Part shown: piece by piece, positions 1-64,000 of the stretch
How positions within the stretch are numbered: the stretch's first letter is position 1
Layout: each line of letters begins with the position of its first letter
Assembly (NCBI GenBank): GCA_902616075.1
Contig: CACMRK010000001.1
Span: forward strand, 62,001 to 126,000
Source: an uncultured Alphaproteobacteria bacterium
Lineage (GTDB): Bacteria; Pseudomonadota; Alphaproteobacteria; HIMB59; GCA-002718135
Length of the DNA: 64,000 nt
Reading direction: 5' to 3'
The notes under the pieces: model-generated
Seen by the model: the letters and a program-made list of their open reading frames with translations, nothing else
The model's database searches: none
What the model was told of the DNA's origin: nothing
Program-made: the position numbers and the translations under genes

Positions 1-515
1 TTTCTATAATCAACATAATATGAGTGTTCCCATACATCACATCCAAGTAGAGGCATGTGACCATGAACTATTGGGTTTTCTCCATTAGGTGTTTTAGTAA
101 TTTCTAATTTTCCATTATTTAAAACTAACCAACACCAACCTGATCCAAATTGACCAATACCCGCGTTTATAAAATCCTGTTTCATTTTTTCAACTGAACC
201 AATATCTGAAACTATTTTATTTTCTAGTTCAGAAGGAATTTTTCCATCTGGGTTATTTTTCATTACTTCCCAAAAATGAACGTGATTTATATGTTGTGCC
301 ACATTATTGAATACTGGAGCATTTTTTTGATATGAATTGATGACTATATCATTAACATTATCATCAGCTATATTTTGTTCTTTAATAAATTTATTTCCAT
401 TAGTTATGTAAGCCATGTGATGCTTATCATGATGCAACTCTAAAGTTTCAGCCGACATATACGGCATTAGAGCATCTTTACTATAGGGTAGATCTGGTAA
501 CTCTAGATTTATCAT
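1..515 (-). CDS. sodB: Superoxide dismutase (Fe/Mn family), 3' end cut by window edge
   Basis: Converts superoxide to hydrogen peroxide and oxygen. About 171 residues are visible; the C-terminus lies outside the window. The family's metal ligands can be read: the His in ELHHDKHH near residue 28, the His in QHINH, and the Asp and His of DVWEH. The Gln two residues before the second ligand's NH resembles the iron-type arrangement, but Fe versus Mn cannot be settled from the part seen. The ATG at 515 is preceded by AAGGAA. The gene lies 15 bases downstream of uvrA on the same strand, so the two are probably cotranscribed. Confidence 0.95.
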   Translation of the reverse strand, partial: MINLELPDLPYSKDALMPYMSAETLELHHDKHHMAYITNGNKFIKEQNIADDNVNDIVINSYQKNAPVFNNVAQHINHVHFWEVMKNNPDGKIPSELENKIVSDIGSVEKMKQDFINAGIGQFGSGWCWLVLNNGKLEITKTPNGENPIVHGHMPLLGCDVWEHSYYVDYR

Positions 516-530
516 TTTATTTCCTTTGAT

Positions 531-3335
531 TTATAAAATTTTCTTTAAAAATTCACCTGTAAAGCTTTTTTTATTATTTGCAATATCTTCGGGAGTACCA
601 GTTCCAACAATTTGACCACCATTTACTCCTCCTAGTGGACCCAGATCAATTATATGATCAGCTGTTTTAATAACATCAAGATTATGCTCGATAACGATTA
701 CGGTATTACCTTCATCAACGAGTGTATGAAGAATTTTAAGTAATTTTTTAACATCATCAAAATGAAGACCTGTTGTTGGTTCATCTAGAATATATAGTGT
801 TTTTCCTGTTGATCTTTTTGACAATTCTTTTGATAATTTTATTCTTTGCGCCTCACCACCTGACAAAGTAGTAGCTGATTGACCTATTTTTATATAATCT
901 AATCCAACATCCATTAAAGTTTGAAGTTTTTGCTTTATTGTAGGAATTTTATCAAAAAACTTATAACCTTCCTCAACAGTCATTTCTAAAACATCTGAAA
1001 TTGATTTATCTTTGTATTTTACTTCCAATGTCTCTCTATTATACCTTTTACCTTTGCAGATATCACACTCGACGTAAACATCAGCTAAAAAATGCATTTC
1101 TATTTTTTTAACTCCATCACCTTCACAGGACTCACATCTACCACCCTTAACGTTAAATGAAAAACGACCTGGTTTATAGCCTCTAGCACTTGATTCATTT
1201 AAGTTTGCAAACCAATCTCTTATTGGAGTGAAACAACCTGTATATGTTGCTGGGTTTGATCTTGGCGTTCTTCCAATAGGAGATTGATCAATATCAATTA
1301 CTTTATCGATATGATTAATACCTTTAAAGTTAAAACGACTTTCATCTTTATTTAAAGATTTATTGAAATACTCATCTAACCTTTGATACAATGTATCAAT
1401 AATTAATGAAGATTTACCGCTCCCTGATACACCTGTGACAGTAATAAAATTCCCTAAAGGTAAAGTGATATTAAGATTATCTAAGTTGTTTGTTTTTATC
1501 TTATTAAGTTTAAAAACTTTATTTTTATTGAATTTCCTTCTGCTTTTTGGAATTTCTATTTCTAATGATTTATTCAAATATTTTGCTGTCAAACTTTTAT
1601 TATTTTTTAGTATTTTTTTAAGTCCACCCTCTGCAATTATGTGACCTCCATTAATACCTGCCTTAACACCAATATCAATTATATGATCTGATTGTCTAAT
1701 TGCATCCTCATCATGTTCAACAACAATTACTGTATTACCTAAATCTCTTAATCTAAATAAAGTTTCAATCAGTTGTTGATTATCTTTTTGATGTAACCCA
1801 ATAGAAGGTTCGTCTAAAACATATAAAACACCTGTTAAACCTGAGCCAATTTGACTTGCTAATCTAATTCTTTGACTTTCCCCACCGGATAAAGTTTTAC
1901 TAGCTCTTGCTAATGATAGATAATCTAGACCAACTCTATTTAAAAAAACTAATCGATCTTTAATTTCTTTAATTACTCCTTCAGCAATTTTTTTATTATT
2001 TTTGTCTAGTTTATTCTCCAGAGATGAAAACCAACTTAAACACTCGCTAATTGATTTTTTAGTAATATTTCCAATATGATTTCCATCTATTTTTACAGCT
2101 AAAGCTTTCTCATTAAGACGATAACCATTACAAACTTCACAATCTCTCTCTGATAAATATTTTTCTAATTCATATTGAAGCCACCATCTCTCCGTTTCTT
2201 CATATTTTCGATCAATAAAATTTATTATTCCCTCAAAATCATATAAAAAATTTAATTCACTATTTTCATCTCCATAAAGAATAATATTCTTTACCTTTTT
2301 TGGAATTTGACTCCATGGAACATTTTTCTTTAATTTAAATTGTTTTAAAATTTTATCTATTGTTTCGACAAAATATTTTTTTTGATAGCCAAATACTTTA
2401 GTTTCCCATGGTTTAATAGCTCCATCAGAAATTGATCTAGTCTCATCTGGTACAATTTTATATTCATCAAAATATTTTTCAACTCCTAGTCCATCACACT
2501 CAGAACATGCACCCTGCGGTGCATTAAAACTAAATAATCTAGGTTCAATCTCTTCAATACTAAATCCAGAAACAGGACATGCAAATTTTGATGAAAATAT
2601 CGATATTTTATTCGTGTCTAAATTTTCTAAATATAACAAACCATCTGATAAAGTTAACGCAACTTCTATACTTTCACTCAGTCTTTGTTGGATATTCTTT
2701 TTTACAACAAGTCGATCAATTACAACATCAATATTATGTTTAAAATTCTTTTTAAGTGAAGGCACTTCATTAATATCATAGACAACATTATCTACTTTAA
2801 GTCGTTGATAACCTCTTTTTTTTAAATCTTCGATTTCTTTTCGATATTCACCTTTTCTATCTCTAACTATTGGAGATAAAATATAAATTCTTTTATCAAT
2901 ATTATTTTTAATTATAAGATCAGTTATTTCACTAACTGATTGCGATTTAATTGGCTTACCTGTTGCTGGAGAGTAGGGAACGCCAACTCTAGCATATAGC
3001 ACTCTTAAGTAATCGTAGATTTCTGTGACTGTTCCTACAGTACTTCTTGGATTTTTTTGTGTAGTTTTTTGTTCTATAGAAATAGCTGGTGATAGACCAT
3101 CAATACTATCTACATCAGGCTTATTCATCATTTGAAGAAATTGTCTTGCATATGCTGATAGACTCTCAACATATTTTCTTTGCCCCTCAGAATAAATTGT
3201 ATCAAATGCTAAAGTTGATTTTCCTGAGCCACTTACACCCGTAATTACAACAAGTTTATTTTTTGGTATTTCTAAGTTGATATTTTTAAGATTGTGCTCT
3301 CTTGCACCTTTTATAACAATTTTATCTAAATTCAT
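531..3335 (-). CDS. uvrA: Excinuclease ABC subunit A (UvrA)
   Basis: DNA-damage sensor of nucleotide excision repair; a dimeric ATPase that loads UvrB on DNA. The 934 residues are the usual length. There are two ABC ATPase modules: Walker A GVSGSGKS at residues 33-40 and again near 640, with signature motifs LSGGESQRI and LSGGEAQRI. Zinc-binding cysteine pairs are visible ([29 protein letters not shown]). The gene is divergent from ssb, with a gap of about 57 bases that must hold both promoters. I see no GTTC-N7-GTTC alphaproteobacterial LexA box there, although uvrA and ssb are often SOS-regulated as a divergent pair. Confidence 0.98.
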
Positions 3336-3392
3336 GAATATTAGTGTTATTTAATAACGTTAATATGTTATATGGATATATATAGAAATCTT

Positions 3393-3866
3393 ATGGTTGG
3401 TAGTGTTAATAAAACAATTTTATTAGGAAACTTAGGAAGGGATCCTGAAATTCGCTCTATGCAATCAGGAGCTAAAATGGCATCATTTTCAATAGCAACT
3501 TCAAAGAGATGGAAAGATAGAAATACTCAAGAACAAAAAGAAAAAACATCTTGGCATAACATTGTTGTTTTTGGAGATGGTCTTGTTGATATAGTAGAAA
3601 AATATGTAAAAAAAGGCTCTAAAATTTATGTTGAGGGTGAGCTTCAAACAAGGAAATGGCAAGATAAAGATGGTAATGATAGATATACCACAGAGGTCAT
3701 TTTACAGGGCTATAATTGTAATTTAACTCTTTTAGACAGTAGAAATAATAATTCTCAGGTAACTGATAATTCTCAAGAAATGGATCAATCTAAGCCAATT
3801 GAAGATAATTCTTTTGGAAATCAATCAACTGATTCTGATGATTTAGATGAAGATATCCCTTTTTAA
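3393..3866 (+). CDS. ssb: Single-stranded DNA-binding protein
   Basis: Coats single-stranded DNA in replication, recombination and repair. It has an N-terminal OB fold (NKTILLGNLGRDPEIR, WHNIVVFG, YVEGELQTRKWQDKDG) and a low-complexity Asn/Gln/Ser linker. It ends in the acidic tip DEDIPF, which in this family recruits partner proteins. An upstream in-frame ATG at 3372 would add seven residues (MDIYRNL). I prefer 3393 because SSBs normally begin just before the NK-ILLGNLG strand. Neither start has a clear Shine-Dalgarno sequence. Confidence 0.95.
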   Translation: MVGSVNKTILLGNLGRDPEIRSMQSGAKMASFSIATSKRWKDRNTQEQKEKTSWHNIVVFGDGLVDIVEKYVKKGSKIYVEGELQTRKWQDKDGNDRYTTEVILQGYNCNLTLLDSRNNNSQVTDNSQEMDQSKPIEDNSFGNQSTDSDDLDEDIPF

Positions 3867-4008
3867 TAATTTACATTAGATAATTATATTTAATTACTGA
3901 AAAATATAGTTTTTTTAATATAAATTAATCATTTATTTATATTGGTTTAAATTGTGCTTTTTGATATAAAAAATTCTTAATTTTTCTTAGAAAACTTGGA
4001 TTTTTTTA

Positions 4009-6687
4009 GTGCCTGACGATATAGATACATCAAATAACGACAATCAAGAACCAACTAATATACCTTCAGTAAGTTTAGAGCAAGAAATGCAAAAATCCTA
4101 CCTGGATTATGCAATGTCTGTAATAGTTAGTAGGGCACTTCCAGACTGTAGAGATGGTTTAAAGCCAGTTCACAGAAGAATATTGTACTCTATGAGTGAA
4201 ACAGGGTACAATTTTAATAAACCATACAAAAAATCTGCAAGAATAGTGGGTGATGTAATGGGTAAATATCATCCACACGGAGACTCAGCTATTTACAATT
4301 CTATGGTTAGAATGGCACAAGATTTTTCTATGCGATTAGAGTTAGTTGATGGTCAAGGGAATTTTGGATCTTTAGATGGCGATCCTCCTGCAGCAATGAG
4401 ATATACTGAAGCAAGACTTGCTAAAGTATCCGAAAAGCTTGTTGAAGATATTGATAAAAACACTGTTGCGTTTCAGTCTAATTATGATGATACAACAAAA
4501 GAACCCTCAGTTTTGCCATCCCAATTTCCAAATCTTTTAGTTAATGGAGCGTCAGGAATAGCTGTTGGAATGGCGACTAATATTGCCCCACATAACTTAG
4601 GAGAAGTTATAGACGCATCTTTATATCTTATTAAAAATCCAGAATGTAATATCTCAGACCTTCAAAAATATATTTTTGGTCCTGATTTTCCGACAGGAGG
4701 TCAAATAATTGGTAAAAAGGGCATAACAGAAGCATTTGAAACTGGAAGAGGAGGGTGTGTAGTTAGGTCAAAGACTAGTATTGAAAATTTTAAAAAGGAT
4801 CGTGAAGCAATCATTCTTCATGAAATACCTTATCAGGTTAATAAATCAAAATTATTAGAAAGGATTGCGGAAATTGTAAAAAATGGAATTGTTGAAGGAA
4901 TTTCAGATTTAAGAGATGAGTCAGATAGAAACGGTGTTAGGGTTGTTATAGAATTAAAAAAAGATGTAGACTCAAATATTATTCTCAATCAATTATATAA
5001 ACATACGTTAATTCAAACGACATTTAATTCTAATATGCTTGCCTTAAATAAAGGGAAGCCAGAACAAATGAATTTAAAAGAAATTTTATCTTCATTTTTA
5101 GATTTTAGAGAAGAAGTAATAATAAAAAGAACATTATTTGACCTTAATAAAGCTAGAGAAAAAGCTCATATTTTAGTTGGATTGGTTGTTACTAATGAAC
5201 ATATTGATGAAATTATAGAATTAATAAAAAGTTCAAAAGATACAAAAGAAGCAAAAGAAAAATTAATTAAAAAGAAATGGAAAGTATCTAAACAAAATTT
5301 TAATTTTATTAAATCAGTTGAGGATGATACTTTAGAGTTAAAAAACAACACTTTCAATTTTTCTGAAGCACAGGCTAAAGCTATTTTAGAATTAAGATTA
5401 CAAAAATTAACTGCTTTAGAAAGAGAAGATATACAAAAAGATTTAGAAAGTTTAATTTTAGAAATTAAAAATTACCTATCTATACTTAATTCTAGGGATA
5501 TTCTTCTAAAGGAAATAGAAAATGAATTAGCTGAAATTAAAAAAGAATTTGCAACTGAAAGACGTAGTGAGATTATTGATCAAGAATATGAGCAAGTAGA
5601 TGATTTAAGATATATTCAACAAGAAGATATAGTTTTAACTATTTCTAATAATGGATACATTAAAAGATCACTATTATCTAATTATCGTTCTCAAAATAGA
5701 GGAGGTAAAGGTAAAACTGGTATGTCAACAAGGGAAGAGGATTTTGTTAAAGAAATTCACTTTGCAGATACTCATACTAAACTTTTAGTTTTTTCTTCAT
5801 TAGGAAAGGTTTATTCTCTAAAATCTCATGATGTTCCTGAAGCTAGTTTAAAGGCAAGAGGAAAGCCTATAGTAAATTTATTGCCATTTAAAAATTCTGA
5901 AAAAATATCAACTTTTCTGCCATTACCCCTAGATGAAAATCAGTGGGAAAAATTTTATGTTATTTTTACAACTAAAAATGGAATGGTTAGAAAAAATAAA
6001 TTAATTGATGTTGCTAAGAGTGGAAAAAGAGAATTGAGGGACTCAGGCAAAGTATCTATTAGGCTTGATGAAAAAGATGAATTAATTGGTGTTAAGCTTT
6101 GTACTGTAGATGATGATATTTTACTTTCTTCATCAAATGGAAAATGTTTACGTTTTCCAGTTGAAAAATTAAGATTATTTTCTGGTTTAAATTCTTCAGG
6201 TGTAAGGGGTATAAAATTAGATAAGGGCAATACAATCATTTCTTTAGCAATTTTAAAACATTCGGTGATTGATATGAGCATTCGTCAAGAATACTTAAGA
6301 GCAGCATCCGAAAGTAGAAAAGAAACTTCATCACTCAAAAATGGATTTGAAGAATTAAATAATAATGAGGAATTTCTTTTAGCTATAACATCAAAGGGTT
6401 TTGGAAAAAGATCATCCGCTTATGAATATAGAATTTCAAATAGAGGAGGGAAAGGTATAACTGGTATAATTACATCAGAAAAAAATGGTGAAGTTGTTGA
6501 TTGTTTTGTTGTTAAGGACAATGATGAAATTATTCTTGTTAGTGACAAGGGTCAAATAATTAGAGTTAATGTAAACCAAATTAGAATAGCTGGAAGATCA
6601 ACAAAAGGTGTAAGTATTTTTAAGATTCCAGAAAGTGATAGAATTGTTTCTGTTTCTAGAATACAAGAATTCGAAAATGATGAATAA
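4009..6687 (+). CDS. gyrA: DNA gyrase subunit A
   Basis: Breakage-reunion subunit of DNA gyrase, which introduces negative supercoils. The 892 residues begin at a GTG. Catalytic Tyr132 lies in AAMRYTE. The GyrA box that separates gyrase from topoisomerase IV is present as QNRGGKG near residue 561, with a second SNRGGKG blade near 800. The quinolone-determining region reads [10 protein letters not shown]: Ser93 matches E. coli Ser83, but Asn97 sits where E. coli has Asp87. The gene overlaps coaD at its end. Its 142-base upstream gap is very A+T-rich and presumably holds its promoter. Confidence 0.97.
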
Positions 6688-7171
6688 AATTGGAATATAT
6701 CCGGGTACTTTTGATCCTATGACTACAGGTCATATGGATATAATTAAAAGATCATTAAGAATATTAGATAATTTAGTAATAGCTGTTGCTAATAATATTA
6801 ACAAAGATTCATTGTTTAGTGTTCAAGAAAGAATTAATATTATTAAAAGTGATATCACCTCTCTAAATGGATTAAATTCAAAAATTAATGTTACTGAATT
6901 ATCAGGATTACTTACAACTTTTGCTAAAGATCAAAATGCCACATGTATAATACGTGGTTTAAGAGCAGTATCTGATTTTGAGTATGAATTTCAAATGACA
7001 GGCATGAACTACCAACTTAACCCCGATATCGAGACAATATTTCTTATGACTTCTGAAAAAAACTCGTTCATTTCATCTAATTTTGTAAAAGAAGTCCATA
7101 AACTAGGTGGAGATGTTTCAAATTTTGTTTCTAAAAATACTTTAGAGCAACTTAATAAAAAAAACTCTTAG
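6680..7171 (+). CDS. coaD: Phosphopantetheine adenylyltransferase
   Basis: Penultimate step of coenzyme A synthesis: joins 4'-phosphopantetheine and ATP to make dephospho-CoA. About 163 residues, the family's usual size. The nucleotidyltransferase motif is [14 protein letters not shown], with the TGH catalytic histidine, followed by [17 protein letters not shown] and the C-terminal ISSNFVKE motif. The reading frame extends up to 6635, but that extension lies inside gyrA and is not family-like. ATGs at 6677 and 6680 both fit; 6680 gives the usual MNKIGIYPG start. It overlaps the gyrA end by 8 bases, suggesting translational coupling. Confidence 0.95.
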
Positions 7172-7179
7172 TTAATCAC

Positions 7180-7208
7180 TTGCGCTTACAATATTTGAAC
7201 TATATAGA
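7180..7208 (+). promoter_or_regulatory. Possible sigma-70-type promoter of tRNA-Lys
   Basis: TTGCGC (7180-7185) and TATAGA (7203-7208) are 17 bases apart and end 13 bases before the tRNA. The match to consensus is modest, and in such A+T-rich sequence the -10 part carries little weight. Confidence 0.35.
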
Positions 7209-7221
7209 ATACAAATTCGAT

Positions 7222-7297
<76 letters not shown>

Positions 7298-7303
7298 TCC
7301 AAA

Positions 7304-7486
7304 ATGAAAAAAGCAAAAATCAAAAATATTGCATCAGGTATTGAGAAAAATTGTGATATTTTAAGAAAAAATGAAAACATTCTTGAAGTAGTTCTTGAAG
7401 GCACAACAATAAAGATATTGCTTAAAAAAAAGACTAATAAATATATCGGATACTTTAAAGAAATGGAATTTGAGTCTGATGGTTAA
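7304..7486 (+). CDS. Small hypothetical protein, 60 aa
   Basis: Not recognised. Lysine-rich, predicted soluble, with alternating strand-like segments (ILEVVLEGTTIKILLKKK) resembling a small beta domain. It starts 7 bases after tRNA-Lys, so it could be cotranscribed with the tRNA. Its last 4 bases overlap the end of the convergent YkgJ-type gene. There is no strong Shine-Dalgarno sequence. Composition and intact length make it plausible, but it may not be a real gene. Confidence 0.5.
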   Translation: MKKAKIKNIASGIEKNCDILRKNENILEVVLEGTTIKILLKKKTNKYIGYFKEMEFESDG

Positions 7487-7920
7487 TTTTTATTCCTAAT
7501 ATTTAATTCGTTTTCATAATCAATTTGTACTTGTTTTAAAATTTCTTTCTTTGTTTTTACTTTACCTTTACCTACACCAGGGCAATTTTTAGCAATATCG
7601 TTATTCCAAGTTTTTGTATTCATATTTTCAGGCCAAAAAGGCCAAGTTCTACATTGTATAGGTCTTGATTTATAAACAGTGCATTTGTTATCTTTCAAAA
7701 ATATGCAATTTCCATTATTTTTTTTTAGTTCCTTTAAGTGAATGAAACCATCAGTTTTTTGACAATAGTTTTTTACAAAGTTTTGTTCTGTTATTTTAAA
7801 TCCATCTGACAATTTTTTAATATCTTTCTTACTTAAATAAACAAAACCATAGGCACCTCTTGAAACACAACAATTTCCAGAACCCTGGCATTCAAATCTA
7901 ATACCTTTTTCTATATCCAT
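7483..7920 (-). CDS. YkgJ-type cysteine cluster protein (zinc/iron-chelating domain)
   Basis: 145 residues with the conserved cysteine pattern of the YkgJ / UPF0153 family (PF03692): FECQGSGNCC near the N-terminus, then CIFLKDNKCTVYKSRPIQC followed by RTWPFWPE. The cysteines are thought to bind a metal or an Fe-S cluster; the cellular role is unknown. It lies 5 bases downstream of recG on the same strand, so it is probably the last gene of a recG transcript. Confidence 0.85.
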   Translation of the reverse strand: MDIEKGIRFECQGSGNCCVSRGAYGFVYLSKKDIKKLSDGFKITEQNFVKNYCQKTDGFIHLKELKKNNGNCIFLKDNKCTVYKSRPIQCRTWPFWPENMNTKTWNNDIAKNCPGVGKGKVKTKKEILKQVQIDYENELNIRNKN

Positions 7921-7925
7921 AACTA

Positions 7926-10007
7926 TTATCCAGCAGTAAGTGTTAAAATTGCTGCATCTCTTTCTTGAAGATACAATAAGTTTCGAAGATTTTCTCCTTC
8001 TATGTTTTCCAATTTTGGATTTTTGGATAATATATCTTCTACCATAATCTTAGCATCTTCTAATAGATCGTAATCAAAACTAAGATCAGCTACATAAAAA
8101 GATGGGCTGCCAGATTGTTTTTTTCCTAAAATTTCTCCTGGACCTCTTATTTTTAAATCCTCTTCAGCGATTTTAAAACCATCATTTGTTTGCTTCATTA
8201 TATCAATTCTTTGTTTTGAAATTTCCCCGATATTATCTTTATGTAAAAGTATACAATATGATTGAATGTCATTTCTACCCACACGACCTCTCAATTGATG
8301 AAGTTGAGCTAAACCGAATCTTTCTGCATGCTCAATTACAATTGTTGTAGCAGAAGGAATATCTACACCAACTTCAATAACAGTCGTTGAAACTAAAATT
8401 TTATAATCCTCATTTTTAAACTTTGTCATTATTTCTTCTTTTTCTATTTCACTTAAACGTCCATGCATTAAAAGAACTTTATTTTTGAAATATTTTTTTA
8501 AAATTTTGTATCTTTCCTCTGCAGCTTTTAGATCTAACTCTTCAGATTCTTCTATTAAAGGGCATACCCAGTAAAATTTAGACGATGAATTTTTTATTTT
8601 TTCTTTTATTCTATCAATAAGTTGATTTTCTTTTTTTAATGACAAAGAGCTAGTTATAATTGGTTTACGACCTAAAGGTTTTTCAATTAATTTACTTTCT
8701 TTCATATCTCCATATGCTGCTAAGGTTAATGTTCTTGGAATGGGAGTCGCACTCATTACTAAAATATTTGGTTTATGATTTTTATGGTTAAATACCATTC
8801 TTTGATAAACACCAAATCTATGCTGTTCATCAATAACTGCTAAACCTAAATTGTTAAATTTTACTGTATCTTGTATTAAAGCATGTGTTCCAATTATTAT
8901 ATCTGCTTTTCCCTTTGCAATTTCTTCTAATTTTTCTTTCCTTTCCTTACCCTTATCCTTTCCTGTAAGAACAAGCACATTTATTTTTGAATCTTTTAAT
9001 AATTTTAATATATTTTCATAATGCTGAAATGCTAGAATTGTAGTAGGTACCATTAAAGCAGATTGAAAATTGCTTTCAAACACTTTTATCATTGATATTA
9101 AAGCTACAATGGTTTTTCCAGATCCAACATCTCCTTGCAACAATCTGATCATTTGATTAGAACTTGCTAAGTCCTGAAGTATTTCTTTGATTACATTATT
9201 TTGTGAATTTGTAAGTTGAAAATCTAAATTACTATAAAATTTATTTAATGTTTTATTTTCACTAGTAATTTTTAGACCTTTTTTCTTTTGATTAAAATTT
9301 CGCATAATGCCTATAGCTAATTGATGAGATAGTAATTCATCAAATGCTAATCTTCTTCTGAGTAAATTTTTATTTTTTATATTATCATCACTTGGACTAT
9401 GAAGATTTTTAACTACTTCATTCCATCGTTTAAATTTATATTTATTTAATATTGAATTTTCTATCCATTCATTAAAATTTGGTAAATTATTTAATATTTG
9501 ATCGGTTAATTTATTCATTATTTTTTGATTGAGGCCACTAGTTAAACTGTAAACTGCCTCTTTACTTTTGATTATTTTATTATTGTTTAAAGCACTTACA
9601 TGAGTAGGGTGGGTTATTTGAAATGTGTTTCTAAAATATTCTAATTTTCCAGATATTAATCTATTTTCATTTGTTGGAAGCATTTGTCTCAACATAGGAT
9701 GTCTTGCATTAAAATACACTAAATCAATATTTGTATCTCCACAGATACATTTAATTTTGTAGGGCTGCCTTTTAAACCTTGAAGGCTCATGTTTAATTAT
9801 TTTTAAATTTAATGTTACTAAAGAATTAATCTCAGCATCATGAATATTTTCATAGAATTTTCTTTCAAGAATATTATTTGGTATATTCCAAACAAAATGA
9901 ATATTCTTATATATACCTAATTTATTAATAATTTGCTCTAACTTTGGACCAACTCCTTTGAGAGAAGATATGGAAGATAATATGTAATTTAATTTTTCTG
10001 GTCGCAT
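7926..10007 (-). CDS. recG: ATP-dependent DNA helicase RecG
   Basis: Branch-migrating helicase that regresses stalled replication forks and processes Holliday junctions. 693 residues, as usual. An N-terminal wedge/OB region is followed by SF2 helicase motifs: Walker A GDVGSGKT near residue 293, motif II DEQH near 390, motif III SATPIPRT, and motif VI QLHQLRGRVGR. The C-terminal region contains FKIAEEDLKIRGPGEILG, typical of the family. It is divergent from sdhE-mfd across 43 bases, an arrangement common in alphaproteobacteria. Confidence 0.97.
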   Translation of the reverse strand: MRPEKLNYILSSISSLKGVGPKLEQIINKLGIYKNIHFVWNIPNNILERKFYENIHDAEINSLVTLNLKIIKHEPSRFKRQPYKIKCICGDTNIDLVYFNARHPMLRQMLPTNENRLISGKLEYFRNTFQITHPTHVSALNNNKIIKSKEAVYSLTSGLNQKIMNKLTDQILNNLPNFNEWIENSILNKYKFKRWNEVVKNLHSPSDDNIKNKNLLRRRLAFDELLSHQLAIGIMRNFNQKKKGLKITSENKTLNKFYSNLDFQLTNSQNNVIKEILQDLASSNQMIRLLQGDVGSGKTIVALISMIKVFESNFQSALMVPTTILAFQHYENILKLLKDSKINVLVLTGKDKGKERKEKLEEIAKGKADIIIGTHALIQDTVKFNNLGLAVIDEQHRFGVYQRMVFNHKNHKPNILVMSATPIPRTLTLAAYGDMKESKLIEKPLGRKPIITSSLSLKKENQLIDRIKEKIKNSSSKFYWVCPLIEESEELDLKAAEERYKILKKYFKNKVLLMHGRLSEIEKEEIMTKFKNEDYKILVSTTVIEVGVDIPSATTIVIEHAERFGLAQLHQLRGRVGRNDIQSYCILLHKDNIGEISKQRIDIMKQTNDGFKIAEEDLKIRGPGEILGKKQSGSPSFYVADLSFDYDLLEDAKIMVEDILSKNPKLENIEGENLRNLLYLQERDAAILTLTAG

Positions 10008-10050
10008 AGATTTTTATAAAATTATAAACTATATTCTATATTCAATTTTT

Positions 10051-10299
10051 ATGTCATTCAATTCACTTAAAAAAACAATAAAATATAGGGTTTCTTACTC
10101 TGGAACAAAAGAGACAGATATTTTATACAAAAGATATTTTATAAATCAGTTAGATAAATTTACTGAAAAAGATCTTGAGGATATTAAATCGATATTTAAT
10201 CAATTCTCGGATAACGAGATTTATGATTTTCTTACTTCTAAGGTAACTATTCCATTAGGATTTAAGGAAATATTTAATAAAATACTTAATGAAGAATAA
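10051..10299 (+). CDS. sdhE: FAD assembly factor SdhE
   Basis: 82 residues of the SdhE/YgfY/Sdh5 family (PF03937), which promotes covalent attachment of FAD to the succinate dehydrogenase flavoprotein. Visible support: the N-terminal YRVSYSGTKETDILYKRY segment, corresponding to the family's R-S-x-R-G-x-K-E-x-D motif, and a small all-helical length. The canonical first Arg-Gly of that motif is Ser-Gly here. It sits between recG and mfd, a recurrent alphaproteobacterial location, and overlaps mfd by 11 bases. Confidence 0.88.
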   Translation: MSFNSLKKTIKYRVSYSGTKETDILYKRYFINQLDKFTEKDLEDIKSIFNQFSDNEIYDFLTSKVTIPLGFKEIFNKILNEE

Positions 10300-13200
10300 A
10301 AATACTATCGGTCCATCAATTCATAATGTTGAGCCCTTTTTCATTTCGCAGTTTTATCAAGATTCCAATAAATCAATTTTATACATTGGAAAAGATGAGA
10401 GAGAAATATCATCTATGGAAGAAAAAATTAAATGGTTATTACCTGATGTTGAGATTTTATTATTTAAATCTTGGGATCAAATACCCTACGATAATGTCTC
10501 TCCTTCAAAAGAAGTTCAAATAGAAAGATTAAAAACACTTAAAATTTTATCAAATTCCAATGCAAAAAGAATAATACTCACTACAATTAACTCAATCACA
10601 CAAAAAATAATCCCTAGATCAATTATTAATTCACAAATTTTAAAAATTTCAAAAAAACAAAAATTTAAATTAGAAGATCTTATAAATAACCTTGTCCTAT
10701 TAGGCTTCCAAAGAACTTCTTTAGTGCGTGATAAATCAGAATTTTCTGTAAGAGGATCAATTTTAGATATTTTTCCAAATGATAGATCTAAGCCAATAAG
10801 AATAGATTTTTTTGATGAAGAAATAGAGACGATTTTTGAATTTGATCCAATTACTCAAAAAAGATTAAAGGAAATAAATAGTGATTTAGAGTTTAATATT
10901 ATTAATGAATTAATTCTTAATGAAAATAATCTTAACTTATTTAGAAAAAATTTTAGGGAAATATTTCCAGAGTATAGAAATAGTCAAGTTTATAATCTTT
11001 TTTCTGAAAATATTATTCCATCTGGCGGTGAACAGTTTTTGCCTTTATTCTATGATAATCTCGAAACATTGTTTGATTATGTTAAAGACTATAAAATACT
11101 ATTAAATGACGAATTTAATAATATATTTGAAAATAGATTAGAAAATATAAATGATTTTTATTTAGCCAGAAAAATTAATAAAGAAAATTTTTTTTTATCA
11201 CCTGAATTTTTTTACTTAAACAAAGAAATTTTCCAAAAATATTTAAACAACAATGAGCATTTTTACTTTAATACATTTGATAAAAATAATCATATCAATA
11301 TTGATGTAAATATTATTCATAATTTATCATCAATTAAAAAAGAAATTGATTTTAGTTTTATAAATCAATTTTTTACAACTAATTCTAAAGAAAATTTTAT
11401 ATATATATGTTGCCGTAGTAAAGGAAGTTTAGAAAGAGTATCTAAAATATTACAGAATAATTTAAGTTTAAATTTAAATAATGTAACAAACTTTAATCAT
11501 TCACTTTCAGATAATATTCTTTTAACTATTATCGATATTGAAGAGTCATTTAAATTTAATAAATATATTTTTATTAATGAAAAAGCCTTATTTGGTTATT
11601 TTTTTAATACGCAAATATCGAAATCACGTAAACAAACTATTTTTTTTGAAGAATTAAATAAATTATCAATTGATTCTATTCTTGTTCATTCCGAGTACGG
11701 TCTTTGTAAGTTTAATAATATTAGAAAAATTGAATTAAATGATTCAATTCATGAGTGTTTAGAATTAGAATTTTTTGAAAATCAAAAACTTTTTTTACCA
11801 GTTGAAAATTTAAGTTATGTATCAAAATACAGTGATGATACTGATGGAAATATTATTTTAGATAAACTTGGTGCTTCTCATTGGCAAAAAAGAAAAGCAG
11901 ATGCAAAAAAGAAAATTAGAGATGCTGCAAAAAAACTTATTTCAATTGCTTCTAAGAGACTTCAATCTCAATCTTATGAAATCAATACAAATATTCCTGA
12001 ATATGATAAATTTGTAAGTACGTTCCCATATGTTGAAACCGATGATCAATTGAATGCAATTCAAGATGTAATTAATGATTTTTCTAAGATGATACCATCT
12101 GATAGATTAATTGTAGGCGATGTTGCATTTGGAAAAACAGAAGTAATTTTAAGAGCTATTTTTCTAGCTGCAAAATCAAATTTACAATCTGTAGTTTTAG
12201 TGCCAACTACAATTTTATCTAGGCAGCATTTTATTAATTTTAAAAAAAGGTTATCTATTTTTGGAATTAATATTGCAGAAATTTCTAGATTAGTATCATT
12301 AAAAGATAAAAAAGAAATTTTTGAAAAATGTAATACTGGTAAAATAGATGTTTTAGTTGGAACTCATGCTTTATTAAACGATAAATTAAAATTTAACAGG
12401 CTTGGTCTAATAGTTTACGATGAAGAGCAAAAACTAGGAACAATTCAAAAAGAAAAATTTAAAGAAATTGCACCAAAAGCTCATTGTATCTCACTTAGCG
12501 CAACACCTATTCCAAGAACTTTAAGTATGTCTCTGTCAGGGATAAGAGATCTAAGTCTAATTCTTACAGCTCCATTTGAAAGGATGGCTGTTAGAACTTA
12601 TGTTTCACCTTTTGATTCTTTAACTATCACAGAAGCTATAAAGAGAGAGATATATGGAAGAAAGAATGGGGTTTACTTTGTAGTGCCAAGAAAAAAAGAT
12701 TTGCCTTTTGTAGAACAATTTTTAAACGATAATTTACCAGAAATAAAATATGTAATCACTCACGGCCAACTTACTCCTAAATTATTAGAAAGTAGAATTT
12801 CAAAATTTTATAATCAAGAAGTTCCTTTAATGCTTAGTACAAATATTATTGAAAATGGTTTAGATTTGCCTCACGTAAATACAATTATAGTTTACCGATC
12901 CAATATTTTTTCTTTAGCTGCACTATATCAATTGAAAGGAAGGGTGGGGAGATCATCTAAACGTGGATACGCATACATTACATATAAGGAAAATGAATTA
13001 AAAGATAATGGCAGAAAAAGATTATCAATAATAAACTCCTCTGATCATCTTGGAGCGGGTTTTAATATTGCATCTCAAGACTTAGATCTTCGAGGAGGTG
13101 GTTCTATAATAGGTGAAGAACAAAGTGGTTTTATCAAAGAAATTGGAACTGAGCTTTACCATCAAATGCTTGAAGAAGAGATAAATTTACAAAAAAGTAA

Positions 13201-13666
13201 AATTAATTCAGATTTTATAAAAAAAGATAATTTTCAACCAATTATTAAAATCCCTGTTGAAATTTATATACCTGAAGATTTTATTAACGATGTTGATCTA
13301 AGGCTTTCGATTTATAAAAGAATCTCTAATATAAATATTAAAAAAGAAATTGAAGAGATTAAAATAGAATTAATAGATAGGTTTGGTAAATTGCCTAATC
13401 AATTAATTAATTTATTAAAATTAGTAGAAATAAAAATTATTTGTTTAAAAAATAACATTGAAAAGTTTGAATTTAGTAGAAAGGGTATATTAATTAGTTT
13501 TTTTCAAAATAAACCAAAAAATCCAGAAAAATTATTAGAACTTTCACTATCAAAAAATAGTTCTTTAATATTAAGACCTGATCAAAAAATTTTTTATGAT
13601 TTTGGTGGTAATTTAATTGATGACAGATTTGAATTATCTAAAAATGTGATTAATTTGATTAAATAA
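10289..13666 (+). CDS. mfd: Transcription-repair coupling factor Mfd
   Basis: Releases RNA polymerase stalled at lesions and recruits UvrA. 1125 residues, close to the E. coli length. In order: an N-terminal UvrB-like module (FSVRGSILDIFP), an RNA-polymerase-interacting domain (ILVHSEYGLCKF), and an SF2 translocase with Walker A GDVAFGKTE near residue 610, DEEQ near 710, SATPIPRT, and LKGRVGRSSKRGYAY. The C-terminal domain is that of family D7. The Walker A has Ala where GDVGFGKTE is usual but still fits GxxxxGKT. Together with uvrA upstream, it suggests a functional coupled-repair pathway. Confidence 0.97.
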   Translation: MKNKNTIGPSIHNVEPFFISQFYQDSNKSILYIGKDEREISSMEEKIKWLLPDVEILLFKSWDQIPYDNVSPSKEVQIERLKTLKILSNSNAKRIILTTINSITQKIIPRSIINSQILKISKKQKFKLEDLINNLVLLGFQRTSLVRDKSEFSVRGSILDIFPNDRSKPIRIDFFDEEIETIFEFDPITQKRLKEINSDLEFNIINELILNENNLNLFRKNFREIFPEYRNSQVYNLFSENIIPSGGEQFLPLFYDNLETLFDYVKDYKILLNDEFNNIFENRLENINDFYLARKINKENFFLSPEFFYLNKEIFQKYLNNNEHFYFNTFDKNNHINIDVNIIHNLSSIKKEIDFSFINQFFTTNSKENFIYICCRSKGSLERVSKILQNNLSLNLNNVTNFNHSLSDNILLTIIDIEESFKFNKYIFINEKALFGYFFNTQISKSRKQTIFFEELNKLSIDSILVHSEYGLCKFNNIRKIELNDSIHECLELEFFENQKLFLPVENLSYVSKYSDDTDGNIILDKLGASHWQKRKADAKKKIRDAAKKLISIASKRLQSQSYEINTNIPEYDKFVSTFPYVETDDQLNAIQDVINDFSKMIPSDRLIVGDVAFGKTEVILRAIFLAAKSNLQSVVLVPTTILSRQHFINFKKRLSIFGINIAEISRLVSLKDKKEIFEKCNTGKIDVLVGTHALLNDKLKFNRLGLIVYDEEQKLGTIQKEKFKEIAPKAHCISLSATPIPRTLSMSLSGIRDLSLILTAPFERMAVRTYVSPFDSLTITEAIKREIYGRKNGVYFVVPRKKDLPFVEQFLNDNLPEIKYVITHGQLTPKLLESRISKFYNQEVPLMLSTNIIENGLDLPHVNTIIVYRSNIFSLAALYQLKGRVGRSSKRGYAYITYKENELKDNGRKRLSIINSSDHLGAGFNIASQDLDLRGGGSIIGEEQSGFIKEIGTELYHQMLEEEINLQKSKINSDFIKKDNFQPIIKIPVEIYIPEDFINDVDLRLSIYKRISNINIKKEIEEIKIELIDRFGKLPNQLINLLKLVEIKIICLKNNIEKFEFSRKGILISFFQNKPKNPEKLLELSLSKNSSLILRPDQKIFYDFGGNLIDDRFELSKNVINLIK

Positions 13667-14760
13667 TGGTTAAATTTATTATCATATTTAATTTTATTAT
13701 TTTTTTATTATTTGGTAAAAATGTTTTGTCTTTAGACAACAAATATAAGCTTGAAATTTTAAAATCAAACTTAAGTTCTCCTTGGAGTTTCACATTTATA
13801 AATAATAATCAGATTTTAATAAGTGAAAAAACAGGAAAAATTAAGTTATTTGATATTCAAAATAATAAGATTACTTCAATAGATCACAACTTAAATTTTA
13901 TTAGAGATAAAAATTCTCAAGGAGGTCTTTTAGATATTTATTTTTATAATAATCAGATTTTCATATCCTACGCAGAAAACATTGGTGATAAATTATTTAG
14001 CCCTTCAACAACATCTATTGCTAAAGCAGATTTAGATTTTAATTTCTTAGATTTTAAAAATATTTTTAGAGCCTATCCGCCAATTAGATCGCCTTATCAC
14101 TTCGGTTCAAGAATAGCTATTCATGATAATTATTTATATGCATCTGTAGGTGAAAGAGGAAAAGAAATGATAGCTCAAGATGTAAAACAGCACCCAGGAA
14201 GTATTATTCGAATTAAATTAGATGGAACATCGCCTAAAGATAATCCTCATTACATTTCAAAAGAAACGTGGTTGCCAGAAATATATCAAATAGGTGTAAG
14301 AAATCCTCAAGGAATGTCCATCTCACCTTTTGATAATAAAATTTATATTAGTAATCACGGAGCAAAAGGTGGTGATTGGTTTGGTGAAGTAAAAAAGGGT
14401 GAAAATTATGGTTGGAAAATATTAGGTTGGGGTGGAACTAATTATGACAATTCCAACATTGGTCCCAAATGGTTACCGGGTTATACTAAAGCAATTCATT
14501 ACTGGGTGCCTTCAATTGCTGTTAGTGCAATTACAATATATGATGGAAAAGAATTTCCAGAATTTAAAGGATTAGCACTTATAACATCTTTAAAAGATCA
14601 ATCTTTACGCTCATTAGATTTTTCAAATTTAAATAATGTAAAAGAAGATATTATTTTTAAAAAAGAAATAGGAAGAATAAGAGATATTAAAATTCATCCG
14701 TACAGTGGTAAAATATTTTTTTTAGCACAAGATAAATTGTGGCTATTTGAAAAAAAATAA
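13666..14760 (+). CDS. PQQ-dependent sugar (aldose) dehydrogenase, exported
   Basis: 364 residues of the glucose/sorbosone dehydrogenase family (PF07995), six-bladed beta-propellers that oxidise aldoses in the periplasm with PQQ. A signal peptide covers about residues 1-23. Family motifs: HFGSR near residue 145 (the family's active-site His region), VRNPQGM near 210, then HGAKGGDWFGEVKKGENYGW. It starts in TAATG overlap with the mfd stop, so it may be read through from mfd, which is an odd partnership. No PQQ synthesis genes are in the window. The substrate is not determined. Confidence 0.85.
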   Translation: MVKFIIIFNFIIFLLFGKNVLSLDNKYKLEILKSNLSSPWSFTFINNNQILISEKTGKIKLFDIQNNKITSIDHNLNFIRDKNSQGGLLDIYFYNNQIFISYAENIGDKLFSPSTTSIAKADLDFNFLDFKNIFRAYPPIRSPYHFGSRIAIHDNYLYASVGERGKEMIAQDVKQHPGSIIRIKLDGTSPKDNPHYISKETWLPEIYQIGVRNPQGMSISPFDNKIYISNHGAKGGDWFGEVKKGENYGWKILGWGGTNYDNSNIGPKWLPGYTKAIHYWVPSIAVSAITIYDGKEFPEFKGLALITSLKDQSLRSLDFSNLNNVKEDIIFKKEIGRIRDIKIHPYSGKIFFLAQDKLWLFEKK

Positions 14761-14809
14761 TATTATCATGAGTATTGAGAATTATTCTTTTTAATTTATA
14801 ATAATTTGT

Positions 14810-14926
14810 ATGTTTGAATTTTTAGCATTTTTAATTGGTATTATGATTATGGCTCCTATTGTATATATTTATTTTTTAGTTCAAGATTTAAAAAAAAGAA
14901 TTGATAAGCTTGAAAACAAAAACTAA
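14810..14926 (+). CDS. Small single-span membrane protein, 38 aa
   Basis: Starts at ATG 14810. It has a hydrophobic segment over about residues 4-24 (LAFLIGIMIMAPIVYIYFLV), followed by a charged, coiled-coil-like tail (QDLKKRIDKLENKN). This shape is typical of real bacterial small membrane proteins. It sits between the sugar dehydrogenase and the sulfotransferase on the same strand, 6 bases before the latter. No strong Shine-Dalgarno sequence; function unknown. Confidence 0.5.
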   Translation: MFEFLAFLIGIMIMAPIVYIYFLVQDLKKRIDKLENKN

Positions 14927-14932
14927 ATATAA

Positions 14933-15760
14933 ATGCAAAAAAATATTTTTTTGGCTTCCTATCCTAAATCTGGAAATACATGGCTGAGATCTATTATTGG
15001 AAATTTTTATAATTTTGAGAAAGATTTTACATTACAGGATTTAAAATCAATACCATTGTTATCAATAAAAAAACATTTTAAAGAATTTGAAAATAAAATT
15101 TATTCTAATAACAACGATTTACATTTTGATTGGGTTTCACAAAATATTATTAAGTGTCAAACTTTGTTAAATAATAAATCAAATCATCTAAATATATATA
15201 AAACTCACAGTGTAAGACATAAGAAATTTACTAATGAAACTGTTAATGCCGGTTTTATATATATTGTAAGAGATCCCAGAGATATAGTTATCTCGTTTAA
15301 AAATTTTACTGGAAAAAGTTTTGATGATACAATTCAAGAATTTCTATTTGAAAAGAAATTAATGATTAATACAAATGGTGCTCAAGAATTACTTTCTACT
15401 TGGGAGCTTAACGTTCAATCATGGTTAAATTACAAAAATGTACCTAGTTTGATTATTAGGTATGAAGATTTAAAATTAAATACCAAAGAAATTGTATTAA
15501 AAATTCAAAAATTTTTAAATAAAATTCACAGATTAAAACTTTATTTAAACGATTATGAAGTTGATAAAATTATTGAGAACACCAATTTTAATAATTTACA
15601 AAAACTAGAAGATAAAAACGGTTTTGATGAAGCTACTAAGTATTCAAAATTTTTTCGCTCTGGTACGTCAAATCAATGGAAAGATATATTATCCAATTCC
15701 CAAGTTCAATTGATTGAGAAAAACTTACAATCTTTAATGAAATATTTTAATTATATTTAA
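14933..15760 (+). CDS. Sulfotransferase domain protein
   Basis: Predicted to transfer sulfate from PAPS to an unknown acceptor. The 5'-phosphosulfate-binding loop YPKSGNTWLR is at residues 10-19, and the 3'-phosphate-binding segment IVRDPRDIVIS is near 110. The C-terminal region with FFRSGTSNQWKD matches the RxGxxGDWK-type motif of cytosolic sulfotransferases, with one Gly replaced. 275 residues is a usual length. It lacks a signal peptide, so it is cytoplasmic. No acceptor-synthesis genes are beside it. Confidence 0.88.
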   Translation: MQKNIFLASYPKSGNTWLRSIIGNFYNFEKDFTLQDLKSIPLLSIKKHFKEFENKIYSNNNDLHFDWVSQNIIKCQTLLNNKSNHLNIYKTHSVRHKKFTNETVNAGFIYIVRDPRDIVISFKNFTGKSFDDTIQEFLFEKKLMINTNGAQELLSTWELNVQSWLNYKNVPSLIIRYEDLKLNTKEIVLKIQKFLNKIHRLKLYLNDYEVDKIIENTNFNNLQKLEDKNGFDEATKYSKFFRSGTSNQWKDILSNSQVQLIEKNLQSLMKYFNYI

Positions 15761-15767
15761 AAAATAG

Positions 15768-15857
15768 TGGCGGAGAGAGTGAGATTCGAACTCACGAACG
15801 AGTTGCCCCGTTGCCGGTTTTCAAGACCGGTGCTTTCAACCGCTCAGCCATCTCTCC
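15768..15857 (-). tRNA. tRNA-Ser (anticodon UGA)
   Basis: 90 bases read on the minus strand, with the long variable arm of class II tRNAs and an encoded CCA. The acceptor stem GGAGAGA pairs with TCTCTCC. The anticodon stem CCGGT/ACCGG encloses the loop CTTGAAA, giving anticodon TGA. The T arm contains GAGTTCGAATCTC. Confidence 0.96.
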
Positions 15858-16016
15858 GATGAAAATCATATATAATAATTAAAATAACCTGTACATATTT
15901 CATTTTAATTTTTCAAACTTAATTAAGATGAATTTGTACGGTTACCATAAGATTGAGATTAAAATCTAGATATATTTCTTATTTATTTATTTATTTATGG
16001 TTAGTTCAATTATACT

Positions 16017-17687
16017 CTATTTTAAGAAATTTATTATTGCATTCTTAATATCATTAACAAGATTTTTATTTTCATCTTTAGTTAATTGACTTTCATTTTT
16101 TTTCTTATCAAGTTTTAACTTTCTTTGAGCTAAAATATTTGCAACATAATCATAAACATTAGGATTTTTAGAAAATATATCTTTTATTATATCCTTGCTT
16201 ACTTTTATAACTATGCAAGGAGTTTCAGCTATAACATTAGCGGATCTGGGTTCACCGGTAAGAAGACTGCCTTCACCAACAAAGTCTCCAACACCAAGTT
16301 TTGCTAAAAATACTTTATCTTTATTTTCATTATCTAAGTAAACAGATACTACTCCGTCATTTATAACGTAAAGAGAATCTCCAGAATCATTTTGTTTAAT
16401 AATGTAATCGTCTTTTTCAAAATGGAGTCTTTCAGCGTTTTCAGCAATTTCATCTAAATCTTCAGAATTTAAAGACATAAAAATAGGAATTTTTTGGAGT
16501 AGGACTCTATTTTTTATTGACTCATTATAAGGATTAAATTCACTAACCTGTCTTTTTTCAAAATCTTCTCTAATTCTATGTGTATCAAGAGCATGAAGTC
16601 CTGTATCTTCTCCAAGTTTCCCATAAAGTTTTCCAGCAGACATTTGAACACCTGCATGTCTTAAAGTTTTATGTATTTCCATCATAACACTATCTTGCAT
16701 CGAATTTTTTAAAATTCTTTTTGTGCAATCAAACGCAACAACAAATTCTAATCCAAATTCATTAGCACCTATAAAACGAACCCACTGTAAATTTAATTGC
16801 TCTCTACCATCAACGGGTTTTGCTTTTTTAAGAGCATTATAAAGTAATTTAGAAATATTTTCTGGGTCATGAGATGGATGAAAATATAATTTATTAAAAA
16901 TATGAAATCCTTCACTCATTTTTTCTTTATCTTGTTTGCTCCAATTAGTTAAAATTGAATCTGCAACGATTTCATTTGGAATGATTACTTCAGTATTCTG
17001 AAATGTTCTTATTCTTGTACTTCTCCAGGTAATATTTTCTACATAACCTGTTTTATCATCAACAGTAATCCAATCGTTTATTGCAAACGGTCTCTCAATA
17101 TTTACAAAAATTCCTTTAATTAAATCTGATAAGCTTGATTGTAAAGAAAGTGCAATAGCAGCAAAAACTATACCACCTGCAGCAAGTATACTTGTAAGTT
17201 CTAAATTAAAAACAAAGGATAAAACTAAAAATGCAGGTATCGCAAATAATAAAAACTGAAAAAGAAATGTTATTATCTCAGGTATTGTTGTTCCTGATTT
17301 ATTATTTAGTGACAATACTTCGTATTTATAAAACATCATTATAAATATTGATGGAATAAAATATAAAGTTATCAGTAAGATTTTATCTGTAAGGTTACTT
17401 ATAGTTTCATTAATTAAAACAAATTCCTTTTGAATAACTATATCATAGGAAAAAAGTACCATTAGATATGATAAAATTGGAAGTATAATGATAGTAAATA
17501 GTACTCGTGTAAATTTCTTTAATTTATTAAGTCGTATTACAGAGACAATAATAAATACAGAAATGAGTATATATAAAGAATTTAAAGTAACTGCATTATT
17601 ATAAAATAGCAGAATAGATAAGATACATAACAAGGATATTAAAATTATGCTTATCTTAGAAAGTAGATAAAAAATGTTAATTTTCAT
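16017..17687 (-). CDS. MscS-type channel with C-terminal cyclic-nucleotide-binding domain
   Basis: 556 residues. Several hydrophobic spans fill the first 190 residues. The MscS pore helix and beta domain follow (LAAGGIVFAAIALSLQSSLS, then VNIERPFAINDWITV). The last ~150 residues are a cNMP-binding domain (DDYIIKQNDSGDSLYVINDG, then GDFVGEGSLLTGEPRSANV, with the phosphate-binding Glu and Arg of the family). This is the architecture of bacterial cyclic-nucleotide-gated (bCNG) channels. It is divergent from a K+ channel gene and 0.8 kb from a class III cyclase, so cAMP may control it. Ion selectivity cannot be read from sequence. Confidence 0.9.
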   Translation of the reverse strand: MKINIFYLLSKISIILISLLCILSILLFYNNAVTLNSLYILISVFIIVSVIRLNKLKKFTRVLFTIIILPILSYLMVLFSYDIVIQKEFVLINETISNLTDKILLITLYFIPSIFIMMFYKYEVLSLNNKSGTTIPEIITFLFQFLLFAIPAFLVLSFVFNLELTSILAAGGIVFAAIALSLQSSLSDLIKGIFVNIERPFAINDWITVDDKTGYVENITWRSTRIRTFQNTEVIIPNEIVADSILTNWSKQDKEKMSEGFHIFNKLYFHPSHDPENISKLLYNALKKAKPVDGREQLNLQWVRFIGANEFGLEFVVAFDCTKRILKNSMQDSVMMEIHKTLRHAGVQMSAGKLYGKLGEDTGLHALDTHRIREDFEKRQVSEFNPYNESIKNRVLLQKIPIFMSLNSEDLDEIAENAERLHFEKDDYIIKQNDSGDSLYVINDGVVSVYLDNENKDKVFLAKLGVGDFVGEGSLLTGEPRSANVIAETPCIVIKVSKDIIKDIFSKNPNVYDYVANILAQRKLKLDKKKNESQLTKDENKNLVNDIKNAIINFLK

Positions 17688-17721
17688 TTTGTAATTTTTA
17701 CTATAAAGAATTTATATAAAA

Positions 17722-18465
17722 ATGAATTCATTTTCAAAGTATTTATTCGAACACTTACATTTTGGTCTAGAAGAGAAGGATTTTACATTAATTGAAAAAA
17801 TTATATTCTTTCTTATTATATTGAACTGTGTTTTTGTTGTTATTGAGTCAGAAAAACTAATTTATGAGCAATATCATCAGCTCTTTGACTCTGCAAAAAT
17901 TTTTTTTGGTATAGTATTTTTAATTGAATATATTTGTAGATTAATTGCCGTAGATCAAATTGATAAATTTAAAGGATTTAATGGCAAGATAAAGTATATT
18001 TTTACAGTACCTGCTCTAATTGACGCAATTGCACTTATTCCATTATTTTTAATTGGTATTAATGAAGGTTTCTTAGTAAGGTTGTTAAGAGCTATTAGAA
18101 TATTTAGTATTCTTCGTTTTGGGCGTTTTAGTGAGTCAGTAGATTTTATACTTCATGCAATATATGACAGAAGACATGAATTAATATTCTCACTTCTGAT
18201 TACTTTAAGTTTAATGTTATTGTCCGCAACTTTACTTTATGTTGTAGAAGGGGATTTGCAACCAGAAGCTTTTGGGTCGATCCCAAGATCTCTTTGGGTT
18301 AGTTCTGCTGCTTTATTGTCAACTGGTTATGGTGATTATACACCAATTACATTTTTAGGAAGGTTTGCTGCAGTCTGTACAGCTTTATTTGGAATTGGAG
18401 CAGTTGCTTTACCAGCTGGTATACTGGCTAGTGCTTTTACTGAGAAAAAAAGAAAAAATGATTAA
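17722..18465 (+). CDS. Voltage-gated potassium channel (six-TM, Kv-like)
   Basis: 247 residues. It has six membrane spans, an Arg-rich S4 segment (RLLRAIRIFSILRFGRF) and a K+ selectivity filter STGYGD near residue 200, between the last two spans. The second filter residue is Thr rather than the more common Val. A short basic tail follows, with no cytoplasmic ligand-binding domain. It is divergent from the MscS/cNMP channel (34 bases between starts) and overlaps the end of the cyclase gene tail-to-tail by 4 bases, so the three genes form a compact cluster. Confidence 0.9.
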   Translation: MNSFSKYLFEHLHFGLEEKDFTLIEKIIFFLIILNCVFVVIESEKLIYEQYHQLFDSAKIFFGIVFLIEYICRLIAVDQIDKFKGFNGKIKYIFTVPALIDAIALIPLFLIGINEGFLVRLLRAIRIFSILRFGRFSESVDFILHAIYDRRHELIFSLLITLSLMLLSATLLYVVEGDLQPEAFGSIPRSLWVSSAALLSTGYGDYTPITFLGRFAAVCTALFGIGAVALPAGILASAFTEKKRKND

Positions 18466-20291
18466 GCAGTTTTTTCCACAATTTTTATATTAGGAAACAT
18501 TTTATTAGAAAATTCTAAAAGATTAGTATGTTTTGAATCTTCTGGTCTAAAATGCATATTATGTATTGTTTTTTCCCAATTTGTTTCTTTAAAATCACTT
18601 TCATATTTTTTGTAAATGTTATGTTCTTTAACTTTACTAATGTCATCATTTTTAGAAATAGAATATAAAATTGTTAACCAAGTTGAAGCGCTCATGTATT
18701 GTATTTTTTCTCCCCAAGAGATGCATTTTTCAAAATCTTCTTTACAAAAATAACCTATTGTTAATGCATCGTAGCGCGAACATGATGTTGCAGCACCTTG
18801 AGGAATTGGATCAAGTTCTAATGCTTTGTGAAGATGCTTTAATCCCTCATCAACACTATCAAGTTTAACTAGGCATGTGCCATATCTATCTAAAATCCTA
18901 GGATCATTAGGATTAATGGAGTGTCCTTTCTTGGCATGCTCAATTGATTTATTAAAATCTTTATTACTTTGCGCAATTGCAGAAGAAATTCTTAATACTT
19001 CAAAATCATTTTCATCAGCCTCAAGACTTTTCTTGACGTGTTCAAGACCCATATCCATCATCTTATCTGGATCTTCATAATAACCTTTGCCGTATCCACC
19101 ACCAATAGTACATGCTTTTAAGGCATGTGCTCTTGCATTCGTTTCATCGGTTTCAATTGCCTTGTTAAGTGCTTCAATAGCTTTTAAATTATTTTCTTTT
19201 CCAGATCGAACATGATGATAAGTTCCTTTTATTAACCATTCATAAGAATTTAAATTTTCTGATGGTTTTCTTTTAATCCTTTGTAAGCTACTTATTTCAA
19301 TATTACCAAGTAATTGTCGAGACATTTTCATTACGATTTCATCTTGTAAATCAAAAATATCTTCTATTACTCTATCGTATTTTTCACCCCATAAATTGGA
19401 ACCATCGCTAGCATCAGTTAAGTCAACACTAACTCTTATTCTTTTGCCAGCAGAACGAATATTGCCACCAATTAAATAATCAACTAAGTGTTTTTTTGCA
19501 AATCCAAGTGCGTCTTCATCACTTTTTTTAAAATCCATCGATGTTTGATGTGAAAGTATTTCAAATTCTTGCATTCGCGAAAATTCTTGTATTAAATCTC
19601 TAAATACTCCTTCTACTAAAAATTCTGAATCTTCATCTTTACTTAAATTTTCAAAAGGAAGAATTGCTAGTTTAATTTTTTTTGCTTTATTGATTTTAGT
19701 TTGAGCTATTGGTTCTTTAATATTATCGTTTGTTGGTTTTTCTTCCTCTGTTAAAAAATCATCTTCATGAATAAGTAAATTAGAAATTTTATAAACCTCA
19801 AAACTTTCACTTATATTTTTTAAATTTCTCGTGCCATCATTTTCAATTTTAGCATCTAACCTTTTATTAACTTGATCCTTAACAATAGTAGAAATTAAAA
19901 TTCCTCCTGGCTCACATTCGCTTTCTAGTCTAGCTGATACATTAACTCCTGAACCCATTATATTATCACCTTCAACTATTACATCATCTACATGTATTCC
20001 AACTCGCCATTCTAATTTTAATTCTGTAATAGAATGATCATTTCTTTTATAAATTTCATTTTGAAATTCTATTGCTGCCTTTAAGCAATTTACAGGTGAA
20101 GCAAACTCACACACAACACTATCACCCTCAGTTTTAAATATTCTTCCTCCAAATTCTATGATTTTAGCATCTATTATTTTGCGACATTCATTTAAATTTC
20201 GAAGAGTTTTTTCTTCGCTTTCTTCCATATGTTTGCTAAAATTTACACAATCAGTTGCAAGAATAGTGGCTAATTTTCTATCAGAATTCAT
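18462..20291 (-). CDS. Class III adenylyl cyclase with TolB-like and TPR domains
   Basis: 609 residues, predicted soluble. A class III nucleotidyl cyclase domain covers residues 1-180: metal-binding Asp14 (ATDCVNFS) and Asp57 (KTEGDS), Lys53 at the position that favours ATP, and the transition-state pair Asn117/Arg121 (GVNVSARLES). A linker follows, then a TolB-N-like domain (LAILPFENLSKDED, LVDYLIGGNIR, GSNLWGEKYDR), then TPR-like repeats to the end. All expected catalytic residues are present, so cAMP production is likely. Predicted partner: the cNMP-domain channel at 16017-17687. Confidence 0.9.
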   Translation of the reverse strand: MNSDRKLATILATDCVNFSKHMEESEEKTLRNLNECRKIIDAKIIEFGGRIFKTEGDSVVCEFASPVNCLKAAIEFQNEIYKRNDHSITELKLEWRVGIHVDDVIVEGDNIMGSGVNVSARLESECEPGGILISTIVKDQVNKRLDAKIENDGTRNLKNISESFEVYKISNLLIHEDDFLTEEEKPTNDNIKEPIAQTKINKAKKIKLAILPFENLSKDEDSEFLVEGVFRDLIQEFSRMQEFEILSHQTSMDFKKSDEDALGFAKKHLVDYLIGGNIRSAGKRIRVSVDLTDASDGSNLWGEKYDRVIEDIFDLQDEIVMKMSRQLLGNIEISSLQRIKRKPSENLNSYEWLIKGTYHHVRSGKENNLKAIEALNKAIETDETNARAHALKACTIGGGYGKGYYEDPDKMMDMGLEHVKKSLEADENDFEVLRISSAIAQSNKDFNKSIEHAKKGHSINPNDPRILDRYGTCLVKLDSVDEGLKHLHKALELDPIPQGAATSCSRYDALTIGYFCKEDFEKCISWGEKIQYMSASTWLTILYSISKNDDISKVKEHNIYKKYESDFKETNWEKTIHNMHFRPEDSKHTNLLEFSNKMFPNIKIVEKTA

Positions 20292-20441
20292 TTATATTTT
20301 TTTAACTAATTTTAGATATTATTGCTACTAAAATGTGTCAACTTGAGTCAGAGAATCTAGACAAAATATTATATAGAGAATTTTACTAGTTTTTATGGTC
20401 GAAAATTTTAATTTGATTAATAATTCAACGAAGGAGAAAAT

Positions 20442-20846
20442 ATGATCGAAGCTTGGGGAGGTACTCTAAATCTAATTTTATACCTAATTAGTATGTTGGG
20501 TTTAGGATACTATGCGTTTCTTACAGTTTTAAGTCCTAATACATTAGTTACTCGATATGATTTAGGAGAAAAATCAGTTCCTATTATAAGAATTGTTGGA
20601 ACTTTTGTTTTGCCAATTTTAATTTTGGGAATTTATTTACTTTTTCGAGGACCTGAAGGTGCTTGGATTTTTCTTGTATTAAACTTTCTTGTTTCAACAC
20701 ATCAGGTAATTTTAGGCTGGGCTACTAGGTTTAAAATTATAGACCCTGATTCAAAGCAAGATGTTGGTGATGAGATAGTAGGGCATGTATTTGTTATTAT
20801 AGCAATTGTTCTGATCTACAGACTTTCTTATACAATATACGCTTAG
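20442..20846 (+). CDS. Small integral membrane protein, 134 aa
   Basis: Not recognised. Four hydrophobic spans separated by short loops, with a conserved-looking RGPEGAW loop. A strong Shine-Dalgarno sequence (GAAGGAG) precedes ATG 20442, and the gene is followed by a strong terminator, so it is a monocistronic and probably well-expressed unit. Function unknown. Confidence 0.8.
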   Translation: MIEAWGGTLNLILYLISMLGLGYYAFLTVLSPNTLVTRYDLGEKSVPIIRIVGTFVLPILILGIYLLFRGPEGAWIFLVLNFLVSTHQVILGWATRFKIIDPDSKQDVGDEIVGHVFVIIAIVLIYRLSYTIYA

Positions 20847-20853
20847 TTATATT

Positions 20854-20880
20854 AAGCTGGGATTTAAATCCCAGCTTTTT
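20854..20880 (+). terminator. Rho-independent terminator
   Basis: A perfect 12-bp inverted repeat, AAGCTGGGATTT / AAATCCCAGCTT (20854-20877), runs into a T tract. It lies just after the 20442-20846 gene and at the stop of the convergent peroxiredoxin-like gene. The T tract favours plus-strand termination. Confidence 0.88.
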
Positions 20881-21415
20881 ATCTTAATGAAAATTCTTTA
20901 ATTTCTGAAAATTCAAAACCATCAAAAGCATCTTTTTCAGAGTATTTAGATCTTATTACAACTCCTTCTTTATCAAGAAAGAAATCTGCAGTCATTATAT
21001 CTAAGTAGCCGCCAAGTTTAATAGGAATATAACCCTTGAGCATAGCAGAAAGTGCTTTTGGGAATTTAAAAATAAATGCATTCATTAATTTAGTCATTGA
21101 TCTATCAATTTCATATTTTTTGTAATAGGTAAAATCTGGATCAGCAAGAACTGTAAATGGAAGAGGTCCGTGTTTTTTCATTTGTTTATTTAAAAACTCA
21201 ACACTAGAATGAAATACTAAAACAATTTCAAAATCTTTTCCAAATTCACTATGTTTATTTTTTAAAAGATTAACTTCTAAATTACAAAACATACAAGAAG
21301 CAAATCTCATGTATTTTAAATATACTTTTTTTCCTTTAAAATTATTAAGATCAAAATCTGATCCATCCATTTTCTTTAATTTTAGTTCTGGTGCATCACC
21401 TTTTTTTATTTTCAT
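20879..21415 (-). CDS. Peroxiredoxin-like (AhpC/TSA, thioredoxin-fold) protein
   Basis: 178 residues with a thioredoxin-like fold: the N-terminal LKKMDGSDFDLNNFKGKKVYL segment, then FASCMFCNLEV with a CxxC pair near residue 41, and PFTVLADPDFTYYKKYEI as in AhpC/TSA proteins. A CxxC rather than a single peroxidatic Cys suggests a disulfide-handling or peroxide-reducing role. Cytoplasmic (no signal peptide). It ends at the terminator shared with the previous gene. Confidence 0.78.
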   Translation of the reverse strand: MKIKKGDAPELKLKKMDGSDFDLNNFKGKKVYLKYMRFASCMFCNLEVNLLKNKHSEFGKDFEIVLVFHSSVEFLNKQMKKHGPLPFTVLADPDFTYYKKYEIDRSMTKLMNAFIFKFPKALSAMLKGYIPIKLGGYLDIMTADFFLDKEGVVIRSKYSEKDAFDGFEFSEIKEFSLR

Positions 21416-21463
21416 ATTATAACATTAATACTATAATTACATAAAAAGTAATATTTAATTTTG

Positions 21464-21889
21464 ATGACATTAATAATAACACTAAAATTTATACACTACC
21501 TTGCAATTGTTTTTTCAGGTGGAGTTTTAGTTGGTGGTGGAGTAATTCAATCTGTTTATGCTAAAGCAAATCAAATTCCTGATTTAAATACAGCAAAGAT
21601 ATTGAAGTTACTTGGCTATATTGGTCTTATATCCCTAATTGTTTTATGGATATCCGGAATTGTACTATCAATTAATCTCTATGGCGGTTTTATAATTAAC
21701 AGTGCATTTACAATTAAAATAATTGCAGCAGGTATACTTTTAGGGTTGTCTACTTTTGTAAATTTTCATGTATTTAATTCCTCAAAAAATAATTTACCGC
21801 CAAATAAAACTATAATGAAAATAGCTACAATGAGTGGAAGAGGGTTACTGATAATAGTACTGATATCTGCTGCTATAGCTTTTTATTAA
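21464..21889 (+). CDS. Four-span membrane protein, CopD/DUF2269-like
   Basis: 141 residues, four hydrophobic spans. The first has KFIHYLAIVFSGGVLVGGG, with a His in a position like that of CopD- or HemJ-type membrane proteins. A second His (NFHVF) lies in the third span. The resemblance is only general, so the assignment is tentative. The frame opens at a TTG at 21461; I take the adjacent ATG at 21464. Confidence 0.6.
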   Translation: MTLIITLKFIHYLAIVFSGGVLVGGGVIQSVYAKANQIPDLNTAKILKLLGYIGLISLIVLWISGIVLSINLYGGFIINSAFTIKIIAAGILLGLSTFVNFHVFNSSKNNLPPNKTIMKIATMSGRGLLIIVLISAAIAFY

Positions 21890-21905
21890 ATTACATTATT
21901 ATATT

Positions 21906-22424
21906 TTATTTAAAAAATTCTTCTAATTTATTTAGAGAGCTTTCATTATTTAGAGTTTCATTAAAAATTTCCTCAACTAAATACTTTCCATCTTGAAACT
22001 CAGATATGAGAGTTAAAGTATAAGGTTTAATATCTGCACATATTTTTTGCCTATTTTTAGGATCTTTAACAATACCAGTAGTACATGAAACTAACCACTG
22101 CATTCGCATGTCACTAATATCAACATCATGTGTGGGAGTAATTTGAAGTTCATCTGTATGGTTTGTTATGAAAGTTTTATAAGTTTCACTATTAATTTTT
22201 GCATCGTTTAAAATATTAACTATTCTTTTACACTTTGATTTATCTCCATCTAAAACATGAACTACTGCGTTAATTCTTATATCTCGTACAATCGGTATTT
22301 CTCCAAAGCCAAAATATTGCATTCCACACATACAGACTCTATTCTCCACATCACAATTTCCAGCATTTGAGACATTAAAAAAGCTTAAGCATAGCAAAAC
22401 AATTAAAGAGTAAAAAATTTTCAT
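21906..22424 (-). CDS. Secreted hypothetical protein, 172 aa
   Basis: Not recognised. A clear signal peptide (MKIFYSLIVLLCLSFFNVSNA) with an AXA-like cleavage site, then a small domain with a cysteine-rich start (CDVENRVCMCG) and two more Cys pairs, which fits disulfides in the periplasm. It is preceded by an A+T-rich gap and by the integrase on the same strand, with the tandem 26-bp repeat in between. Confidence 0.7.
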   Translation of the reverse strand: MKIFYSLIVLLCLSFFNVSNAGNCDVENRVCMCGMQYFGFGEIPIVRDIRINAVVHVLDGDKSKCKRIVNILNDAKINSETYKTFITNHTDELQITPTHDVDISDMRMQWLVSCTTGIVKDPKNRQKICADIKPYTLTLISEFQDGKYLVEEIFNETLNNESSLNKLEEFFK

Positions 22425-22462
22425 ATATTTTCTTTAAATATTGTTACTAATAATAAGAAAAT

Positions 22463-22514
22463 ATTTAAATTTAATAGTTATAATTTTTATTTAAATTTAA
22501 TAGTTATAATTTTT
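22463..22514. repeat. Tandem direct repeat, 2 x 26 bp, at the integrase 3' end
   Basis: Two perfect adjacent copies of a 26-bp unit (22463-22488 and 22489-22514) that begins ATTTAAATTTAATAGTTATA. The second copy overlaps the last codons and stop of the integrase gene. It could be a simple duplication or a recombination site used by the integrase. Confidence 0.85.
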
Positions 22515-23562
22515 TTGCTGCACTTGTCTCTTTAATATTTGTTAGCTTTGTATATCTATCTATCATTTGTGTTGTTTTATGACCACTTTGAGCCATAATT
22601 TCATGAGTGGGTACTCCATTCATTCTAGCCTGAGTAATTGAACCTATTCTTAGACTATGACCAGAAATTTTATCACAATTTTCTATGCCTGCGTCTTCGG
22701 CTCTTTTCTTTAAAATTAAAACAAAACTTGTGTCAGTCAAACTTACTTTTTGATTTTTATTATTAAGAATATATTTTTCTATATTGTTAGCTTTGTTAAT
22801 TTTATAAAAGAGAGGACCTGAGTCAATTAATGCAACGTCTAACCAATTCTTTAACGCAGATACAGGACAATAAGGTGAGTTATTTTTAGGTAAATAGATC
22901 ATTCTCCCTTCACCTTTTTGATCAGTTTTAGAAAAAGGAATTAAAACCTGAACACCATCATCTTCAAAATTTAAATGCTCATATTTCATTCCTAACAATT
23001 CTGATCTTCTGCAAAAACTATAAAATCCAATTAATATTAGAGCTTTATCTCTTATGTTTCTAAAATCATCATTATCCTCTGGAATTTTATTAATTATTTT
23101 CTCAATATCTGCTTTCAAAAGCTCCTTTGCTTGACCAGATTTATTATTTCTTTCATCTCTTACAATTGCACTTATCGTTTCTGATATGTTGGGATTTTTT
23201 CTATCAAACTGAAAACCATTAATTCTATATTTATAAGTTATAGAGGCTAAAATTCTTTGTATAGTTGACGCTTTATAGGCTGATGAAGAGTAGGGGTTAT
23301 TATTTAACTTTTCTCTTCCTGGAATATTACTTGTTCCTTTCAATATTTTTGCTTCTGGATCTTCATGAAGCCAATCCATATAATTAGCAGTTAAAGCATA
23401 TGCACTTTCTAAATCATCAACATCTAATGGACTGCAATTGTATTTATTTTTGCAATAGTCGATAAATTTAAGCCAATCTCCGTTGTATTTGTCCTGAGTA
23501 TTCTTTGCCTTAGACTTTTCCTTTAATTTATTTACATTATCATTTAGTGATATTTTAACCAT
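22504..23562 (-). CDS. Tyrosine recombinase / integrase
   Basis: 352 residues of the phage-integrase family. A core-binding (SAM-like) N-terminal domain spans about residues 10-150, followed by the catalytic domain: Arg in FCRRSELLG, Lys in the KTDQKGEG hairpin, HSLRIG (His-x-x-Arg), SGHKTTQM (second His) and the Tyr nucleophile in MIDRYTK. All catalytic residues are present, so it should be active. An inverted repeat precedes it and a tandem repeat overlaps its 3' end. It borders the sirtuin and methyltransferase region, so it may have mobilised that segment; no tRNA lies beside it. Confidence 0.92.
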   Translation of the reverse strand: MVKISLNDNVNKLKEKSKAKNTQDKYNGDWLKFIDYCKNKYNCSPLDVDDLESAYALTANYMDWLHEDPEAKILKGTSNIPGREKLNNNPYSSSAYKASTIQRILASITYKYRINGFQFDRKNPNISETISAIVRDERNNKSGQAKELLKADIEKIINKIPEDNDDFRNIRDKALILIGFYSFCRRSELLGMKYEHLNFEDDGVQVLIPFSKTDQKGEGRMIYLPKNNSPYCPVSALKNWLDVALIDSGPLFYKINKANNIEKYILNNKNQKVSLTDTSFVLILKKRAEDAGIENCDKISGHSLRIGSITQARMNGVPTHEIMAQSGHKTTQMIDRYTKLTNIKETSAAKKL

Positions 23563-23570
23563 ATTATATA

Positions 23571-23594
23571 TTACGATAATTACAGTTATCGTAA
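23571..23594. promoter_or_regulatory. Operator-like inverted repeat upstream of the integrase
   Basis: Perfect 9-bp arms TTACGATAA (23571-23579) and TTATCGTAA (23586-23594) with a 6-base spacer, starting 9 bases upstream of the integrase ATG. The position would cover the ribosome-binding site or promoter, as expected for a repressor or autoregulatory site. The protein that would bind it is unknown. Confidence 0.6.
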
Positions 23595-23722
23595 ATAATA
23601 GTCAAGTAATAAATATAAATACTATAAATCAATAATTTATATATATAATCTAAATAGTTTCTAATATTACAAACTAGATATAGATTTTCACGTGTAATAA
23701 AATACTGTATATTGTGTATCAA

Positions 23723-24448
23723 ATGGAACAATTACCGCAGATTTCAGCTGATTCCCAGATCTTTGTATTAACGGGTGCTGGTATAAGTAAAGAGTCTGGG
23801 ATTGAAACATTCAGAGACTCTGATGGGCTTTGGAACAATCATAGGATTGAGGATGTTGCTAGTCCAAAAGGATTCTATAGAAACCCTACTCTTGTCTATG
23901 ATTTTTATAATAAACGCCGAAAAGAACTAAACTCAGGAATTAAGCCAAATAAGGCCCATATTTTACTGCATGAATTAGAAAAAATATATAAAATTCATAT
24001 AGTTACACAAAATATCGATAATTTGCATGAGATTGGAGGATCATCATCAATAATTCATATGCACGGTGAGCTAAACAAAGCGAGATGTATGATGAATGAT
24101 CATCATGTATTTGAATGGCTAGAGGACCTAAATGAGACCCATAAATGCCCTAAATGTAACTCTCAATTAAGACCTCATATCGTTTGGTTTGGAGAAATGC
24201 CAATGCAAATGGAAGAAATCCATGATTTAGCTGAGCAATCTAGTTTATTTGTCTCTATTGGGACTTCTGGAGAGGTCTACCCTGCTGCCGGCTTCGTTAC
24301 AATGTTCAAAGATATGAATAAACCAACTGTAGAATTAAATCTGGAACCATCACGTAATCAAAATCAATTTGATTTTGCTATTCATAAACCTGCTACAGTT
24401 GCTGTTGAAGAATTTAAAAACTTACTTTTAAAGAATTTAAAAAACTAA
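23723..24448 (+). CDS. cobB: NAD-dependent protein lysine deacylase (CobB-type sirtuin)
   Basis: Removes acetyl or succinyl groups from lysines using NAD. About 241 residues: NAD-binding GAGISKESGIETFRD, catalytic His in IIHMHGE, TQNIDNLH, a Cys pair CPKC, then IVWFGEMP and IGTSGEVYPAAGF. The Tyr and Arg of FYNKRR match those that give class III sirtuins (E. coli CobB, SIRT5) desuccinylase ability. It is very CobB-like along its whole length, so a housekeeping role is more likely than a phage-defence SIR2. A GTG at 23714 is an alternative start. Confidence 0.92.
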   Translation: MEQLPQISADSQIFVLTGAGISKESGIETFRDSDGLWNNHRIEDVASPKGFYRNPTLVYDFYNKRRKELNSGIKPNKAHILLHELEKIYKIHIVTQNIDNLHEIGGSSSIIHMHGELNKARCMMNDHHVFEWLEDLNETHKCPKCNSQLRPHIVWFGEMPMQMEEIHDLAEQSSLFVSIGTSGEVYPAAGFVTMFKDMNKPTVELNLEPSRNQNQFDFAIHKPATVAVEEFKNLLLKNLKN

Positions 24449-24544
24449 TTTATTCACGTTATTAAATTTTTTTAAATAAAAAATTTTTAATTGTAAATTA
24501 TCAATAATTTTAGAAAAAAAAATTTTATATAATCTAATAATATT

Positions 24545-24703
24545 TTAAATCTTAGATTTGTTTAAAGAAGTTTTTTTTTTATTTTTTAATTTTTTTTTCA
24601 TTTTTTTCAAATTTTTACTTTGTTTACCAAAACTAATTGTATCAATTTCTTTTGGCAAACCTAGTTTTTCCCATTCTTCCAAACTAATTTTTTTTATTGT
24701 CAA
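24545..24703 (-). CDS. Small basic protein, 52 aa, TTG start
   Basis: A TTG codon (24701-24703) with a good AGGAG six bases upstream opens a 53-codon frame. The protein starts MTIKKISLEEWEKLGLPKEI and ends in a run of lysines (KKMKKKLKNKKK). Not recognised. The Shine-Dalgarno sequence and non-repetitive N-terminal half argue for a real gene. A Lys-rich tail is also what A-rich noncoding DNA would give. It lies in the 439-base gap between the sirtuin and the methyltransferases, divergent from the latter. Confidence 0.45.
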   Translation of the reverse strand: MTIKKISLEEWEKLGLPKEIDTISFGKQSKNLKKMKKKLKNKKKTSLNKSKI

Positions 24704-24766
24704 TTTACACTCCTAATAGCTTTATATATGCCCATGTAAGTTAAGTATATAAGTTATGAATTTTTA

Positions 24767-24810
24767 TTATAAACAAACATTCAAATGTGTTTATAATTAG
24801 TTTATAAACA
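24767..24810. promoter_or_regulatory. Operator-like repeats upstream of the methyltransferase operon
   Basis: Three copies of one 9-mer: TTATAAACA (24767-24775), its inverse TGTTTATAA (24788-24796) and TTATAAACA again (24802-24810). The third is part of the 10-bp palindrome GTTTATAAAC (24800-24809). The cluster lies about 78 bases before the first methyltransferase start. The layout resembles operators of controller proteins in restriction-modification systems, but no controller gene is recognised here. Apart from the small minus-strand frame, the rest of the 24449-24887 gap shows nothing else. Confidence 0.45.
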
Positions 24811-24887
24811 TCTAATTTTGTAAATAATCTATATAAATAAAATTTAATTAAATATTAAATGAATTTATTTATATACTTATCAAATTT

Positions 24888-25679
24888 ATGTTTAAGATAT
24901 TCAATAAAAATTCACAAAAAATGAAAGAATTAGAAGATGAGTCTATTGATTTAGTAGTAACTTCACCTCCATACTATTCCTTAAAAGATTATAAAGTAAA
25001 AAAACAAATAGGATTAAATCAAAATTATAAAAAATATACTGAATCACTAAATAAAGTTTGGACAGAGTGTATAAGAGTATTAAAGCCAGACGGGAAATTA
25101 TGTATAAATATTATGCCCTTATTTGATAGTGGTGTAAATAATAAAAAAAAAATAAAAAGAAGAATAACAAAAATACAATTAGACGAAATCACATCTTTTA
25201 TGGAAGCTTCAAACGAAATGTTTTTATTATCTTTGTATATTTGGGATAAGAGAAAAATTGCAAGATTTAGTTCTTTTGGAAGCTACCCATATCCAACAAA
25301 TATTTTTTCAACTTACCCATATGAATGGATAATTGTATATTCAAAATATGGAAAAAGAATTAAGCCGTCTGATGAAATCAAAAAAAAATCTAAATTAACA
25401 CAAAAGGAATGGGCTCAATATGCAATAAACTCAATATGGGAAATGAATCCAGCTAAAGCGAAAGATATAGGCCATCCTGCCCCTTTTCCTGAAGAATTAC
25501 CAAGAAGAATTATTAAACTCCATAGTTTTTATGGAGACAAAGTACTAGATCCATTTTGTGGTTCTGGAACAACATTAAAAGTAGCGGAGGAATTAGGAAG
25601 AGATAGTGTTGGTTACGAAATTAATAAGGATTATATTAAATTAGCAAAAAAAAGATTAGCTCAAATTAATTTATTGTGA
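24888..25679 (+). CDS. Site-specific DNA methyltransferase 1 (N4-cytosine or N6-adenine)
   Basis: 263 residues. Motif IV TSPPYYSLKDY comes near the N-terminus (residues 25-35), and motif I DPFCGSGTT near residue 220, with the following GYE acidic position. This is the permuted (beta-type) motif order. SPPY is frequent in N4-cytosine enzymes but also occurs in N6-adenine ones. The central part (YPYPTNIFSTYPYEWIIVYSKYG) is typical of type II modification enzymes. Its stop overlaps the GTG start of the second methyltransferase (GTGA), implying translational coupling in a five-gene operon. Confidence 0.9.
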   Translation: MFKIFNKNSQKMKELEDESIDLVVTSPPYYSLKDYKVKKQIGLNQNYKKYTESLNKVWTECIRVLKPDGKLCINIMPLFDSGVNNKKKIKRRITKIQLDEITSFMEASNEMFLLSLYIWDKRKIARFSSFGSYPYPTNIFSTYPYEWIIVYSKYGKRIKPSDEIKKKSKLTQKEWAQYAINSIWEMNPAKAKDIGHPAPFPEELPRRIIKLHSFYGDKVLDPFCGSGTTLKVAEELGRDSVGYEINKDYIKLAKKRLAQINLL

Positions 25680-26731
25680 ATTTTTTATTTAAAAAATTAA
25701 ACAGTGTTAACAATCCAAAATCAGTTCATGGAATTTATCCATACAGAGGTAAAATTTCTGGTAAAGATGCAAGTTTAATAATAGAAGAAATAAACTCAAA
25801 ATTTAAAATCAAACAATTACTTGATCCGTTTTGTGGGACAGGAACAATAAATTTTGAATGTCAAAAAAAATTTATCAAAAACATAGGTATAGACCTCAAC
25901 CCAGTTGCTATTAATATTGCAAAGTCTAAAATAAATCAAAAAAATATAAAATTAGAATTAGAAAATTTTGAAAAAATTAAGAATAAATCTTTTAAAAAAA
26001 AAAATATTAAAGTTTCACCATTATTTCTTAAATATTTTCATAAAAATACAGCATATAGGATTTTTCAATACAATGAATATCTAGATGAAATGAACGATTA
26101 TATTAAAGGTTGTTATTTTGGGGCAATAGCACTCAGTGCTAGAGCGTGTAATCATTACAAATGGACTTCAAATATAGTTGGAAAAATTATAAAACCTTTT
26201 AATGAAATAGATTTTGATAAAATATTTTATCAAAAAATTATTAAACATCAAATTAAAACTAAAAAAATTTCAAAAATTAAATTAGCAAATTCTTTAGATA
26301 TTAACAAAGTAGTTTTAAAAAATAGTATCAACTGTGTTATTACAAGCCCTCCTTATTTCAATGCATTAGATTACAGTGCTTATCATAATCAATTTATTCT
26401 AGATTTATTAAAAATTAATAAAAAATCTTTAAAAAAAAATTTATTCCAAAGTTTAAAAGATTATGAAATCAATTTTATTGAGTTTTTTAAAAATTTAGAT
26501 AAAGTTTTAGATAAAAAATCACTTATTGTTTTCATAGTTGGTGGTACTAAGCGAAAGTATAAAACAAAGAATATATCCTTATCTGGATCAGAATTTTTTA
26601 TAAAGATTTCTCCTTTTAAATTAATTAATGTTTATAAAAGAAAATATACCAATACAACTAGTACAAATATTATTGATAAAATAAATAAAACTTCGAGAGA
26701 AGAAGAGATAATTGTATGGAAAAATTTTTAG
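25676..26731 (+). CDS. Site-specific DNA methyltransferase 2
   Basis: 351 residues, GTG start overlapping the previous stop by 4 bases. An N-terminal HGIYPYRGKIS segment is followed by motif I DPFCGTGTINFE (about residue 55), with GIDLNPVAI at the cofactor-binding acidic position. Motif IV TSPPYFNALDY comes late (about residue 220). The motif order is opposite to that of methyltransferase 1, so this is not a duplicate. Two different methyltransferases in one operon are usual when a recognition site is asymmetric and each strand needs its own enzyme. It overlaps the next gene by 16 bases. Confidence 0.88.
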   Translation: MNFLFKKLNSVNNPKSVHGIYPYRGKISGKDASLIIEEINSKFKIKQLLDPFCGTGTINFECQKKFIKNIGIDLNPVAINIAKSKINQKNIKLELENFEKIKNKSFKKKNIKVSPLFLKYFHKNTAYRIFQYNEYLDEMNDYIKGCYFGAIALSARACNHYKWTSNIVGKIIKPFNEIDFDKIFYQKIIKHQIKTKKISKIKLANSLDINKVVLKNSINCVITSPPYFNALDYSAYHNQFILDLLKINKKSLKKNLFQSLKDYEINFIEFFKNLDKVLDKKSLIVFIVGGTKRKYKTKNISLSGSEFFIKISPFKLINVYKRKYTNTTSTNIIDKINKTSREEEIIVWKNF

Positions 26732-27174
26732 ATCAAATAAGTCCCTTGCATTATCAAAATGATATAGATTTTTTTTTCATAGAAACTGATAAAAAAAAAT
26801 TAAAAGAAGATTATTTTTTACCCACAAATAATCTTAAGTTAAATTTGATTAGATATTTTGTTTATACACTAAAAAAAATTGTTATTTGTAAATATTATGA
26901 AAATTTTAATATTAAAAATATTAATAATGACAGATCAATAACTATGAAAAACTGTATCGAATATAAAAATAAATTTTTTTTAATCAATGTAATTACATCT
27001 AAAAATAATTTAATAGAAAAAATTAACTATGGAAATATCAATTTAAAAAAAAAAATTAAGCAGATTTTTATTTTATTGAATATAAAAAATGAATTATCCA
27101 ATGAAATGAAAGATTTAATAGAAATAAATAATCAATATAATATAAATTGTTATTATGACAAACTTACCAAATAG
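26716..27174 (+). CDS. Unrecognised protein of the methyltransferase operon, 152 aa
   Basis: Not recognised. Rich in Lys, Asn and Ile, with no membrane span, no signal peptide and no clear motif. Pattern of strands and helices: KNKFFLINVITSKNN is strand-like and INLKKKIKQIFILLNI helix-like. It overlaps the preceding methyltransferase by 16 bases and the next gene by 20, so it is clearly part of the same transcript and probably a subunit or accessory protein of the system. Confidence 0.7.
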   Translation: MEKFLDQISPLHYQNDIDFFFIETDKKKLKEDYFLPTNNLKLNLIRYFVYTLKKIVICKYYENFNIKNINNDRSITMKNCIEYKNKFFLINVITSKNNLIEKINYGNINLKKKIKQIFILLNIKNELSNEMKDLIEINNQYNINCYYDKLTK

Positions 27175-28447
27175 AAGCAATTATGGTTATCTGAATTGTA
27201 TCTATTCAATATGGAAATCAAGGTATAATAACGATTTAGAAAATTTAAATATTTTAGATTTAAAATATAATAAAAGCTTTGAAAATAATTCAATAGATTA
27301 TTGTAGAGGTGCAAAAAATTATAATAATAAACTTACAGAAAATAGATTAGGTAGGAAAAAATACTGCCCTTTTTTAGTAGACAATACAGCTGCCCATGTT
27401 TGTAATTTAGTTTACGCAAAAGATTCAGATTCACAAAAATCTAAACCTGCAGGTCAAACTGCACTCATATTATCAATTTTAGATTTAGTAAAATTGAATT
27501 ATTCTGGTGATAAAGTTATATCTTTTAATTGGAATTCTAAAAACTCAAAATATTTAAAATTAAATTGGGGTGATGAAAAACTTAATAAATATTTATTAAC
27601 TAAAATTTTAGAATTTGGACCAATAATTGGTCTAATTAAATTAATAAAAAATAAAGTATCAAAAAATAAATTCAATAAATCAGATATTACTCAATTTGTT
27701 GGCTTTGCTAATTTTACTTGTTCAAAAAAAATTAAAGAATTTTGTGAAATTACTAATTGTAATAAAAAAAACCTTAATTTGACTATTAACATTGGCAATA
27801 CATCAAATGATGCAAAAACTAGAACTTTAAAAACATTATTATTATTGCTAGCACATACAAACATTATTAGCCCAATTGATAGTGATCAAAAATTTCAAAA
27901 ACCAATTATCGATTTTGATAATTGGTTATTCTCAAAAGATAATTTTAATAAAATTTCAAATAAATGGATTTTTAATGAAAAATTATTTGAAAAATTAATA
28001 AAGAAAAATAAAGATTTTAAAATTAAAAAAACTATTGAGTATCGCCACTTAGACCCTAAAGCAGTACATAGAAATGCAACTGATAAATGTGATATTTGTA
28101 ATCAAAATATTAAAAATAAATTTAAAAGTAAATATTCAGATATTCTCAAATTAAGAAGATATACTTTAATAAAAATGTTCTCTATGTCTTTTAAAAACAA
28201 AATAACAATTAAGAAAGAAAAAATACATCAATTTTTTTCAAATAATAATTACTACATTACAAAAAACTATAAATTTGAATTAAATGCTGAAATTGATTTT
28301 ATTGATTTTATTACTGGTTGTTTTTTAATCAATAATAATGATAATTTAATACCTTCTTTAGACATAACTGAAATTGATTTAGGGAACATCAAAAATGTAA
28401 ATGAAATTAATAAAAAAATTAATAAATTTTTTAAATATGATAATTGA
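27155..28447 (+). CDS. Unrecognised Cys-containing protein of the methyltransferase operon, 430 aa
   Basis: Not recognised. Visible elements: scattered cysteines in the first 100 residues (DYCRGAKNY, KKYCPFL, AHVCNLVYAKD) and a CDICNQN pair near residue 313 preceded by YRHLDPKAVHRNATDKC, which could form a zinc site. It lacks helicase, P-loop or methyltransferase motifs. It may be the DNA-recognition or second endonuclease subunit; this is inferred only from its position between methyltransferases and a nuclease. It overlaps both neighbours. Confidence 0.75.
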   Translation: MTNLPNRSNYGYLNCIYSIWKSRYNNDLENLNILDLKYNKSFENNSIDYCRGAKNYNNKLTENRLGRKKYCPFLVDNTAAHVCNLVYAKDSDSQKSKPAGQTALILSILDLVKLNYSGDKVISFNWNSKNSKYLKLNWGDEKLNKYLLTKILEFGPIIGLIKLIKNKVSKNKFNKSDITQFVGFANFTCSKKIKEFCEITNCNKKNLNLTINIGNTSNDAKTRTLKTLLLLLAHTNIISPIDSDQKFQKPIIDFDNWLFSKDNFNKISNKWIFNEKLFEKLIKKNKDFKIKKTIEYRHLDPKAVHRNATDKCDICNQNIKNKFKSKYSDILKLRRYTLIKMFSMSFKNKITIKKEKIHQFFSNNNYYITKNYKFELNAEIDFIDFITGCFLINNNDNLIPSLDITEIDLGNIKNVNEINKKINKFFKYDN

Positions 28448-29240
28448 TAACTTAGTAAACACTAAACAAAAAAAATTATATATAGAGGATTTTTTATTGT
28501 TTTGTGAACAAGATAAAATTATTCAACAAAAAGAACTAATTTGTAGGAGAAACGCTATTGAAAACGAAACTTATAATTTACCATTCTCAAATATTAATTT
28601 AAATAAATGTGATTACTGTCTTAGTTGTTTCGATAATAAATTATTAAGTTTTTACGAGGAGAAAATTTTAAATTTTGAAGTTAATTCAGATGTATTAAAT
28701 TATATTTGTGAAAAATATTCTAATTATGAGACAACTGAAACTACTCCTTTAGCTGCCAATTTAATTATAAATATGTTGAATAATAAAAAAAATATTTATT
28801 CAAGATTCTCTCCTTTTTGTGAGACAAATATTGAATCAACTTTTGATAGAGATGGTAAATTAGATATTGTAATATTGGATAAAAAAAATAAAAAAGGAAT
28901 AATTCTAGAATGTAAAAAAAATGCAAAAGCATTATCAAGAGATATTCATAGAGATCAATACAATAAATATAATCCAAAAATAAAAGAATTAGAAAAAAAA
29001 TATAATTATAATCTTTTTTTTGGATACATAATTGGAGGTAATGAAAATTTATTGGATAAAAATTCAAATAACTTTAATAATTCAATCAAAATTCAAAATT
29101 ATTTAGAAAATAAAAATTTTATCTCATTAAAATTCTTATTATTTGCTTATATAAATTTTTTGAAGGGAGATAAAAATTTTTTTTTAGAAAAAATTTTTAA
29201 TAATAATTTTAAACATTATCTTTATTCATATTTTAATTAG
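28437..29240 (+). CDS. Predicted PD-(D/E)XK restriction endonuclease subunit
   Basis: About 267 residues from ATG 28437 (an upstream ATG at 28401 would add 12 residues inside the previous gene). Nuclease signature near residues 135-160: FDRDGKLDIVILDKKNKKGI followed by ILECKKNAKAL, i.e. an acidic residue on one strand and E-x-K on the next, as in PD-(D/E)XK enzymes. A possible zinc site CDYCLSC lies in the N-terminal part. It is the last gene of the methyltransferase operon. Calling it the restriction nuclease is an inference from the motif and the context. Confidence 0.72.
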   Translation: MIIDNLVNTKQKKLYIEDFLLFCEQDKIIQQKELICRRNAIENETYNLPFSNINLNKCDYCLSCFDNKLLSFYEEKILNFEVNSDVLNYICEKYSNYETTETTPLAANLIINMLNNKKNIYSRFSPFCETNIESTFDRDGKLDIVILDKKNKKGIILECKKNAKALSRDIHRDQYNKYNPKIKELEKKYNYNLFFGYIIGGNENLLDKNSNNFNNSIKIQNYLENKNFISLKFLLFAYINFLKGDKNFFLEKIFNNNFKHYLYSYFN

Positions 29241-29353
29241 ATTAAGAAAATAATTTATTTAAAATTTTATTTTTATAATTAATCATAATTTGTTAATTTA
29301 CTTGATAAATTTTATTAAAATTTAAGAAATAGTAGTAGAACAAATAAAAGTAT

Positions 29354-30580
29354 TTATTCATACCTTAAAGCATCAATAGGATTGAGGTTTGCAGCTTTTC
29401 TTGCTGGATAAAATCCAAATATAATTCCTATTGATGAAGAAAAAACAAAAGAGAGTACTATCGACATATAATCAAGACTCATTTTCCATTTAAAATATTC
29501 GCTAACGCCAAATATTACTCCTAAACCTAAGGCAATTCCTATGAGTCCTCCTATGAGTGATATCATTAATGATTCAATCAAGAATTGAAGGAGTATATCT
29601 CGTTTTTTTGCACCAACAGACATACAAACACCAATTTCTTTTGTTCTCTCTGTAACAGTAACAAGCATAATATTCATAATACCTATTCCCCCTACTATTA
29701 ATGAAATACCAGCAACTGTAGCTAGAAGAATAGACATAACTCTTGATGACTCTTGTCTGGCATTTAAGAATTGTGCGTAGTTTCTAATGACAAAGTCAGG
29801 ATTACCATTAGCTGAAATTTTATGAAGTTTTCGCATAACCGTATCAACATCTTTTTCTGTTTTAAAAAGTAAATCAGAAGATCTAACATTAATGGTCATG
29901 CTACGAATTTGATCACCAGGAAATTTTTTCGCTACTAGTCGTTGTTTAGCTGTTTTTAATGGTACTATAACTGTATCATCTAAATCAGCCCAAGCTGTTC
30001 CCCCTTTTGCATCTAATAATCCAATAACAGTAAAAGGAACTTTATTAATTCTTATTACTTCATCAATGGGGTTATCAGTATCAAATAAGTTCTTTTGAAC
30101 CGTCTTTCCTATAATGGCAACTCTTGAACCTGAATTGAGTTCCTCTTCTTCAAAACTTCTTCCGTTTTCAAATTTCCAATTTCCTAAATCAAAATAATCA
30201 TTTGTTGTTCCTGTAACAGTAGCAAGCCAGTTATTTCCATTAGCAACAATTTGAGTGCTTAAACTTACTCTTGGTGCAATAGCTTTAATTGCTGGTAACT
30301 CTTCTATAAGAGCTTCCATATCTTTTAAAGTTAACGTGTTAACTGAATTAGCACCCATCGATACACCTCTATTAGAAGAACTCTGCGACCTAACAATTAA
30401 GTTGTTCGATCCAAATCTTTCAATTTGTTGCTCAACTTCAATTCTTGCTCCTGAACCAATTGAAATCATTGTAATAACTGAACTAACACCAATAATAATA
30501 CCAAGAGACGTTAAAATACTTCTTAAGATGTTGGAGCGTAAACTTTTTTGCGAAAGATATATAAGATCAGTTATTGACAT
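29354..30580 (-). CDS. MacB-type ABC transporter permease (FtsX family)
   Basis: 408 residues. First span near the N-terminus (SLGIIIGVSSVITMISIG), then a ~220-residue periplasmic MacB domain (RFGSNNLIVRS to KKFPGDQIRSM). Three C-terminal spans of the FtsX core follow, with VGGIGIMNIMLVTVTERTKEIG, the family's most conserved loop. It is a type VII ABC permease, here without the fused ATPase of E. coli MacB. It overlaps the ATPase gene by 14 bases. Exports a peptide, lipid or drug; substrate unknown. Confidence 0.93.
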   Translation of the reverse strand: MSITDLIYLSQKSLRSNILRSILTSLGIIIGVSSVITMISIGSGARIEVEQQIERFGSNNLIVRSQSSSNRGVSMGANSVNTLTLKDMEALIEELPAIKAIAPRVSLSTQIVANGNNWLATVTGTTNDYFDLGNWKFENGRSFEEEELNSGSRVAIIGKTVQKNLFDTDNPIDEVIRINKVPFTVIGLLDAKGGTAWADLDDTVIVPLKTAKQRLVAKKFPGDQIRSMTINVRSSDLLFKTEKDVDTVMRKLHKISANGNPDFVIRNYAQFLNARQESSRVMSILLATVAGISLIVGGIGIMNIMLVTVTERTKEIGVCMSVGAKKRDILLQFLIESLMISLIGGLIGIALGLGVIFGVSEYFKWKMSLDYMSIVLSFVFSSSIGIIFGFYPARKAANLNPIDALRYE

Positions 30581-31250
30581 TTTTCTTATCCTCTAAAATT
30601 TTACCATCTTTCATTTTAATAATTCTTGAACCATAGTTTGCAATATCATCTTCATGTGTAACAAGAACAATCGTGATACCTTTTGCATTTAGATCATTTA
30701 AAATTTTCATAATTTCTAAACCTGTTTTACTATCTAAAGCTCCTGTTGGCTCGTCTGCTAATATTAATTTAGGTGAACCCGCAATGGCTCTAGCTATGGA
30801 AACTCTTTGTTGTTGACCACCAGATAACTGATTTGGTCTATGATGAACACGATCTTTTAATCCAACACTTTCAAGAGCTTCTATCGCTAATTGATTTCTT
30901 TCTTTTAAATTTTTACCAGAATATAAAAGTGGTAACACAACATTTTCTTGTGCGTTTAATCTTGGTAGTAAATTAAAATTTTGAAAAACAAATCCTATGT
31001 CTTTGTTACGTAATTCAGCTAGTTTATTCGAATTTAAAGTTGATACGTTATTATTTCTAAAATGATATTCCCCGCTAGATGGCACATCTAAACATCCGAT
31101 AATATTCATTAAGGTTGATTTTCCAGAACCAGATGAGCCCATAATACTAACAAAATCACCTTCATTGATTGAAAGATCAATATTATCAAGCGCTAATAAC
31201 TTGTTATCTCCCATGATATATTCTTTTGAGAGAGAATTTATATTAATCAT
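30567..31250 (-). CDS. ABC transporter ATPase, MacB/LolD type
   Basis: 227 residues. Walker A GSSGSGKST near residue 38, Q-loop FVFQNFNLLPRL, signature LSGGQQQRV, Walker B LILADEPTGALD and the switch His in LVTHEDD. This is the classic MacB/LolD subfamily and pairs with the adjacent permease. It begins one base after the adaptor gene's stop, so the three genes form one operon. Confidence 0.95.
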   Translation of the reverse strand: MININSLSKEYIMGDNKLLALDNIDLSINEGDFVSIMGSSGSGKSTLMNIIGCLDVPSSGEYHFRNNNVSTLNSNKLAELRNKDIGFVFQNFNLLPRLNAQENVVLPLLYSGKNLKERNQLAIEALESVGLKDRVHHRPNQLSGGQQQRVSIARAIAGSPKLILADEPTGALDSKTGLEIMKILNDLNAKGITIVLVTHEDDIANYGSRIIKMKDGKILEDKKNVNN

Positions 31251-31251
31251 C

Positions 31252-32826
31252 TTAAAATAGACGTAGTGCTTTTTTTTCAGACGTTTCGACGATAACTTTA
31301 GAAATTACTTCATCGCCTTCTTGTATCTCACCTTTTATTATTTCTGTGTAGCCTCCAGAATTAAGACCTGTAACCAAATCAATCTGCTCATGAGAACCAT
31401 CGACTAATTTGTATACTTTTTTAACATTTAAAGATTCTTTTAAGGAGAAATATTTATTTCTTTGTTCATCAGTTAATAATTCGACTAAGGCATTTTCAAT
31501 ATATAGCTGAATTTCTTTTCTTATTTTTTCTGGCGATAAGTTTTTAGCTTCTAAAGAGCCTCTTACTTTACCTAGTTTTGGATACACACTTCTCATTTTG
31601 TTTTGTTGATCAGCAGTCATGTTTATTTGAGCCATAATTTCTTGCATTTGAGATGCACCGCCCCCGCCCCATCTACTTCCACCTGAATTTTGTTTAGGCT
31701 TTTGATTGAGCTTAACGGAAAGAGCTGAATTTTTAACTTTTAAAACTTCTTCTTTATTTTGAACAATAATATCAACGTTAGCAGTCATACCAGGTAGAAG
31801 AAGATTTTCTGGATTATCAAAAGAAGCAATTACTTCATAGGTGATAACATTCTGATCATCTATTGGTGAATAACGTATTTGGCTAATAGTAGCATTTAAT
31901 TTTCTATCAGGAAAAGCATCAGTAGAAAATTCGACAAGCTGATCTAATTGAATATTTCCTATGTCTGATTCATCGATAAATATTTCTATATTCATATTGG
32001 ATAATGTTTCGGCAATAGTAAACATTATAGAGTCTTTTTGATAAGCTCCAAGAACATCACCAACACTGATATGTCTATCTAAAATAAAACCATCTATTGG
32101 TGATACTATTTTAGTTTTTGTTAAGTCTAGTTTTTCACTTTCTAATGTCAGTTCAGATTGTTGAATTATTTTTTCAACTTCTTCAATTTCTGCTTTAATA
32201 ATTTCAATTTGAGCCTTTCTTGAACTGATAATTGCATCCAAAGATGATATTTCTGATTTTATAGTAGCATTTTGAATAATAGCACTTTCATAATCAAAAT
32301 TCGTGTCATCAAATTCTTTTTTAGAAATAAATTTTTTGTCAAATAAAGCTTTTCGTTCTTCAAGATTTTCTTCTAGCTTACTTAAATATAAATTAGAGTC
32401 TTCTAATCGTGATTCAGCACCGTACTTATTTGCAACTGAGTTGTTTAATTCTGATTTTGCTTTTTCAAGACTTGCTTGTTTTTGTTTTAACTTAGATTTT
32501 GATATGTCTACTGAAGTTTGAGATTCTTTTACACTTAAAGTGAAAGGGTTTTGATCAAAGATTGCTAAAACTTCACCTTTTTTTATTTGTTCATTGAAGT
32601 CTTTATTAATTTCAACTATTTTTCCAGATATCTCTGATGATAATGTTAAAGTGGAAGTTGGAATAATTTTACCAGTAGCAGAAACAGTTTTCTTTATATT
32701 TCCTTTTTCTATTTTTATATATTCATAGCTGGTAGTTGCTACTTCTGTATTATTGCTTACAAAGAAATAGTAGTAACCTCCTCCTGCTATAATTATTGCT
32801 AAAATTAATAAGATAAATTTTTTCAT
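31252..32826 (-). CDS. MacA-type periplasmic adaptor with Spy/CpxP-like insert
   Basis: 524 residues, long for the family. An N-terminal membrane anchor is followed by the barrel-sandwich half (TVSATGKIIPTSTLTLSSEI), a long coiled-coil hairpin (about residues 95-235), the second half-motif (IVSPIDGFILDRHISVGDVL) and a beta-barrel. Before the C-terminal membrane-proximal domain comes an extra segment starting with a Gly-rich GGSRWGGGGA stretch. It carries two LTxxQ-like motifs, MTADQQ (about 402) and LTDEQR (about 447), as in Spy/CpxP chaperones. It probably links the MacB-type pump to an outer-membrane exit duct. Confidence 0.9.
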   Translation of the reverse strand: MKKFILLILAIIIAGGGYYYFFVSNNTEVATTSYEYIKIEKGNIKKTVSATGKIIPTSTLTLSSEISGKIVEINKDFNEQIKKGEVLAIFDQNPFTLSVKESQTSVDISKSKLKQKQASLEKAKSELNNSVANKYGAESRLEDSNLYLSKLEENLEERKALFDKKFISKKEFDDTNFDYESAIIQNATIKSEISSLDAIISSRKAQIEIIKAEIEEVEKIIQQSELTLESEKLDLTKTKIVSPIDGFILDRHISVGDVLGAYQKDSIMFTIAETLSNMNIEIFIDESDIGNIQLDQLVEFSTDAFPDRKLNATISQIRYSPIDDQNVITYEVIASFDNPENLLLPGMTANVDIIVQNKEEVLKVKNSALSVKLNQKPKQNSGGSRWGGGGASQMQEIMAQINMTADQQNKMRSVYPKLGKVRGSLEAKNLSPEKIRKEIQLYIENALVELLTDEQRNKYFSLKESLNVKKVYKLVDGSHEQIDLVTGLNSGGYTEIIKGEIQEGDEVISKVIVETSEKKALRLF

Positions 32827-32885
32827 TTTATATTATCTAGGTCGAATATAGTTTTAGATAAGAAAAAGATACAATATAATGAGTT

Positions 32886-32924
32886 GGGGTATAAAGCCCT
32901 CTCCACTGAGGGAGTTTTGCCCCA
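32886..32924. other. Two-tier inverted repeat between macA and the GMC gene
   Basis: An outer TGGGG/CCCCA pair encloses an inner CCCTC/GAGGG stem. It is unusually G+C-rich for the region. It lies downstream of the GMC gene and about 60 bases upstream of macA, both on the minus strand. No T tract follows on either strand, so it is not an obvious terminator; it may be a leader structure or mRNA-end stabiliser. Confidence 0.35.
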
Positions 32925-32958
32925 TTAAGATCAATTGATTAGTATTTTCTTTAATAAA

Positions 32959-34566
32959 TTAGTGATTTGACCTCAATAATAAGTCTGTAGCTTTATCTGC
33001 TATTGCCATTGCGGGAGCATTTGTATTAGCTCCAACAATTGTTGGCATCATCGACACATCAAAAACTCTTAAATTTTTTATTCCCTTAACTTCCAATTTT
33101 GTATTTAATACCGCCATATCATCATTATCTTTACCCATTTTACATGTTCCAACAGGATGCCAATTTGTTTTGATCATTTTTTTTGAATAGTTAATGAGAT
33201 CTTCATCTGAATTAATCGATTGACCAGGAACTGTTTCTTCTAAAACAATATCAGATAAAGGCTTTGTTTGAATAACCTTTCTTGCAAGCTTTACAGCATT
33301 TAACATAACATTCATATCATCTTCATGACTTAAGAAATTTGGATCAATAAGAGGTAAATCTAATGGGTTGGAAGATTGAATTCTAACCTCTCCTCTTGAT
33401 TTTGGATTCATTAGACAAGATGTAAGAGTTAAACCATGATCAGGTTTTATGCCTTTTGTATCTCTATCGGTATACATTATGGGCACGCAATACAGTTTAA
33501 TTTTAGGATCTTTTTTATCTTCTAAATTTTCTGGGTTAAAAAAAGAGCAACTATCAACACCTTGAGATCGAACAGGGCCTGAATTAAATAATAAATACTG
33601 AATTCCATTTTTTATCATTCGCAATCCCTCATCTTGTTTATAATAACTATAACCCGGTTTTACTCTGGAGATCACGGGGACTTCATGATGATCTTGTAAA
33701 TTTTTACCTACACCTTTTAAATTTTCAATTACTGGAATACTAAATTGTTGTAATTGCTCTGCTTCCCCTATTCCAGAATGCATTAAAATTTTAGGTGTAA
33801 CATATGCTCCTGATGTTAAAATAATATCATTCGCAAAATATTTAGTTGATTTACCATTTGATATACATTCAACACCAATTGCTTTTTTTTGATCAAGAAT
33901 AACTTTTGTTACAATTGAACTAGTTTTGATTTCTAAATTTTTATTATTAGTTTTTGATTGTAAAAAAGCACTGTACACATCGCATCTTTTGCCATTGCCA
34001 ATGGTGTATTGCATAGTTCCTACGCCATATTGGTCACCATCATTGAAATCATCATTATAAGGTAAACCCATAGCTTGCATTGTTTTGATATATAGGTTTG
34101 TACCTTCTACAATATAACCAGGATCAGAAACTTTTAAGTTACCATTGTTTCCATGATATTCATTTTGAATACGTTCATTATTTTCAAGTTTAACAAAATG
34201 CTTGAGTAAAGAGTTCCAGTTCCAATTACTGTCAGCACTCTCCTCTTCCCATTTATTATAATCAGATGGTTTACCTCTCATGTAAACCATACCATTTACT
34301 TTAGAACCTCCACCAAGTGTTTTGGCTTGTGCTATAAAATGTTGACGGTTATTTAATTGCTTTTGCGGAATAGATTCATAGAATTTTAAATATGGACTAT
34401 TCTCTAAACCTTTAATCCAACCAGCAGGCATCGATAAAAGTAAATTATTGGATTTAATTCCTTCTTCTAAAATTAAAACAGAGGCGCCATGTTCAATTAA
34501 TTTTGTTGCTGTAATAATTCCTGATGTTCCACCACCTGCAATTATAAAATCATATTTTTTTGCCAT
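32959..34566 (-). CDS. GMC-family FAD-dependent oxidoreductase (alcohol/choline dehydrogenase type)
   Basis: 535 residues. N-terminal FAD-binding motif AGGGTSGIITATKL followed by EEG. GMC signature 1-like GGGSKVNGMVYMRG near residue 85 and signature 2-like SGAYVTPKILMHSGIG near 270. C-terminal active-site region NWHPVGTCKMG and MPTIVGANTNAPAMAIADK. Its place beside an AlkB-type monooxygenase suggests an AlkJ-like alcohol dehydrogenase; choline or other alcohols are alternatives. There is no signal peptide. Confidence 0.9.
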   Translation of the reverse strand: MAKKYDFIIAGGGTSGIITATKLIEHGASVLILEEGIKSNNLLLSMPAGWIKGLENSPYLKFYESIPQKQLNNRQHFIAQAKTLGGGSKVNGMVYMRGKPSDYNKWEEESADSNWNWNSLLKHFVKLENNERIQNEYHGNNGNLKVSDPGYIVEGTNLYIKTMQAMGLPYNDDFNDGDQYGVGTMQYTIGNGKRCDVYSAFLQSKTNNKNLEIKTSSIVTKVILDQKKAIGVECISNGKSTKYFANDIILTSGAYVTPKILMHSGIGEAEQLQQFSIPVIENLKGVGKNLQDHHEVPVISRVKPGYSYYKQDEGLRMIKNGIQYLLFNSGPVRSQGVDSCSFFNPENLEDKKDPKIKLYCVPIMYTDRDTKGIKPDHGLTLTSCLMNPKSRGEVRIQSSNPLDLPLIDPNFLSHEDDMNVMLNAVKLARKVIQTKPLSDIVLEETVPGQSINSDEDLINYSKKMIKTNWHPVGTCKMGKDNDDMAVLNTKLEVKGIKNLRVFDVSMMPTIVGANTNAPAMAIADKATDLLLRSNH

Positions 34567-34618
34567 ATGTAAATTTTTCTATTTTAATTTTTTACGTGTT
34601 TCTATATTTAATATCAAG

Positions 34619-34813
34619 ATGAAAACTTTAATAGTTAAAGCAGATGATGGAAGAGAATACCATGTAGATAACCCCAATGGCTTTTATCAGCATCTTGTAG
34701 ATTTTCACTCAGATAATAGTATTGGAAATAATAGTGTCCATGAAGAAAATGGCTATTACTTTACAGTAACACCTTCATTTTACGATACTGTAAAAAAATT
34801 TATAGAAAAATAA
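34619..34813 (+). CDS. Small hypothetical protein, 64 aa
   Basis: Not recognised. Compact acidic and aromatic protein (MKTLIVKADDGREYHVDNPN at the start) without membrane spans. The open frame extends farther upstream into the GMC gene's antisense; I take ATG 34619 because the protein-like sequence begins there. It lies between the divergent GMC gene and alkB. Confidence 0.6.
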   Translation: MKTLIVKADDGREYHVDNPNGFYQHLVDFHSDNSIGNNSVHEENGYYFTVTPSFYDTVKKFIEK

Positions 34814-34948
34814 ATTATACAATTAAAAATCGATAAATAACATCCCCACAATAATTAAAATAAGACCTTTTATGTTATTATTCATATAAATTTTCTTAGA
34901 GTAATTTAGGTATTAGATTAGAAAAAAAAATAATATATAATTATTTTG

Positions 34949-35968
34949 ATGATTTTTTATTTTGTAACACCTCTAATTTTGATATTTGCTAGTTCTTTAG
35001 GATTAATCATTAATCCCTCTTGGTCAATTTCACCTTTTATTTGGGTTTTCGTATTAGTTCCAATTATTGACCTTGTATTACCTTACTTAAGTAAAGATGA
35101 TGTTGAGCTAAATGAAAGTGTATTTCACAATTTTTCTATTTTAATCGTGCTCCCCTGCATTTTATTTTTAATTATATTTGGTTTAATTATTGTTTCTGAC
35201 TCAACTATCACTTTATTTACGGCTGCAGCTTTGGGGGCAGCTGTAGGTATGTCTGGCGGTTCTATCGGCATTACAACTGCACATGAACTTATTCATCGAA
35301 AAAATAAATTTATGCGCGGTATAGGAGTATTCTTATTAGTTTTATGTTGTTATGGCCATTTTCGAATTGAGCATATTTATGGTCATCATTTAAATGTAGC
35401 TACTAAAGAAGATCCTGCTACAGCTAGAAGAGGAGAAAATTTTTATTTTTATTTTATTCGCTGTGTGATCAATAGTGTGATTTCATCATGGAATATTGAA
35501 AAAAATATTCTTGATAGAAAAAATCTAAATACATTTAGTTTCCAAAACAGAATGATTCATTATTTTGTATTAGAATTTTTATTTTTAGTATTTGCTTATT
35601 TAATTGCCGGTATGAATGGTTTAATTTTTATTATCTTTCATTCTTTTGTTTCCATAATCTTATTGGAATTAGTAAATTATATTCAACATTATGGTTTAGA
35701 AAGAAAAAAAGAAAATGGAAGGTACGAAAGATTTACAGATTTACATTCTTGGAACAGTCGTCATATTTCTGCTAATTGGTCGACATTTAATTTAGGTCTT
35801 CATGCAGAACATCACCAGAGTGCATCAAAGCCTTACCCTCTTTTATCTCAAGAAGAAAAAGCAATTGAGATGCCTGCTAATTACTCCATAATGTTAATTA
35901 TGGCTTTAATCCCTCCCTTGTGGTTTTTTGTGATGGATAGGAAAATAGATAACTTAAAAACTATTTAA
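34949..35968 (+). CDS. alkB: AlkB-type membrane diiron monooxygenase (alkane 1-monooxygenase family)
   Basis: About 339 residues with six or so membrane spans. The histidine boxes of membrane diiron hydroxylases are present: HELIHRKNK, EHIYGHHLNVAT and LHAEHHQSASKPYP. So is the AlkB-specific NYIQHYGLER motif, which separates AlkB from ordinary desaturases. It would hydroxylate a terminal methyl group using rubredoxin-supplied electrons; no rubredoxin gene is in the window. The frame opens at a TTG at 34946; I take the adjacent ATG. Natural substrate not known. Confidence 0.85.
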   Translation: MIFYFVTPLILIFASSLGLIINPSWSISPFIWVFVLVPIIDLVLPYLSKDDVELNESVFHNFSILIVLPCILFLIIFGLIIVSDSTITLFTAAALGAAVGMSGGSIGITTAHELIHRKNKFMRGIGVFLLVLCCYGHFRIEHIYGHHLNVATKEDPATARRGENFYFYFIRCVINSVISSWNIEKNILDRKNLNTFSFQNRMIHYFVLEFLFLVFAYLIAGMNGLIFIIFHSFVSIILLELVNYIQHYGLERKKENGRYERFTDLHSWNSRHISANWSTFNLGLHAEHHQSASKPYPLLSQEEKAIEMPANYSIMLIMALIPPLWFFVMDRKIDNLKTI

Positions 35969-35974
35969 TTTAAT

Positions 35975-36658
35975 ATGATAGATTTTTTTTCTAAGTTGAA
36001 AGATAATCGTATTTTTCAATTTTCAGTTGTTGTTATAATTATATTAAATGCAATTCTTATTGGGGCCACAACATATCAATTAGATCCTATATTTTTAAAT
36101 ACTATTCACTTACTTGATTATGCAATCACAGTTTTCTTTGTTATTGAAATTTTAATTCGTTTTATTGGTGAAAAAGAAAAGAAAAATTTTCTAAAAGATG
36201 GTTGGAATGTATTCGATACAATCATTGTAGCAATTTCACTCATTCCTATTCCAAATAATTCTAGCTTCTTAGTTTTACGTCTTCTTCGTATTTTTAGAGT
36301 GTTACGATTGATATCTGTCATTCCTGAATTAAAAAAAATTATAGAAGCTATTCTTGCTTCAATAAAAAGAGTATTTTTTGTTAGTCTGCTACTGTTTATA
36401 ATACTCTATATTTATGCAACAATGGGATCAATTTTATTTGGGGAAGATGATCCAGAACGATGGGCCGATCTGGGAATATCCCTAATTACCCTTTTTCAAG
36501 TTTTAACGTTATCTAGTTGGGAGAATGTCATGCTGCCTATGCAGGCTATTTACTGGTGGGCATGGATTTACTTTTTCAGCTTTATTTCAATTTGCTCAAT
36601 TACAATATTGAATTTGGTGATTGCTATCCTTGTTGATGTTGTAAATCATCAAAAATAA
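35975..36658 (+). CDS. BacNav-type voltage-gated cation channel, variant filter
   Basis: 227 residues. Six membrane spans with an Arg-repeating S4 (FLVLRLLRIFRVLRLISVI) and the pore loop TLSSWEN at about residues 178-184. Bacterial sodium channels normally read TLESWSM-like here, with Glu in the third position. This protein has Ser there and a Glu three residues later, so ion selectivity may differ. The C-terminal coiled coil usual in NavAb-like channels is absent. It starts six bases after alkB and is probably cotranscribed with it. Confidence 0.87.
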   Translation: MIDFFSKLKDNRIFQFSVVVIIILNAILIGATTYQLDPIFLNTIHLLDYAITVFFVIEILIRFIGEKEKKNFLKDGWNVFDTIIVAISLIPIPNNSSFLVLRLLRIFRVLRLISVIPELKKIIEAILASIKRVFFVSLLLFIILYIYATMGSILFGEDDPERWADLGISLITLFQVLTLSSWENVMLPMQAIYWWAWIYFFSFISICSITILNLVIAILVDVVNHQK

Positions 36659-36767
36659 CCTGTAAAAATTACATAAATCTTCAAATATTAATGCTTATAT
36701 GCTAATTATCTTACAAATTTATAGCAGTTGTAGATTACCTGCATTAACAAAACTATAGGGAGGTATA

Positions 36768-37217
36768 ATGTTTGATAAAAAAGATGATAATTCAAATCCA
36801 ACAACTGATGTATTTAGACCTGCAAAGGGATCAGCAAAAGTTGTAATTGGTCACGGTGTAACAATTAACGGTGAAATTAAAAAAGCAGATGAAGTTCAGA
36901 TTGATGGTGAAGCTGATGTTACGATGAAAACTGATAATGTAGTTATTGGCGCTACTGGAGATTGCAAAGGAAATATAGAAACACATAATGCTGACATCTG
37001 GGGAAAATTTGACGGTGAAATAAAAGCTTCTGGTACCTTAACAATCCAAGAGCAGGGAGTTGCTTCTGGTGACATTGAGTATCAAAATTTACAAATTAAG
37101 CTTGGTGGTCAAATCAGTGGTGATATTAAAAAATCTGATAAGATACAGCCTATTAAAAAAGACTCAAAACCATCAGAAGAAAATAATTCATTACAAGAAG
37201 CAATTAAAAAAGATTAG
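36768..37217 (+). CDS. Bactofilin
   Basis: 149 residues with one bactofilin domain (PF04519), a right-handed beta-helix that polymerises into cytoskeletal filaments: VIGHGVTINGEIKKADEVQI, then DIWGKFDGEIKASG and VASGDIEYQNLQI, with regular hydrophobic-glycine repeats. Unstructured, Lys/Ser-rich ends flank the domain, as usual. A strong GGGAGG Shine-Dalgarno sequence precedes ATG 36768. Probable role in cell shape or polar positioning. Confidence 0.93.
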   Translation: MFDKKDDNSNPTTDVFRPAKGSAKVVIGHGVTINGEIKKADEVQIDGEADVTMKTDNVVIGATGDCKGNIETHNADIWGKFDGEIKASGTLTIQEQGVASGDIEYQNLQIKLGGQISGDIKKSDKIQPIKKDSKPSEENNSLQEAIKKD

Positions 37218-37234
37218 TAATTATATTTTTTAGA

Positions 37235-37639
37235 ATGAAAGAAAGATTATTTAAACCTCTACATTGGATTATGTTAATCCTTATATCTCTTGATTTTATT
37301 GATACATCTTATCGAATTACGTATGGATATTTTTCAGGTCAAGGTGTGCAACCACCTGTAGGAGATTTTAATGTCCAACTTTCCACTTTGGATTTTATTG
37401 TGGGCATAGTTTTTCAATTAGCAATCGCTTACACAATCTATATGTTGTATAGTATGAAAAGAAGTGGTGGTTATTATTTTGTAGGTTTAAATATTCTTTT
37501 TGTGATTTATGGATTTGTTATTGGTCCGTTTAGCACAGTACCAGCTGGAGAAGTATTACCTCTTATTGCCGGCTTTATGGTTTTCTATATTATTTTAGTT
37601 ATTGGGATACCTTACTTGTATTCTGATAAATATGAGTGA
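37235..37639 (+). CDS. Small integral membrane protein, 134 aa
   Basis: Not recognised. Four hydrophobic spans with a periplasmic-looking loop (YFSGQGVQPPVGDFNVQLS) after the first. It follows the bactofilin by 17 bases on the same strand and is likely cotranscribed, so it could be a membrane partner; that is inference only. Confidence 0.7.
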   Translation: MKERLFKPLHWIMLILISLDFIDTSYRITYGYFSGQGVQPPVGDFNVQLSTLDFIVGIVFQLAIAYTIYMLYSMKRSGGYYFVGLNILFVIYGFVIGPFSTVPAGEVLPLIAGFMVFYIILVIGIPYLYSDKYE

Positions 37640-37640
37640 T

Positions 37641-37919
37641 TTATAAAAGTATATCCCTATATTTTTTTTTAAATTGATTTAATTTTTCTCTAACATCAAA
37701 ATCTAATCTGTAAGAAGTATATAAATCTTGCTTTGTTCCCTTATTAATTTTAGTCTTTTTGACAAATTGCAGGTCGATATCTTCTACTCTATCAACATTT
37801 CTTACTAGTAAAGATAATTTCCATTCTAATTCCTTACTACGTAAATTATCTGGAATGGTATGTTCTTCTGTTTTATATTTATTATTTAAATTAAATAATT
37901 TTGAAATGTTTTGTATCAT
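37641..37919 (-). CDS. Hypothetical protein, about 92 aa
   Basis: Not recognised. Charged, soluble, helical (LRSKELEWKLSLLVRN near the centre; YRLDFDVREKLNQFKKKY at the end). The frame opens at a TTG at 37958; the ATG at 37919 gives the more protein-like start. A plus-strand frame at 37759-37986 overlaps and looks less like a protein. It ends one base from the convergent membrane-protein gene. Confidence 0.55.
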   Translation of the reverse strand: MIQNISKLFNLNNKYKTEEHTIPDNLRSKELEWKLSLLVRNVDRVEDIDLQFVKKTKINKGTKQDLYTSYRLDFDVREKLNQFKKKYRDILL

Positions 37920-38104
37920 GATTAATAATAAACTTAGATCTAGTATTTTATTATTCAATAGGATTAATTTTACTAAGATGAACTAACAAATATTAACAGT
38001 ATTAATATTTTTAATTGAAATGTAATAATTATATAATATTTAATCTATGAACGATTTGACTCTATTGCGGTTTACAAGCAGCTAAAATGAGATACGTATA
38101 AATT

Positions 38105-38141
38105 TATCCTCCCATTAAGAAAAATGGTGAGGATATTTTTT
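38105..38141 (+). terminator. Terminator-like hairpin (possible attenuator) in a leader
   Basis: Arms TATCCTCCCATT and AATGGTGAGGATA form an 11-bp stem with one bulge and a 6-base loop, followed by six Ts. The structure ends 4 bases before the Shine-Dalgarno sequence of the 38155 gene. It is too far (about 470 bases) from the upstream plus-strand gene to be its ordinary terminator. It could be an attenuator, or the end of a short RNA made from about 38040 onward. A TATAAT at 38032 could be its -10 box. Confidence 0.6.
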
Positions 38142-38154
38142 GTAGGAGATAATT

Positions 38155-38412
38155 ATGAATTTATGTGTTGTATCAAAAGGATCTTTTACCAAAGAAGATT
38201 ACATGGAATTATACAATTTTTTTAAAGATGATATTGCCAAATATACAGATGCATTTGATATGGCTTTCGTTAAAGATGGCCATGTAATGATTATGTGTAA
38301 TGTTACTGATGAAGAAAAATTTTATGCTTTATTTGATGATCCAAAATCTAAAGAATTTGATTCAAAATTTAATAGTACAGATACGGTCTATTCTTTACAA
38401 AAAGTAGAATAG
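38155..38412 (+). CDS. Small hypothetical protein, 85 aa
   Basis: Not recognised. Predicted alpha/beta ferredoxin-like fold (MNLCVVSKGSF strand, helix KEDYMELYNFFKDDI, strands DMAFVKDGHVMIMCNV, helix DEEKFYALFDDP). Strong GTAGGAG ribosome-binding site at proper spacing, placed directly after the terminator-like hairpin. Its stop is one base from the convergent ureG end. Confidence 0.75.
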   Translation: MNLCVVSKGSFTKEDYMELYNFFKDDIAKYTDAFDMAFVKDGHVMIMCNVTDEEKFYALFDDPKSKEFDSKFNSTDTVYSLQKVE

Positions 38413-39024
38413 TTATAATCCACCTTGAGAAATTAAGAAGTCAGAAATTTTTTCAATTCCGTTATTATTTTTCATTTCACCAAAAATATACGGTAAACCA
38501 TTTCTGGCTTCATTCACATCCTCTTTCATTTGCTCTAAATCAACATTAACATATGGGGCAAGGTCAACTTTATTAATTACGAGTAAATCAGACTTTCTAA
38601 TTGCTGGTGCTTTTTTTCTGGGTATGTCAGCACCTTGAGCCACATCTATCATATAAATTGTTAAATCAACTAACTCTGGACTAAAAGTTGCTGCTAAATT
38701 ATCACCACCTGACTCAATCAGGATTAACTCTAAATCTGGAAATTTTTTTTTCATTTCATCAACTGCAAGTAAATTGATACTACAATCTTCTCTTATAGCA
38801 GTATGTGGACATCCCCCAGTTTCAACACCTTTAATTCTCTCTATTGGTAGAACTTGTGCTTTCATTAGATATTCGGCATCTTCAGTTGTATAAATATCAT
38901 TTGAAATAACTGCCATAGAGACTTTTTTAGATAAATAACGACATAACGCTTCTGTTAAACTTGTTTTACCAGTCCCTATTCCGCCGCCAATACCAACTTT
39001 TAAAGGTCCATTTATATTATTCAT
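38413..39024 (-). CDS. ureG: Urease accessory GTPase UreG
   Basis: 203 residues. P-loop [15 protein letters not shown] (the usual form is GPVGSGKT), nickel-binding [13 protein letters not shown] motif (Cys-Pro-His), [15 protein letters not shown], and the guanine-specificity motif [12 protein letters not shown]-dependent delivery of nickel to apo-urease with UreE, UreF and UreD. Last gene of the operon, overlapping ureF by 4 bases. Confidence 0.97.
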
Positions 39025-39656
39025 GTCAAATAAATCCTTGAGTCTAAATATTCATGCTTAATAGCAAAAATATCACCAATAAAAAAAGTTGTACCTATAT
39101 CTTTAAGAGTCAGTTTATCTGAATGACTTAAAAATTCTTGAATTTGATTAATAAAATTAACATTAAGACTCTGTCCATCTTTTTGAGACATTGGGATATG
39201 TTTTACACATACATTTATTAGATTAGAAATGAATGATTGTAGGTAAAACTTAATTAAATCATCAAATTTAATATTAAAATGTAATCCAGCTTTTGCTAAA
39301 CAATATATAAATGATGTATTTTCAGGTAAAGATAATTCCCAACTATCTTTCATGATTTTACGAAAAGAATTTCCCATATCTATCATTTCTATTTGCCTTT
39401 CTTTAGAAGAAGCACTTGCTAAGATTAATTGATTAATTTCGTCACCTTTGTAAATAGACTTCATAAAAATATAGTCATTTCTTAATGTTCCATAAAATAA
39501 AAGGGCATCTAAAAATTCTTTAACATCATTATTATTTTTAATTTTTTTATCATCAATCAGGGCTTCTAAACCATGAGAGTATGCGTAAGAACCAATAGGA
39601 AAGGAAGATGAAAACCATACTTGTAATATTTGATGAGGATCTTTAAATTTTTTCAT
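39021..39656 (-). CDS. ureF: Urease accessory protein UreF
   Basis: About 211 residues, all-helical: [20 protein letters not shown] at the N-terminus is the family hallmark. It bridges UreD and UreG during assembly of the urease nickel centre. The open frame continues to 39722, but that extension lies inside ureE; ATG 39656 follows the ureE stop by one base and gives the normal N-terminus. Confidence 0.95.
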
Positions 39657-39657
39657 T

Positions 39658-40101
39658 TTAATGTTTGTGGCTATGTGTTCTGCCCATACCATAAGCACCA
39701 CCTTCAGGTTTAAATTTTTCAAAAACTTTTTTTACATTTCCTTGTAATTTTAGAACCATATCAAGAATTACAGCATCATCTTGAATAAGAATTCTGTTTT
39801 CTTCAATTTGACATGGCAAATGTCTATTTCCTATGTGCCATATGATTTGCTTTAAATTATCACCCGTTATTTCAATTAAATTTTCTTCTTTAGATATAAC
39901 TTTAATTAATTTTCCATTGTCTAATTCAAAATAATGATTTTCATTAACACTGACGGTTTCTTCAAGATTAACTAAAAATTCAGTACCATTATTTGCTATA
40001 AGTTTTTTTCTACGAATAAATCTTTCTTCATAAGATAGTGAAATTTCATCAAATACTTCTTTATCATTATTGTGATGAGTAATTTTGAATGAAGTATCCA
40101 T
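39658..40101 (-). CDS. ureE: Urease accessory nickel chaperone UreE
   Basis: 147 residues. An N-terminal beta domain is followed by a C-terminal metal-binding domain (IIWHIGNRHLPCQIEENRI with the conserved nickel-binding His), and a short His-containing tail (GRTHSHKH) that adds nickel sites. It hands nickel to UreG. It starts one base downstream of ureC. Confidence 0.94.
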   Translation of the reverse strand: MDTSFKITHHNNDKEVFDEISLSYEERFIRRKKLIANNGTEFLVNLEETVSVNENHYFELDNGKLIKVISKEENLIEITGDNLKQIIWHIGNRHLPCQIEENRILIQDDAVILDMVLKLQGNVKKVFEKFKPEGGAYGMGRTHSHKH

Positions 40102-40102
40102 T

Positions 40103-41809
40103 TTAATACATAAAATAACGTTGAGCTAAAGGTAGTGTTTCAGCTGGCTCACAGGTAATTAATTCACCATCTGCTAAAACTTCATAAGTTTCTGGATTCA
40201 CTTCTATTTTCGGACAATAATCATTTAACATCATATCTTTTTTAGAAATTTTTCTAATATTTTTTACGGGTAACAGAGATTTACTTACTCCAGAGTTTTT
40301 AAATGATTCTTTATCTAAAGAAACTTTACTTACAAAAGTAACAGTAGATTTTTCTAATGATTTTCCAAAAGAAGAAAACATTGGTCTAGAATATACTGGT
40401 TGAGGTGTTGGAATAGAAGCATTTGGATCACCCATTTGTGCTGAAGCAATACTTCCGCCTTGTAATACCATTTCAGGTTTAACTCCAAAGAAAGCAGTGT
40501 CCCAAATAACAATATCAGCACGTTTATTTTTTTCGATACTTCCAATATGATCAGAAATACCATGTGCTATTGCAGGATTAATTGTATATTTAGCAATGTA
40601 TCTTTTAACTCTTACATTGTCGTTATTACCCTGCTCTTCTTTTAATTGTCCCCGTTGAACTTTCATTTTATGTGCTGTTTGCCATGTTCTAATAATAACC
40701 TCTCCAACACGACCCATGGCCTGACTATCAGAAGCAATTATTGAAAAAGCACCCATGTCATGCAGTATATCTTCCGCTGCAATTGTTTCCTTTCGAATTC
40801 GACTTTCAGCAAAAGCAACGTCTTCAGGTATTGATTTATCTAAGTGATGGCAAACCATTAACATATCTAAATGTTCTTCAACTGTATTAACTGTGTATGG
40901 TCTTGTTGGATTTGTAGATGACGGAATAACATACTGTTCTCCACATACTTTAATTATATCCGGTGCATGACCCCCACCAGCTCCTTCAGTATGAAAAGCG
41001 TGAATTGTTCGTCCATTAATTGCTTTAATTGTACTTTCAACAAATCCACTTTCATTTAACGTATCTGTATGAATCATTACTTGAATGTCATGATCATCAG
41101 CTACATTTAAACAATTATCTATTGCTGCTGGGGTTGTGCCCCAATCTTCATGCAATTTTAAGGAACTTGCACCAGCAATTACTTGTTCTTCAAGTGCTTT
41201 TGGCAATGAACTATTTCCTTTACCAGCAAAAGCCAAGTTCATAGAAAAAGCATCTGCTGATTGTATCATTTTCTCTATATGCCATGGTCCAGGTGTAACT
41301 GTAGTTGCTAAAGTACCATGAGCAGGGCCAGTTCCACCTCCCAACATTGTTGTGATACCTGAATGAAGTGCATCATCTATTTGCTGAGGACAAATAAAAT
41401 GTATATGACTATCAAATCCGCCAGCTGTTATAATTTTGCCTTCACCAGCAATTATTTCTGTTCCAGGCCCAATAATAATATTTACATTTGGTTGTGTATC
41501 TGGATTACCCGCTTTTCCAATTTCATTAATTAAACCATCTTTAAGACCAATATCAGCTTTATAAATTCCATTTACATCAACAATTAAAGCGTTTGTTATA
41601 ACTGTATCAACAGCACCGTCTTTGCGAGATACTTGAGATTGCCCCATTCCATCTCGAATAACTTTTCCTCCACCAAATTTTACTTCTTCTCCATATGTTG
41701 TTAAATCTTTTTCCACTTCAATAAAAAGTTCAGTGTCAGCAAGTCTGACTTTATCACCAGTTGTTGGTCCATACATATCGGCATAAGCTTCTCTTTTTAT
41801 TTTTTTCAT
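40103..41809 (-). CDS. ureC: Urease subunit alpha (catalytic)
   Basis: 568 residues, the normal size. Hydrolyses urea to ammonia and carbamate. Nickel ligands and active-site residues visible: HIHFI, the carbamylated Lys in SLKLHEDWG (about residue 217), [21 protein letters not shown], and the flap Cys/His in MVCHHLD (about 319), then the Asp in [10 protein letters not shown]. No residue appears missing, so the enzyme should be active. It overlaps ureB by one base (the G of TGATG-type junctions). Confidence 0.98.
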
Positions 41810-42117
41810 TACAATTGACCCATAACTTTTTTATTAAAACCAAATATTTTTCTATTTCCGGTTATTGGAATTAATTCTACATCTTTTGATTGACCTGGTT
41901 CAAAACGAACAGCTGTACCTGAGGGTATATCTAAACGCATACCTTTTGATTCTTCTCTATCAAATATTAAATATTCATTTGTTTCAGCAAAATGATAATG
42001 ACTACCAACTTGTATTGGTCGATCTCCACTATTTGAAACTTTTAAAATAATTGATTGACTTTTATCATTCAAATTAATGTCACTATTTTGTTTTGTTATT
42101 ATTTCACCAGGTTTCAT
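41809..42117 (-). CDS. ureB: Urease subunit beta
   Basis: 102 residues, the usual length. Conserved [20 protein letters not shown] and [16 protein letters not shown] segments. Structural subunit of the (alpha-beta-gamma)3 complex. Its start and stop overlap those of ureA and ureC by single bases. Confidence 0.97.
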
Positions 42118-42419
42118 TATCTAATTGGTTTATGTACTGTTACTAATTTTGTTCCATCTGGAAATGTTGCTTCAACCTGTACTTCAGGTATCATGTCTGG
42201 AATACCATCCATACAATCTTCTTTTTTTACTACGTGTGCACCTGTTTCCATCAATTCTGACACCATTTTTCCATCTCTTGCACCTTCTATGACAAAATCT
42301 GTTATCAAAGCTATAGCTTCTGGGTAATTAAGTTTAACACCTCTTTCTAAACGTTTTCTGGCAACATTAGCTGCCATACTGACCATTAACTTATCTTTTT
42401 CTCTTGGTGTTAATTTCAT
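42117..42419 (-). CDS. ureA: Urease subunit gamma
   Basis: 100 residues. Begins [13 protein letters not shown] and contains [10 protein letters not shown]-type helix (here [15 protein letters not shown]), [13 protein letters not shown] and [17 protein letters not shown]. Separate ureA and ureB genes are the rule in proteobacteria, unlike the fused form of Helicobacter. Directly follows ureD. Confidence 0.97.
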
Positions 42420-43214
42420 TTATAGATCCCAACTTTTTGGTAGTTTATCATTTATTATATTTTTCATAATAAAATTTAGTGTTTTTTTTAAATCATAATT
42501 ATCATCGGCTAAGCACCTAATTACAATCTTATCATCAAATTTTGTCATTTCACAATAATGATTTTCTAAGTTTTTTATAACTTTACTTAACTCAGACTCA
42601 AGTTGATGAATAATATCGCCAAAAATTAAAATTGTTGATAAAGATGATTGATTATCAAATGTATAATTGTTTTTAAAATTATCAATAGTTGACCCTTTTA
42701 TATTAATTGCTTCAAAATGCTTTATTGTAGAATTCGTAAAAATTTTCCATTGATCAGAAAAAGAAATATTTTTAATTTTTTCAGACATTGCTTTTCTTCC
42801 AAAAATTGTAGTTTCACAAAAAATCAAATTAGAATTATTTGATAGATTAATATTTATACTTCTTCTTAATTTTGAATTATCAAATAAAATTAACTCTTTG
42901 GGCAGCCAATACAAAGTTGAATTATTTAAATTGATATTTATGTCTACTTTAGCAGGATCACCTATTCCTGAATAAATCTTTTCAGCGGCTTGTGTACAAA
43001 TACTTAATTCAGAATTATGAATTGTAGCATTAATTTCAATATTATCATTACAAGTAATACCTCCTGCAGTGTTAATTAAAACTAATTCGTTACATTTATT
43101 ATAATTATTTGGATTTAAAATTTTACAACAACCACTTTGAAAAAATTTTGAAAAATCATTATCTAATAATTCAATATTAATTTCACCATTTGACCTTTGA
43201 AGTAATTTGTCCAT
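42420..43214 (-). CDS. ureD: Urease accessory protein UreD
   Basis: 264 residues. The NTAGGITCNDNIEINATI motif and AAEKIYSG match the UreD/UreH family, the scaffold that binds apo-urease and receives nickel through UreF/UreG. Sequence is more diverged than the other subunits, as usual. First gene of the ureDABCEFG operon; its promoter must lie in the 49 bases before tRNA-Arg or upstream of it. No urea transporter or nickel transporter gene is in the window. Confidence 0.92.
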   Translation of the reverse strand: MDKLLQRSNGEINIELLDNDFSKFFQSGCCKILNPNNYNKCNELVLINTAGGITCNDNIEINATIHNSELSICTQAAEKIYSGIGDPAKVDININLNNSTLYWLPKELILFDNSKLRRSININLSNNSNLIFCETTIFGRKAMSEKIKNISFSDQWKIFTNSTIKHFEAINIKGSTIDNFKNNYTFDNQSSLSTILIFGDIIHQLESELSKVIKNLENHYCEMTKFDDKIVIRCLADDNYDLKKTLNFIMKNIINDKLPKSWDL

Positions 43215-43263
43215 AATTGTTCAATTAAGTATAATCGAAAGAAAATATATGAAAATGAATATT

Positions 43264-43340
43264 TGGCGTGCCCGGCATGATTCGAACATGCGGCCCCCAG
43301 ATTAGGAATCTGGTGCTCTATCCTACTGAGCTACGGGCAC
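43264..43340 (-). tRNA. tRNA-Arg (anticodon CCU)
   Basis: 77 bases on the minus strand with encoded CCA. Acceptor stem GTGCCCG pairs with CGGGCAC. The anticodon stem CCAGA/TCTGG encloses TTCCTAA, giving anticodon CCT. The T arm contains TGTTCGAATCA. Confidence 0.96.
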
Positions 43341-43347
43341 TCCTAAT

Positions 43348-43632
43348 TTAATTTTTATGATTTAATGTTACTTCACCAGTTTTTGTATCAACAACATCAA
43401 ATGTTTTTTCATTATTACTCATTCTTTTGGCTCTAGCAGCTGAAGCACGTTCCATTGCATCATTATCAGCATATAAAGAAATAGCCATAACAGTTGTATC
43501 ACTTGCTCGTATTTGTAATAATTGTTCAGCCTCAGGGAATTCAGATGGTGCTTTTTCTGAATAATCATTTATTGACTCATCAGCATCTTCCTTAGATTTA
43601 AAATTGATTGTTGTTATTCTTGCTACTGACAT
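43348..43632 (-). CDS. Hypothetical protein, 94 aa
   Basis: Not recognised with certainty. Strand-helix-strand pattern (MSVARITTINFKSKEDADES, then LLQIRASDTTVMAISLYADN) suggests a small dimeric alpha/beta-barrel (antibiotic-monooxygenase-like) fold. Very strong AAGGAGG Shine-Dalgarno sequence, so it is likely well translated. It follows the 57-residue gene by 19 bases and precedes tRNA-Arg. Confidence 0.75.
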   Translation of the reverse strand: MSVARITTINFKSKEDADESINDYSEKAPSEFPEAEQLLQIRASDTTVMAISLYADNDAMERASAARAKRMSNNEKTFDVVDTKTGEVTLNHKN

Positions 43633-43651
43633 TCTACCTCCTTCTTTAAAA

Positions 43652-43825
43652 TTAATGATGAAGTTTCATATGATTCATATAATCTTTATGCTCTTCTATT
43701 AATAATTTTAAACTTTTTTTTAGTTCCTCTATATTAGCCCAAGATTCAATATCAAGTTTACCTTTTTCTATGTATTTTAAAATTCTTTGAATATCATCTA
43801 TATTTTTAAAATCTTTATCAGTCAT
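43652..43825 (-). CDS. Small helical protein, 57 aa
   Basis: Short frame with GAGGA four bases before ATG 43825. Predicted two helices (DFKNIDDIQRILKYIEKGKL and NIEELKKSLKLLIEEHKDYM), acidic/basic amphipathic, ending in two histidines. Not recognised. It sits between the sugar permease gene and the 94-residue gene on the same strand, 23 bases after the former's stop, so it may be part of the transporter transcript. Confidence 0.6.
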   Translation of the reverse strand: MTDKDFKNIDDIQRILKYIEKGKLDIESWANIEELKKSLKLLIEEHKDYMNHMKLHH

Positions 43826-43848
43826 AATTCCTCATTAATTATATTACT

Positions 43849-44679
43849 TTATTTTACAGCACCTTCAGTTAAACCAGATACAAAATATTTTCCAATAAAT
43901 ACAAATAATAATATCACTGGTAAACTTGCAAGAACAGCACCGGATAATAAAAAACCCCAATCAATTTGGTATTGACCAACTATTCCAGCTAAACCAACTG
44001 GTAAGGTTTTCAAATCATCGCCACTAATTAATATAGAAGCAAAAAGATATTCAGTCCAAGATATTATAAAACAAAAAATTGATACACTTGCTATGCCAGG
44101 AGCAGCTAATGGAACAATAATTTTTGATATTACAACATATCTTGATGCTCCATCAATATATGCCGCCTCCTCTATTTCATTAGGAATTAACTTAAAAAAA
44201 GCTTTTAACATCCAAACTGCAAATGGAGTGGCAAATAAAACATTAACAATAATTAAAGCAAAGTAGCTGTTAAGCAGATTTACTTTTGCAAACAATAAAT
44301 AAATAGGAACTAATAAAATGACTCCTGGAAAAGCATAGGTCACTAAAAGAGAATATTCTACAAATTTATTTCCATAAAATTTAAGTTTATGTAAGCCATA
44401 AGCTGCTGATACAGATAGAATGATTGATATCACCATAGACGAAAATGAAACTATCAAACTATTTTTTAAATATATAAAAAAATCTGAGTTAAATAATATT
44501 TTATTATAATGTTCTAAAGTAAAAGATCTAGGAATAATAGTTGTTGATGTAGCAATAATTTCTTCAGGACTTTTAAAAGATGATGTGATTATCCAAAAAA
44601 AAGGAAAGAAAAAAATAAGTATAATTAAGAGTAAAGATAAGCTTAAAAATAAAAGTTTGATATTATTTTCTTTAATCAT
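43849..44679 (-). CDS. Sugar ABC transporter permease, MalG type
   Basis: 276 residues, six membrane spans. The EAA loop that docks the ATPase reads EAAYIDGASRYVVISKIIVP, followed by LAAPGIASVSIFCFIISWTE, typical of carbohydrate uptake transporter 1 (CUT1) inner-membrane subunits. It overlaps the partner permease by 8 bases. Confidence 0.94.
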   Translation of the reverse strand: MIKENNIKLLFLSLSLLLIILIFFFPFFWIITSSFKSPEEIIATSTTIIPRSFTLEHYNKILFNSDFFIYLKNSLIVSFSSMVISIILSVSAAYGLHKLKFYGNKFVEYSLLVTYAFPGVILLVPIYLLFAKVNLLNSYFALIIVNVLFATPFAVWMLKAFFKLIPNEIEEAAYIDGASRYVVISKIIVPLAAPGIASVSIFCFIISWTEYLFASILISGDDLKTLPVGLAGIVGQYQIDWGFLLSGAVLASLPVILLFVFIGKYFVSGLTEGAVK

Positions 44680-45544
44680 CTTCTTTTGGCGCCATAGATT
44701 TGATAAATATTATTGAAAATAGTAATAACAAAAAACTAGTAACTATTGATAAGGTCGCAGCTTGACTAATTCTAAATTTAGTAAACGCAGTTTCATAAAT
44801 TAATAATGGTAATGTAGTTGTAGCACTTGATGGTCCACCTTTTGTGATTAACCAAATAATGTCAAAAATATTAAATGATAATAATGTACCAACTAGACCT
44901 AAGACAAAAAGAACGCTTTTAAGATTTGGAAATGTAATGAAAAGAAATTGCTGAACAAAATTTGCTCCATCAACTTTAGATGCATCATACATTTCTCTAT
45001 TAATAGAATTGAGTCCAGAAAGAATAATTAATGCTAAAAAAGGACTCCACCTCCATGAGTTTATTAGAACTAAACTTATAAAAGCTTTATTAGGAGAACT
45101 AAAAAAACCTGTTGCTTCATCTAATAATCCAATATCAATTAAAACTGAATTTATGACACCACTACTACTACTCAACATTAATTTCCAAATTACTACAACA
45201 ACTACTGTTGGAATAATAAATGATAAAATAATCCAGTTAGCCATAATCTTTTTACCTGGAAATTTATAATTTATAGTTAAGGCAATAGTGAATGCAAAAA
45301 ATGTTTGGCAGATTGCATTTCCAATTATCCAGTAAAAGCTATTTAATGAAGCATTTAGAAATTTTGATTTACCAAATAATTTTATGTAGTTATCAATACC
45401 TACAAATTTTCCTGATGTACCAATTATCTTGACATTAAATAAACTTAATTCAAATGCTATATAAATTGGAACTAAAATAATAAGGGAAATCCAAATAACT
45501 AGTGGAGATACAAATAACCAGCCTTCAATATTATTTTTTTTCAC
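44672..45544 (-). CDS. Sugar ABC transporter permease, MalF type
   Basis: 290 residues, GTG start, six membrane spans. EAA loop MYDASKVDGANFVQQFLFIT, then FPNLKSVLFVLGLVGTL. CUT1 family partner of the MalG-type permease. A stem-loop lies 8 bases upstream of the GTG, where a ribosome-binding site would be expected. Confidence 0.93.
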   Translation of the reverse strand: MKKNNIEGWLFVSPLVIWISLIILVPIYIAFELSLFNVKIIGTSGKFVGIDNYIKLFGKSKFLNASLNSFYWIIGNAICQTFFAFTIALTINYKFPGKKIMANWIILSFIIPTVVVVVIWKLMLSSSSGVINSVLIDIGLLDEATGFFSSPNKAFISLVLINSWRWSPFLALIILSGLNSINREMYDASKVDGANFVQQFLFITFPNLKSVLFVLGLVGTLLSFNIFDIIWLITKGGPSSATTTLPLLIYETAFTKFRISQAATLSIVTSFLLLLFSIIFIKSMAPKEDD

Positions 45545-45552
45545 AGAAATAA

Positions 45553-45575
45553 CAGCACCTCTATTAGAGGTGCTG
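45553..45575 (-). promoter_or_regulatory. Intercistronic stem-loop between binding-protein and permease genes
   Basis: A perfect 10-bp stem (CAGCACCTCT / AGAGGTGCTG) with a 3-base loop in the 43-base gap between the substrate-binding protein and the first permease. No long T tract follows on the minus strand. Such hairpins commonly stabilise the binding-protein mRNA or reduce readthrough so the binding protein is made in excess. Confidence 0.75.
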
Positions 45576-45587
45576 AAAAGTTTTTAA

Positions 45588-46859
45588 TTATTCAATAGCT
45601 TCAGTCATTATTTCCATACCTTCACTAACTGCATCTTTTGCACTTTTGCCATCGATTAAAGTTAGTTGAAGAGTTTGAGCTAATAAATTCTGAGCTGATA
45701 TAGATGATATGCTTGTAAAAGTATTACCATTCGTAAAACCAAATAGACTTCCTCTTGTCGAATTATCTAACATTGTTTCTACTTGTGATTTATATTTTAC
45801 AACAACAGGATCGTCCCAATAAGTTGAATCTTTACTACCAGCTTCAGTTATTGGTAAAAATAATCCTGGCTCCATGTTGATAAATCTTCCATAATTTCCA
45901 GGCTCCATTAAGAAACTTAGAAACTTTTTAGAAGCTTCCATTTTTGCCTCATCAGCAGTCATAATCATTGCAGAATTAACATATGAAACAGTTCCAGCTC
46001 TATGAGCTTTACCATTTGCATAAGGGATTTGAATAACACCTAGGTCACTTGCATCTCCGCCAGCTTGTGAGTCATATGTAGAAATAACAGTAAACTGCAA
46101 TATCATTGCACAACCTTTACTTGCAAAACATGCTTCGGCTTCACCCCAAGTCCAGTTTGCTGCATCAGGTGCAGAATATTGATATAATTCTTTATAAACA
46201 TCATATGCTGCTACAGTTTGAGGATTATCAAATCTTAAAGTACCATCAGAATTGTAAATTTCTTCTGCACCTGAGTTAACCATAAAACTATAGATTGTTT
46301 GATCAGTATACAGTTGTTTATTGCCAGGAAGACCTATTCCATAAACACCGTCTTTAGTAAGAGCTTTTGCAGCTTTTTTTAAATCAGACCAAGTTTTTGG
46401 CGGCTCAATTCCAGCAGTTTCAAAATCACTTTTTCTATACCATAGTGATAAACCCATGTTCCATAAAGGAACAGCCCATGTATGCCCATTATAAGTATAT
46501 TGATCGAGTGCTTTTTGGTAAAAACCATATTTTGAATCTAACTCTGCAACAAAATCCTCAACAGGTTGTGCTGCACCCATATCAGCGAGTATAGGAGTAA
46601 AATCTGGAATACCAACTAATATTTCTGGTGCAGTTCCAGCTGCTACAGAAGCAGGAGCTTTAGCATAAATTTCACCCCAGTTTTGAACTTCTTGTGTAAC
46701 ATTAATATCTGGATTAGTAGAATTAAATTCATCTATTAATGTTTGAATTCTATCTACTCGGTGTGGAACACCTTCCATATGCCAAAAAGTAACATTTGTT
46801 ACAGCATAGGCATTCAATGAAAATAGAATTGTAATAAAAAATAATAATATTTTTTTCAT
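45588..46859 (-). CDS. Sugar ABC transporter substrate-binding protein
   Basis: 423 residues, family 1 extracellular binding protein. Signal peptide at about residues 1-19 (LLFFITILFSLNAYA). Then VTFWHMEG, the LIDEFNSTNPDINVTQE motif, and WAVPLWNMGLSLWYRKSDFE as in carbohydrate-binding members. It gathers a sugar or polyol in the periplasm for the two permeases. No ATPase gene lies in the cluster, so one encoded elsewhere must energise it. The nearby FGGY kinase and aldo/keto reductase suggest a pentose or polyol, not proven. Confidence 0.94.
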   Translation of the reverse strand: MKKILLFFITILFSLNAYAVTNVTFWHMEGVPHRVDRIQTLIDEFNSTNPDINVTQEVQNWGEIYAKAPASVAAGTAPEILVGIPDFTPILADMGAAQPVEDFVAELDSKYGFYQKALDQYTYNGHTWAVPLWNMGLSLWYRKSDFETAGIEPPKTWSDLKKAAKALTKDGVYGIGLPGNKQLYTDQTIYSFMVNSGAEEIYNSDGTLRFDNPQTVAAYDVYKELYQYSAPDAANWTWGEAEACFASKGCAMILQFTVISTYDSQAGGDASDLGVIQIPYANGKAHRAGTVSYVNSAMIMTADEAKMEASKKFLSFLMEPGNYGRFINMEPGLFLPITEAGSKDSTYWDDPVVVKYKSQVETMLDNSTRGSLFGFTNGNTFTSISSISAQNLLAQTLQLTLIDGKSAKDAVSEGMEIMTEAIE

Positions 46860-46890
46860 TTTTCCTCACTTAATTTATGATTAATATTTT

Positions 46891-46910
46891 AATATCAATA
46901 TACTGATATT
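46891..46910. promoter_or_regulatory. Operator-like inverted repeat upstream of the binding-protein gene
   Basis: AATATCA (46891-46897) and TGATATT (46904-46910) with a 6-base spacer, 32 bases upstream of the binding-protein ATG. Possible repressor site; short arms in A+T-rich DNA make this uncertain. No regulator gene is adjacent. Confidence 0.35.
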
Positions 46911-46930
46911 ATCAACTAAATTTGAGACTT

Positions 46931-48418
46931 TCACCAGATATTATTCAATGACTCTCTTAATTTTTTATATTTTTGATATTTATTATTAAGATATTTGGAT
47001 TGTTTTCTTTGGGGTGTGTAAATATGACCAATATTTTGGTGATCGTTAATTAATTTTTTTAAATCTTTTTTATGTAAATAACTGTCAATTAAGAATGAAA
47101 TACCTAACGCACCTAGTTCGGAATTAGTTAATATTTTAACTTTAATATTTAAAACATTTGAAATTAATTGAGGTAAAATTTTACTTTTTGATGCACCTCC
47201 TGCAAGATAAAGACTGTCGTTGGTTTTAATTTTATTCGCATAACAATCTTTAATAGATAATGCTAAACCTTCATAACAAGCAGTCATAATATCAAAATTA
47301 TTATGATGTGGTAATATTCCAAAAATTTCAGCTTTAGAATTTAAATTTACAAATGGAGATATAGAGCCTCCATAGTTTATGTAAGGAAGAAATACTAATG
47401 AATTTTCTGGATATTTAAAAGTTAAATATTTTTTTTCAAAATTATTAATAATTTTAATTTTATCTAAATACTTTTTAGAATTTTTGTAAAAATTATCAAT
47501 AACCCAATCAATATTAGTTGTTCCTGCTACGTTTATTTTAGTTTCTAACCATGTATTATTTAAAGAAGCAAAAAATAACCCTGAACCATCTTTAGAAATT
47601 TTTGAATTATTTTTAACTATAATATTATGACATGTAGTTCCAACTATACTTATTTTTTTGTTAGGGTTAATTCCTCCAGCTCCTAAAATAGAAGCTATTA
47701 CGTCTCCACATCCTATAATAACAGGTGTACCAACTTTTAAACTTGTCAATCTTGATGCACTTTTAGTAACGTAACCACCTAATTCATTTGATTTTTTTAT
47801 TACTGGAAAAAGTTTAAAATATTTAGTGCTTAATCTAAATATTTTGAAAATTTTTTTTGATAATTTTCTATTTCTTATATCCCCTGGATATACTGAAACT
47901 TCTGTTTCATCATTATTTATATTCCCTGTTAATTTAAATCTTAACCAATCTTTACAATTTAGAATGTATTTAATTTTCTTTAAATTTTCTTTTTCAAATT
48001 TAGTCATCCACTTTAGTATAGGTATAGTGCAACCATATTGCGCAATAGAGCCTGTAGTTTTATAAATTTGATCAAATATTTTTTTATTAGTGAAAATTTT
48101 TTGACTTCTTGTGTCATTCCACAAAATTGCATTTCTTACAGGTTTATGTTTATTATTTATGGACCAAAACCCAACCATATTTCCGGTTATGCCTAAACCA
48201 ACAATTGATTGCGTGTGAATTTTAGATTTTTTTATTAAAAGTTTAATACATTTTGCGGTAAGTAACCAAAATTTTTCCATTTCAATTTCAGACTTGCCAA
48301 ATTTATCAGTTAATACTGGATTTTTTACACTATAAGAATTTATTTGTTTGAAATTTGTATTAAAAATTACAGTCTTAATTACTGAAGTCCCAGCATCAAT
48401 TGCAATATAATATTTCAA
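46931..48418 (-). CDS. FGGY-family carbohydrate kinase (xylulokinase-like)
   Basis: 495 residues. N-terminal ATPase-fold strand YYIAIDAGTSVIKTVIFNTN, substrate-region Asp in ILWNDTRS, and the second-domain motifs VGTTCHNI and LYLAGGASKSKILPQLISNV. The last matches the FGGY signature 2 region. Phosphorylates a sugar or polyol imported as free substrate. It lies 71 bases upstream of the transporter genes on the same strand. Confidence 0.9.
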   Translation of the reverse strand: MKYYIAIDAGTSVIKTVIFNTNFKQINSYSVKNPVLTDKFGKSEIEMEKFWLLTAKCIKLLIKKSKIHTQSIVGLGITGNMVGFWSINNKHKPVRNAILWNDTRSQKIFTNKKIFDQIYKTTGSIAQYGCTIPILKWMTKFEKENLKKIKYILNCKDWLRFKLTGNINNDETEVSVYPGDIRNRKLSKKIFKIFRLSTKYFKLFPVIKKSNELGGYVTKSASRLTSLKVGTPVIIGCGDVIASILGAGGINPNKKISIVGTTCHNIIVKNNSKISKDGSGLFFASLNNTWLETKINVAGTTNIDWVIDNFYKNSKKYLDKIKIINNFEKKYLTFKYPENSLVFLPYINYGGSISPFVNLNSKAEIFGILPHHNNFDIMTACYEGLALSIKDCYANKIKTNDSLYLAGGASKSKILPQLISNVLNIKVKILTNSELGALGISFLIDSYLHKKDLKKLINDHQNIGHIYTPQRKQSKYLNNKYQKYKKLRESLNNIW

Positions 48419-48434
48419 AAGTTATCTCTTATAT

Positions 48435-48614
48435 TTACAGCCATGAGTAACCAACACAAACTAAAGCTATAATTAAAAAAAAATTCATAACTCTTTTTCT
48501 ATTTTTTATCTGCTGATCATTTAATTCTTTACTTCTAGAAAGATAATATACGTAACATCCAATTGCAAATGCTACAAAGCCTCCAAGATAAGCGTACCAT
48601 TGAAACTCAGTCAT
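48435..48614 (-). CDS. Small two-span membrane protein, 59 aa
   Basis: ATG at 48614. Two hydrophobic segments (YLGGFVAFAIGCYVYYLS and MNFFLIIALVCVGYSWL) joined by a charged loop (SRSKELNDQQIKNRKR). Typical of a real small membrane protein. It precedes the FGGY kinase by 16 bases on the same strand. No clear Shine-Dalgarno sequence; function unknown. Confidence 0.6.
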   Translation of the reverse strand: MTEFQWYAYLGGFVAFAIGCYVYYLSRSKELNDQQIKNRKRVMNFFLIIALVCVGYSWL

Positions 48615-48662
48615 TTATTTAATTTATATATTATTATATAATAATTTATAATTATTTTTATT

Positions 48663-49691
48663 ATGCCATACAAAGCTAGTCCAAAAAGATATCAAAAATT
48701 AATATACAGAAGATGCGGAAATAGTGGTTTACTTTTACCACCTATAACACTCGGTCTTTGGCATAATTTTGGTGGTAAAAAATCTATGTCAAAAGAAGCA
48801 AAGAAGATGCTTTTTAGAGCTTTTGATAGAGGCGTAACACATTTTGATTTGGCTAATAATTACGGACCACCTTACGGTTCAGCTGAAGCTAATTTTGGTA
48901 AAGTAATGAAATCAGAATTAAATAAATATAGAGATGAATTAATTATTTCAACTAAAGCTGGATACGATATGTGGCCTGGGCCATATGGAGAATGGGGTTC
49001 AAAAAAATACTTAACCGCAAGCCTTGATCAAAGTTTAAAAAGAATGAAACTAGAATATGTAGATATATTTTATTCTCATCGTTTTGATCCATTAACACCG
49101 TTAGAAGAGACAGCAGATGCATTAGCTCAATCAATTACAAGCGGTAAGGCTCTATACGTTGGAATTTCATCATATAGTTCAAAACAAACAATTAAAATGA
49201 ACAAGTTATTAAAAGATAGAGGAGTTAGGTGTTTAATTCATCAACCATCTTACTCCATGATTAATAGATGGGTAGAAAAAGATCTATTATATACATTAAA
49301 AAAATTAGGTATCGGCTGTATTGCATTCTCTCCTCTCGCACAAGGAATGTTATCGGGAAAATATTTAAAAAAAATACCTAAAGTATCAAGGATTGCAGAT
49401 AATTCATCGCTTGATAAAAAAATGGTTACAAAAAGTTATTTAATTAAAATTAAAGAGTTAACAAAAATTGCAAATAGAAGAGGACAATCTTTACCTCAAA
49501 TGGCCCTTTCTTGGGTTCTTCGTCATCCAACTATGACATCAGCTCTAATTGGCGCAAGAACTGTTAATCAATTAAATGAATGTTTAGACAGTCAAAACAA
49601 TTTAACTTTTAGTAAAGTAGAATTAAAAGCAATAAATAAATATGCAAAAGAGGAAAATATAAATCTATGGTCTAAATCTAGTAAAGATTAA
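48663..49691 (+). CDS. Aldo/keto reductase, YghZ (L-glyceraldehyde-3-phosphate reductase) type
   Basis: 342 residues, TIM-barrel NADPH-dependent reductase. Catalytic tetrad visible: Asp and Tyr in FDLANNYGPPYGSAE, Lys in STKAGY, His in YSHRFDP. The MWPGPYGEWGSKKYL insert and RRCGNSGLLLPPITLGLWHN start are characteristic of the YghZ/Kv-beta-like AKR14 group. It is divergent from the kinase side and followed by a dehydrogenase 8 bases later, so probably part of a sugar-breakdown operon. Confidence 0.92.
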   Translation: MPYKASPKRYQKLIYRRCGNSGLLLPPITLGLWHNFGGKKSMSKEAKKMLFRAFDRGVTHFDLANNYGPPYGSAEANFGKVMKSELNKYRDELIISTKAGYDMWPGPYGEWGSKKYLTASLDQSLKRMKLEYVDIFYSHRFDPLTPLEETADALAQSITSGKALYVGISSYSSKQTIKMNKLLKDRGVRCLIHQPSYSMINRWVEKDLLYTLKKLGIGCIAFSPLAQGMLSGKYLKKIPKVSRIADNSSLDKKMVTKSYLIKIKELTKIANRRGQSLPQMALSWVLRHPTMTSALIGARTVNQLNECLDSQNNLTFSKVELKAINKYAKEENINLWSKSSKD

Positions 49692-49699
49692 ATTAATAG

Positions 49700-50617
49700 A
49701 TGAGATATAATATTTTAATCGCAGATAGTTTAATAAAAGATTTTGTTTATGTTTTTAAAAATAATTTTAATGTTGATTGTTTATGGACTTTAAAAAAAAA
49801 TATTAATTTTAATAAATATGAAGCCATTGTAGTAACTGGAGGATTTAATACTAATAAAAATTTTTTAAAGAAATTTAATAAACTTAAAATTGTATCTGTT
49901 TTCGGTGTTGGATATGATGGTGTAGACTTAACTTATTGTAAAAAGAATAATATTACAGTCACTAATACCCCAAAAGTTTTAACAGAAGATGTTGCTGACT
50001 TAGCACTTGGTCTTTTAATCTCACTATCTAGAAAAATTCATGATAGTCATGATTTTGTAAAACAAAATAAATGGATCAAACAACCATTTGAGTTAACCTC
50101 AAGTCTTTCAAATAAAACTGTTGGAATAGTTGGATTTGGCTCTATAGGAAAAGCTTTTGCCAAAAGAGTAAAATCACTGTCAATGAATATAATTTATACT
50201 GGTCCAAATAACAAAAATGTTAAATTTAAATATTATAAATCATTAGGGGAAATGGTTAAATTAACCGATTACTTAGTATTAACTTGTATTGGTGGATCAA
50301 AAACCAGAAATTTAATTAATGATAAAATTTTTAGTAAAATGAAGAAGAGCGCAATGATAATTAATGTATCTAGAGGTTCAGTAGTAAATGAGAAGGATTT
50401 AATAGCATCTCTTAAAAATAAAGTAATTGCTGGAGCTGCATTAGATGTGTTTGATAACGAACCAAATATAAATTTGAAAATTAGAAGACAAAAAAATGTA
50501 CTATTATCTCCACATAATGCTAGTGCAACTTCTGAAACAAGATTAAAAATGGCTAATTTAGCATATAAAAATATTTGTAATTACTTTAATAATTTATCTA
50601 TTAAAAAAATTATTTAA
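49700..50617 (+). CDS. D-isomer-specific 2-hydroxyacid dehydrogenase (hydroxypyruvate/glyoxylate reductase type)
   Basis: 305 residues. Rossmann motif VGIVGFGSIGKAFAKR, the active-site Arg in the NVSRGSVV region, Glu in FDNEPN and catalytic His in SPHNASA. Reduces a 2-oxoacid such as hydroxypyruvate or glyoxylate with NAD(P)H. Follows the aldo/keto reductase by 8 bases, suggesting cotranscription. Confidence 0.92.
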   Translation: MRYNILIADSLIKDFVYVFKNNFNVDCLWTLKKNINFNKYEAIVVTGGFNTNKNFLKKFNKLKIVSVFGVGYDGVDLTYCKKNNITVTNTPKVLTEDVADLALGLLISLSRKIHDSHDFVKQNKWIKQPFELTSSLSNKTVGIVGFGSIGKAFAKRVKSLSMNIIYTGPNNKNVKFKYYKSLGEMVKLTDYLVLTCIGGSKTRNLINDKIFSKMKKSAMIINVSRGSVVNEKDLIASLKNKVIAGAALDVFDNEPNINLKIRRQKNVLLSPHNASATSETRLKMANLAYKNICNYFNNLSIKKII

Positions 50618-50619
50618 AT

Positions 50620-51768
50620 TTATTTAGAGTTTTTTAATTTATTTAAAAAAAATAAAAAAAGAAAGATCCACATTATAGAAATAACTTGAGTGTTTCTTGT
50701 TATGCTAAATAATTCAGATGTAAATCCAAGTAAAGCCGGACCAACTAGCAATCCAAGAAATCCAAAAGTACTTAAATTTGCTGCAGCAGTATTTAAATTA
50801 TCTGTTGTATTTCTTAAAGCTACCCTTATAGCTATTGGAAAGAAGTTTGCTGATGCAAAACCAAGTAATAATAAACCTATTAGAATTAAATAAATATTTC
50901 CATAAAATATTATCAGCAAATATATTATTGAACCAATCAAGGGGAGGTAACCACCAACTAATTTTTCACTTGAGAGGTATATCATTTTTGCACCTAGAAA
51001 TTTCCCAATTGTTTCTCCAGCAGCCCAACAGACAATTGTTAAACTAGCTATTAAACTAGTAGTTAATAATTCTCTTTCGAACCACAATGGGGCCCAATCT
51101 ACTAAAGCCATTACTGTCGCCCAAAAAATAAATAAATAAAAACTAAATATTAAGATATTACTTTCTGGTATTTTAATCTTCTCTATTGGTTCTATTTTTT
51201 CATATCTTTTTTGCAAGCCTAATTTAAATACAAATAAAGATGCAAATATTCCTAATAAAACTAAGAAGACAAATAAATAATGTGAGTTTAATTCTAGATA
51301 CCTATATAAACCAGAAGTTAATCCTCCAAATAAAAAACCTAACGTCATAAAAGCACTTAGCAAAGTTTGTAAAATTTTATTTGTTTTTTCTTCAGCTACT
51401 TTAGTTACAGCTGTCGTTGTGGTGAATATAAATCCAAACCCAATACCAGTTGGCAATCCGCTTAATAAAAAAAAATATATATTATTGGATAATCCAAAAG
51501 TTATAGGAGATAATGAAAAAAATAAAACTCCTATTAAAAGAGTGTTTCTTGATCCAAATTTTGGCACCATTACACGACCAGCTAATTGTGATGAAATTAA
51601 TTGAATAACTGAGAAAAACATTAAAAAAAATCCAATTGTAGTGTTTGCAAAATTCATTTTTTCAATTATCCAAGGAAAATGAGAAACGGTATTCCCCCAA
51701 ATAAATGCGGGAGTAAATAATGATATACAAGCAGAATAAAAACTATTTAAATATAATTTTTTTTCCAT
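50620..51768 (-). CDS. MFS transporter
   Basis: 382 residues, about 12 hydrophobic spans. Motif A-like loop SQLAGRVMVPKFGSRNTL after the second span, and the family layout of two six-span halves with a central charged loop (QKRYEKIEPIEKIKI). Substrate not predictable; among sugar genes it may import or export a sugar acid. Confidence 0.88.
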   Translation of the reverse strand: MEKKLYLNSFYSACISLFTPAFIWGNTVSHFPWIIEKMNFANTTIGFFLMFFSVIQLISSQLAGRVMVPKFGSRNTLLIGVLFFSLSPITFGLSNNIYFFLLSGLPTGIGFGFIFTTTTAVTKVAEEKTNKILQTLLSAFMTLGFLFGGLTSGLYRYLELNSHYLFVFLVLLGIFASLFVFKLGLQKRYEKIEPIEKIKIPESNILIFSFYLFIFWATVMALVDWAPLWFERELLTTSLIASLTIVCWAAGETIGKFLGAKMIYLSSEKLVGGYLPLIGSIIYLLIIFYGNIYLILIGLLLLGFASANFFPIAIRVALRNTTDNLNTAAANLSTFGFLGLLVGPALLGFTSELFSITRNTQVISIMWIFLFLFFLNKLKNSK

Positions 51769-51833
51769 TACGTTTAGTAAATTTATTTATTGAATTATAA
51801 AATATTAAATAATAACAATAATATATTTAATTA

Positions 51834-53384
51834 ATGAAGTTTATCTTAAAAATAATCATAGGTATGTTTGTTCTTATCTTGGGAATAAACTTTTTATTAG
51901 ATCTATCATTTATTAATAATCAGTTCGATAAAAGTAACAAAGAATTTATATCAAAATACTTAACTTCACATAAGAATACTTCCAAATTAGAAAATAAAAT
52001 TAAAGAACTTAAAAAAGAAAGAAATAAGTTTAGGAGCCAAAAAATTTTATTAGAAGAAGTATATACAGATCTTAAAGATGATAATATTGAAATCAAATTC
52101 AAATCTGAATTATTTGATAAAATTATTCAACAAATAGATCCTTATGAACATGATTTAAATTTAAAAAAACAAAATCGTAACTTAGAATATTCTTTAAATA
52201 AAGAACATAGTTTTACTAACAATAAAATTAACACTAAAATATTTAGTCCAGAAAATAATATTTTATTGTACGGAATTGCAAATCAATTTCCAGCAAGTGG
52301 TTATTTAGAAATATATAAAAATAAATTAATATTAATCTCTGCAAGTGGTATTTTAGCATATTCAAACACTGAAATTGAAAAAATTAAAAATAATTTAATA
52401 TTAAAACAAGTAAAAACTAATATTGATAAATTTATTGGAGAAGATCAATTTAAAAAATCAAGAATACATAATTTTGATTGGTTAGAAGGTGGATGGTTTT
52501 CAATAAAAGATATTAATATTTACAATGATCGTATTTATGTGTCTTATACTAGAGAAGTTGAAGAAAATTGTTGGAACACAAGTTTATTACATGGAGAAAT
52601 GAATTTTGAGTTAATTATATTTGAAAACCTCTTAACTTCAGAAGAGTGTGTTAATTTTTATGATAATATTGATAGTGAATTTAATGCTCATCAATCGGGA
52701 GGACGAATAATAAATATTAATAATGAAAAATTATTTTTTTCCACAGGTGATTTTAGAAGTAGATATAGAGCTCAAGACCAAGATAGTATTTTTAGTAAAA
52801 TAATTGAAGTCGATAAACAATCTAAAAATTATAAAGTTATAAGTATGGGTCATAGAAACCCTCAAGGACTATATTTAAATAAAGAAGAGAAGTTTTTACT
52901 TGAAGCAGAGCATGGGCCTGAAGGAGGAGATGAAATTAATTTAATAAAACTTAATGAAAATGAAATCCCAAATTATGGATGGGCAATTTCTTCATATGGA
53001 GAGCATTATGGAGGTAAAAATGCTCCATACAATAAAAAAAAATATACTAAATATCCACTTCATAAATCTCATAAAGATTTTGGTTTTATTGAACCTTTAA
53101 TATATTTTAACCCATCAATAGGAATATCTCAGATAATTGGATTAAATAAAATAAATAAATATGTTGTAGCATCAATGAAGGATGAGTCACTTTATTTTTT
53201 TGATTATAATTACAATGACACAAAACTCTCAACACCAAATAAAGTTACCAACGGTAAAGCTGATAATATAAAAATTGAAAGAGTACACATTGGTGAAAGA
53301 ATAAGAGATATGATTTATTATGATAATAGATTATATTTATATTTGGAAGATACTGCTTCAATTGCAGTAGTTACATTAAATTAA
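51834..53384 (+). CDS. Membrane-anchored PQQ-type sugar dehydrogenase domain protein
   Basis: 516 residues. N-terminal membrane anchor (IIIGMFVLILGINFLLDL), then a charged coiled-coil-like region (about 40-115), then a six-bladed propeller of the glucose/sorbosone dehydrogenase family: GHRNPQGLYL, AEHGPEGGDEINLI, and NYGWAISSYGEHYGGKNAP. This is the second member of the family in the window; unlike the 13666-14760 protein it is tethered and carries extra helices. The GH32/GH68-like gene begins one base after its stop. Confidence 0.83.
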   Translation: MKFILKIIIGMFVLILGINFLLDLSFINNQFDKSNKEFISKYLTSHKNTSKLENKIKELKKERNKFRSQKILLEEVYTDLKDDNIEIKFKSELFDKIIQQIDPYEHDLNLKKQNRNLEYSLNKEHSFTNNKINTKIFSPENNILLYGIANQFPASGYLEIYKNKLILISASGILAYSNTEIEKIKNNLILKQVKTNIDKFIGEDQFKKSRIHNFDWLEGGWFSIKDINIYNDRIYVSYTREVEENCWNTSLLHGEMNFELIIFENLLTSEECVNFYDNIDSEFNAHQSGGRIININNEKLFFSTGDFRSRYRAQDQDSIFSKIIEVDKQSKNYKVISMGHRNPQGLYLNKEEKFLLEAEHGPEGGDEINLIKLNENEIPNYGWAISSYGEHYGGKNAPYNKKKYTKYPLHKSHKDFGFIEPLIYFNPSIGISQIIGLNKINKYVVASMKDESLYFFDYNYNDTKLSTPNKVTNGKADNIKIERVHIGERIRDMIYYDNRLYLYLEDTASIAVVTLN

Positions 53385-53385
53385 A

Positions 53386-54348
53386 TTGATTAAACTTAAA
53401 GAAAAATGGCTTTGGGATTTCTGGCTGAATAATGATAAGGACATTTGGTATTGCTATTTTCTTCAAGCAGATAAATCACTAAAAGATCCTAATCTTAGAC
53501 ATAACAATGTTAGTCACGGATTAGCTACCTCAAAAGATTTAATTAATTGGAAATATCATGGAAAAGTTTTTGCCCATTCTAATAATGAGAATTTTGATGA
53601 TTATACAACTTGGACAGGGTCAATAATCAAAAATAATAGTAAGTGGCATTACTTTTATACTGGAAGAAATAAAAAAGAAAATGGAAGCAAACAAAGAATT
53701 GGACATGCAATAGGTGAAACACCCTATTCTTTTAAAAGATGTGGAAATGGATTGGCTTTAGATTTAGATACAAACATATATCAAGAACTAGAGAAGGATA
53801 ATTTTTGGAAGGATCGAGCTATGCGTGATCCATGGGTAATGAAGCATCCTCATGAAAATAAATTTATAATGGCTTACACAGCTAGAGCATCAATCCACAA
53901 TGATCCTTATCAGTGTGGGGTAATTGGAATGGCTGAGTCACATGACCTTTATGAATGGAAATCTATTCAACCTTTATTTGGAGGATTCTTTAGTCAGTTA
54001 GAAGTTCCTCAAATATTTAAAGTTAAAAATAAATGGTATTGTTTATTTTGTAACCATCCTGAAGATTGGTCCAATAAATTTATAGAAAATTACAATGGTC
54101 CAAAAAAGAGAGGAACACATTATTTAATTGCAGATAAATTTGAGGGACCATGGATTTTAGCACCAGGTCCCTATTTAACAACAAACTATGAAATAGAACT
54201 ATATGCGGGAAGAGTCATAGAAAAAGATAGTAAATTTTTCTTTATGGCTTTTTTGCATGATGATCAAAATGGCAATTTTATTGGAGAAATATCAAATCCA
54301 ATTCCAATTAGTTTTGATAAAAATGGCTTAATGAGTTTGGAAATTTAA
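53386..54348 (+). CDS. Five-bladed propeller glycosidase, GH32/GH68/GH43-like
   Basis: 320 residues. Clan GH-J-like motifs: Asp in WLWDFWL near the N-terminus, RDP in AMRDPWVM near residue 148, and Glu in SQLEVPQIF near 205; these match the nucleophile, transition-state stabiliser and acid/base of GH32/GH68 enzymes. Fructoside or related sugar hydrolysis is likely, but the exact family is uncertain. There is no signal peptide, so a cytoplasmic enzyme. It starts at TTG 53386, one base after the previous stop; no in-frame ATG precedes the first motif. Confidence 0.75.
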   Translation: MIKLKEKWLWDFWLNNDKDIWYCYFLQADKSLKDPNLRHNNVSHGLATSKDLINWKYHGKVFAHSNNENFDDYTTWTGSIIKNNSKWHYFYTGRNKKENGSKQRIGHAIGETPYSFKRCGNGLALDLDTNIYQELEKDNFWKDRAMRDPWVMKHPHENKFIMAYTARASIHNDPYQCGVIGMAESHDLYEWKSIQPLFGGFFSQLEVPQIFKVKNKWYCLFCNHPEDWSNKFIENYNGPKKRGTHYLIADKFEGPWILAPGPYLTTNYEIELYAGRVIEKDSKFFFMAFLHDDQNGNFIGEISNPIPISFDKNGLMSLEI

Positions 54349-55199
54349 TTAATATTTTTCCAAGAATATTGTGGTTTAAATCCTAAAATTTTTTTAGCTT
54401 TCTCATTACTTAGCAATGTTTTATTTTTTCCAATTTCACCTTTAATTTGAATATTTGGAAATACTTTATCAAGAAGAGATTGATTATCTTCTTCCATAAC
54501 AGTATCATCTGCAGCTATAATAAAATTCTCAGCACCTTTTAATTTACTTTCCATTGCTAATAGACAAGCTTGAGCTACATCTCTTGCATCAATATATCCC
54601 CAAAAATTCCATTTTCTTAAAAACGGATCTTTTTGAAATGATTGAAATTGTTTGTAATCATGTTCTTCCATTATATTTGAGTAGCGAAGTCCAAATATTT
54701 TCATTTCAGGATTTCTCCTGCAATATTGTCTAGCCATTTCTTCACCCATGACCTTAGACAAGGAATAACTTGATTCAGGACGAGGATAATATTCTTCATC
54801 AACTGGGACATATGGAGGGTATGTGTCAAAAGGTAAGCCAAGAACAGTTTCACTTGATGCCCATACAACATTATTAATTTTTAAAACCTTTGCTGCTTGA
54901 AATATATTATAAGTACTTAGAGTATTCATTCTAAAAGTTTTATGATTGGTTTCTAAGCCTGGGGCAGGAATAGCTGCTTGATGAATAATTGCATCAATTC
55001 CATTAATACGGTCATCTATTTCAGATACAGACTCAATTGCATCACCAAAATTTTCTAAATTAACTTTAGAGAAAGGCACTTTTAATTCTGAATGATTAAC
55101 TAAATCTACATTCAAGACATTATAGTTTTTTTTTAATAGTAAATTTATTGTTGCCCTTCCCGCTTTACCCGAGCCACCTGTAACTAAAATATTTTTCAT
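54345..55199 (-). CDS. NAD-dependent epimerase/dehydratase (uronate-dehydrogenase-like SDR)
   Basis: 284 residues, extended SDR. NAD-binding VTGGSGKAGRATINLL, then DAIIHQAAIP, catalytic YSLSKVMGEE (Tyr-x3-Lys), and RYSNIM. Acts on a sugar nucleotide or sugar acid. Convergent with the glycosidase gene, which it overlaps by 4 bases. Confidence 0.88.
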   Translation of the reverse strand: MKNILVTGGSGKAGRATINLLLKKNYNVLNVDLVNHSELKVPFSKVNLENFGDAIESVSEIDDRINGIDAIIHQAAIPAPGLETNHKTFRMNTLSTYNIFQAAKVLKINNVVWASSETVLGLPFDTYPPYVPVDEEYYPRPESSYSLSKVMGEEMARQYCRRNPEMKIFGLRYSNIMEEHDYKQFQSFQKDPFLRKWNFWGYIDARDVAQACLLAMESKLKGAENFIIAADDTVMEEDNQSLLDKVFPNIQIKGEIGKNKTLLSNEKAKKILGFKPQYSWKNIN

Positions 55200-55271
55200 T
55201 TGAGGTTACTTTAATAATTTTTTATAAAGAATCATTAATAAATTTGATAATTATTTAAAAAAGGAGATTTT

Positions 55272-55703
55272 ATGGCTGAATATATTCTAGAAGCTGGAGG
55301 AACAATGGCATTTACATTCCATGTTTTATTTATGCTTTTTAATTTATTTATTATTTATCAGTTTTATTTTAATGACAAATTTTTTAATGAATTAGGTTTT
55401 TCCAATGAAGAACCTAAATTAGTATTTAGAGGTCCTTTAGGTGCCGTTTTTTTAACAATGTTATTAATGTCTGTATTGCTAACTTTTGATGTTACTGGAA
55501 ATACTTATGAAGAAAATGTAGTGCAATATAAATTTTGGTATTCATTTTTATTTATGCTTATGGCAATAGCTTTAATTAGTTCAGTAATTAGGTATTTTAA
55601 TCTTGTAAATAACTACGGCATTACCCCTAATATTAGAGGAGTTATGTTTCCATTAATTGGTTTGATTTTAATTATCCTTAGAACGATGTTTGAGGCTTAT
55701 TAA
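55272..55703 (+). CDS. Small integral membrane protein, 143 aa
   Basis: Not recognised. Four hydrophobic spans; charged loop NDKFFNELGFSNEEPKL after the first. AAGGAG ribosome-binding site precedes ATG 55272, and a terminator follows, so it is a single-gene transcript. Size and layout resemble the 20442-20846 protein but without clear sequence identity. Confidence 0.75.
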   Translation: MAEYILEAGGTMAFTFHVLFMLFNLFIIYQFYFNDKFFNELGFSNEEPKLVFRGPLGAVFLTMLLMSVLLTFDVTGNTYEENVVQYKFWYSFLFMLMAIALISSVIRYFNLVNNYGITPNIRGVMFPLIGLILIILRTMFEAY

Positions 55704-55713
55704 TATTAATTTG

Positions 55714-55739
55714 CAAGCGGTGTAATAGCCGCTTGTTTT
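55714..55739 (+). terminator. Rho-independent terminator
   Basis: Stem CAAGCGG / CCGCTTG with an 8-base loop, followed by TTTTA, 11 bases after the 55272-55703 stop. It lies at the stop of the convergent 55738-56130 gene. Confidence 0.8.
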
Positions 55740-56130
55740 AATTAAAATAGCTCCTTATTTTTCTTCTAGATGCAAAATGCAAGATTATTGAAACTACAAA
55801 TAAAAATAAAACAAAATAGTATTCTCTAAATTCAACTTGACTAGTATAAAAAACAAATAAACAACAAACTGTAAATGATTTAATATAAATTTCTAAAAAC
55901 TGAATAGGATAAAGTTTTTCTGATTGAAGGAAAAGATATCTAAAACCAAAGTAAGCAAAAGTAAGAAAAACAGCTAATCTGACTGAAGTAATTCTATGAT
56001 ATGGTATTTCTTGTTTTTCAACAATAGTAAAAGGAAAATAGATAGTTACACCCATAATCTCTGCAATTATAAATGCTACTGCCCATAAACTTAATAAACC
56101 AACTATAAATTTAGCTAATGTTCTTACCAT
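55738..56130 (-). CDS. Small integral membrane protein, about 130 aa
   Basis: Not recognised. Four hydrophobic spans (first LAKFIVGLLSLWAVAFIIAE) and a basic tail FASRRKIRSYFN. A TTG two codons upstream is an alternative start; I take ATG 56130. Confidence 0.65.
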   Translation of the reverse strand: MVRTLAKFIVGLLSLWAVAFIIAEIMGVTIYFPFTIVEKQEIPYHRITSVRLAVFLTFAYFGFRYLFLQSEKLYPIQFLEIYIKSFTVCCLFVFYTSQVEFREYYFVLFLFVVSIILHFASRRKIRSYFN

Positions 56131-56249
56131 AATCAAATTTATGGTCTTTTTTTTACAAGGGTTTTGACCTTACCTATTTATATATTTTAACTAAATTTTA
56201 ATAAAAAATACATAAATATTGATTTCATTGCAGAAAACTAAGTTATTTT

Positions 56250-56645
56250 TTATTTAAAATTATCTTTAATTGGCGAGAAATATAGAAGAATTAAAATTGC
56301 TCCACTAATCAATCCACCAATTTGATCAAGCATACCACTAAAGGCAGTATAAATAACAGAACCACTAAAATAATTTAGAACTATGCCAGCTACTACTAAA
56401 AATAAATACAGTGATTTTCCATAAGAGATAAATCGATAAAGTAGATTCAAAGTTAATAGATATAAAAAAAATAAACTAATCGATACTATTCGGGCAAAAT
56501 TTTCAAAATTAGATAATAGTCCATCATTTAAATCTTCATAAAGCTTAGAAATTTCTGATGGTTGGTACATAGATGATATAACCATTAAAATTATAACAAT
56601 AAAGTCTGCTAAAATTAAATTTTTAAAAATTTTTTCAATTTCCAT
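56250..56645 (-). CDS. Small integral membrane protein, 131 aa
   Basis: Not recognised. Four hydrophobic spans, with a charged loop YQPSEISKLYEDLNDGLLSN after the first, and a Gly/Ser-rich last span. The ATG at 56645 is preceded by an A+T-rich gap. Function unknown. Confidence 0.65.
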   Translation of the reverse strand: MEIEKIFKNLILADFIVIILMVISSMYQPSEISKLYEDLNDGLLSNFENFARIVSISLFFLYLLTLNLLYRFISYGKSLYLFLVVAGIVLNYFSGSVIYTAFSGMLDQIGGLISGAILILLYFSPIKDNFK

Positions 56646-56755
56646 AATTACTAAAATTTCAAATTAAATTTAAACTAATTTAGTTATGTAGTATTAAAAT
56701 TACAATAAAATTATTTTAATCTATTTATAAAGAACTTAGAATTTGAAAATTGTAT

Positions 56756-57118
56756 TTACCACATTGACTGAATAATATCTGAGCTATTGATTTTTATTAA
56801 ATTTTCACATTTACTTTCAAAATCACTCAAATCATCTCTAAAAGTTGCGCCATTATTTTGTGCTTGCTCAAAATGATTATCTATTCCAGCTTGATTTTCA
56901 TAAACCTCTGTTAAGATTAGAGACATATTGCCTGTTTTATTTCCATCTTTGAATTCAGGGCCTATGGACCAATTTAGCATCAGAAGCGCTTTATCCCCAT
57001 CTTTAGTATGTGTTTCATTCATCCATTTTGTATGATCTTCTGCAATTCTTTTTGCAATATCAATGAGTTCAGGTTTAAAAATCCATAAATATTGAAGTTG
57101 TTTTTTATTTTGAAACAT
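56756..57118 (-). CDS. Hypothetical protein, 120 aa (possible alpha/beta-barrel fold)
   Basis: Not recognised with certainty. Strand-helix pattern (LQYLWIFKP, IAKRIAEDHTKWMNET, ALLMLNWSIGPEF, MSLILTEVYENQAGIDNHFE) resembles small ferredoxin-like or antibiotic-monooxygenase dimers. AAAGGAGG ribosome-binding site precedes the ATG at 57118. Next to the transglutaminase operon but separated by 55 bases. Confidence 0.7.
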   Translation of the reverse strand: MFQNKKQLQYLWIFKPELIDIAKRIAEDHTKWMNETHTKDGDKALLMLNWSIGPEFKDGNKTGNMSLILTEVYENQAGIDNHFEQAQNNGATFRDDLSDFESKCENLIKINSSDIIQSMW

Positions 57119-57172
57119 ATTTCCTCCTTTTTTAAAATAATAATAGTATGATAAGAAAAAATTTAAAACAAA

Positions 57173-58012
57173 TTATTGTTGAGAATTATTTTCTAATGTT
57201 TGTACATGAATATCTAAGTTTTCTATAACCGCATCATTATTAATATTTCCATAAAAAACACCTTTGATAGGTGATGCGTAACTCGCATCAAGTCCACAAG
57301 AAACACGTACGTATCTTTCATCGGGACTGCACTTATTTGTGGGATCAAATCCCACCCAACCTAAATCATTAATATAAAACTCAGCCCAAGCATGAGTAGA
57401 TTGAAATTCTGAAGAATGGGAATTATTGTGCATATAACCATTAACGTATCTAGCAGGTATTCCTAAAGTTTTCGCAGCGGCAATCATAATATGTGCTTGA
57501 TCCTGACAGACTCCCTTTTTCTGACTAAATGCTTCAATAGCTGTTGTTTGATTATTTGTCGTTAAAGGTTTGTATTCAATTTTTTCAGCTACTAGATTCA
57601 TCAGATTATGAGATGTTTCTAGATTTTCATTTTCATTAAAACCATTTTTAGCTTCAATAGCTAAATTTATTATATCAGCATTTGCTTTAGTTAAATTTGA
57701 TTCTCTTAAGTAAACTAATGGATCTATTTTATCAGAAGCACTCTGGTAAATTCCTTTTGTATCAAATGTCTCTACTTTTCCAAGAACTGTAAATTGTATT
57801 TTTTTTACCCTGTTTGTATTTGTAAAACTTTGAATATTATTAGCCTCCCCATCCTGATAAATTTTTGATTTTTTGGCTGAGTCGTTATGGACATTCCATT
57901 CTAAAATTTTAAGACCATTATATTCTGAAGGATGTAATTTAGTGGTTTGAATTAATCCAGCAACTGGATTTTTATATTCATATTTAGTTGTGTGTTCAAT
58001 GATTAGTTCCAT
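57173..58012 (-). CDS. Transglutaminase-like cysteine protease-fold protein
   Basis: About 279 residues. N-terminal bacterial transglutaminase-like domain (IIEHTTKYEYKNPVAGLIQT), then the catalytic core: Cys in KKGVCQDQAHIM (about residue 168), His in STHAWAEFYI (about 205), Asp in WVGFDPTN (about 220). Cytoplasmic. The frame opens 13 codons upstream (58051), overlapping alpha-E; ATG 58012 gives the usual N-terminus one base after the alpha-E stop. Third gene of the conserved ATP-grasp / alpha-E / transglutaminase set; predicted to cleave or transfer amide-linked peptides. Confidence 0.92.
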   Translation of the reverse strand: MELIIEHTTKYEYKNPVAGLIQTTKLHPSEYNGLKILEWNVHNDSAKKSKIYQDGEANNIQSFTNTNRVKKIQFTVLGKVETFDTKGIYQSASDKIDPLVYLRESNLTKANADIINLAIEAKNGFNENENLETSHNLMNLVAEKIEYKPLTTNNQTTAIEAFSQKKGVCQDQAHIMIAAAKTLGIPARYVNGYMHNNSHSSEFQSTHAWAEFYINDLGWVGFDPTNKCSPDERYVRVSCGLDASYASPIKGVFYGNINNDAVIENLDIHVQTLENNSQQ

Positions 58013-58013
58013 A

Positions 58014-58949
58014 TTAATTAAAAAACTCCTTATGTATTTCGTTATCAACACTAGATATTTTTCTAATAAATTGTGTTACAAATTGATGAAGACCATATTC
58101 AACAATAGTTTCTATTTTTTCTTCTTGAATTTTAGTATTTAGATCTTTTAAATTACTATAAATTCTTCCAACTTTTTCTGGACTGCATGTTAGGTTAGTT
58201 AAATGTTTAACAATATTTTGAATACAAAAACTTAAAGATCTAGGACAATTATTATTTAACACTAAAAAATCAGCAATTTTAGTTGCAGTAATATTGCCAT
58301 CGTATGCCCATCTAAAAGCTCTGAAAGAAGATAAGGAACGAAGCAATATGCTCCATTGCATATTATCGATATTACCACCAACATATTGAGGCTTAGGTAA
58401 TAAAACAAAATACTTTACATCTAATAATCTGGCAGAATTATCTGCCCTCTCAATAAATAAACCAAGAAAAATAAAATTATAACCATCATTTCTAAGTAAA
58501 GAACTTAAAGATCCTCTAAATAAATTTACTTGCTCTATGGTCCACTCTGTAAGATCAGGTAAATCAGATTTAGAAAATTTTTTTTCTTTTAAGTTTAATA
58601 TCTCTTGATAAGTTTTATTAATTGCTAACCAAGACTCAGGAGTAAAGGAAGTTCTAACTACTAATGCGTTATTTCGTGCATTAAGAATGCAATTATAAAC
58701 GGATGAAGGATTACTTTCATCGAAAAATAAATAATCTTCTACATTTCTTTGTACAATTGTATCATATTTATTTTTATATCCTTCAATTGCGCCAGCAGCA
58801 GATAACACTGATTCCCATTCATTGTTATAACCACTTGGATTTGGAAAAAGAGACATTCTATAACCAACATCCAAAAGCCTGGCTGTTGTTTCTGCTCTTT
58901 CCATATAACGGCTTATCCAATATAGATATTCAGCAGTTCTACTTAACAT
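58014..58949 (-). CDS. Alpha-E domain protein
   Basis: 311 residues, all-helical. Begins MLSRTAEYLYWISRYMERAE, the hallmark of the alpha-E family (PF04168, formerly DUF403), with repeated acidic/Arg motifs (LFIERADNSARLLDVKY). This family is nearly always encoded with circularly permuted ATP-grasp proteins, and a role in making an amide-linked product has been proposed. Function experimentally unknown to me. Sits 9 bases downstream of the ATP-grasp gene. Confidence 0.93.
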   Translation of the reverse strand: MLSRTAEYLYWISRYMERAETTARLLDVGYRMSLFPNPSGYNNEWESVLSAAGAIEGYKNKYDTIVQRNVEDYLFFDESNPSSVYNCILNARNNALVVRTSFTPESWLAINKTYQEILNLKEKKFSKSDLPDLTEWTIEQVNLFRGSLSSLLRNDGYNFIFLGLFIERADNSARLLDVKYFVLLPKPQYVGGNIDNMQWSILLRSLSSFRAFRWAYDGNITATKIADFLVLNNNCPRSLSFCIQNIVKHLTNLTCSPEKVGRIYSNLKDLNTKIQEEKIETIVEYGLHQFVTQFIRKISSVDNEIHKEFFN

Positions 58950-58958
58950 TTTTATTTC

Positions 58959-60365
58959 TCATTCAGCTAAAACCCATGTGTCTTTCACGCCACCTCCTTG
59001 GCTAGAATTTACAACAAACGAACCCTCATTCATTGCAACTCTAGTTAAGCCGCCAGAACTTAATTGAGCTTGCTCTCCAATTAAGCAAAATGGTCGTAAA
59101 TCTACTCTTCTTCCCTCAACTTGATTTTTTATGAGTGTTGGTGAAAATGACAAATCAAGTAAAGGCTGCGCTATATATCCCTTTGGATTTGTCGAGAGTT
59201 TCGTTTTAAATTCATCTATAGAAGATTTAGAGGATTTTGGACCTATTAACATTCCATAACCTCCAGATCCATCAACTTCTTTTATTACAAGGTCATTTAT
59301 ATTATCTAATACATATTTTAAATCTTGTTCTTTTTCACAATTCCAAGTTTTAACATTATCTAAGATTGGTTGTTCACCTAAATAAAATTTAATCATCGAA
59401 GGTACATAAATATAAATTGCTTTATCATCAGCAATACCTGCTCCAGGAGCTGAACAGATATTTACACCACCAGTTCTATAAACATCCATAATTCCTGGAA
59501 TACCAATTACAGAATTAGGATTAAAACATAGAGGATCTAAAAATTCATCATCTATTCTTCTATAGATAACATCTACTCTCTTTGGACCATCAACTGTTTT
59601 CATATAAAGATATTTTCCTTCGACAAATAAATCTGTTGATTCAACCATTTCAATACCCATTTGATCTGATAAAAAACTATGTTCGTAATAAGCGCTATTT
59701 AAAGGACCAGGTGTAAGTAAAACACATACTGGTTCTGGATTTTCACATTTGAAAGGAGCTAAACTCATCAAGGTTTGCAAAAGTCTTGTTGGATAGTCAT
59801 CTATAGGTGTTACTCTGTTGTTATGAAATAAATCAGGAAACATTCGCATCATTATTTCTCTATTTTCTAGCATGTAGGATACACCACTTGGTGTTCGACA
59901 ATTATCTTCTAAAACAAAATAATCATTGGGTCCTGTTCTTACTAAATCAATACCAATTATAGGACTATAAATATCTCTTGGTGGTGAAAAACCAAACATT
60001 GAAGGTTCAAAAGATTTTTTTTTGTAAATAATTTCTTTAGGAATTATATTTGCTTTTATTATTTCACCTTGATTATAAATATCAGCAAGAAACGCATTAA
60101 GTGCTTTAGCTCTTTGGATCACTCCTCTTTCTAATCTTAACCATTCAGTATAAGTAAATATCCTTGGAATTAAATCAAATGGAATAATTCTTTCTCTTAC
60201 AGTTTCGTTATTTGTAGAAAATGTAATTCCAATATTTCTAAAATGAGTTTCAGCTTCAGCATTCTTTTCAAGAATAACTTTTGAAGTCATTTGATCTAAC
60301 CAATCATTAATATTGTTATAATGATTTCTTATAACTGACTCAGATTGATACATTTCATTAAACAT
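58959..60365 (-). CDS. Circularly permuted ATP-grasp protein
   Basis: 468 residues of the CP_ATPgrasp_2 family (former DUF404/DUF407). Motifs: FGFSPPRDIYSPIIGIDLVR, the acidic metal segment YFVLEDNCRTPSGVSYMLEN, VIYRRIDDEFLDPL, and the permuted ATP-binding part VIKEVDGSGGYGMLIGP and GRRVDLRPFC. Such proteins are predicted amide-bond ligases forming peptides or modifying amines. First gene of the three-gene operon, with a leader that holds two glutamine-riboswitch-like aptamers. The ATG at 60365 overlaps the stop of a 20-codon leader frame (TAATG). Confidence 0.93.
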   Translation of the reverse strand: MFNEMYQSESVIRNHYNNINDWLDQMTSKVILEKNAEAETHFRNIGITFSTNNETVRERIIPFDLIPRIFTYTEWLRLERGVIQRAKALNAFLADIYNQGEIIKANIIPKEIIYKKKSFEPSMFGFSPPRDIYSPIIGIDLVRTGPNDYFVLEDNCRTPSGVSYMLENREIMMRMFPDLFHNNRVTPIDDYPTRLLQTLMSLAPFKCENPEPVCVLLTPGPLNSAYYEHSFLSDQMGIEMVESTDLFVEGKYLYMKTVDGPKRVDVIYRRIDDEFLDPLCFNPNSVIGIPGIMDVYRTGGVNICSAPGAGIADDKAIYIYVPSMIKFYLGEQPILDNVKTWNCEKEQDLKYVLDNINDLVIKEVDGSGGYGMLIGPKSSKSSIDEFKTKLSTNPKGYIAQPLLDLSFSPTLIKNQVEGRRVDLRPFCLIGEQAQLSSGGLTRVAMNEGSFVVNSSQGGGVKDTWVLAE

Positions 60366-60427
60366 TAAGGAGTAAACCTCTTGAGATTTGAATAGAATAT
60401 GTTTTTATTATCTAACTTTTTAACCAT
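60365..60427 (-). CDS. Possible leader peptide, 20 aa
   Basis: Short frame between the tandem aptamers and the ATP-grasp gene, starting at ATG 60427 and ending in a TAATG overlap with the ATP-grasp start. The ATG lies in a CTATGG that can pair with a CCATAG about 50 bases upstream. No good Shine-Dalgarno sequence. If translated it would couple ATP-grasp translation to the leader; chance occurrence is also possible. Confidence 0.3.
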   Translation of the reverse strand: MVKKLDNKNIFYSNLKRFTP

Positions 60428-60488
60428 AGTTACAACAAACCTTTCTTATCCGTTATAATTCATGCTTAGCTATGGAAATTAATAATAA

Positions 60489-60545
60489 GATCCGCGTTCC
60501 TTCAGCTTTAGCCTACTTCCGATCTGTTAATACAGATTGAACGAT
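60489..60545 (-). promoter_or_regulatory. glnA-type glutamine riboswitch aptamer, copy 2 (gene-proximal)
   Basis: Read on the minus strand: ATCGTTCA opens P1 and pairs with GAACGCGGAT at the end. P2 is ATCTG/CAGAT. The conserved core CGGAAGTAGG is followed by a small hairpin (GGC-TAAA-GCT) and CTGAAGGAACGC. Layout and core match the glnA RNA motif known to bind L-glutamine. It lies 11 bases downstream of the first copy and about 124 bases before the ATP-grasp start. The 60366-60714 gap otherwise holds only the leader region and about 100 bases with no visible feature. Confidence 0.85.
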
Positions 60546-60556
60546 TTAATAACTTG

Positions 60557-60612
60557 CATGCGTTCCTTCAACTTTCGTTTACTTCCGTTTTGAATTATTC
60601 AAAATGAACGAT
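60557..60612 (-). promoter_or_regulatory. glnA-type glutamine riboswitch aptamer, copy 1 (distal)
   Basis: Read on the minus strand: ATCGTTCA opens P1 and pairs with GAACGCAT. P2 is TTTTGAA/TTCAAAA. The core CGGAAGTAAAC is followed by a hairpin with GAAA loop (AAC-GAAA-GTT) and TTGAAGGAACGC. The core 28 bases match copy 2 at 24 positions, and the differing bases keep the P3 stem paired. P2 sequences differ entirely between copies yet both pair, which is strong evidence for structure. Confidence 0.85.
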
Positions 60613-60714
60613 GAAATTTTAATAATAAAATTTATTTATTTTTAAAAATGAATTTCATACTTATTTGATATGCATTTTTTGCATATACAAAATAATATTG
60701 AATTACTAACGCTT

Positions 60715-61422
60715 TTAATAGTCTTTTATCGATCTAAGAAAACAAATATAAATAAAATAGCCCGTACAAATTAACCATATTAAAAGAACAATTGTATCAT
60801 TTATAATTAAGTTTATTTCTGATTTTGTTACTAATCGTAGTGTTGTTGCTGCCCAAACAACAGTAAAAAAAATCGTTAAATTTCTATATGATTTTACTCT
60901 TAGTGGATGAACAAATTTCCATGGAACGAATGTCAATACTGATAGAATAATTATCACAATTAGGTTTATCCATTCATTTGTATTCAATATAAAAAAATAT
61001 AAAACCACAACATTCCAGACTGCAGGAAAACCTTGGAAATAATAATCATCCGTTTTCATATTAACGTTAATAAAAGTGTACAAAGAAACTCCAAATATAA
61101 GAGCAGGAATAATCATTTCAAAACCTGATGGTACCATCTGAAACCAGTAAATCATTAAAGCTGGATTAATAACATAATTTAGATAATCAATAATGGAATC
61201 TAAAATAATACCATCTAGATTTGGTGCTTTTTCTTCAACTCCAACCTTCCTAGCTAATGTTCCATCAACTCCATCTACAAGTAAAGCCATACCAAGCCAT
61301 AAAAAACTACCAACTTGATCATTATTTAATATTGATATTAAGGCAAGAAAACCAAGTATGGCTCCAGAACCAGTGAAGGCATGAACACCCCATGCGGATA
61401 TTTGATCTTTGTCAACTTTCAT
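60715..61422 (-). CDS. pcs: Phosphatidylcholine synthase (CDP-alcohol phosphatidyltransferase)
   Basis: Condenses CDP-diacylglycerol with choline to make phosphatidylcholine in the inner membrane. 235 residues, about eight spans. The motif is D53-G-x2-A-R58-x12-G71-x3-D75-x3-D79; the 12-residue spacing is that of Pcs rather than the 8 of other CDP-alcohol transferases. The N-terminal VHAFTGSGAILGFLALI is also Pcs-like. This lipid route is common in alphaproteobacteria. Upstream of the ATP-grasp operon on the same strand, separated by the riboswitch leader. Confidence 0.92.
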   Translation of the reverse strand: MKVDKDQISAWGVHAFTGSGAILGFLALISILNNDQVGSFLWLGMALLVDGVDGTLARKVGVEEKAPNLDGIILDSIIDYLNYVINPALMIYWFQMVPSGFEMIIPALIFGVSLYTFINVNMKTDDYYFQGFPAVWNVVVLYFFILNTNEWINLIVIIILSVLTFVPWKFVHPLRVKSYRNLTIFFTVVWAATTLRLVTKSEINLIINDTIVLLIWLICTGYFIYICFLRSIKDY

Positions 61423-61518
61423 AAATGATGTTGGTCTTTATCATTAAAATAAAAGAAAATAAAATTTTTGAAAAAAAAAGTAGAAAAATTAAGGTTTTAA
61501 AGGTTTTTAAAATTTGAC

Positions 61519-61896
61519 TTATAATAAGTTTATAATATCACTATCTCCTTCAGCAAAATTATAATTTTTAAAATCATTTTTTGTAACCCAAGCAGAATTC
61601 TCGTGTTCACTCAAAATAAATTCACCATTAGCATGAGAGCATATAAAATAATGTAATTTCACATTTATTTTATCATCTTGATAATTTTCTTCACCTAACT
61701 TATTTTTAATATTTATTTCTATATTAAGTTCTTCTTTTATTTCTCTTTTAAGTGCAATTTCAAAAGTTTCCCCTTTTTCCACTTTTCCACCTGGAAACTC
61801 CCAACTTAATCCCATATGTTTATTTCTATTTCTTTGAGCAATAAAAAATTTATCATCTTTTATTATTATTGCTGCAACAACATCGAATTTATCCAT
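61519..61896 (-). CDS. NUDIX hydrolase (MutT-like)
   Basis: 125 residues. Complete Nudix box: GGKVEKGETFEIALKREI followed by KEEL, i.e. G-x5-E-x7-R-E-x2-E-E. N-terminal VVAAIIIKDDKFFIAQRN as in MutT/8-oxo-dGTPase-like proteins. The WEFPGGK segment supports nucleotide pyrophosphohydrolase activity, possibly sanitising oxidised dGTP. TAATG overlap with the photolyase gene, so the two are translationally coupled. Confidence 0.9.
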   Translation of the reverse strand: MDKFDVVAAIIIKDDKFFIAQRNRNKHMGLSWEFPGGKVEKGETFEIALKREIKEELNIEINIKNKLGEENYQDDKINVKLHYFICSHANGEFILSEHENSAWVTKNDFKNYNFAEGDSDIINLL

Positions 61897-63374
61897 TAAT
61901 TTGTATTATCACGAATAAATTGATTTGCTTTTTTTATTATATGATTTTTCCTCTCTGTATTCATTTTATCATAGATATTAACCATCATATTTAAGCGTGG
62001 ATTAGATTGAAAAAATTTTCTATTTTTATTTATAAAACGCCAATATAATCCATCCATAATATCATTCCAATTACCTTTTTTAAAATTCATCATTTTCATA
62101 AAATAACTTGATCCACAAATATAAGGTTTGGTACTAAATATACCTCCATCGCTAAATAATCCCATTCCATAAACATTAGGTGACATTACCCAATCAGAAC
62201 TATCTACAAACATTTCCATGAACCAATTATAAACTTCATTAGGTCTAATTTCACATAAGTTCATAATGTTACATAAAACCATTAACCTCTCAATATGATG
62301 TGTGTACCCATATTTTTGAGCATTTTTAATTGAGTGATCTAAAGGATCTAATCCGGTTGTACCATCATACCATTTTTTAGTAAGAGAATTTTTATGTTGA
62401 AAGAAATTATTTTCTTCTAATTGTTGATCATAATTTTGGTAAATTCCTCTAATGAATTCTCTCCATCCAATAATTTGCCTGATATAACCTTCATAAGAAT
62501 TAATTTTAATTTTATTTTCAACTTTTCTTACCCTCTCAATTATTAGATCTGGTGTCAATAAACCTAAATTAATCATGGGACTTAAAACACTATGAAATAA
62601 AAAGTTATTATTAGTATCAACTGCATCTTCGTAATCACCAAATAAATTAAATTTTTTAATAATAAAATAATCTAACCATTTAACTGCATCATGATGAGTT
62701 GTAGGTAGCCAAAAATTATCAACTTGGCCTGGGTGATTTTTAAAAATTGTGTTTATTTGTTGTTTTAAAGCTTTTGTATGTTTTGTTTCTTTTGCAGTAA
62801 TCATTTCTGGTATTTTAATATCTTTAGGGAGTTTTTTTCTGTTATCTTCATCAAAGCTCCATTTTCCACCTTTGGGCTTATTATTTTCCATCAAAATATC
62901 TATTTTTGCACGGGCAATTTTATAAAAATTTGCCATAAAAGGTTTTTTTGTTTTACTTAAATAATTTTTAAATTCATCTCTTGAATTTAAAAACATGGGT
63001 GATTTTATAAAAGTTAATTTAATCTTATTTTTTTTACATAAGGTGCTTATTTTTTTTTCAAAAAATTTATCTTCAATTTCAAAAGAAATTAATTCTTTGA
63101 ATTTATTTTTTTTTATAAAATTTTCTAATTTTTTTTCGTAGGAAAGTTTAAAATCCTTTTTTAAATCAATATAATTAACTTTAAATTTATTTTTTTTTAG
63201 TTCATCAGCATAAGATCTCATTGAGGACAAAAAAAGAATGAGTTTTAATTTATGATGTTTTTGAAAAGTACAAAGATCAAAACTTTCACACATAAAAATA
63301 GTTGAGTCTTTATATTTTCTTAGGTGTTTATGAGGGAATAATTGATTTCCAAGAATTAAAAATACACTTTTCAT
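61896..63374 (-). CDS. Photolyase/cryptochrome of the FeS-BCP (PhrB) family, lacking the C-terminal Fe-S cysteines
   Basis: 492 residues. N-terminal LILGNQLFPHKHL, then the FAD-binding helical part with QIIGWREFIRGIYQNY, YTHHIERLMVL and PNVYGMGLFSDGG, typical of the deoxyribodipyrimidine photolyase-related family (PF04244). In Fe-S members the C-terminal region carries a C-x2-C-x12-C set; here the matching stretch reads KPYICGSSYFMKMMNFKKGN and is shorter, with no such set. DNA repair of (6-4) or cyclobutane dimers is likely. A TTG at 63377 precedes the ATG. Confidence 0.9.
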   Translation of the reverse strand: MKSVFLILGNQLFPHKHLRKYKDSTIFMCESFDLCTFQKHHKLKLILFLSSMRSYADELKKNKFKVNYIDLKKDFKLSYEKKLENFIKKNKFKELISFEIEDKFFEKKISTLCKKNKIKLTFIKSPMFLNSRDEFKNYLSKTKKPFMANFYKIARAKIDILMENNKPKGGKWSFDEDNRKKLPKDIKIPEMITAKETKHTKALKQQINTIFKNHPGQVDNFWLPTTHHDAVKWLDYFIIKKFNLFGDYEDAVDTNNNFLFHSVLSPMINLGLLTPDLIIERVRKVENKIKINSYEGYIRQIIGWREFIRGIYQNYDQQLEENNFFQHKNSLTKKWYDGTTGLDPLDHSIKNAQKYGYTHHIERLMVLCNIMNLCEIRPNEVYNWFMEMFVDSSDWVMSPNVYGMGLFSDGGIFSTKPYICGSSYFMKMMNFKKGNWNDIMDGLYWRFINKNRKFFQSNPRLNMMVNIYDKMNTERKNHIIKKANQFIRDNTN

Positions 63375-63470
63375 CAATATTTAAATAGTAAGTTATTAGA
63401 AAATTTATATGATTTATTAAAATTAATTGCTTATTTTAGACAATTTTTAACTATAATAATTTATAATTTA

Positions 63471-63980
63471 ATGACCAAATTAGTAAAATTATTTGTAATT
63501 CCCCTGATAATTAGTTTTGCACTAATCTCTTGTAATACAACATCTCCAAATAAAGTAAAAAAATCTGATGCACAAAAAGTAACTAATATTGAATATGGAA
63601 CAATTAAAACCTCTCTTCCAGTAAAAATTGAAGGTGAAAGTGATTGGATTGGAGCAACTGCTGGAGCAATGATAGGAGGTCTTTTAGCTTCTCAAATATG
63701 TGGAGAAGAAGAAATATTGGGTACTAAGTGTCAAGATATTGCTATAGTATATGGAACTATTGGAGGAGCCGCTATGGGCTCAGTAATTCAAGCTAAAATT
63801 GGCAATCATGATGGCTTCCAATATATAGTGAATATTGATGAATGTGGTAATAACACTTCTAATTGCCAAAATGATCAAGAAAAGGCTTTTGTACAAGGAG
63901 ATAATAATGCCCTTCCGAATGGGCAAAAAGTTGTAATTATTTACGGAGATGTAATAAGAGTTATGCCTTATGAAGAATAA
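63471..63980 (+). CDS. Lipoprotein with glycine-zipper region
   Basis: 169 residues. Signal peptide with lipobox LISC (Cys about residue 21). A glycine-rich, two-helix zipper (WIGATAGAMIGGLLASQICG, then YGTIGGAAMGSVIQAKIG) as in SlyB/Pcp-type outer-membrane lipoproteins, and a C-terminal small beta domain (GQKVVIIYGDVIRVMP). Divergent from the photolyase across about 96 bases. Confidence 0.82.
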   Translation: MTKLVKLFVIPLIISFALISCNTTSPNKVKKSDAQKVTNIEYGTIKTSLPVKIEGESDWIGATAGAMIGGLLASQICGEEEILGTKCQDIAIVYGTIGGAAMGSVIQAKIGNHDGFQYIVNIDECGNNTSNCQNDQEKAFVQGDNNALPNGQKVVIIYGDVIRVMPYEE

Positions 63981-64000
63981 TTTAGTAAAATTGATTTTTA

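What the first reader, a model, noticed from the sequence alone, without database searches (positions are those of the whole stretch)
24888..29240. Five-gene operon with two different DNA methyltransferases, two unknown proteins and a PD-(D/E)XK nuclease
Successive genes overlap by 4, 16, 20 and 11 bases, implying one co-translated complex. The two methyltransferases have opposite motif order (SPPY early versus late), so they are not duplicates and may each methylate one strand of an asymmetric site. The 152- and 430-residue proteins match nothing I recognise; the latter has possible zinc sites. There is no helicase, so it is not BREX, DISARM or type I/III. The operon is even more A+T-rich than its surroundings and sits beside an integrase. 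It may be a new restriction or defence arrangement.
Basis: partly seen in the sequence, partly recalled or inferred. Interest (0 to 1): 0.75.

Follow-up and report, generated by a model that had tools for sequence, protein, structure and literature searches.

The report
Split FokI-like restriction system, five genes
This looks like a restriction system in which the DNA-reading half and the DNA-cutting half of a FokI-type enzyme are made as separate proteins, with a small third protein and two protective methylases; the same gene set turns up in scattered bacteria and archaea, but the cutting part is not recognised by the gene catalogues that were checked.

Summary
In detail: five overlapping + strand genes at 24888-29240, two DNA methyltransferases of opposite motif order, then proteins of 152, 430 and 267/279 residues. 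The unknown proteins do have relatives. Of 26 loci with a close M1 (53-66% identical; one duplicated), 25 have M2 beside it, 19 have relatives of the downstream genes and 15 have all three complete. The 430-residue protein is modelled as a FokI recognition region without cleavage domain (VIA Z 16.5; next other entry 6.5). The last protein keeps a PD-(D/E)XK site, resembles BspD6I/FokI cleavage domains (Z 9.4-8.1) and has invariant CxxCxxC; in relatives a ferredoxin-type CxxCxxCxxxC sits on this subunit in eight loci and on the small subunit in six others. [quoted passage not shown] Methylase pairs without the downstream genes occur in archaea and in a phage contig, as expected if the pair alone protects. 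New variant of a known kind; site, cleavage and metal untested.

The parts
24888..25679 (+). P1 (M1): DNA methyltransferase, 263 aa, SPPY motif early and DPFCGSGT late (beta-type order)
   Evidence: Pfam N6_N4_Mtase E 3.4e-49; PDB relatives include PvuII and MboIIA methylases; motif positions; relatives 53-66% identical in 26 loci
25676..26731 (+). P2 (M2): DNA methyltransferase, 351 aa, DPFCGTGT early and SPPY late
   Evidence: Pfam N6_N4_Mtase 5.7e-9, D12 class 1.9e-6; motif positions; homologue in 25 of 26 loci, 35-44% identical
26716..27174 (+). P3: small subunit, 152 aa; relatives show R-x-x-(K/R)-(I/L)-(D/E) ... K, of which this copy has lost the acidic residue and the Lys; in Clostridia-type relatives preceded by a ferredoxin-type Cys module
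   Evidence: Profile A5 (17 rows, this one included): E 2.8e-18 for this copy, and matches in 17 other loci L012-L020, L022-L028, L091; alignments; no Pfam or PDB match for this copy
27155..28447 (+). P4: recognition subunit, 430 aa, FokI recognition-region fold without a cleavage domain; invariant C15, C50, C71, C83
   Evidence: Family A3; profile against PDB: the two FokI sequences only, E 0.025; AlphaFold2 model pLDDT 66.5, pTM 0.71; Foldseek FokI E 4.4e-5; VIA Z 16.5, 278 residues, rmsd 4.2, model 7-413 on FokI 13-379
28401..29240 (+). P5: cleavage subunit, 279 aa (or 267 aa from ATG 28437); E141 ... D155 ... E170-x-K172 ... Q186 x3 Y190 and C70xxC73xxC76 invariant (numbering from 28401)
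   Evidence: Family A4; model pLDDT 64.8, pTM 0.70; VIA best R.BspD6I small subunit Z 9.4, Nt.BspD6I 9.1, FokI 8.1; Cys positions
24489..29352 (.). Stretch not aligned in the sister genome G007, where other genes lie at this place: the operon with its short flanks is the variable cargo
   Evidence: blastn of window 15001-40000 to L110 (17.5 kb of G007): aligned up to 24488 and again from 29353

Best explanation
A Type II restriction-modification system whose endonuclease is a FokI/BspD6I-type enzyme split into separate polypeptides. P4 reads an asymmetric DNA site through FokI-like tandem winged helices; P5 carries the single intact PD-(D/E)XK site and cuts near it when docked on P4; P3 is a small, catalytically degenerate partner that I take to pair with P5 and hold it on P4. 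P5 (and in some lineages P3) carries a Cys module, most likely a [4Fe-4S] ferredoxin-type cluster in relatives, here CxxCxxC plus an upstream Cys that could bind Fe-S or Zn. P1 and P2 each methylate one strand of the site (both SPPY, so probably N4-methylcytosine; that link is recalled). Shown: gene set, co-occurrence, catalytic residues, Cys conservation, predicted folds of P4 and P5. Inferred: complex, subunit roles, methylation type, site, metal.
For: Co-occurrence: P2 with P1 in 25 of 26 loci, some or all of P3-P5 in 19 of 26, all three complete in 15; the four partial ones are cut by contig ends. L091 has the same P3-P5 as L017, so independent loci are 18 of 25 and 14. Gene order varies (P2-P1-P3-P4-P5; P2-P1 with P3-P5 convergent; P1-P3-P4-P5 with P2 convergent in L028), so linkage is kept through rearrangement. 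P4 fold: FokI far above other entries. P5 fold and residues: BspD6I/FokI-type cleavage domains. Pairs without P3-P5: whole genomes of L029-L034 have no P4 (0 of 6), and viral contig L092 has the pair between terminase genes. Fe-S: the P5 profile's 50 PDB matches (E 0.0034-0.96) are mostly complex I 23-kDa subunits, ferredoxins and other Fe-S proteins; Fer4-type Pfam models match up to 5 of 16 members at E <= 0.1; Clostridia-type P3 N-terminus matches Bacteroidota-type P5 N-terminus, hhalign probability 91 (modules) and 87 (full length; reversed P5 0.2).
Against: No activity is known for any member. Both models are middling (pLDDT 65-67); P5's Z 9.4-8.1 is only a little above the 7-8 that the tool calls usual for models without a clear match, and Foldseek's best E for P5 is 0.009 (BstEII). 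The Cys stretch of P5 is low-confidence in the model. P3 was not modelled and has no recognised fold; P3 and P5 cores are not significantly alike, and Clostridia-type P3 does not match Clostridia-type P5 (probability 0.9). The window copy lacks the fourth ferredoxin Cys, and its P4 and P5 are far from the others (24-29% and 20-35%). Six of 25 loci with both methylases have no P3-P5, so the link is one-way. Many carriers are metagenome-assembled genomes.
Confidence: 0.8

Rival explanations
1. Type IIT-like enzyme: P3 is a working second nuclease that cuts the other strand, as the small subunit of R.BspD6I does, so P3 and P5 make a heterodimeric cutter on P4.
For: P5's best structural match is that small subunit; P3 relatives keep R ... 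(D/E) ... K, in the register of P5's R-x-G-R-L-D ... E-x-K: acidic residue in 17 of 18 rows, Lys in 15 of 18.
Against: None of the 18 P3 rows has an acidic residue at the (D/E) of (D/E)XK, and the window copy has lost the other acidic residue and the Lys too; P3-P5 profile match not significant (probability 8.6).
Confidence: 0.15
2. P3 is not part of the endonuclease but a regulator or inhibitor that delays restriction until the genome is methylated.
For: Small and the least conserved member (one invariant residue).
Against: In six loci P3 carries the ferredoxin-type module that in eight others sits on P5, which suggests that P3 and P5 are one assembly; the Pfam scan of 17 members gave no DNA-binding regulator family.
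Confidence: 0.15
3. P4/P5 act only as a site-directed nickase or need two bound complexes; the biological output is nicking or slow degradation rather than ordinary restriction.
For: One intact catalytic site per set; Nt.BspD6I, a structural relative of P5, nicks on its own (PMC8533099, passages read).
Against: FokI makes double breaks after dimerising on DNA (PMC8533099, passages), so one site per chain is no bar.
Confidence: 0.15
4. The window copy is a relic kept for methylation only.
For: Very A+T-rich; P4 not found in 100 other related genomes, most of them incomplete; pairs alone persist elsewhere.
Against: All five frames are open far beyond chance, and P5's catalytic and Cys residues and P4's four Cys are intact.
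Confidence: 0.07

Closest known systems
FokI (Type IIS restriction endonuclease)
   Same: Recognition region matches P4 over FokI 13-379, Z 16.5; PD-(D/E)XK cleavage domain resembles P5, Z 8.1
   Different: FokI is one polypeptide; here recognition and cleavage are separate genes with a third protein and a Cys module. Recalled, not from a call: FokI's own methylase is a fused adenine-type enzyme, unlike P1 and P2
R.BspD6I / Nt.BspD6I (heterodimeric Type IIS/IIT)
   Same: Best structural match of P5 is the small subunit (Z 9.4), with the large subunit's C-terminal region tied (Z 9.1); a separate small subunit
   Different: BspD6I's large subunit both recognises and cuts (PMC4081073, PMC8533099, passages); P4 matches recognition regions only, P3 lacks the catalytic residues
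DndG / SspB / BrxA FokI-like winged-helix proteins
   Same: FokI-type DNA-binding module as a separate protein in restriction systems (PMC12839542 and PMC10853773, passages read)
   Different: Those belong to phosphorothioate or BREX systems with ATPases; no such genes here. SspB scores Z 6.0 against P4, FokI 16.5
BslI, NotI (Type II enzymes with Cys4 metal sites)
   Same: Metal held by cysteines in a Type II enzyme; BslI has two different subunits (PMC4081073, passages)
   Different: Zn or Fe in Cys4 structural motifs, not a ferredoxin-type motif; sequences not compared here
Plasmid methylases followed by a phospholipase-D-family gene (Methylobacterium indicum, Salipiger profundus)
   Same: Two adjacent methylases (M. 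indicum, both matching P2 weakly) or one long methylase protein (Salipiger, 34% to P1 over the match), then a possible nuclease gene
   Different: Different nuclease family; M. indicum second methylase only 25% identical to P2 over the alignment

Membership tests
Type II restriction-modification | Methyltransferase gene(s) with a linked nuclease gene, no ATPase/translocase | tested here: met
   two methylases, a PD-(D/E)XK candidate, no helicase or ATPase match among the five
Type II restriction-modification | Site-specific cleavage blocked by the cognate methylation | not testable with these tools
   No activity data; indirect support from pairs without P3-P5 in archaeal genomes and a phage contig
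Type IIS (FokI-like) | FokI-type DNA-recognition region | tested here: met
   P4 model: Foldseek E 4.4e-5, VIA Z 16.5; profile E 0.025
Type IIS (FokI-like) | PD-(D/E)XK cleavage domain with intact catalytic residues | tested here: met
   P5 invariant E141, D155, E170, K172, Q186, Y190; fold Z 9.4-8.1, modest
Type IIS (FokI-like) | Recognition and cleavage in one polypeptide (as in FokI itself) | tested here: not met
   P4 and P5 are separate genes in the window and in the 15 complete relatives
Type IIS (FokI-like) | Asymmetric site, cut at a fixed distance outside it | not testable with these tools
   Only indirect: two different methylases
Type IIT (two different catalytic sites) | A second, working catalytic site on another subunit | tested here: inconclusive
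   P3 motif degenerate but its fold is unknown
Iron-sulfur nuclease | Conserved cysteine motif of [4Fe-4S] type | tested here: inconclusive
   CxxCxxC in 17 of 17 P5 rows; CxxCxxCxxxC in 8 of 17 P5 rows and 6 of 18 P3 rows, in neither protein for the window and L028; Pfam Fer4 matches in a minority of members
BREX, DISARM, Type I/III | Helicase/translocase ATPase subunit | tested here: not met
   None among the five genes

The most novel reading that the evidence does not exclude
The first naturally three-part FokI: a recognition protein, a cleavage protein and a pseudo-nuclease held together by a movable [4Fe-4S] module that sits on one subunit in some phyla and on its partner in others, so that the enzyme cuts only while the cluster is intact (a redox- or iron-gated restriction endonuclease).
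Probability: 0.25. Interest if true: 0.75.

Novelty: new variant of a known kind. Interest (0 to 1): 0.58.

Why it matters
FokI's cleavage domain is the basis of zinc-finger nucleases, and in FokI it is fused to its reader. A natural enzyme with reader, cutter and helper on separate chains would show how the parts dock, and could supply a cutter recruited by a separate protein. A ferredoxin-type cluster in a Type II restriction enzyme would be unusual: the 2014 review of Type II enzymes speaks of Zn, or less often Fe, in Cys4 structural motifs, and the word 'iron' does not occur in its held text (PMC4081073, passages read). P3-P5 and the nine relatives scanned have no match above a curated cut-off in Pfam or NCBIfam and none in PADLOC up to E 1, so surveys based on these libraries would miss the endonuclease.

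Tried and rejected
Single-protein searches with P4, P5, P2 and P1 found no relatives in viral contigs, nor P4 in genome contigs, plasmids or phages, nor P5 in plasmids; relatives of the R genes appeared only after aligning P1 with plasmid homologues. The single protein P4 in 398 genomes of the phylum gave three weak matches besides its own (E 0.008-0.024), two with stop codons inside and one open (G436); none was pursued. P2 gave none besides its own at 1e-8. The P4 profile in 345 genomes around G506 matched only the centre genome.

Cas4/RecB-type nuclease for P5: the E...D...ExK...QxxxY pattern suggested it (pattern recalled), but the structure search listed BspD6I, BstEII and FokI first; Cas4 not being listed excludes nothing. 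P3 as a full paralogue of P5: only the Cys module matches, and only between lineages. Integrase as the operon's own mobility gene: rejected, its counterpart in the sister genome lies beside other genes. Recognition site from literature: searches for a methylome of a relative's host (Clostridium tyrobutyricum) listed none that I could use (10 of 166 and 10 of 414 papers listed).

Dropped from counts: 56 of 80 genome loci and 4 of 6 viral loci, with P1 identity of 46% or less; in them the P4 and P3 profiles gave no match and the P5 profile only E 0.0023 (L081) and 0.042 (L074). L091 has the same P3-P5 as L017 and was left out of alignments A3-A5.

On print: listings for Fe-S, split or three-subunit Type II enzymes showed no such system; 48, 52 and 64 listed only 15 of 20, 15 of 64 and 12 of 23 papers. 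Most subscription papers are not held and REBASE was not searchable, so this is weak evidence of absence.
Full report
Observation. The five + strand ORFs, their sizes and overlaps are as described. In 500 Markov sequences of the same dinucleotide make-up the longest + strand open frame was 115 codons, so frames of 152 to 430 codons are real genes. G+C is 20.8% against 27.4% for the window; P1 alone is at the window's level.

Identity of single proteins. P1 and P2 are DNA methyltransferases with opposite motif order. P3 and P4 match no family in Pfam, NCBIfam or PADLOC; P5 has only sub-threshold Pfam matches, among them HSDR_N_2 and PDDEXK_11. P4 is missing from the host's relatives that were searched: 0 of 100 others, most of them incomplete (13 of 101 are at least 90% complete). 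Two phylum samples, 398 genomes with the single protein and 345 around G506 with the profile, gave no strong match besides the window's and the centre's own.

Relatives. They fall in two groups: 24 + 2 loci at 53-66% identity to P1 and the rest at 46% or less. In the close group P2 is present in 25 of 26 loci. Profiles of P3, P4 and P5 find some or all of these genes in 19 of 26 loci, all three complete in 15; the other four (L011, L018, L020, L021) end at contig ends. L091's P3-P5 are identical to L017's, so independent loci are 18 of 25 and 14. Carriers by record title include Clostridia, Bacteroidota, a Nealsonbacterium, a gammaproteobacterium, an Aenigmatarchaeon and a Poseidoniaceae archaeon; many are metagenome bins, where contigs can be misassigned. 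Whole-genome search of the 24 genomes found P4 once in each of 17 and not in seven: those of L021 and L029-L034.

Arrangements. In the Bacteroidota-type loci the order is P2-P1-P3-P4-P5; in Clostridia-type loci P2-P1 face P3-P4-P5 convergently; in L028 (Poseidoniaceae) the order is P1-P3-P4-P5 with P2 convergent (the type names are mine). L029 (Euryarchaeota UBA462) and L030 (Poseidoniales) have P1 and P2 facing each other with nothing between; L032-L034 (Thorarchaeota) have P2-P1 alone; L031 has only P1. Viral contig L092 has P2-P1 between genes matching terminase small and large subunits. Pairs kept without P3-P5, above all in a phage, are what one expects if P1+P2 protect DNA against P3-P5.

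P4. Family A3 (17 members) has invariant C15, C50, C71 and C83. Its profile matches only the two FokI sequences in the PDB, E 0.025. The AlphaFold2 model (pLDDT 66.5, pTM 0.71) matches FokI with Foldseek E 4.4e-5, the next entry 0.45, and VIA Z 16.5 over 278 residues, model 7-413 on FokI 13-379; the next other entry scores 6.5. Nt.BspD6I (6.0), SspB (6.0) and the BpuJI binding domain (5.2) are also listed, below the level at which Z means much. The match stops before FokI's cleavage domain (boundary recalled). Nine of 17 members weakly match Pfam AAA_assoc_C. FokI-type winged-helix modules as separate proteins are described in Dnd, Ssp and BREX systems (PMC10853773, PMC12839542, passages), so the separation as such has precedents, though not in a two-methylase Type II setting that I found.

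P5. Family A4 (16 members) keeps E141, R150, D155, E170, K172, Q186, Y190 and C70, C73, C76. The model (pLDDT 64.8, pTM 0.70) matches R.BspD6I small subunit Z 9.4, BstEII 9.2, Nt.BspD6I 9.1 and FokI 8.1, all restriction enzymes; but these Z values are modest, and Foldseek's best E is 0.009. The Cys stretch is low-confidence in the model (residues 40-92 below 50).

Metal module. In one search's 17 P5 rows every one has CxxCxxC and another Cys 12-25 residues upstream; eight have the ferredoxin-type CxxCxxCxxxC. Six of 18 P3 rows (Clostridia-type, L091 included) carry CxxCxxCxxxC in an N-terminal extension that the others lack. The two N-termini match each other (hhalign probability 91 for the modules; 87 with full-length P3 and P5, against 0.2 with reversed P5). 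Clostridia-type P3 does not match Clostridia-type P5 (0.9), nor Bacteroidota-type P3 either P5 type (0.2). The P5 profile's 50 PDB matches are mostly complex I 23-kDa subunits, ferredoxins, sulfite reductases, ABCE1 and other proteins known for Fe-S clusters, though weak (E 0.0034-0.96), and Pfam Fer4-type models match up to 5 of 16 P5 members and up to 2 of 17 P3 members at E 0.1 or better. The window copy and L028 have neither full motif; these two instead share an extra Cys-containing insert in P4 (window C312, C315). So Fe-S is likely for the family, open for the window.

P3. Only R73 is invariant. Of 18 rows 17 keep an acidic residue and 15 the Lys of a PD-(D/E)XK-like pattern, none has the second acidic residue, and the window copy has neither acid nor Lys. 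Clostridia- and Bacteroidota-type P3 cores match each other (probability 93). Comparison with P5 is not significant (8.6), so 'degenerate nuclease partner' is a hypothesis.

Rates. P1 is 53-64% identical to the window's in the 26 loci, P2 35-44% in 25, P4 24-29% and P5 20-35% where compared. Methylases held constant while the endonuclease diverges fits a fixed recognition site; this is inference.

Genome context. Of sister genome G007, the stretch L110 aligns with window 17322-24488 (88 and 79% identity) and again from 29353 (89%), and holds other genes (PBP, rhodanese, fasciclin-domain and others) in place of the operon, with a nearby gene moved. The operon is therefore variable cargo, and the integrase and Sir2 genes have counterparts in a genome that lacks it at this place and in which P4 was not found (G007 is about 59% complete).

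Verdict. A new variant of a known kind: a Type II system of FokI/BspD6I type with recognition, cleavage and a small third subunit encoded apart, and a Cys module found on different subunits in different lineages. Biochemistry is untested.

Noticed in passing
window 41377-41656 (+): Rfam 5_ureB_sRNA (RF02514) match, 96.6 bits. The family is described from Helicobacter as antisense to ureB (recalled), so this may reflect a conserved urease coding sequence on the other strand rather than an sRNA.
   Followed up: no
window 60491-60612 (-): Two glutamine riboswitch aptamers in tandem, 11 bases apart.
   Followed up: no
L092:2153-9981: A viral contig carries the P2-P1 methylase pair between terminase small and large subunit genes, with two further methylase genes on either side: a likely self-protection cassette.
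   Followed up: partly
L010:4411-6909: Salipiger profundus plasmid gene for a long protein that appears to hold two methylase regions, followed by a phospholipase-D-family gene.
   Followed up: no
L110:7550-12862: In the sister genome the operon's place holds other cargo and a neighbouring oxidoreductase gene has moved, suggesting a variable spot beside the integrase and Sir2 genes.
   Followed up: partly
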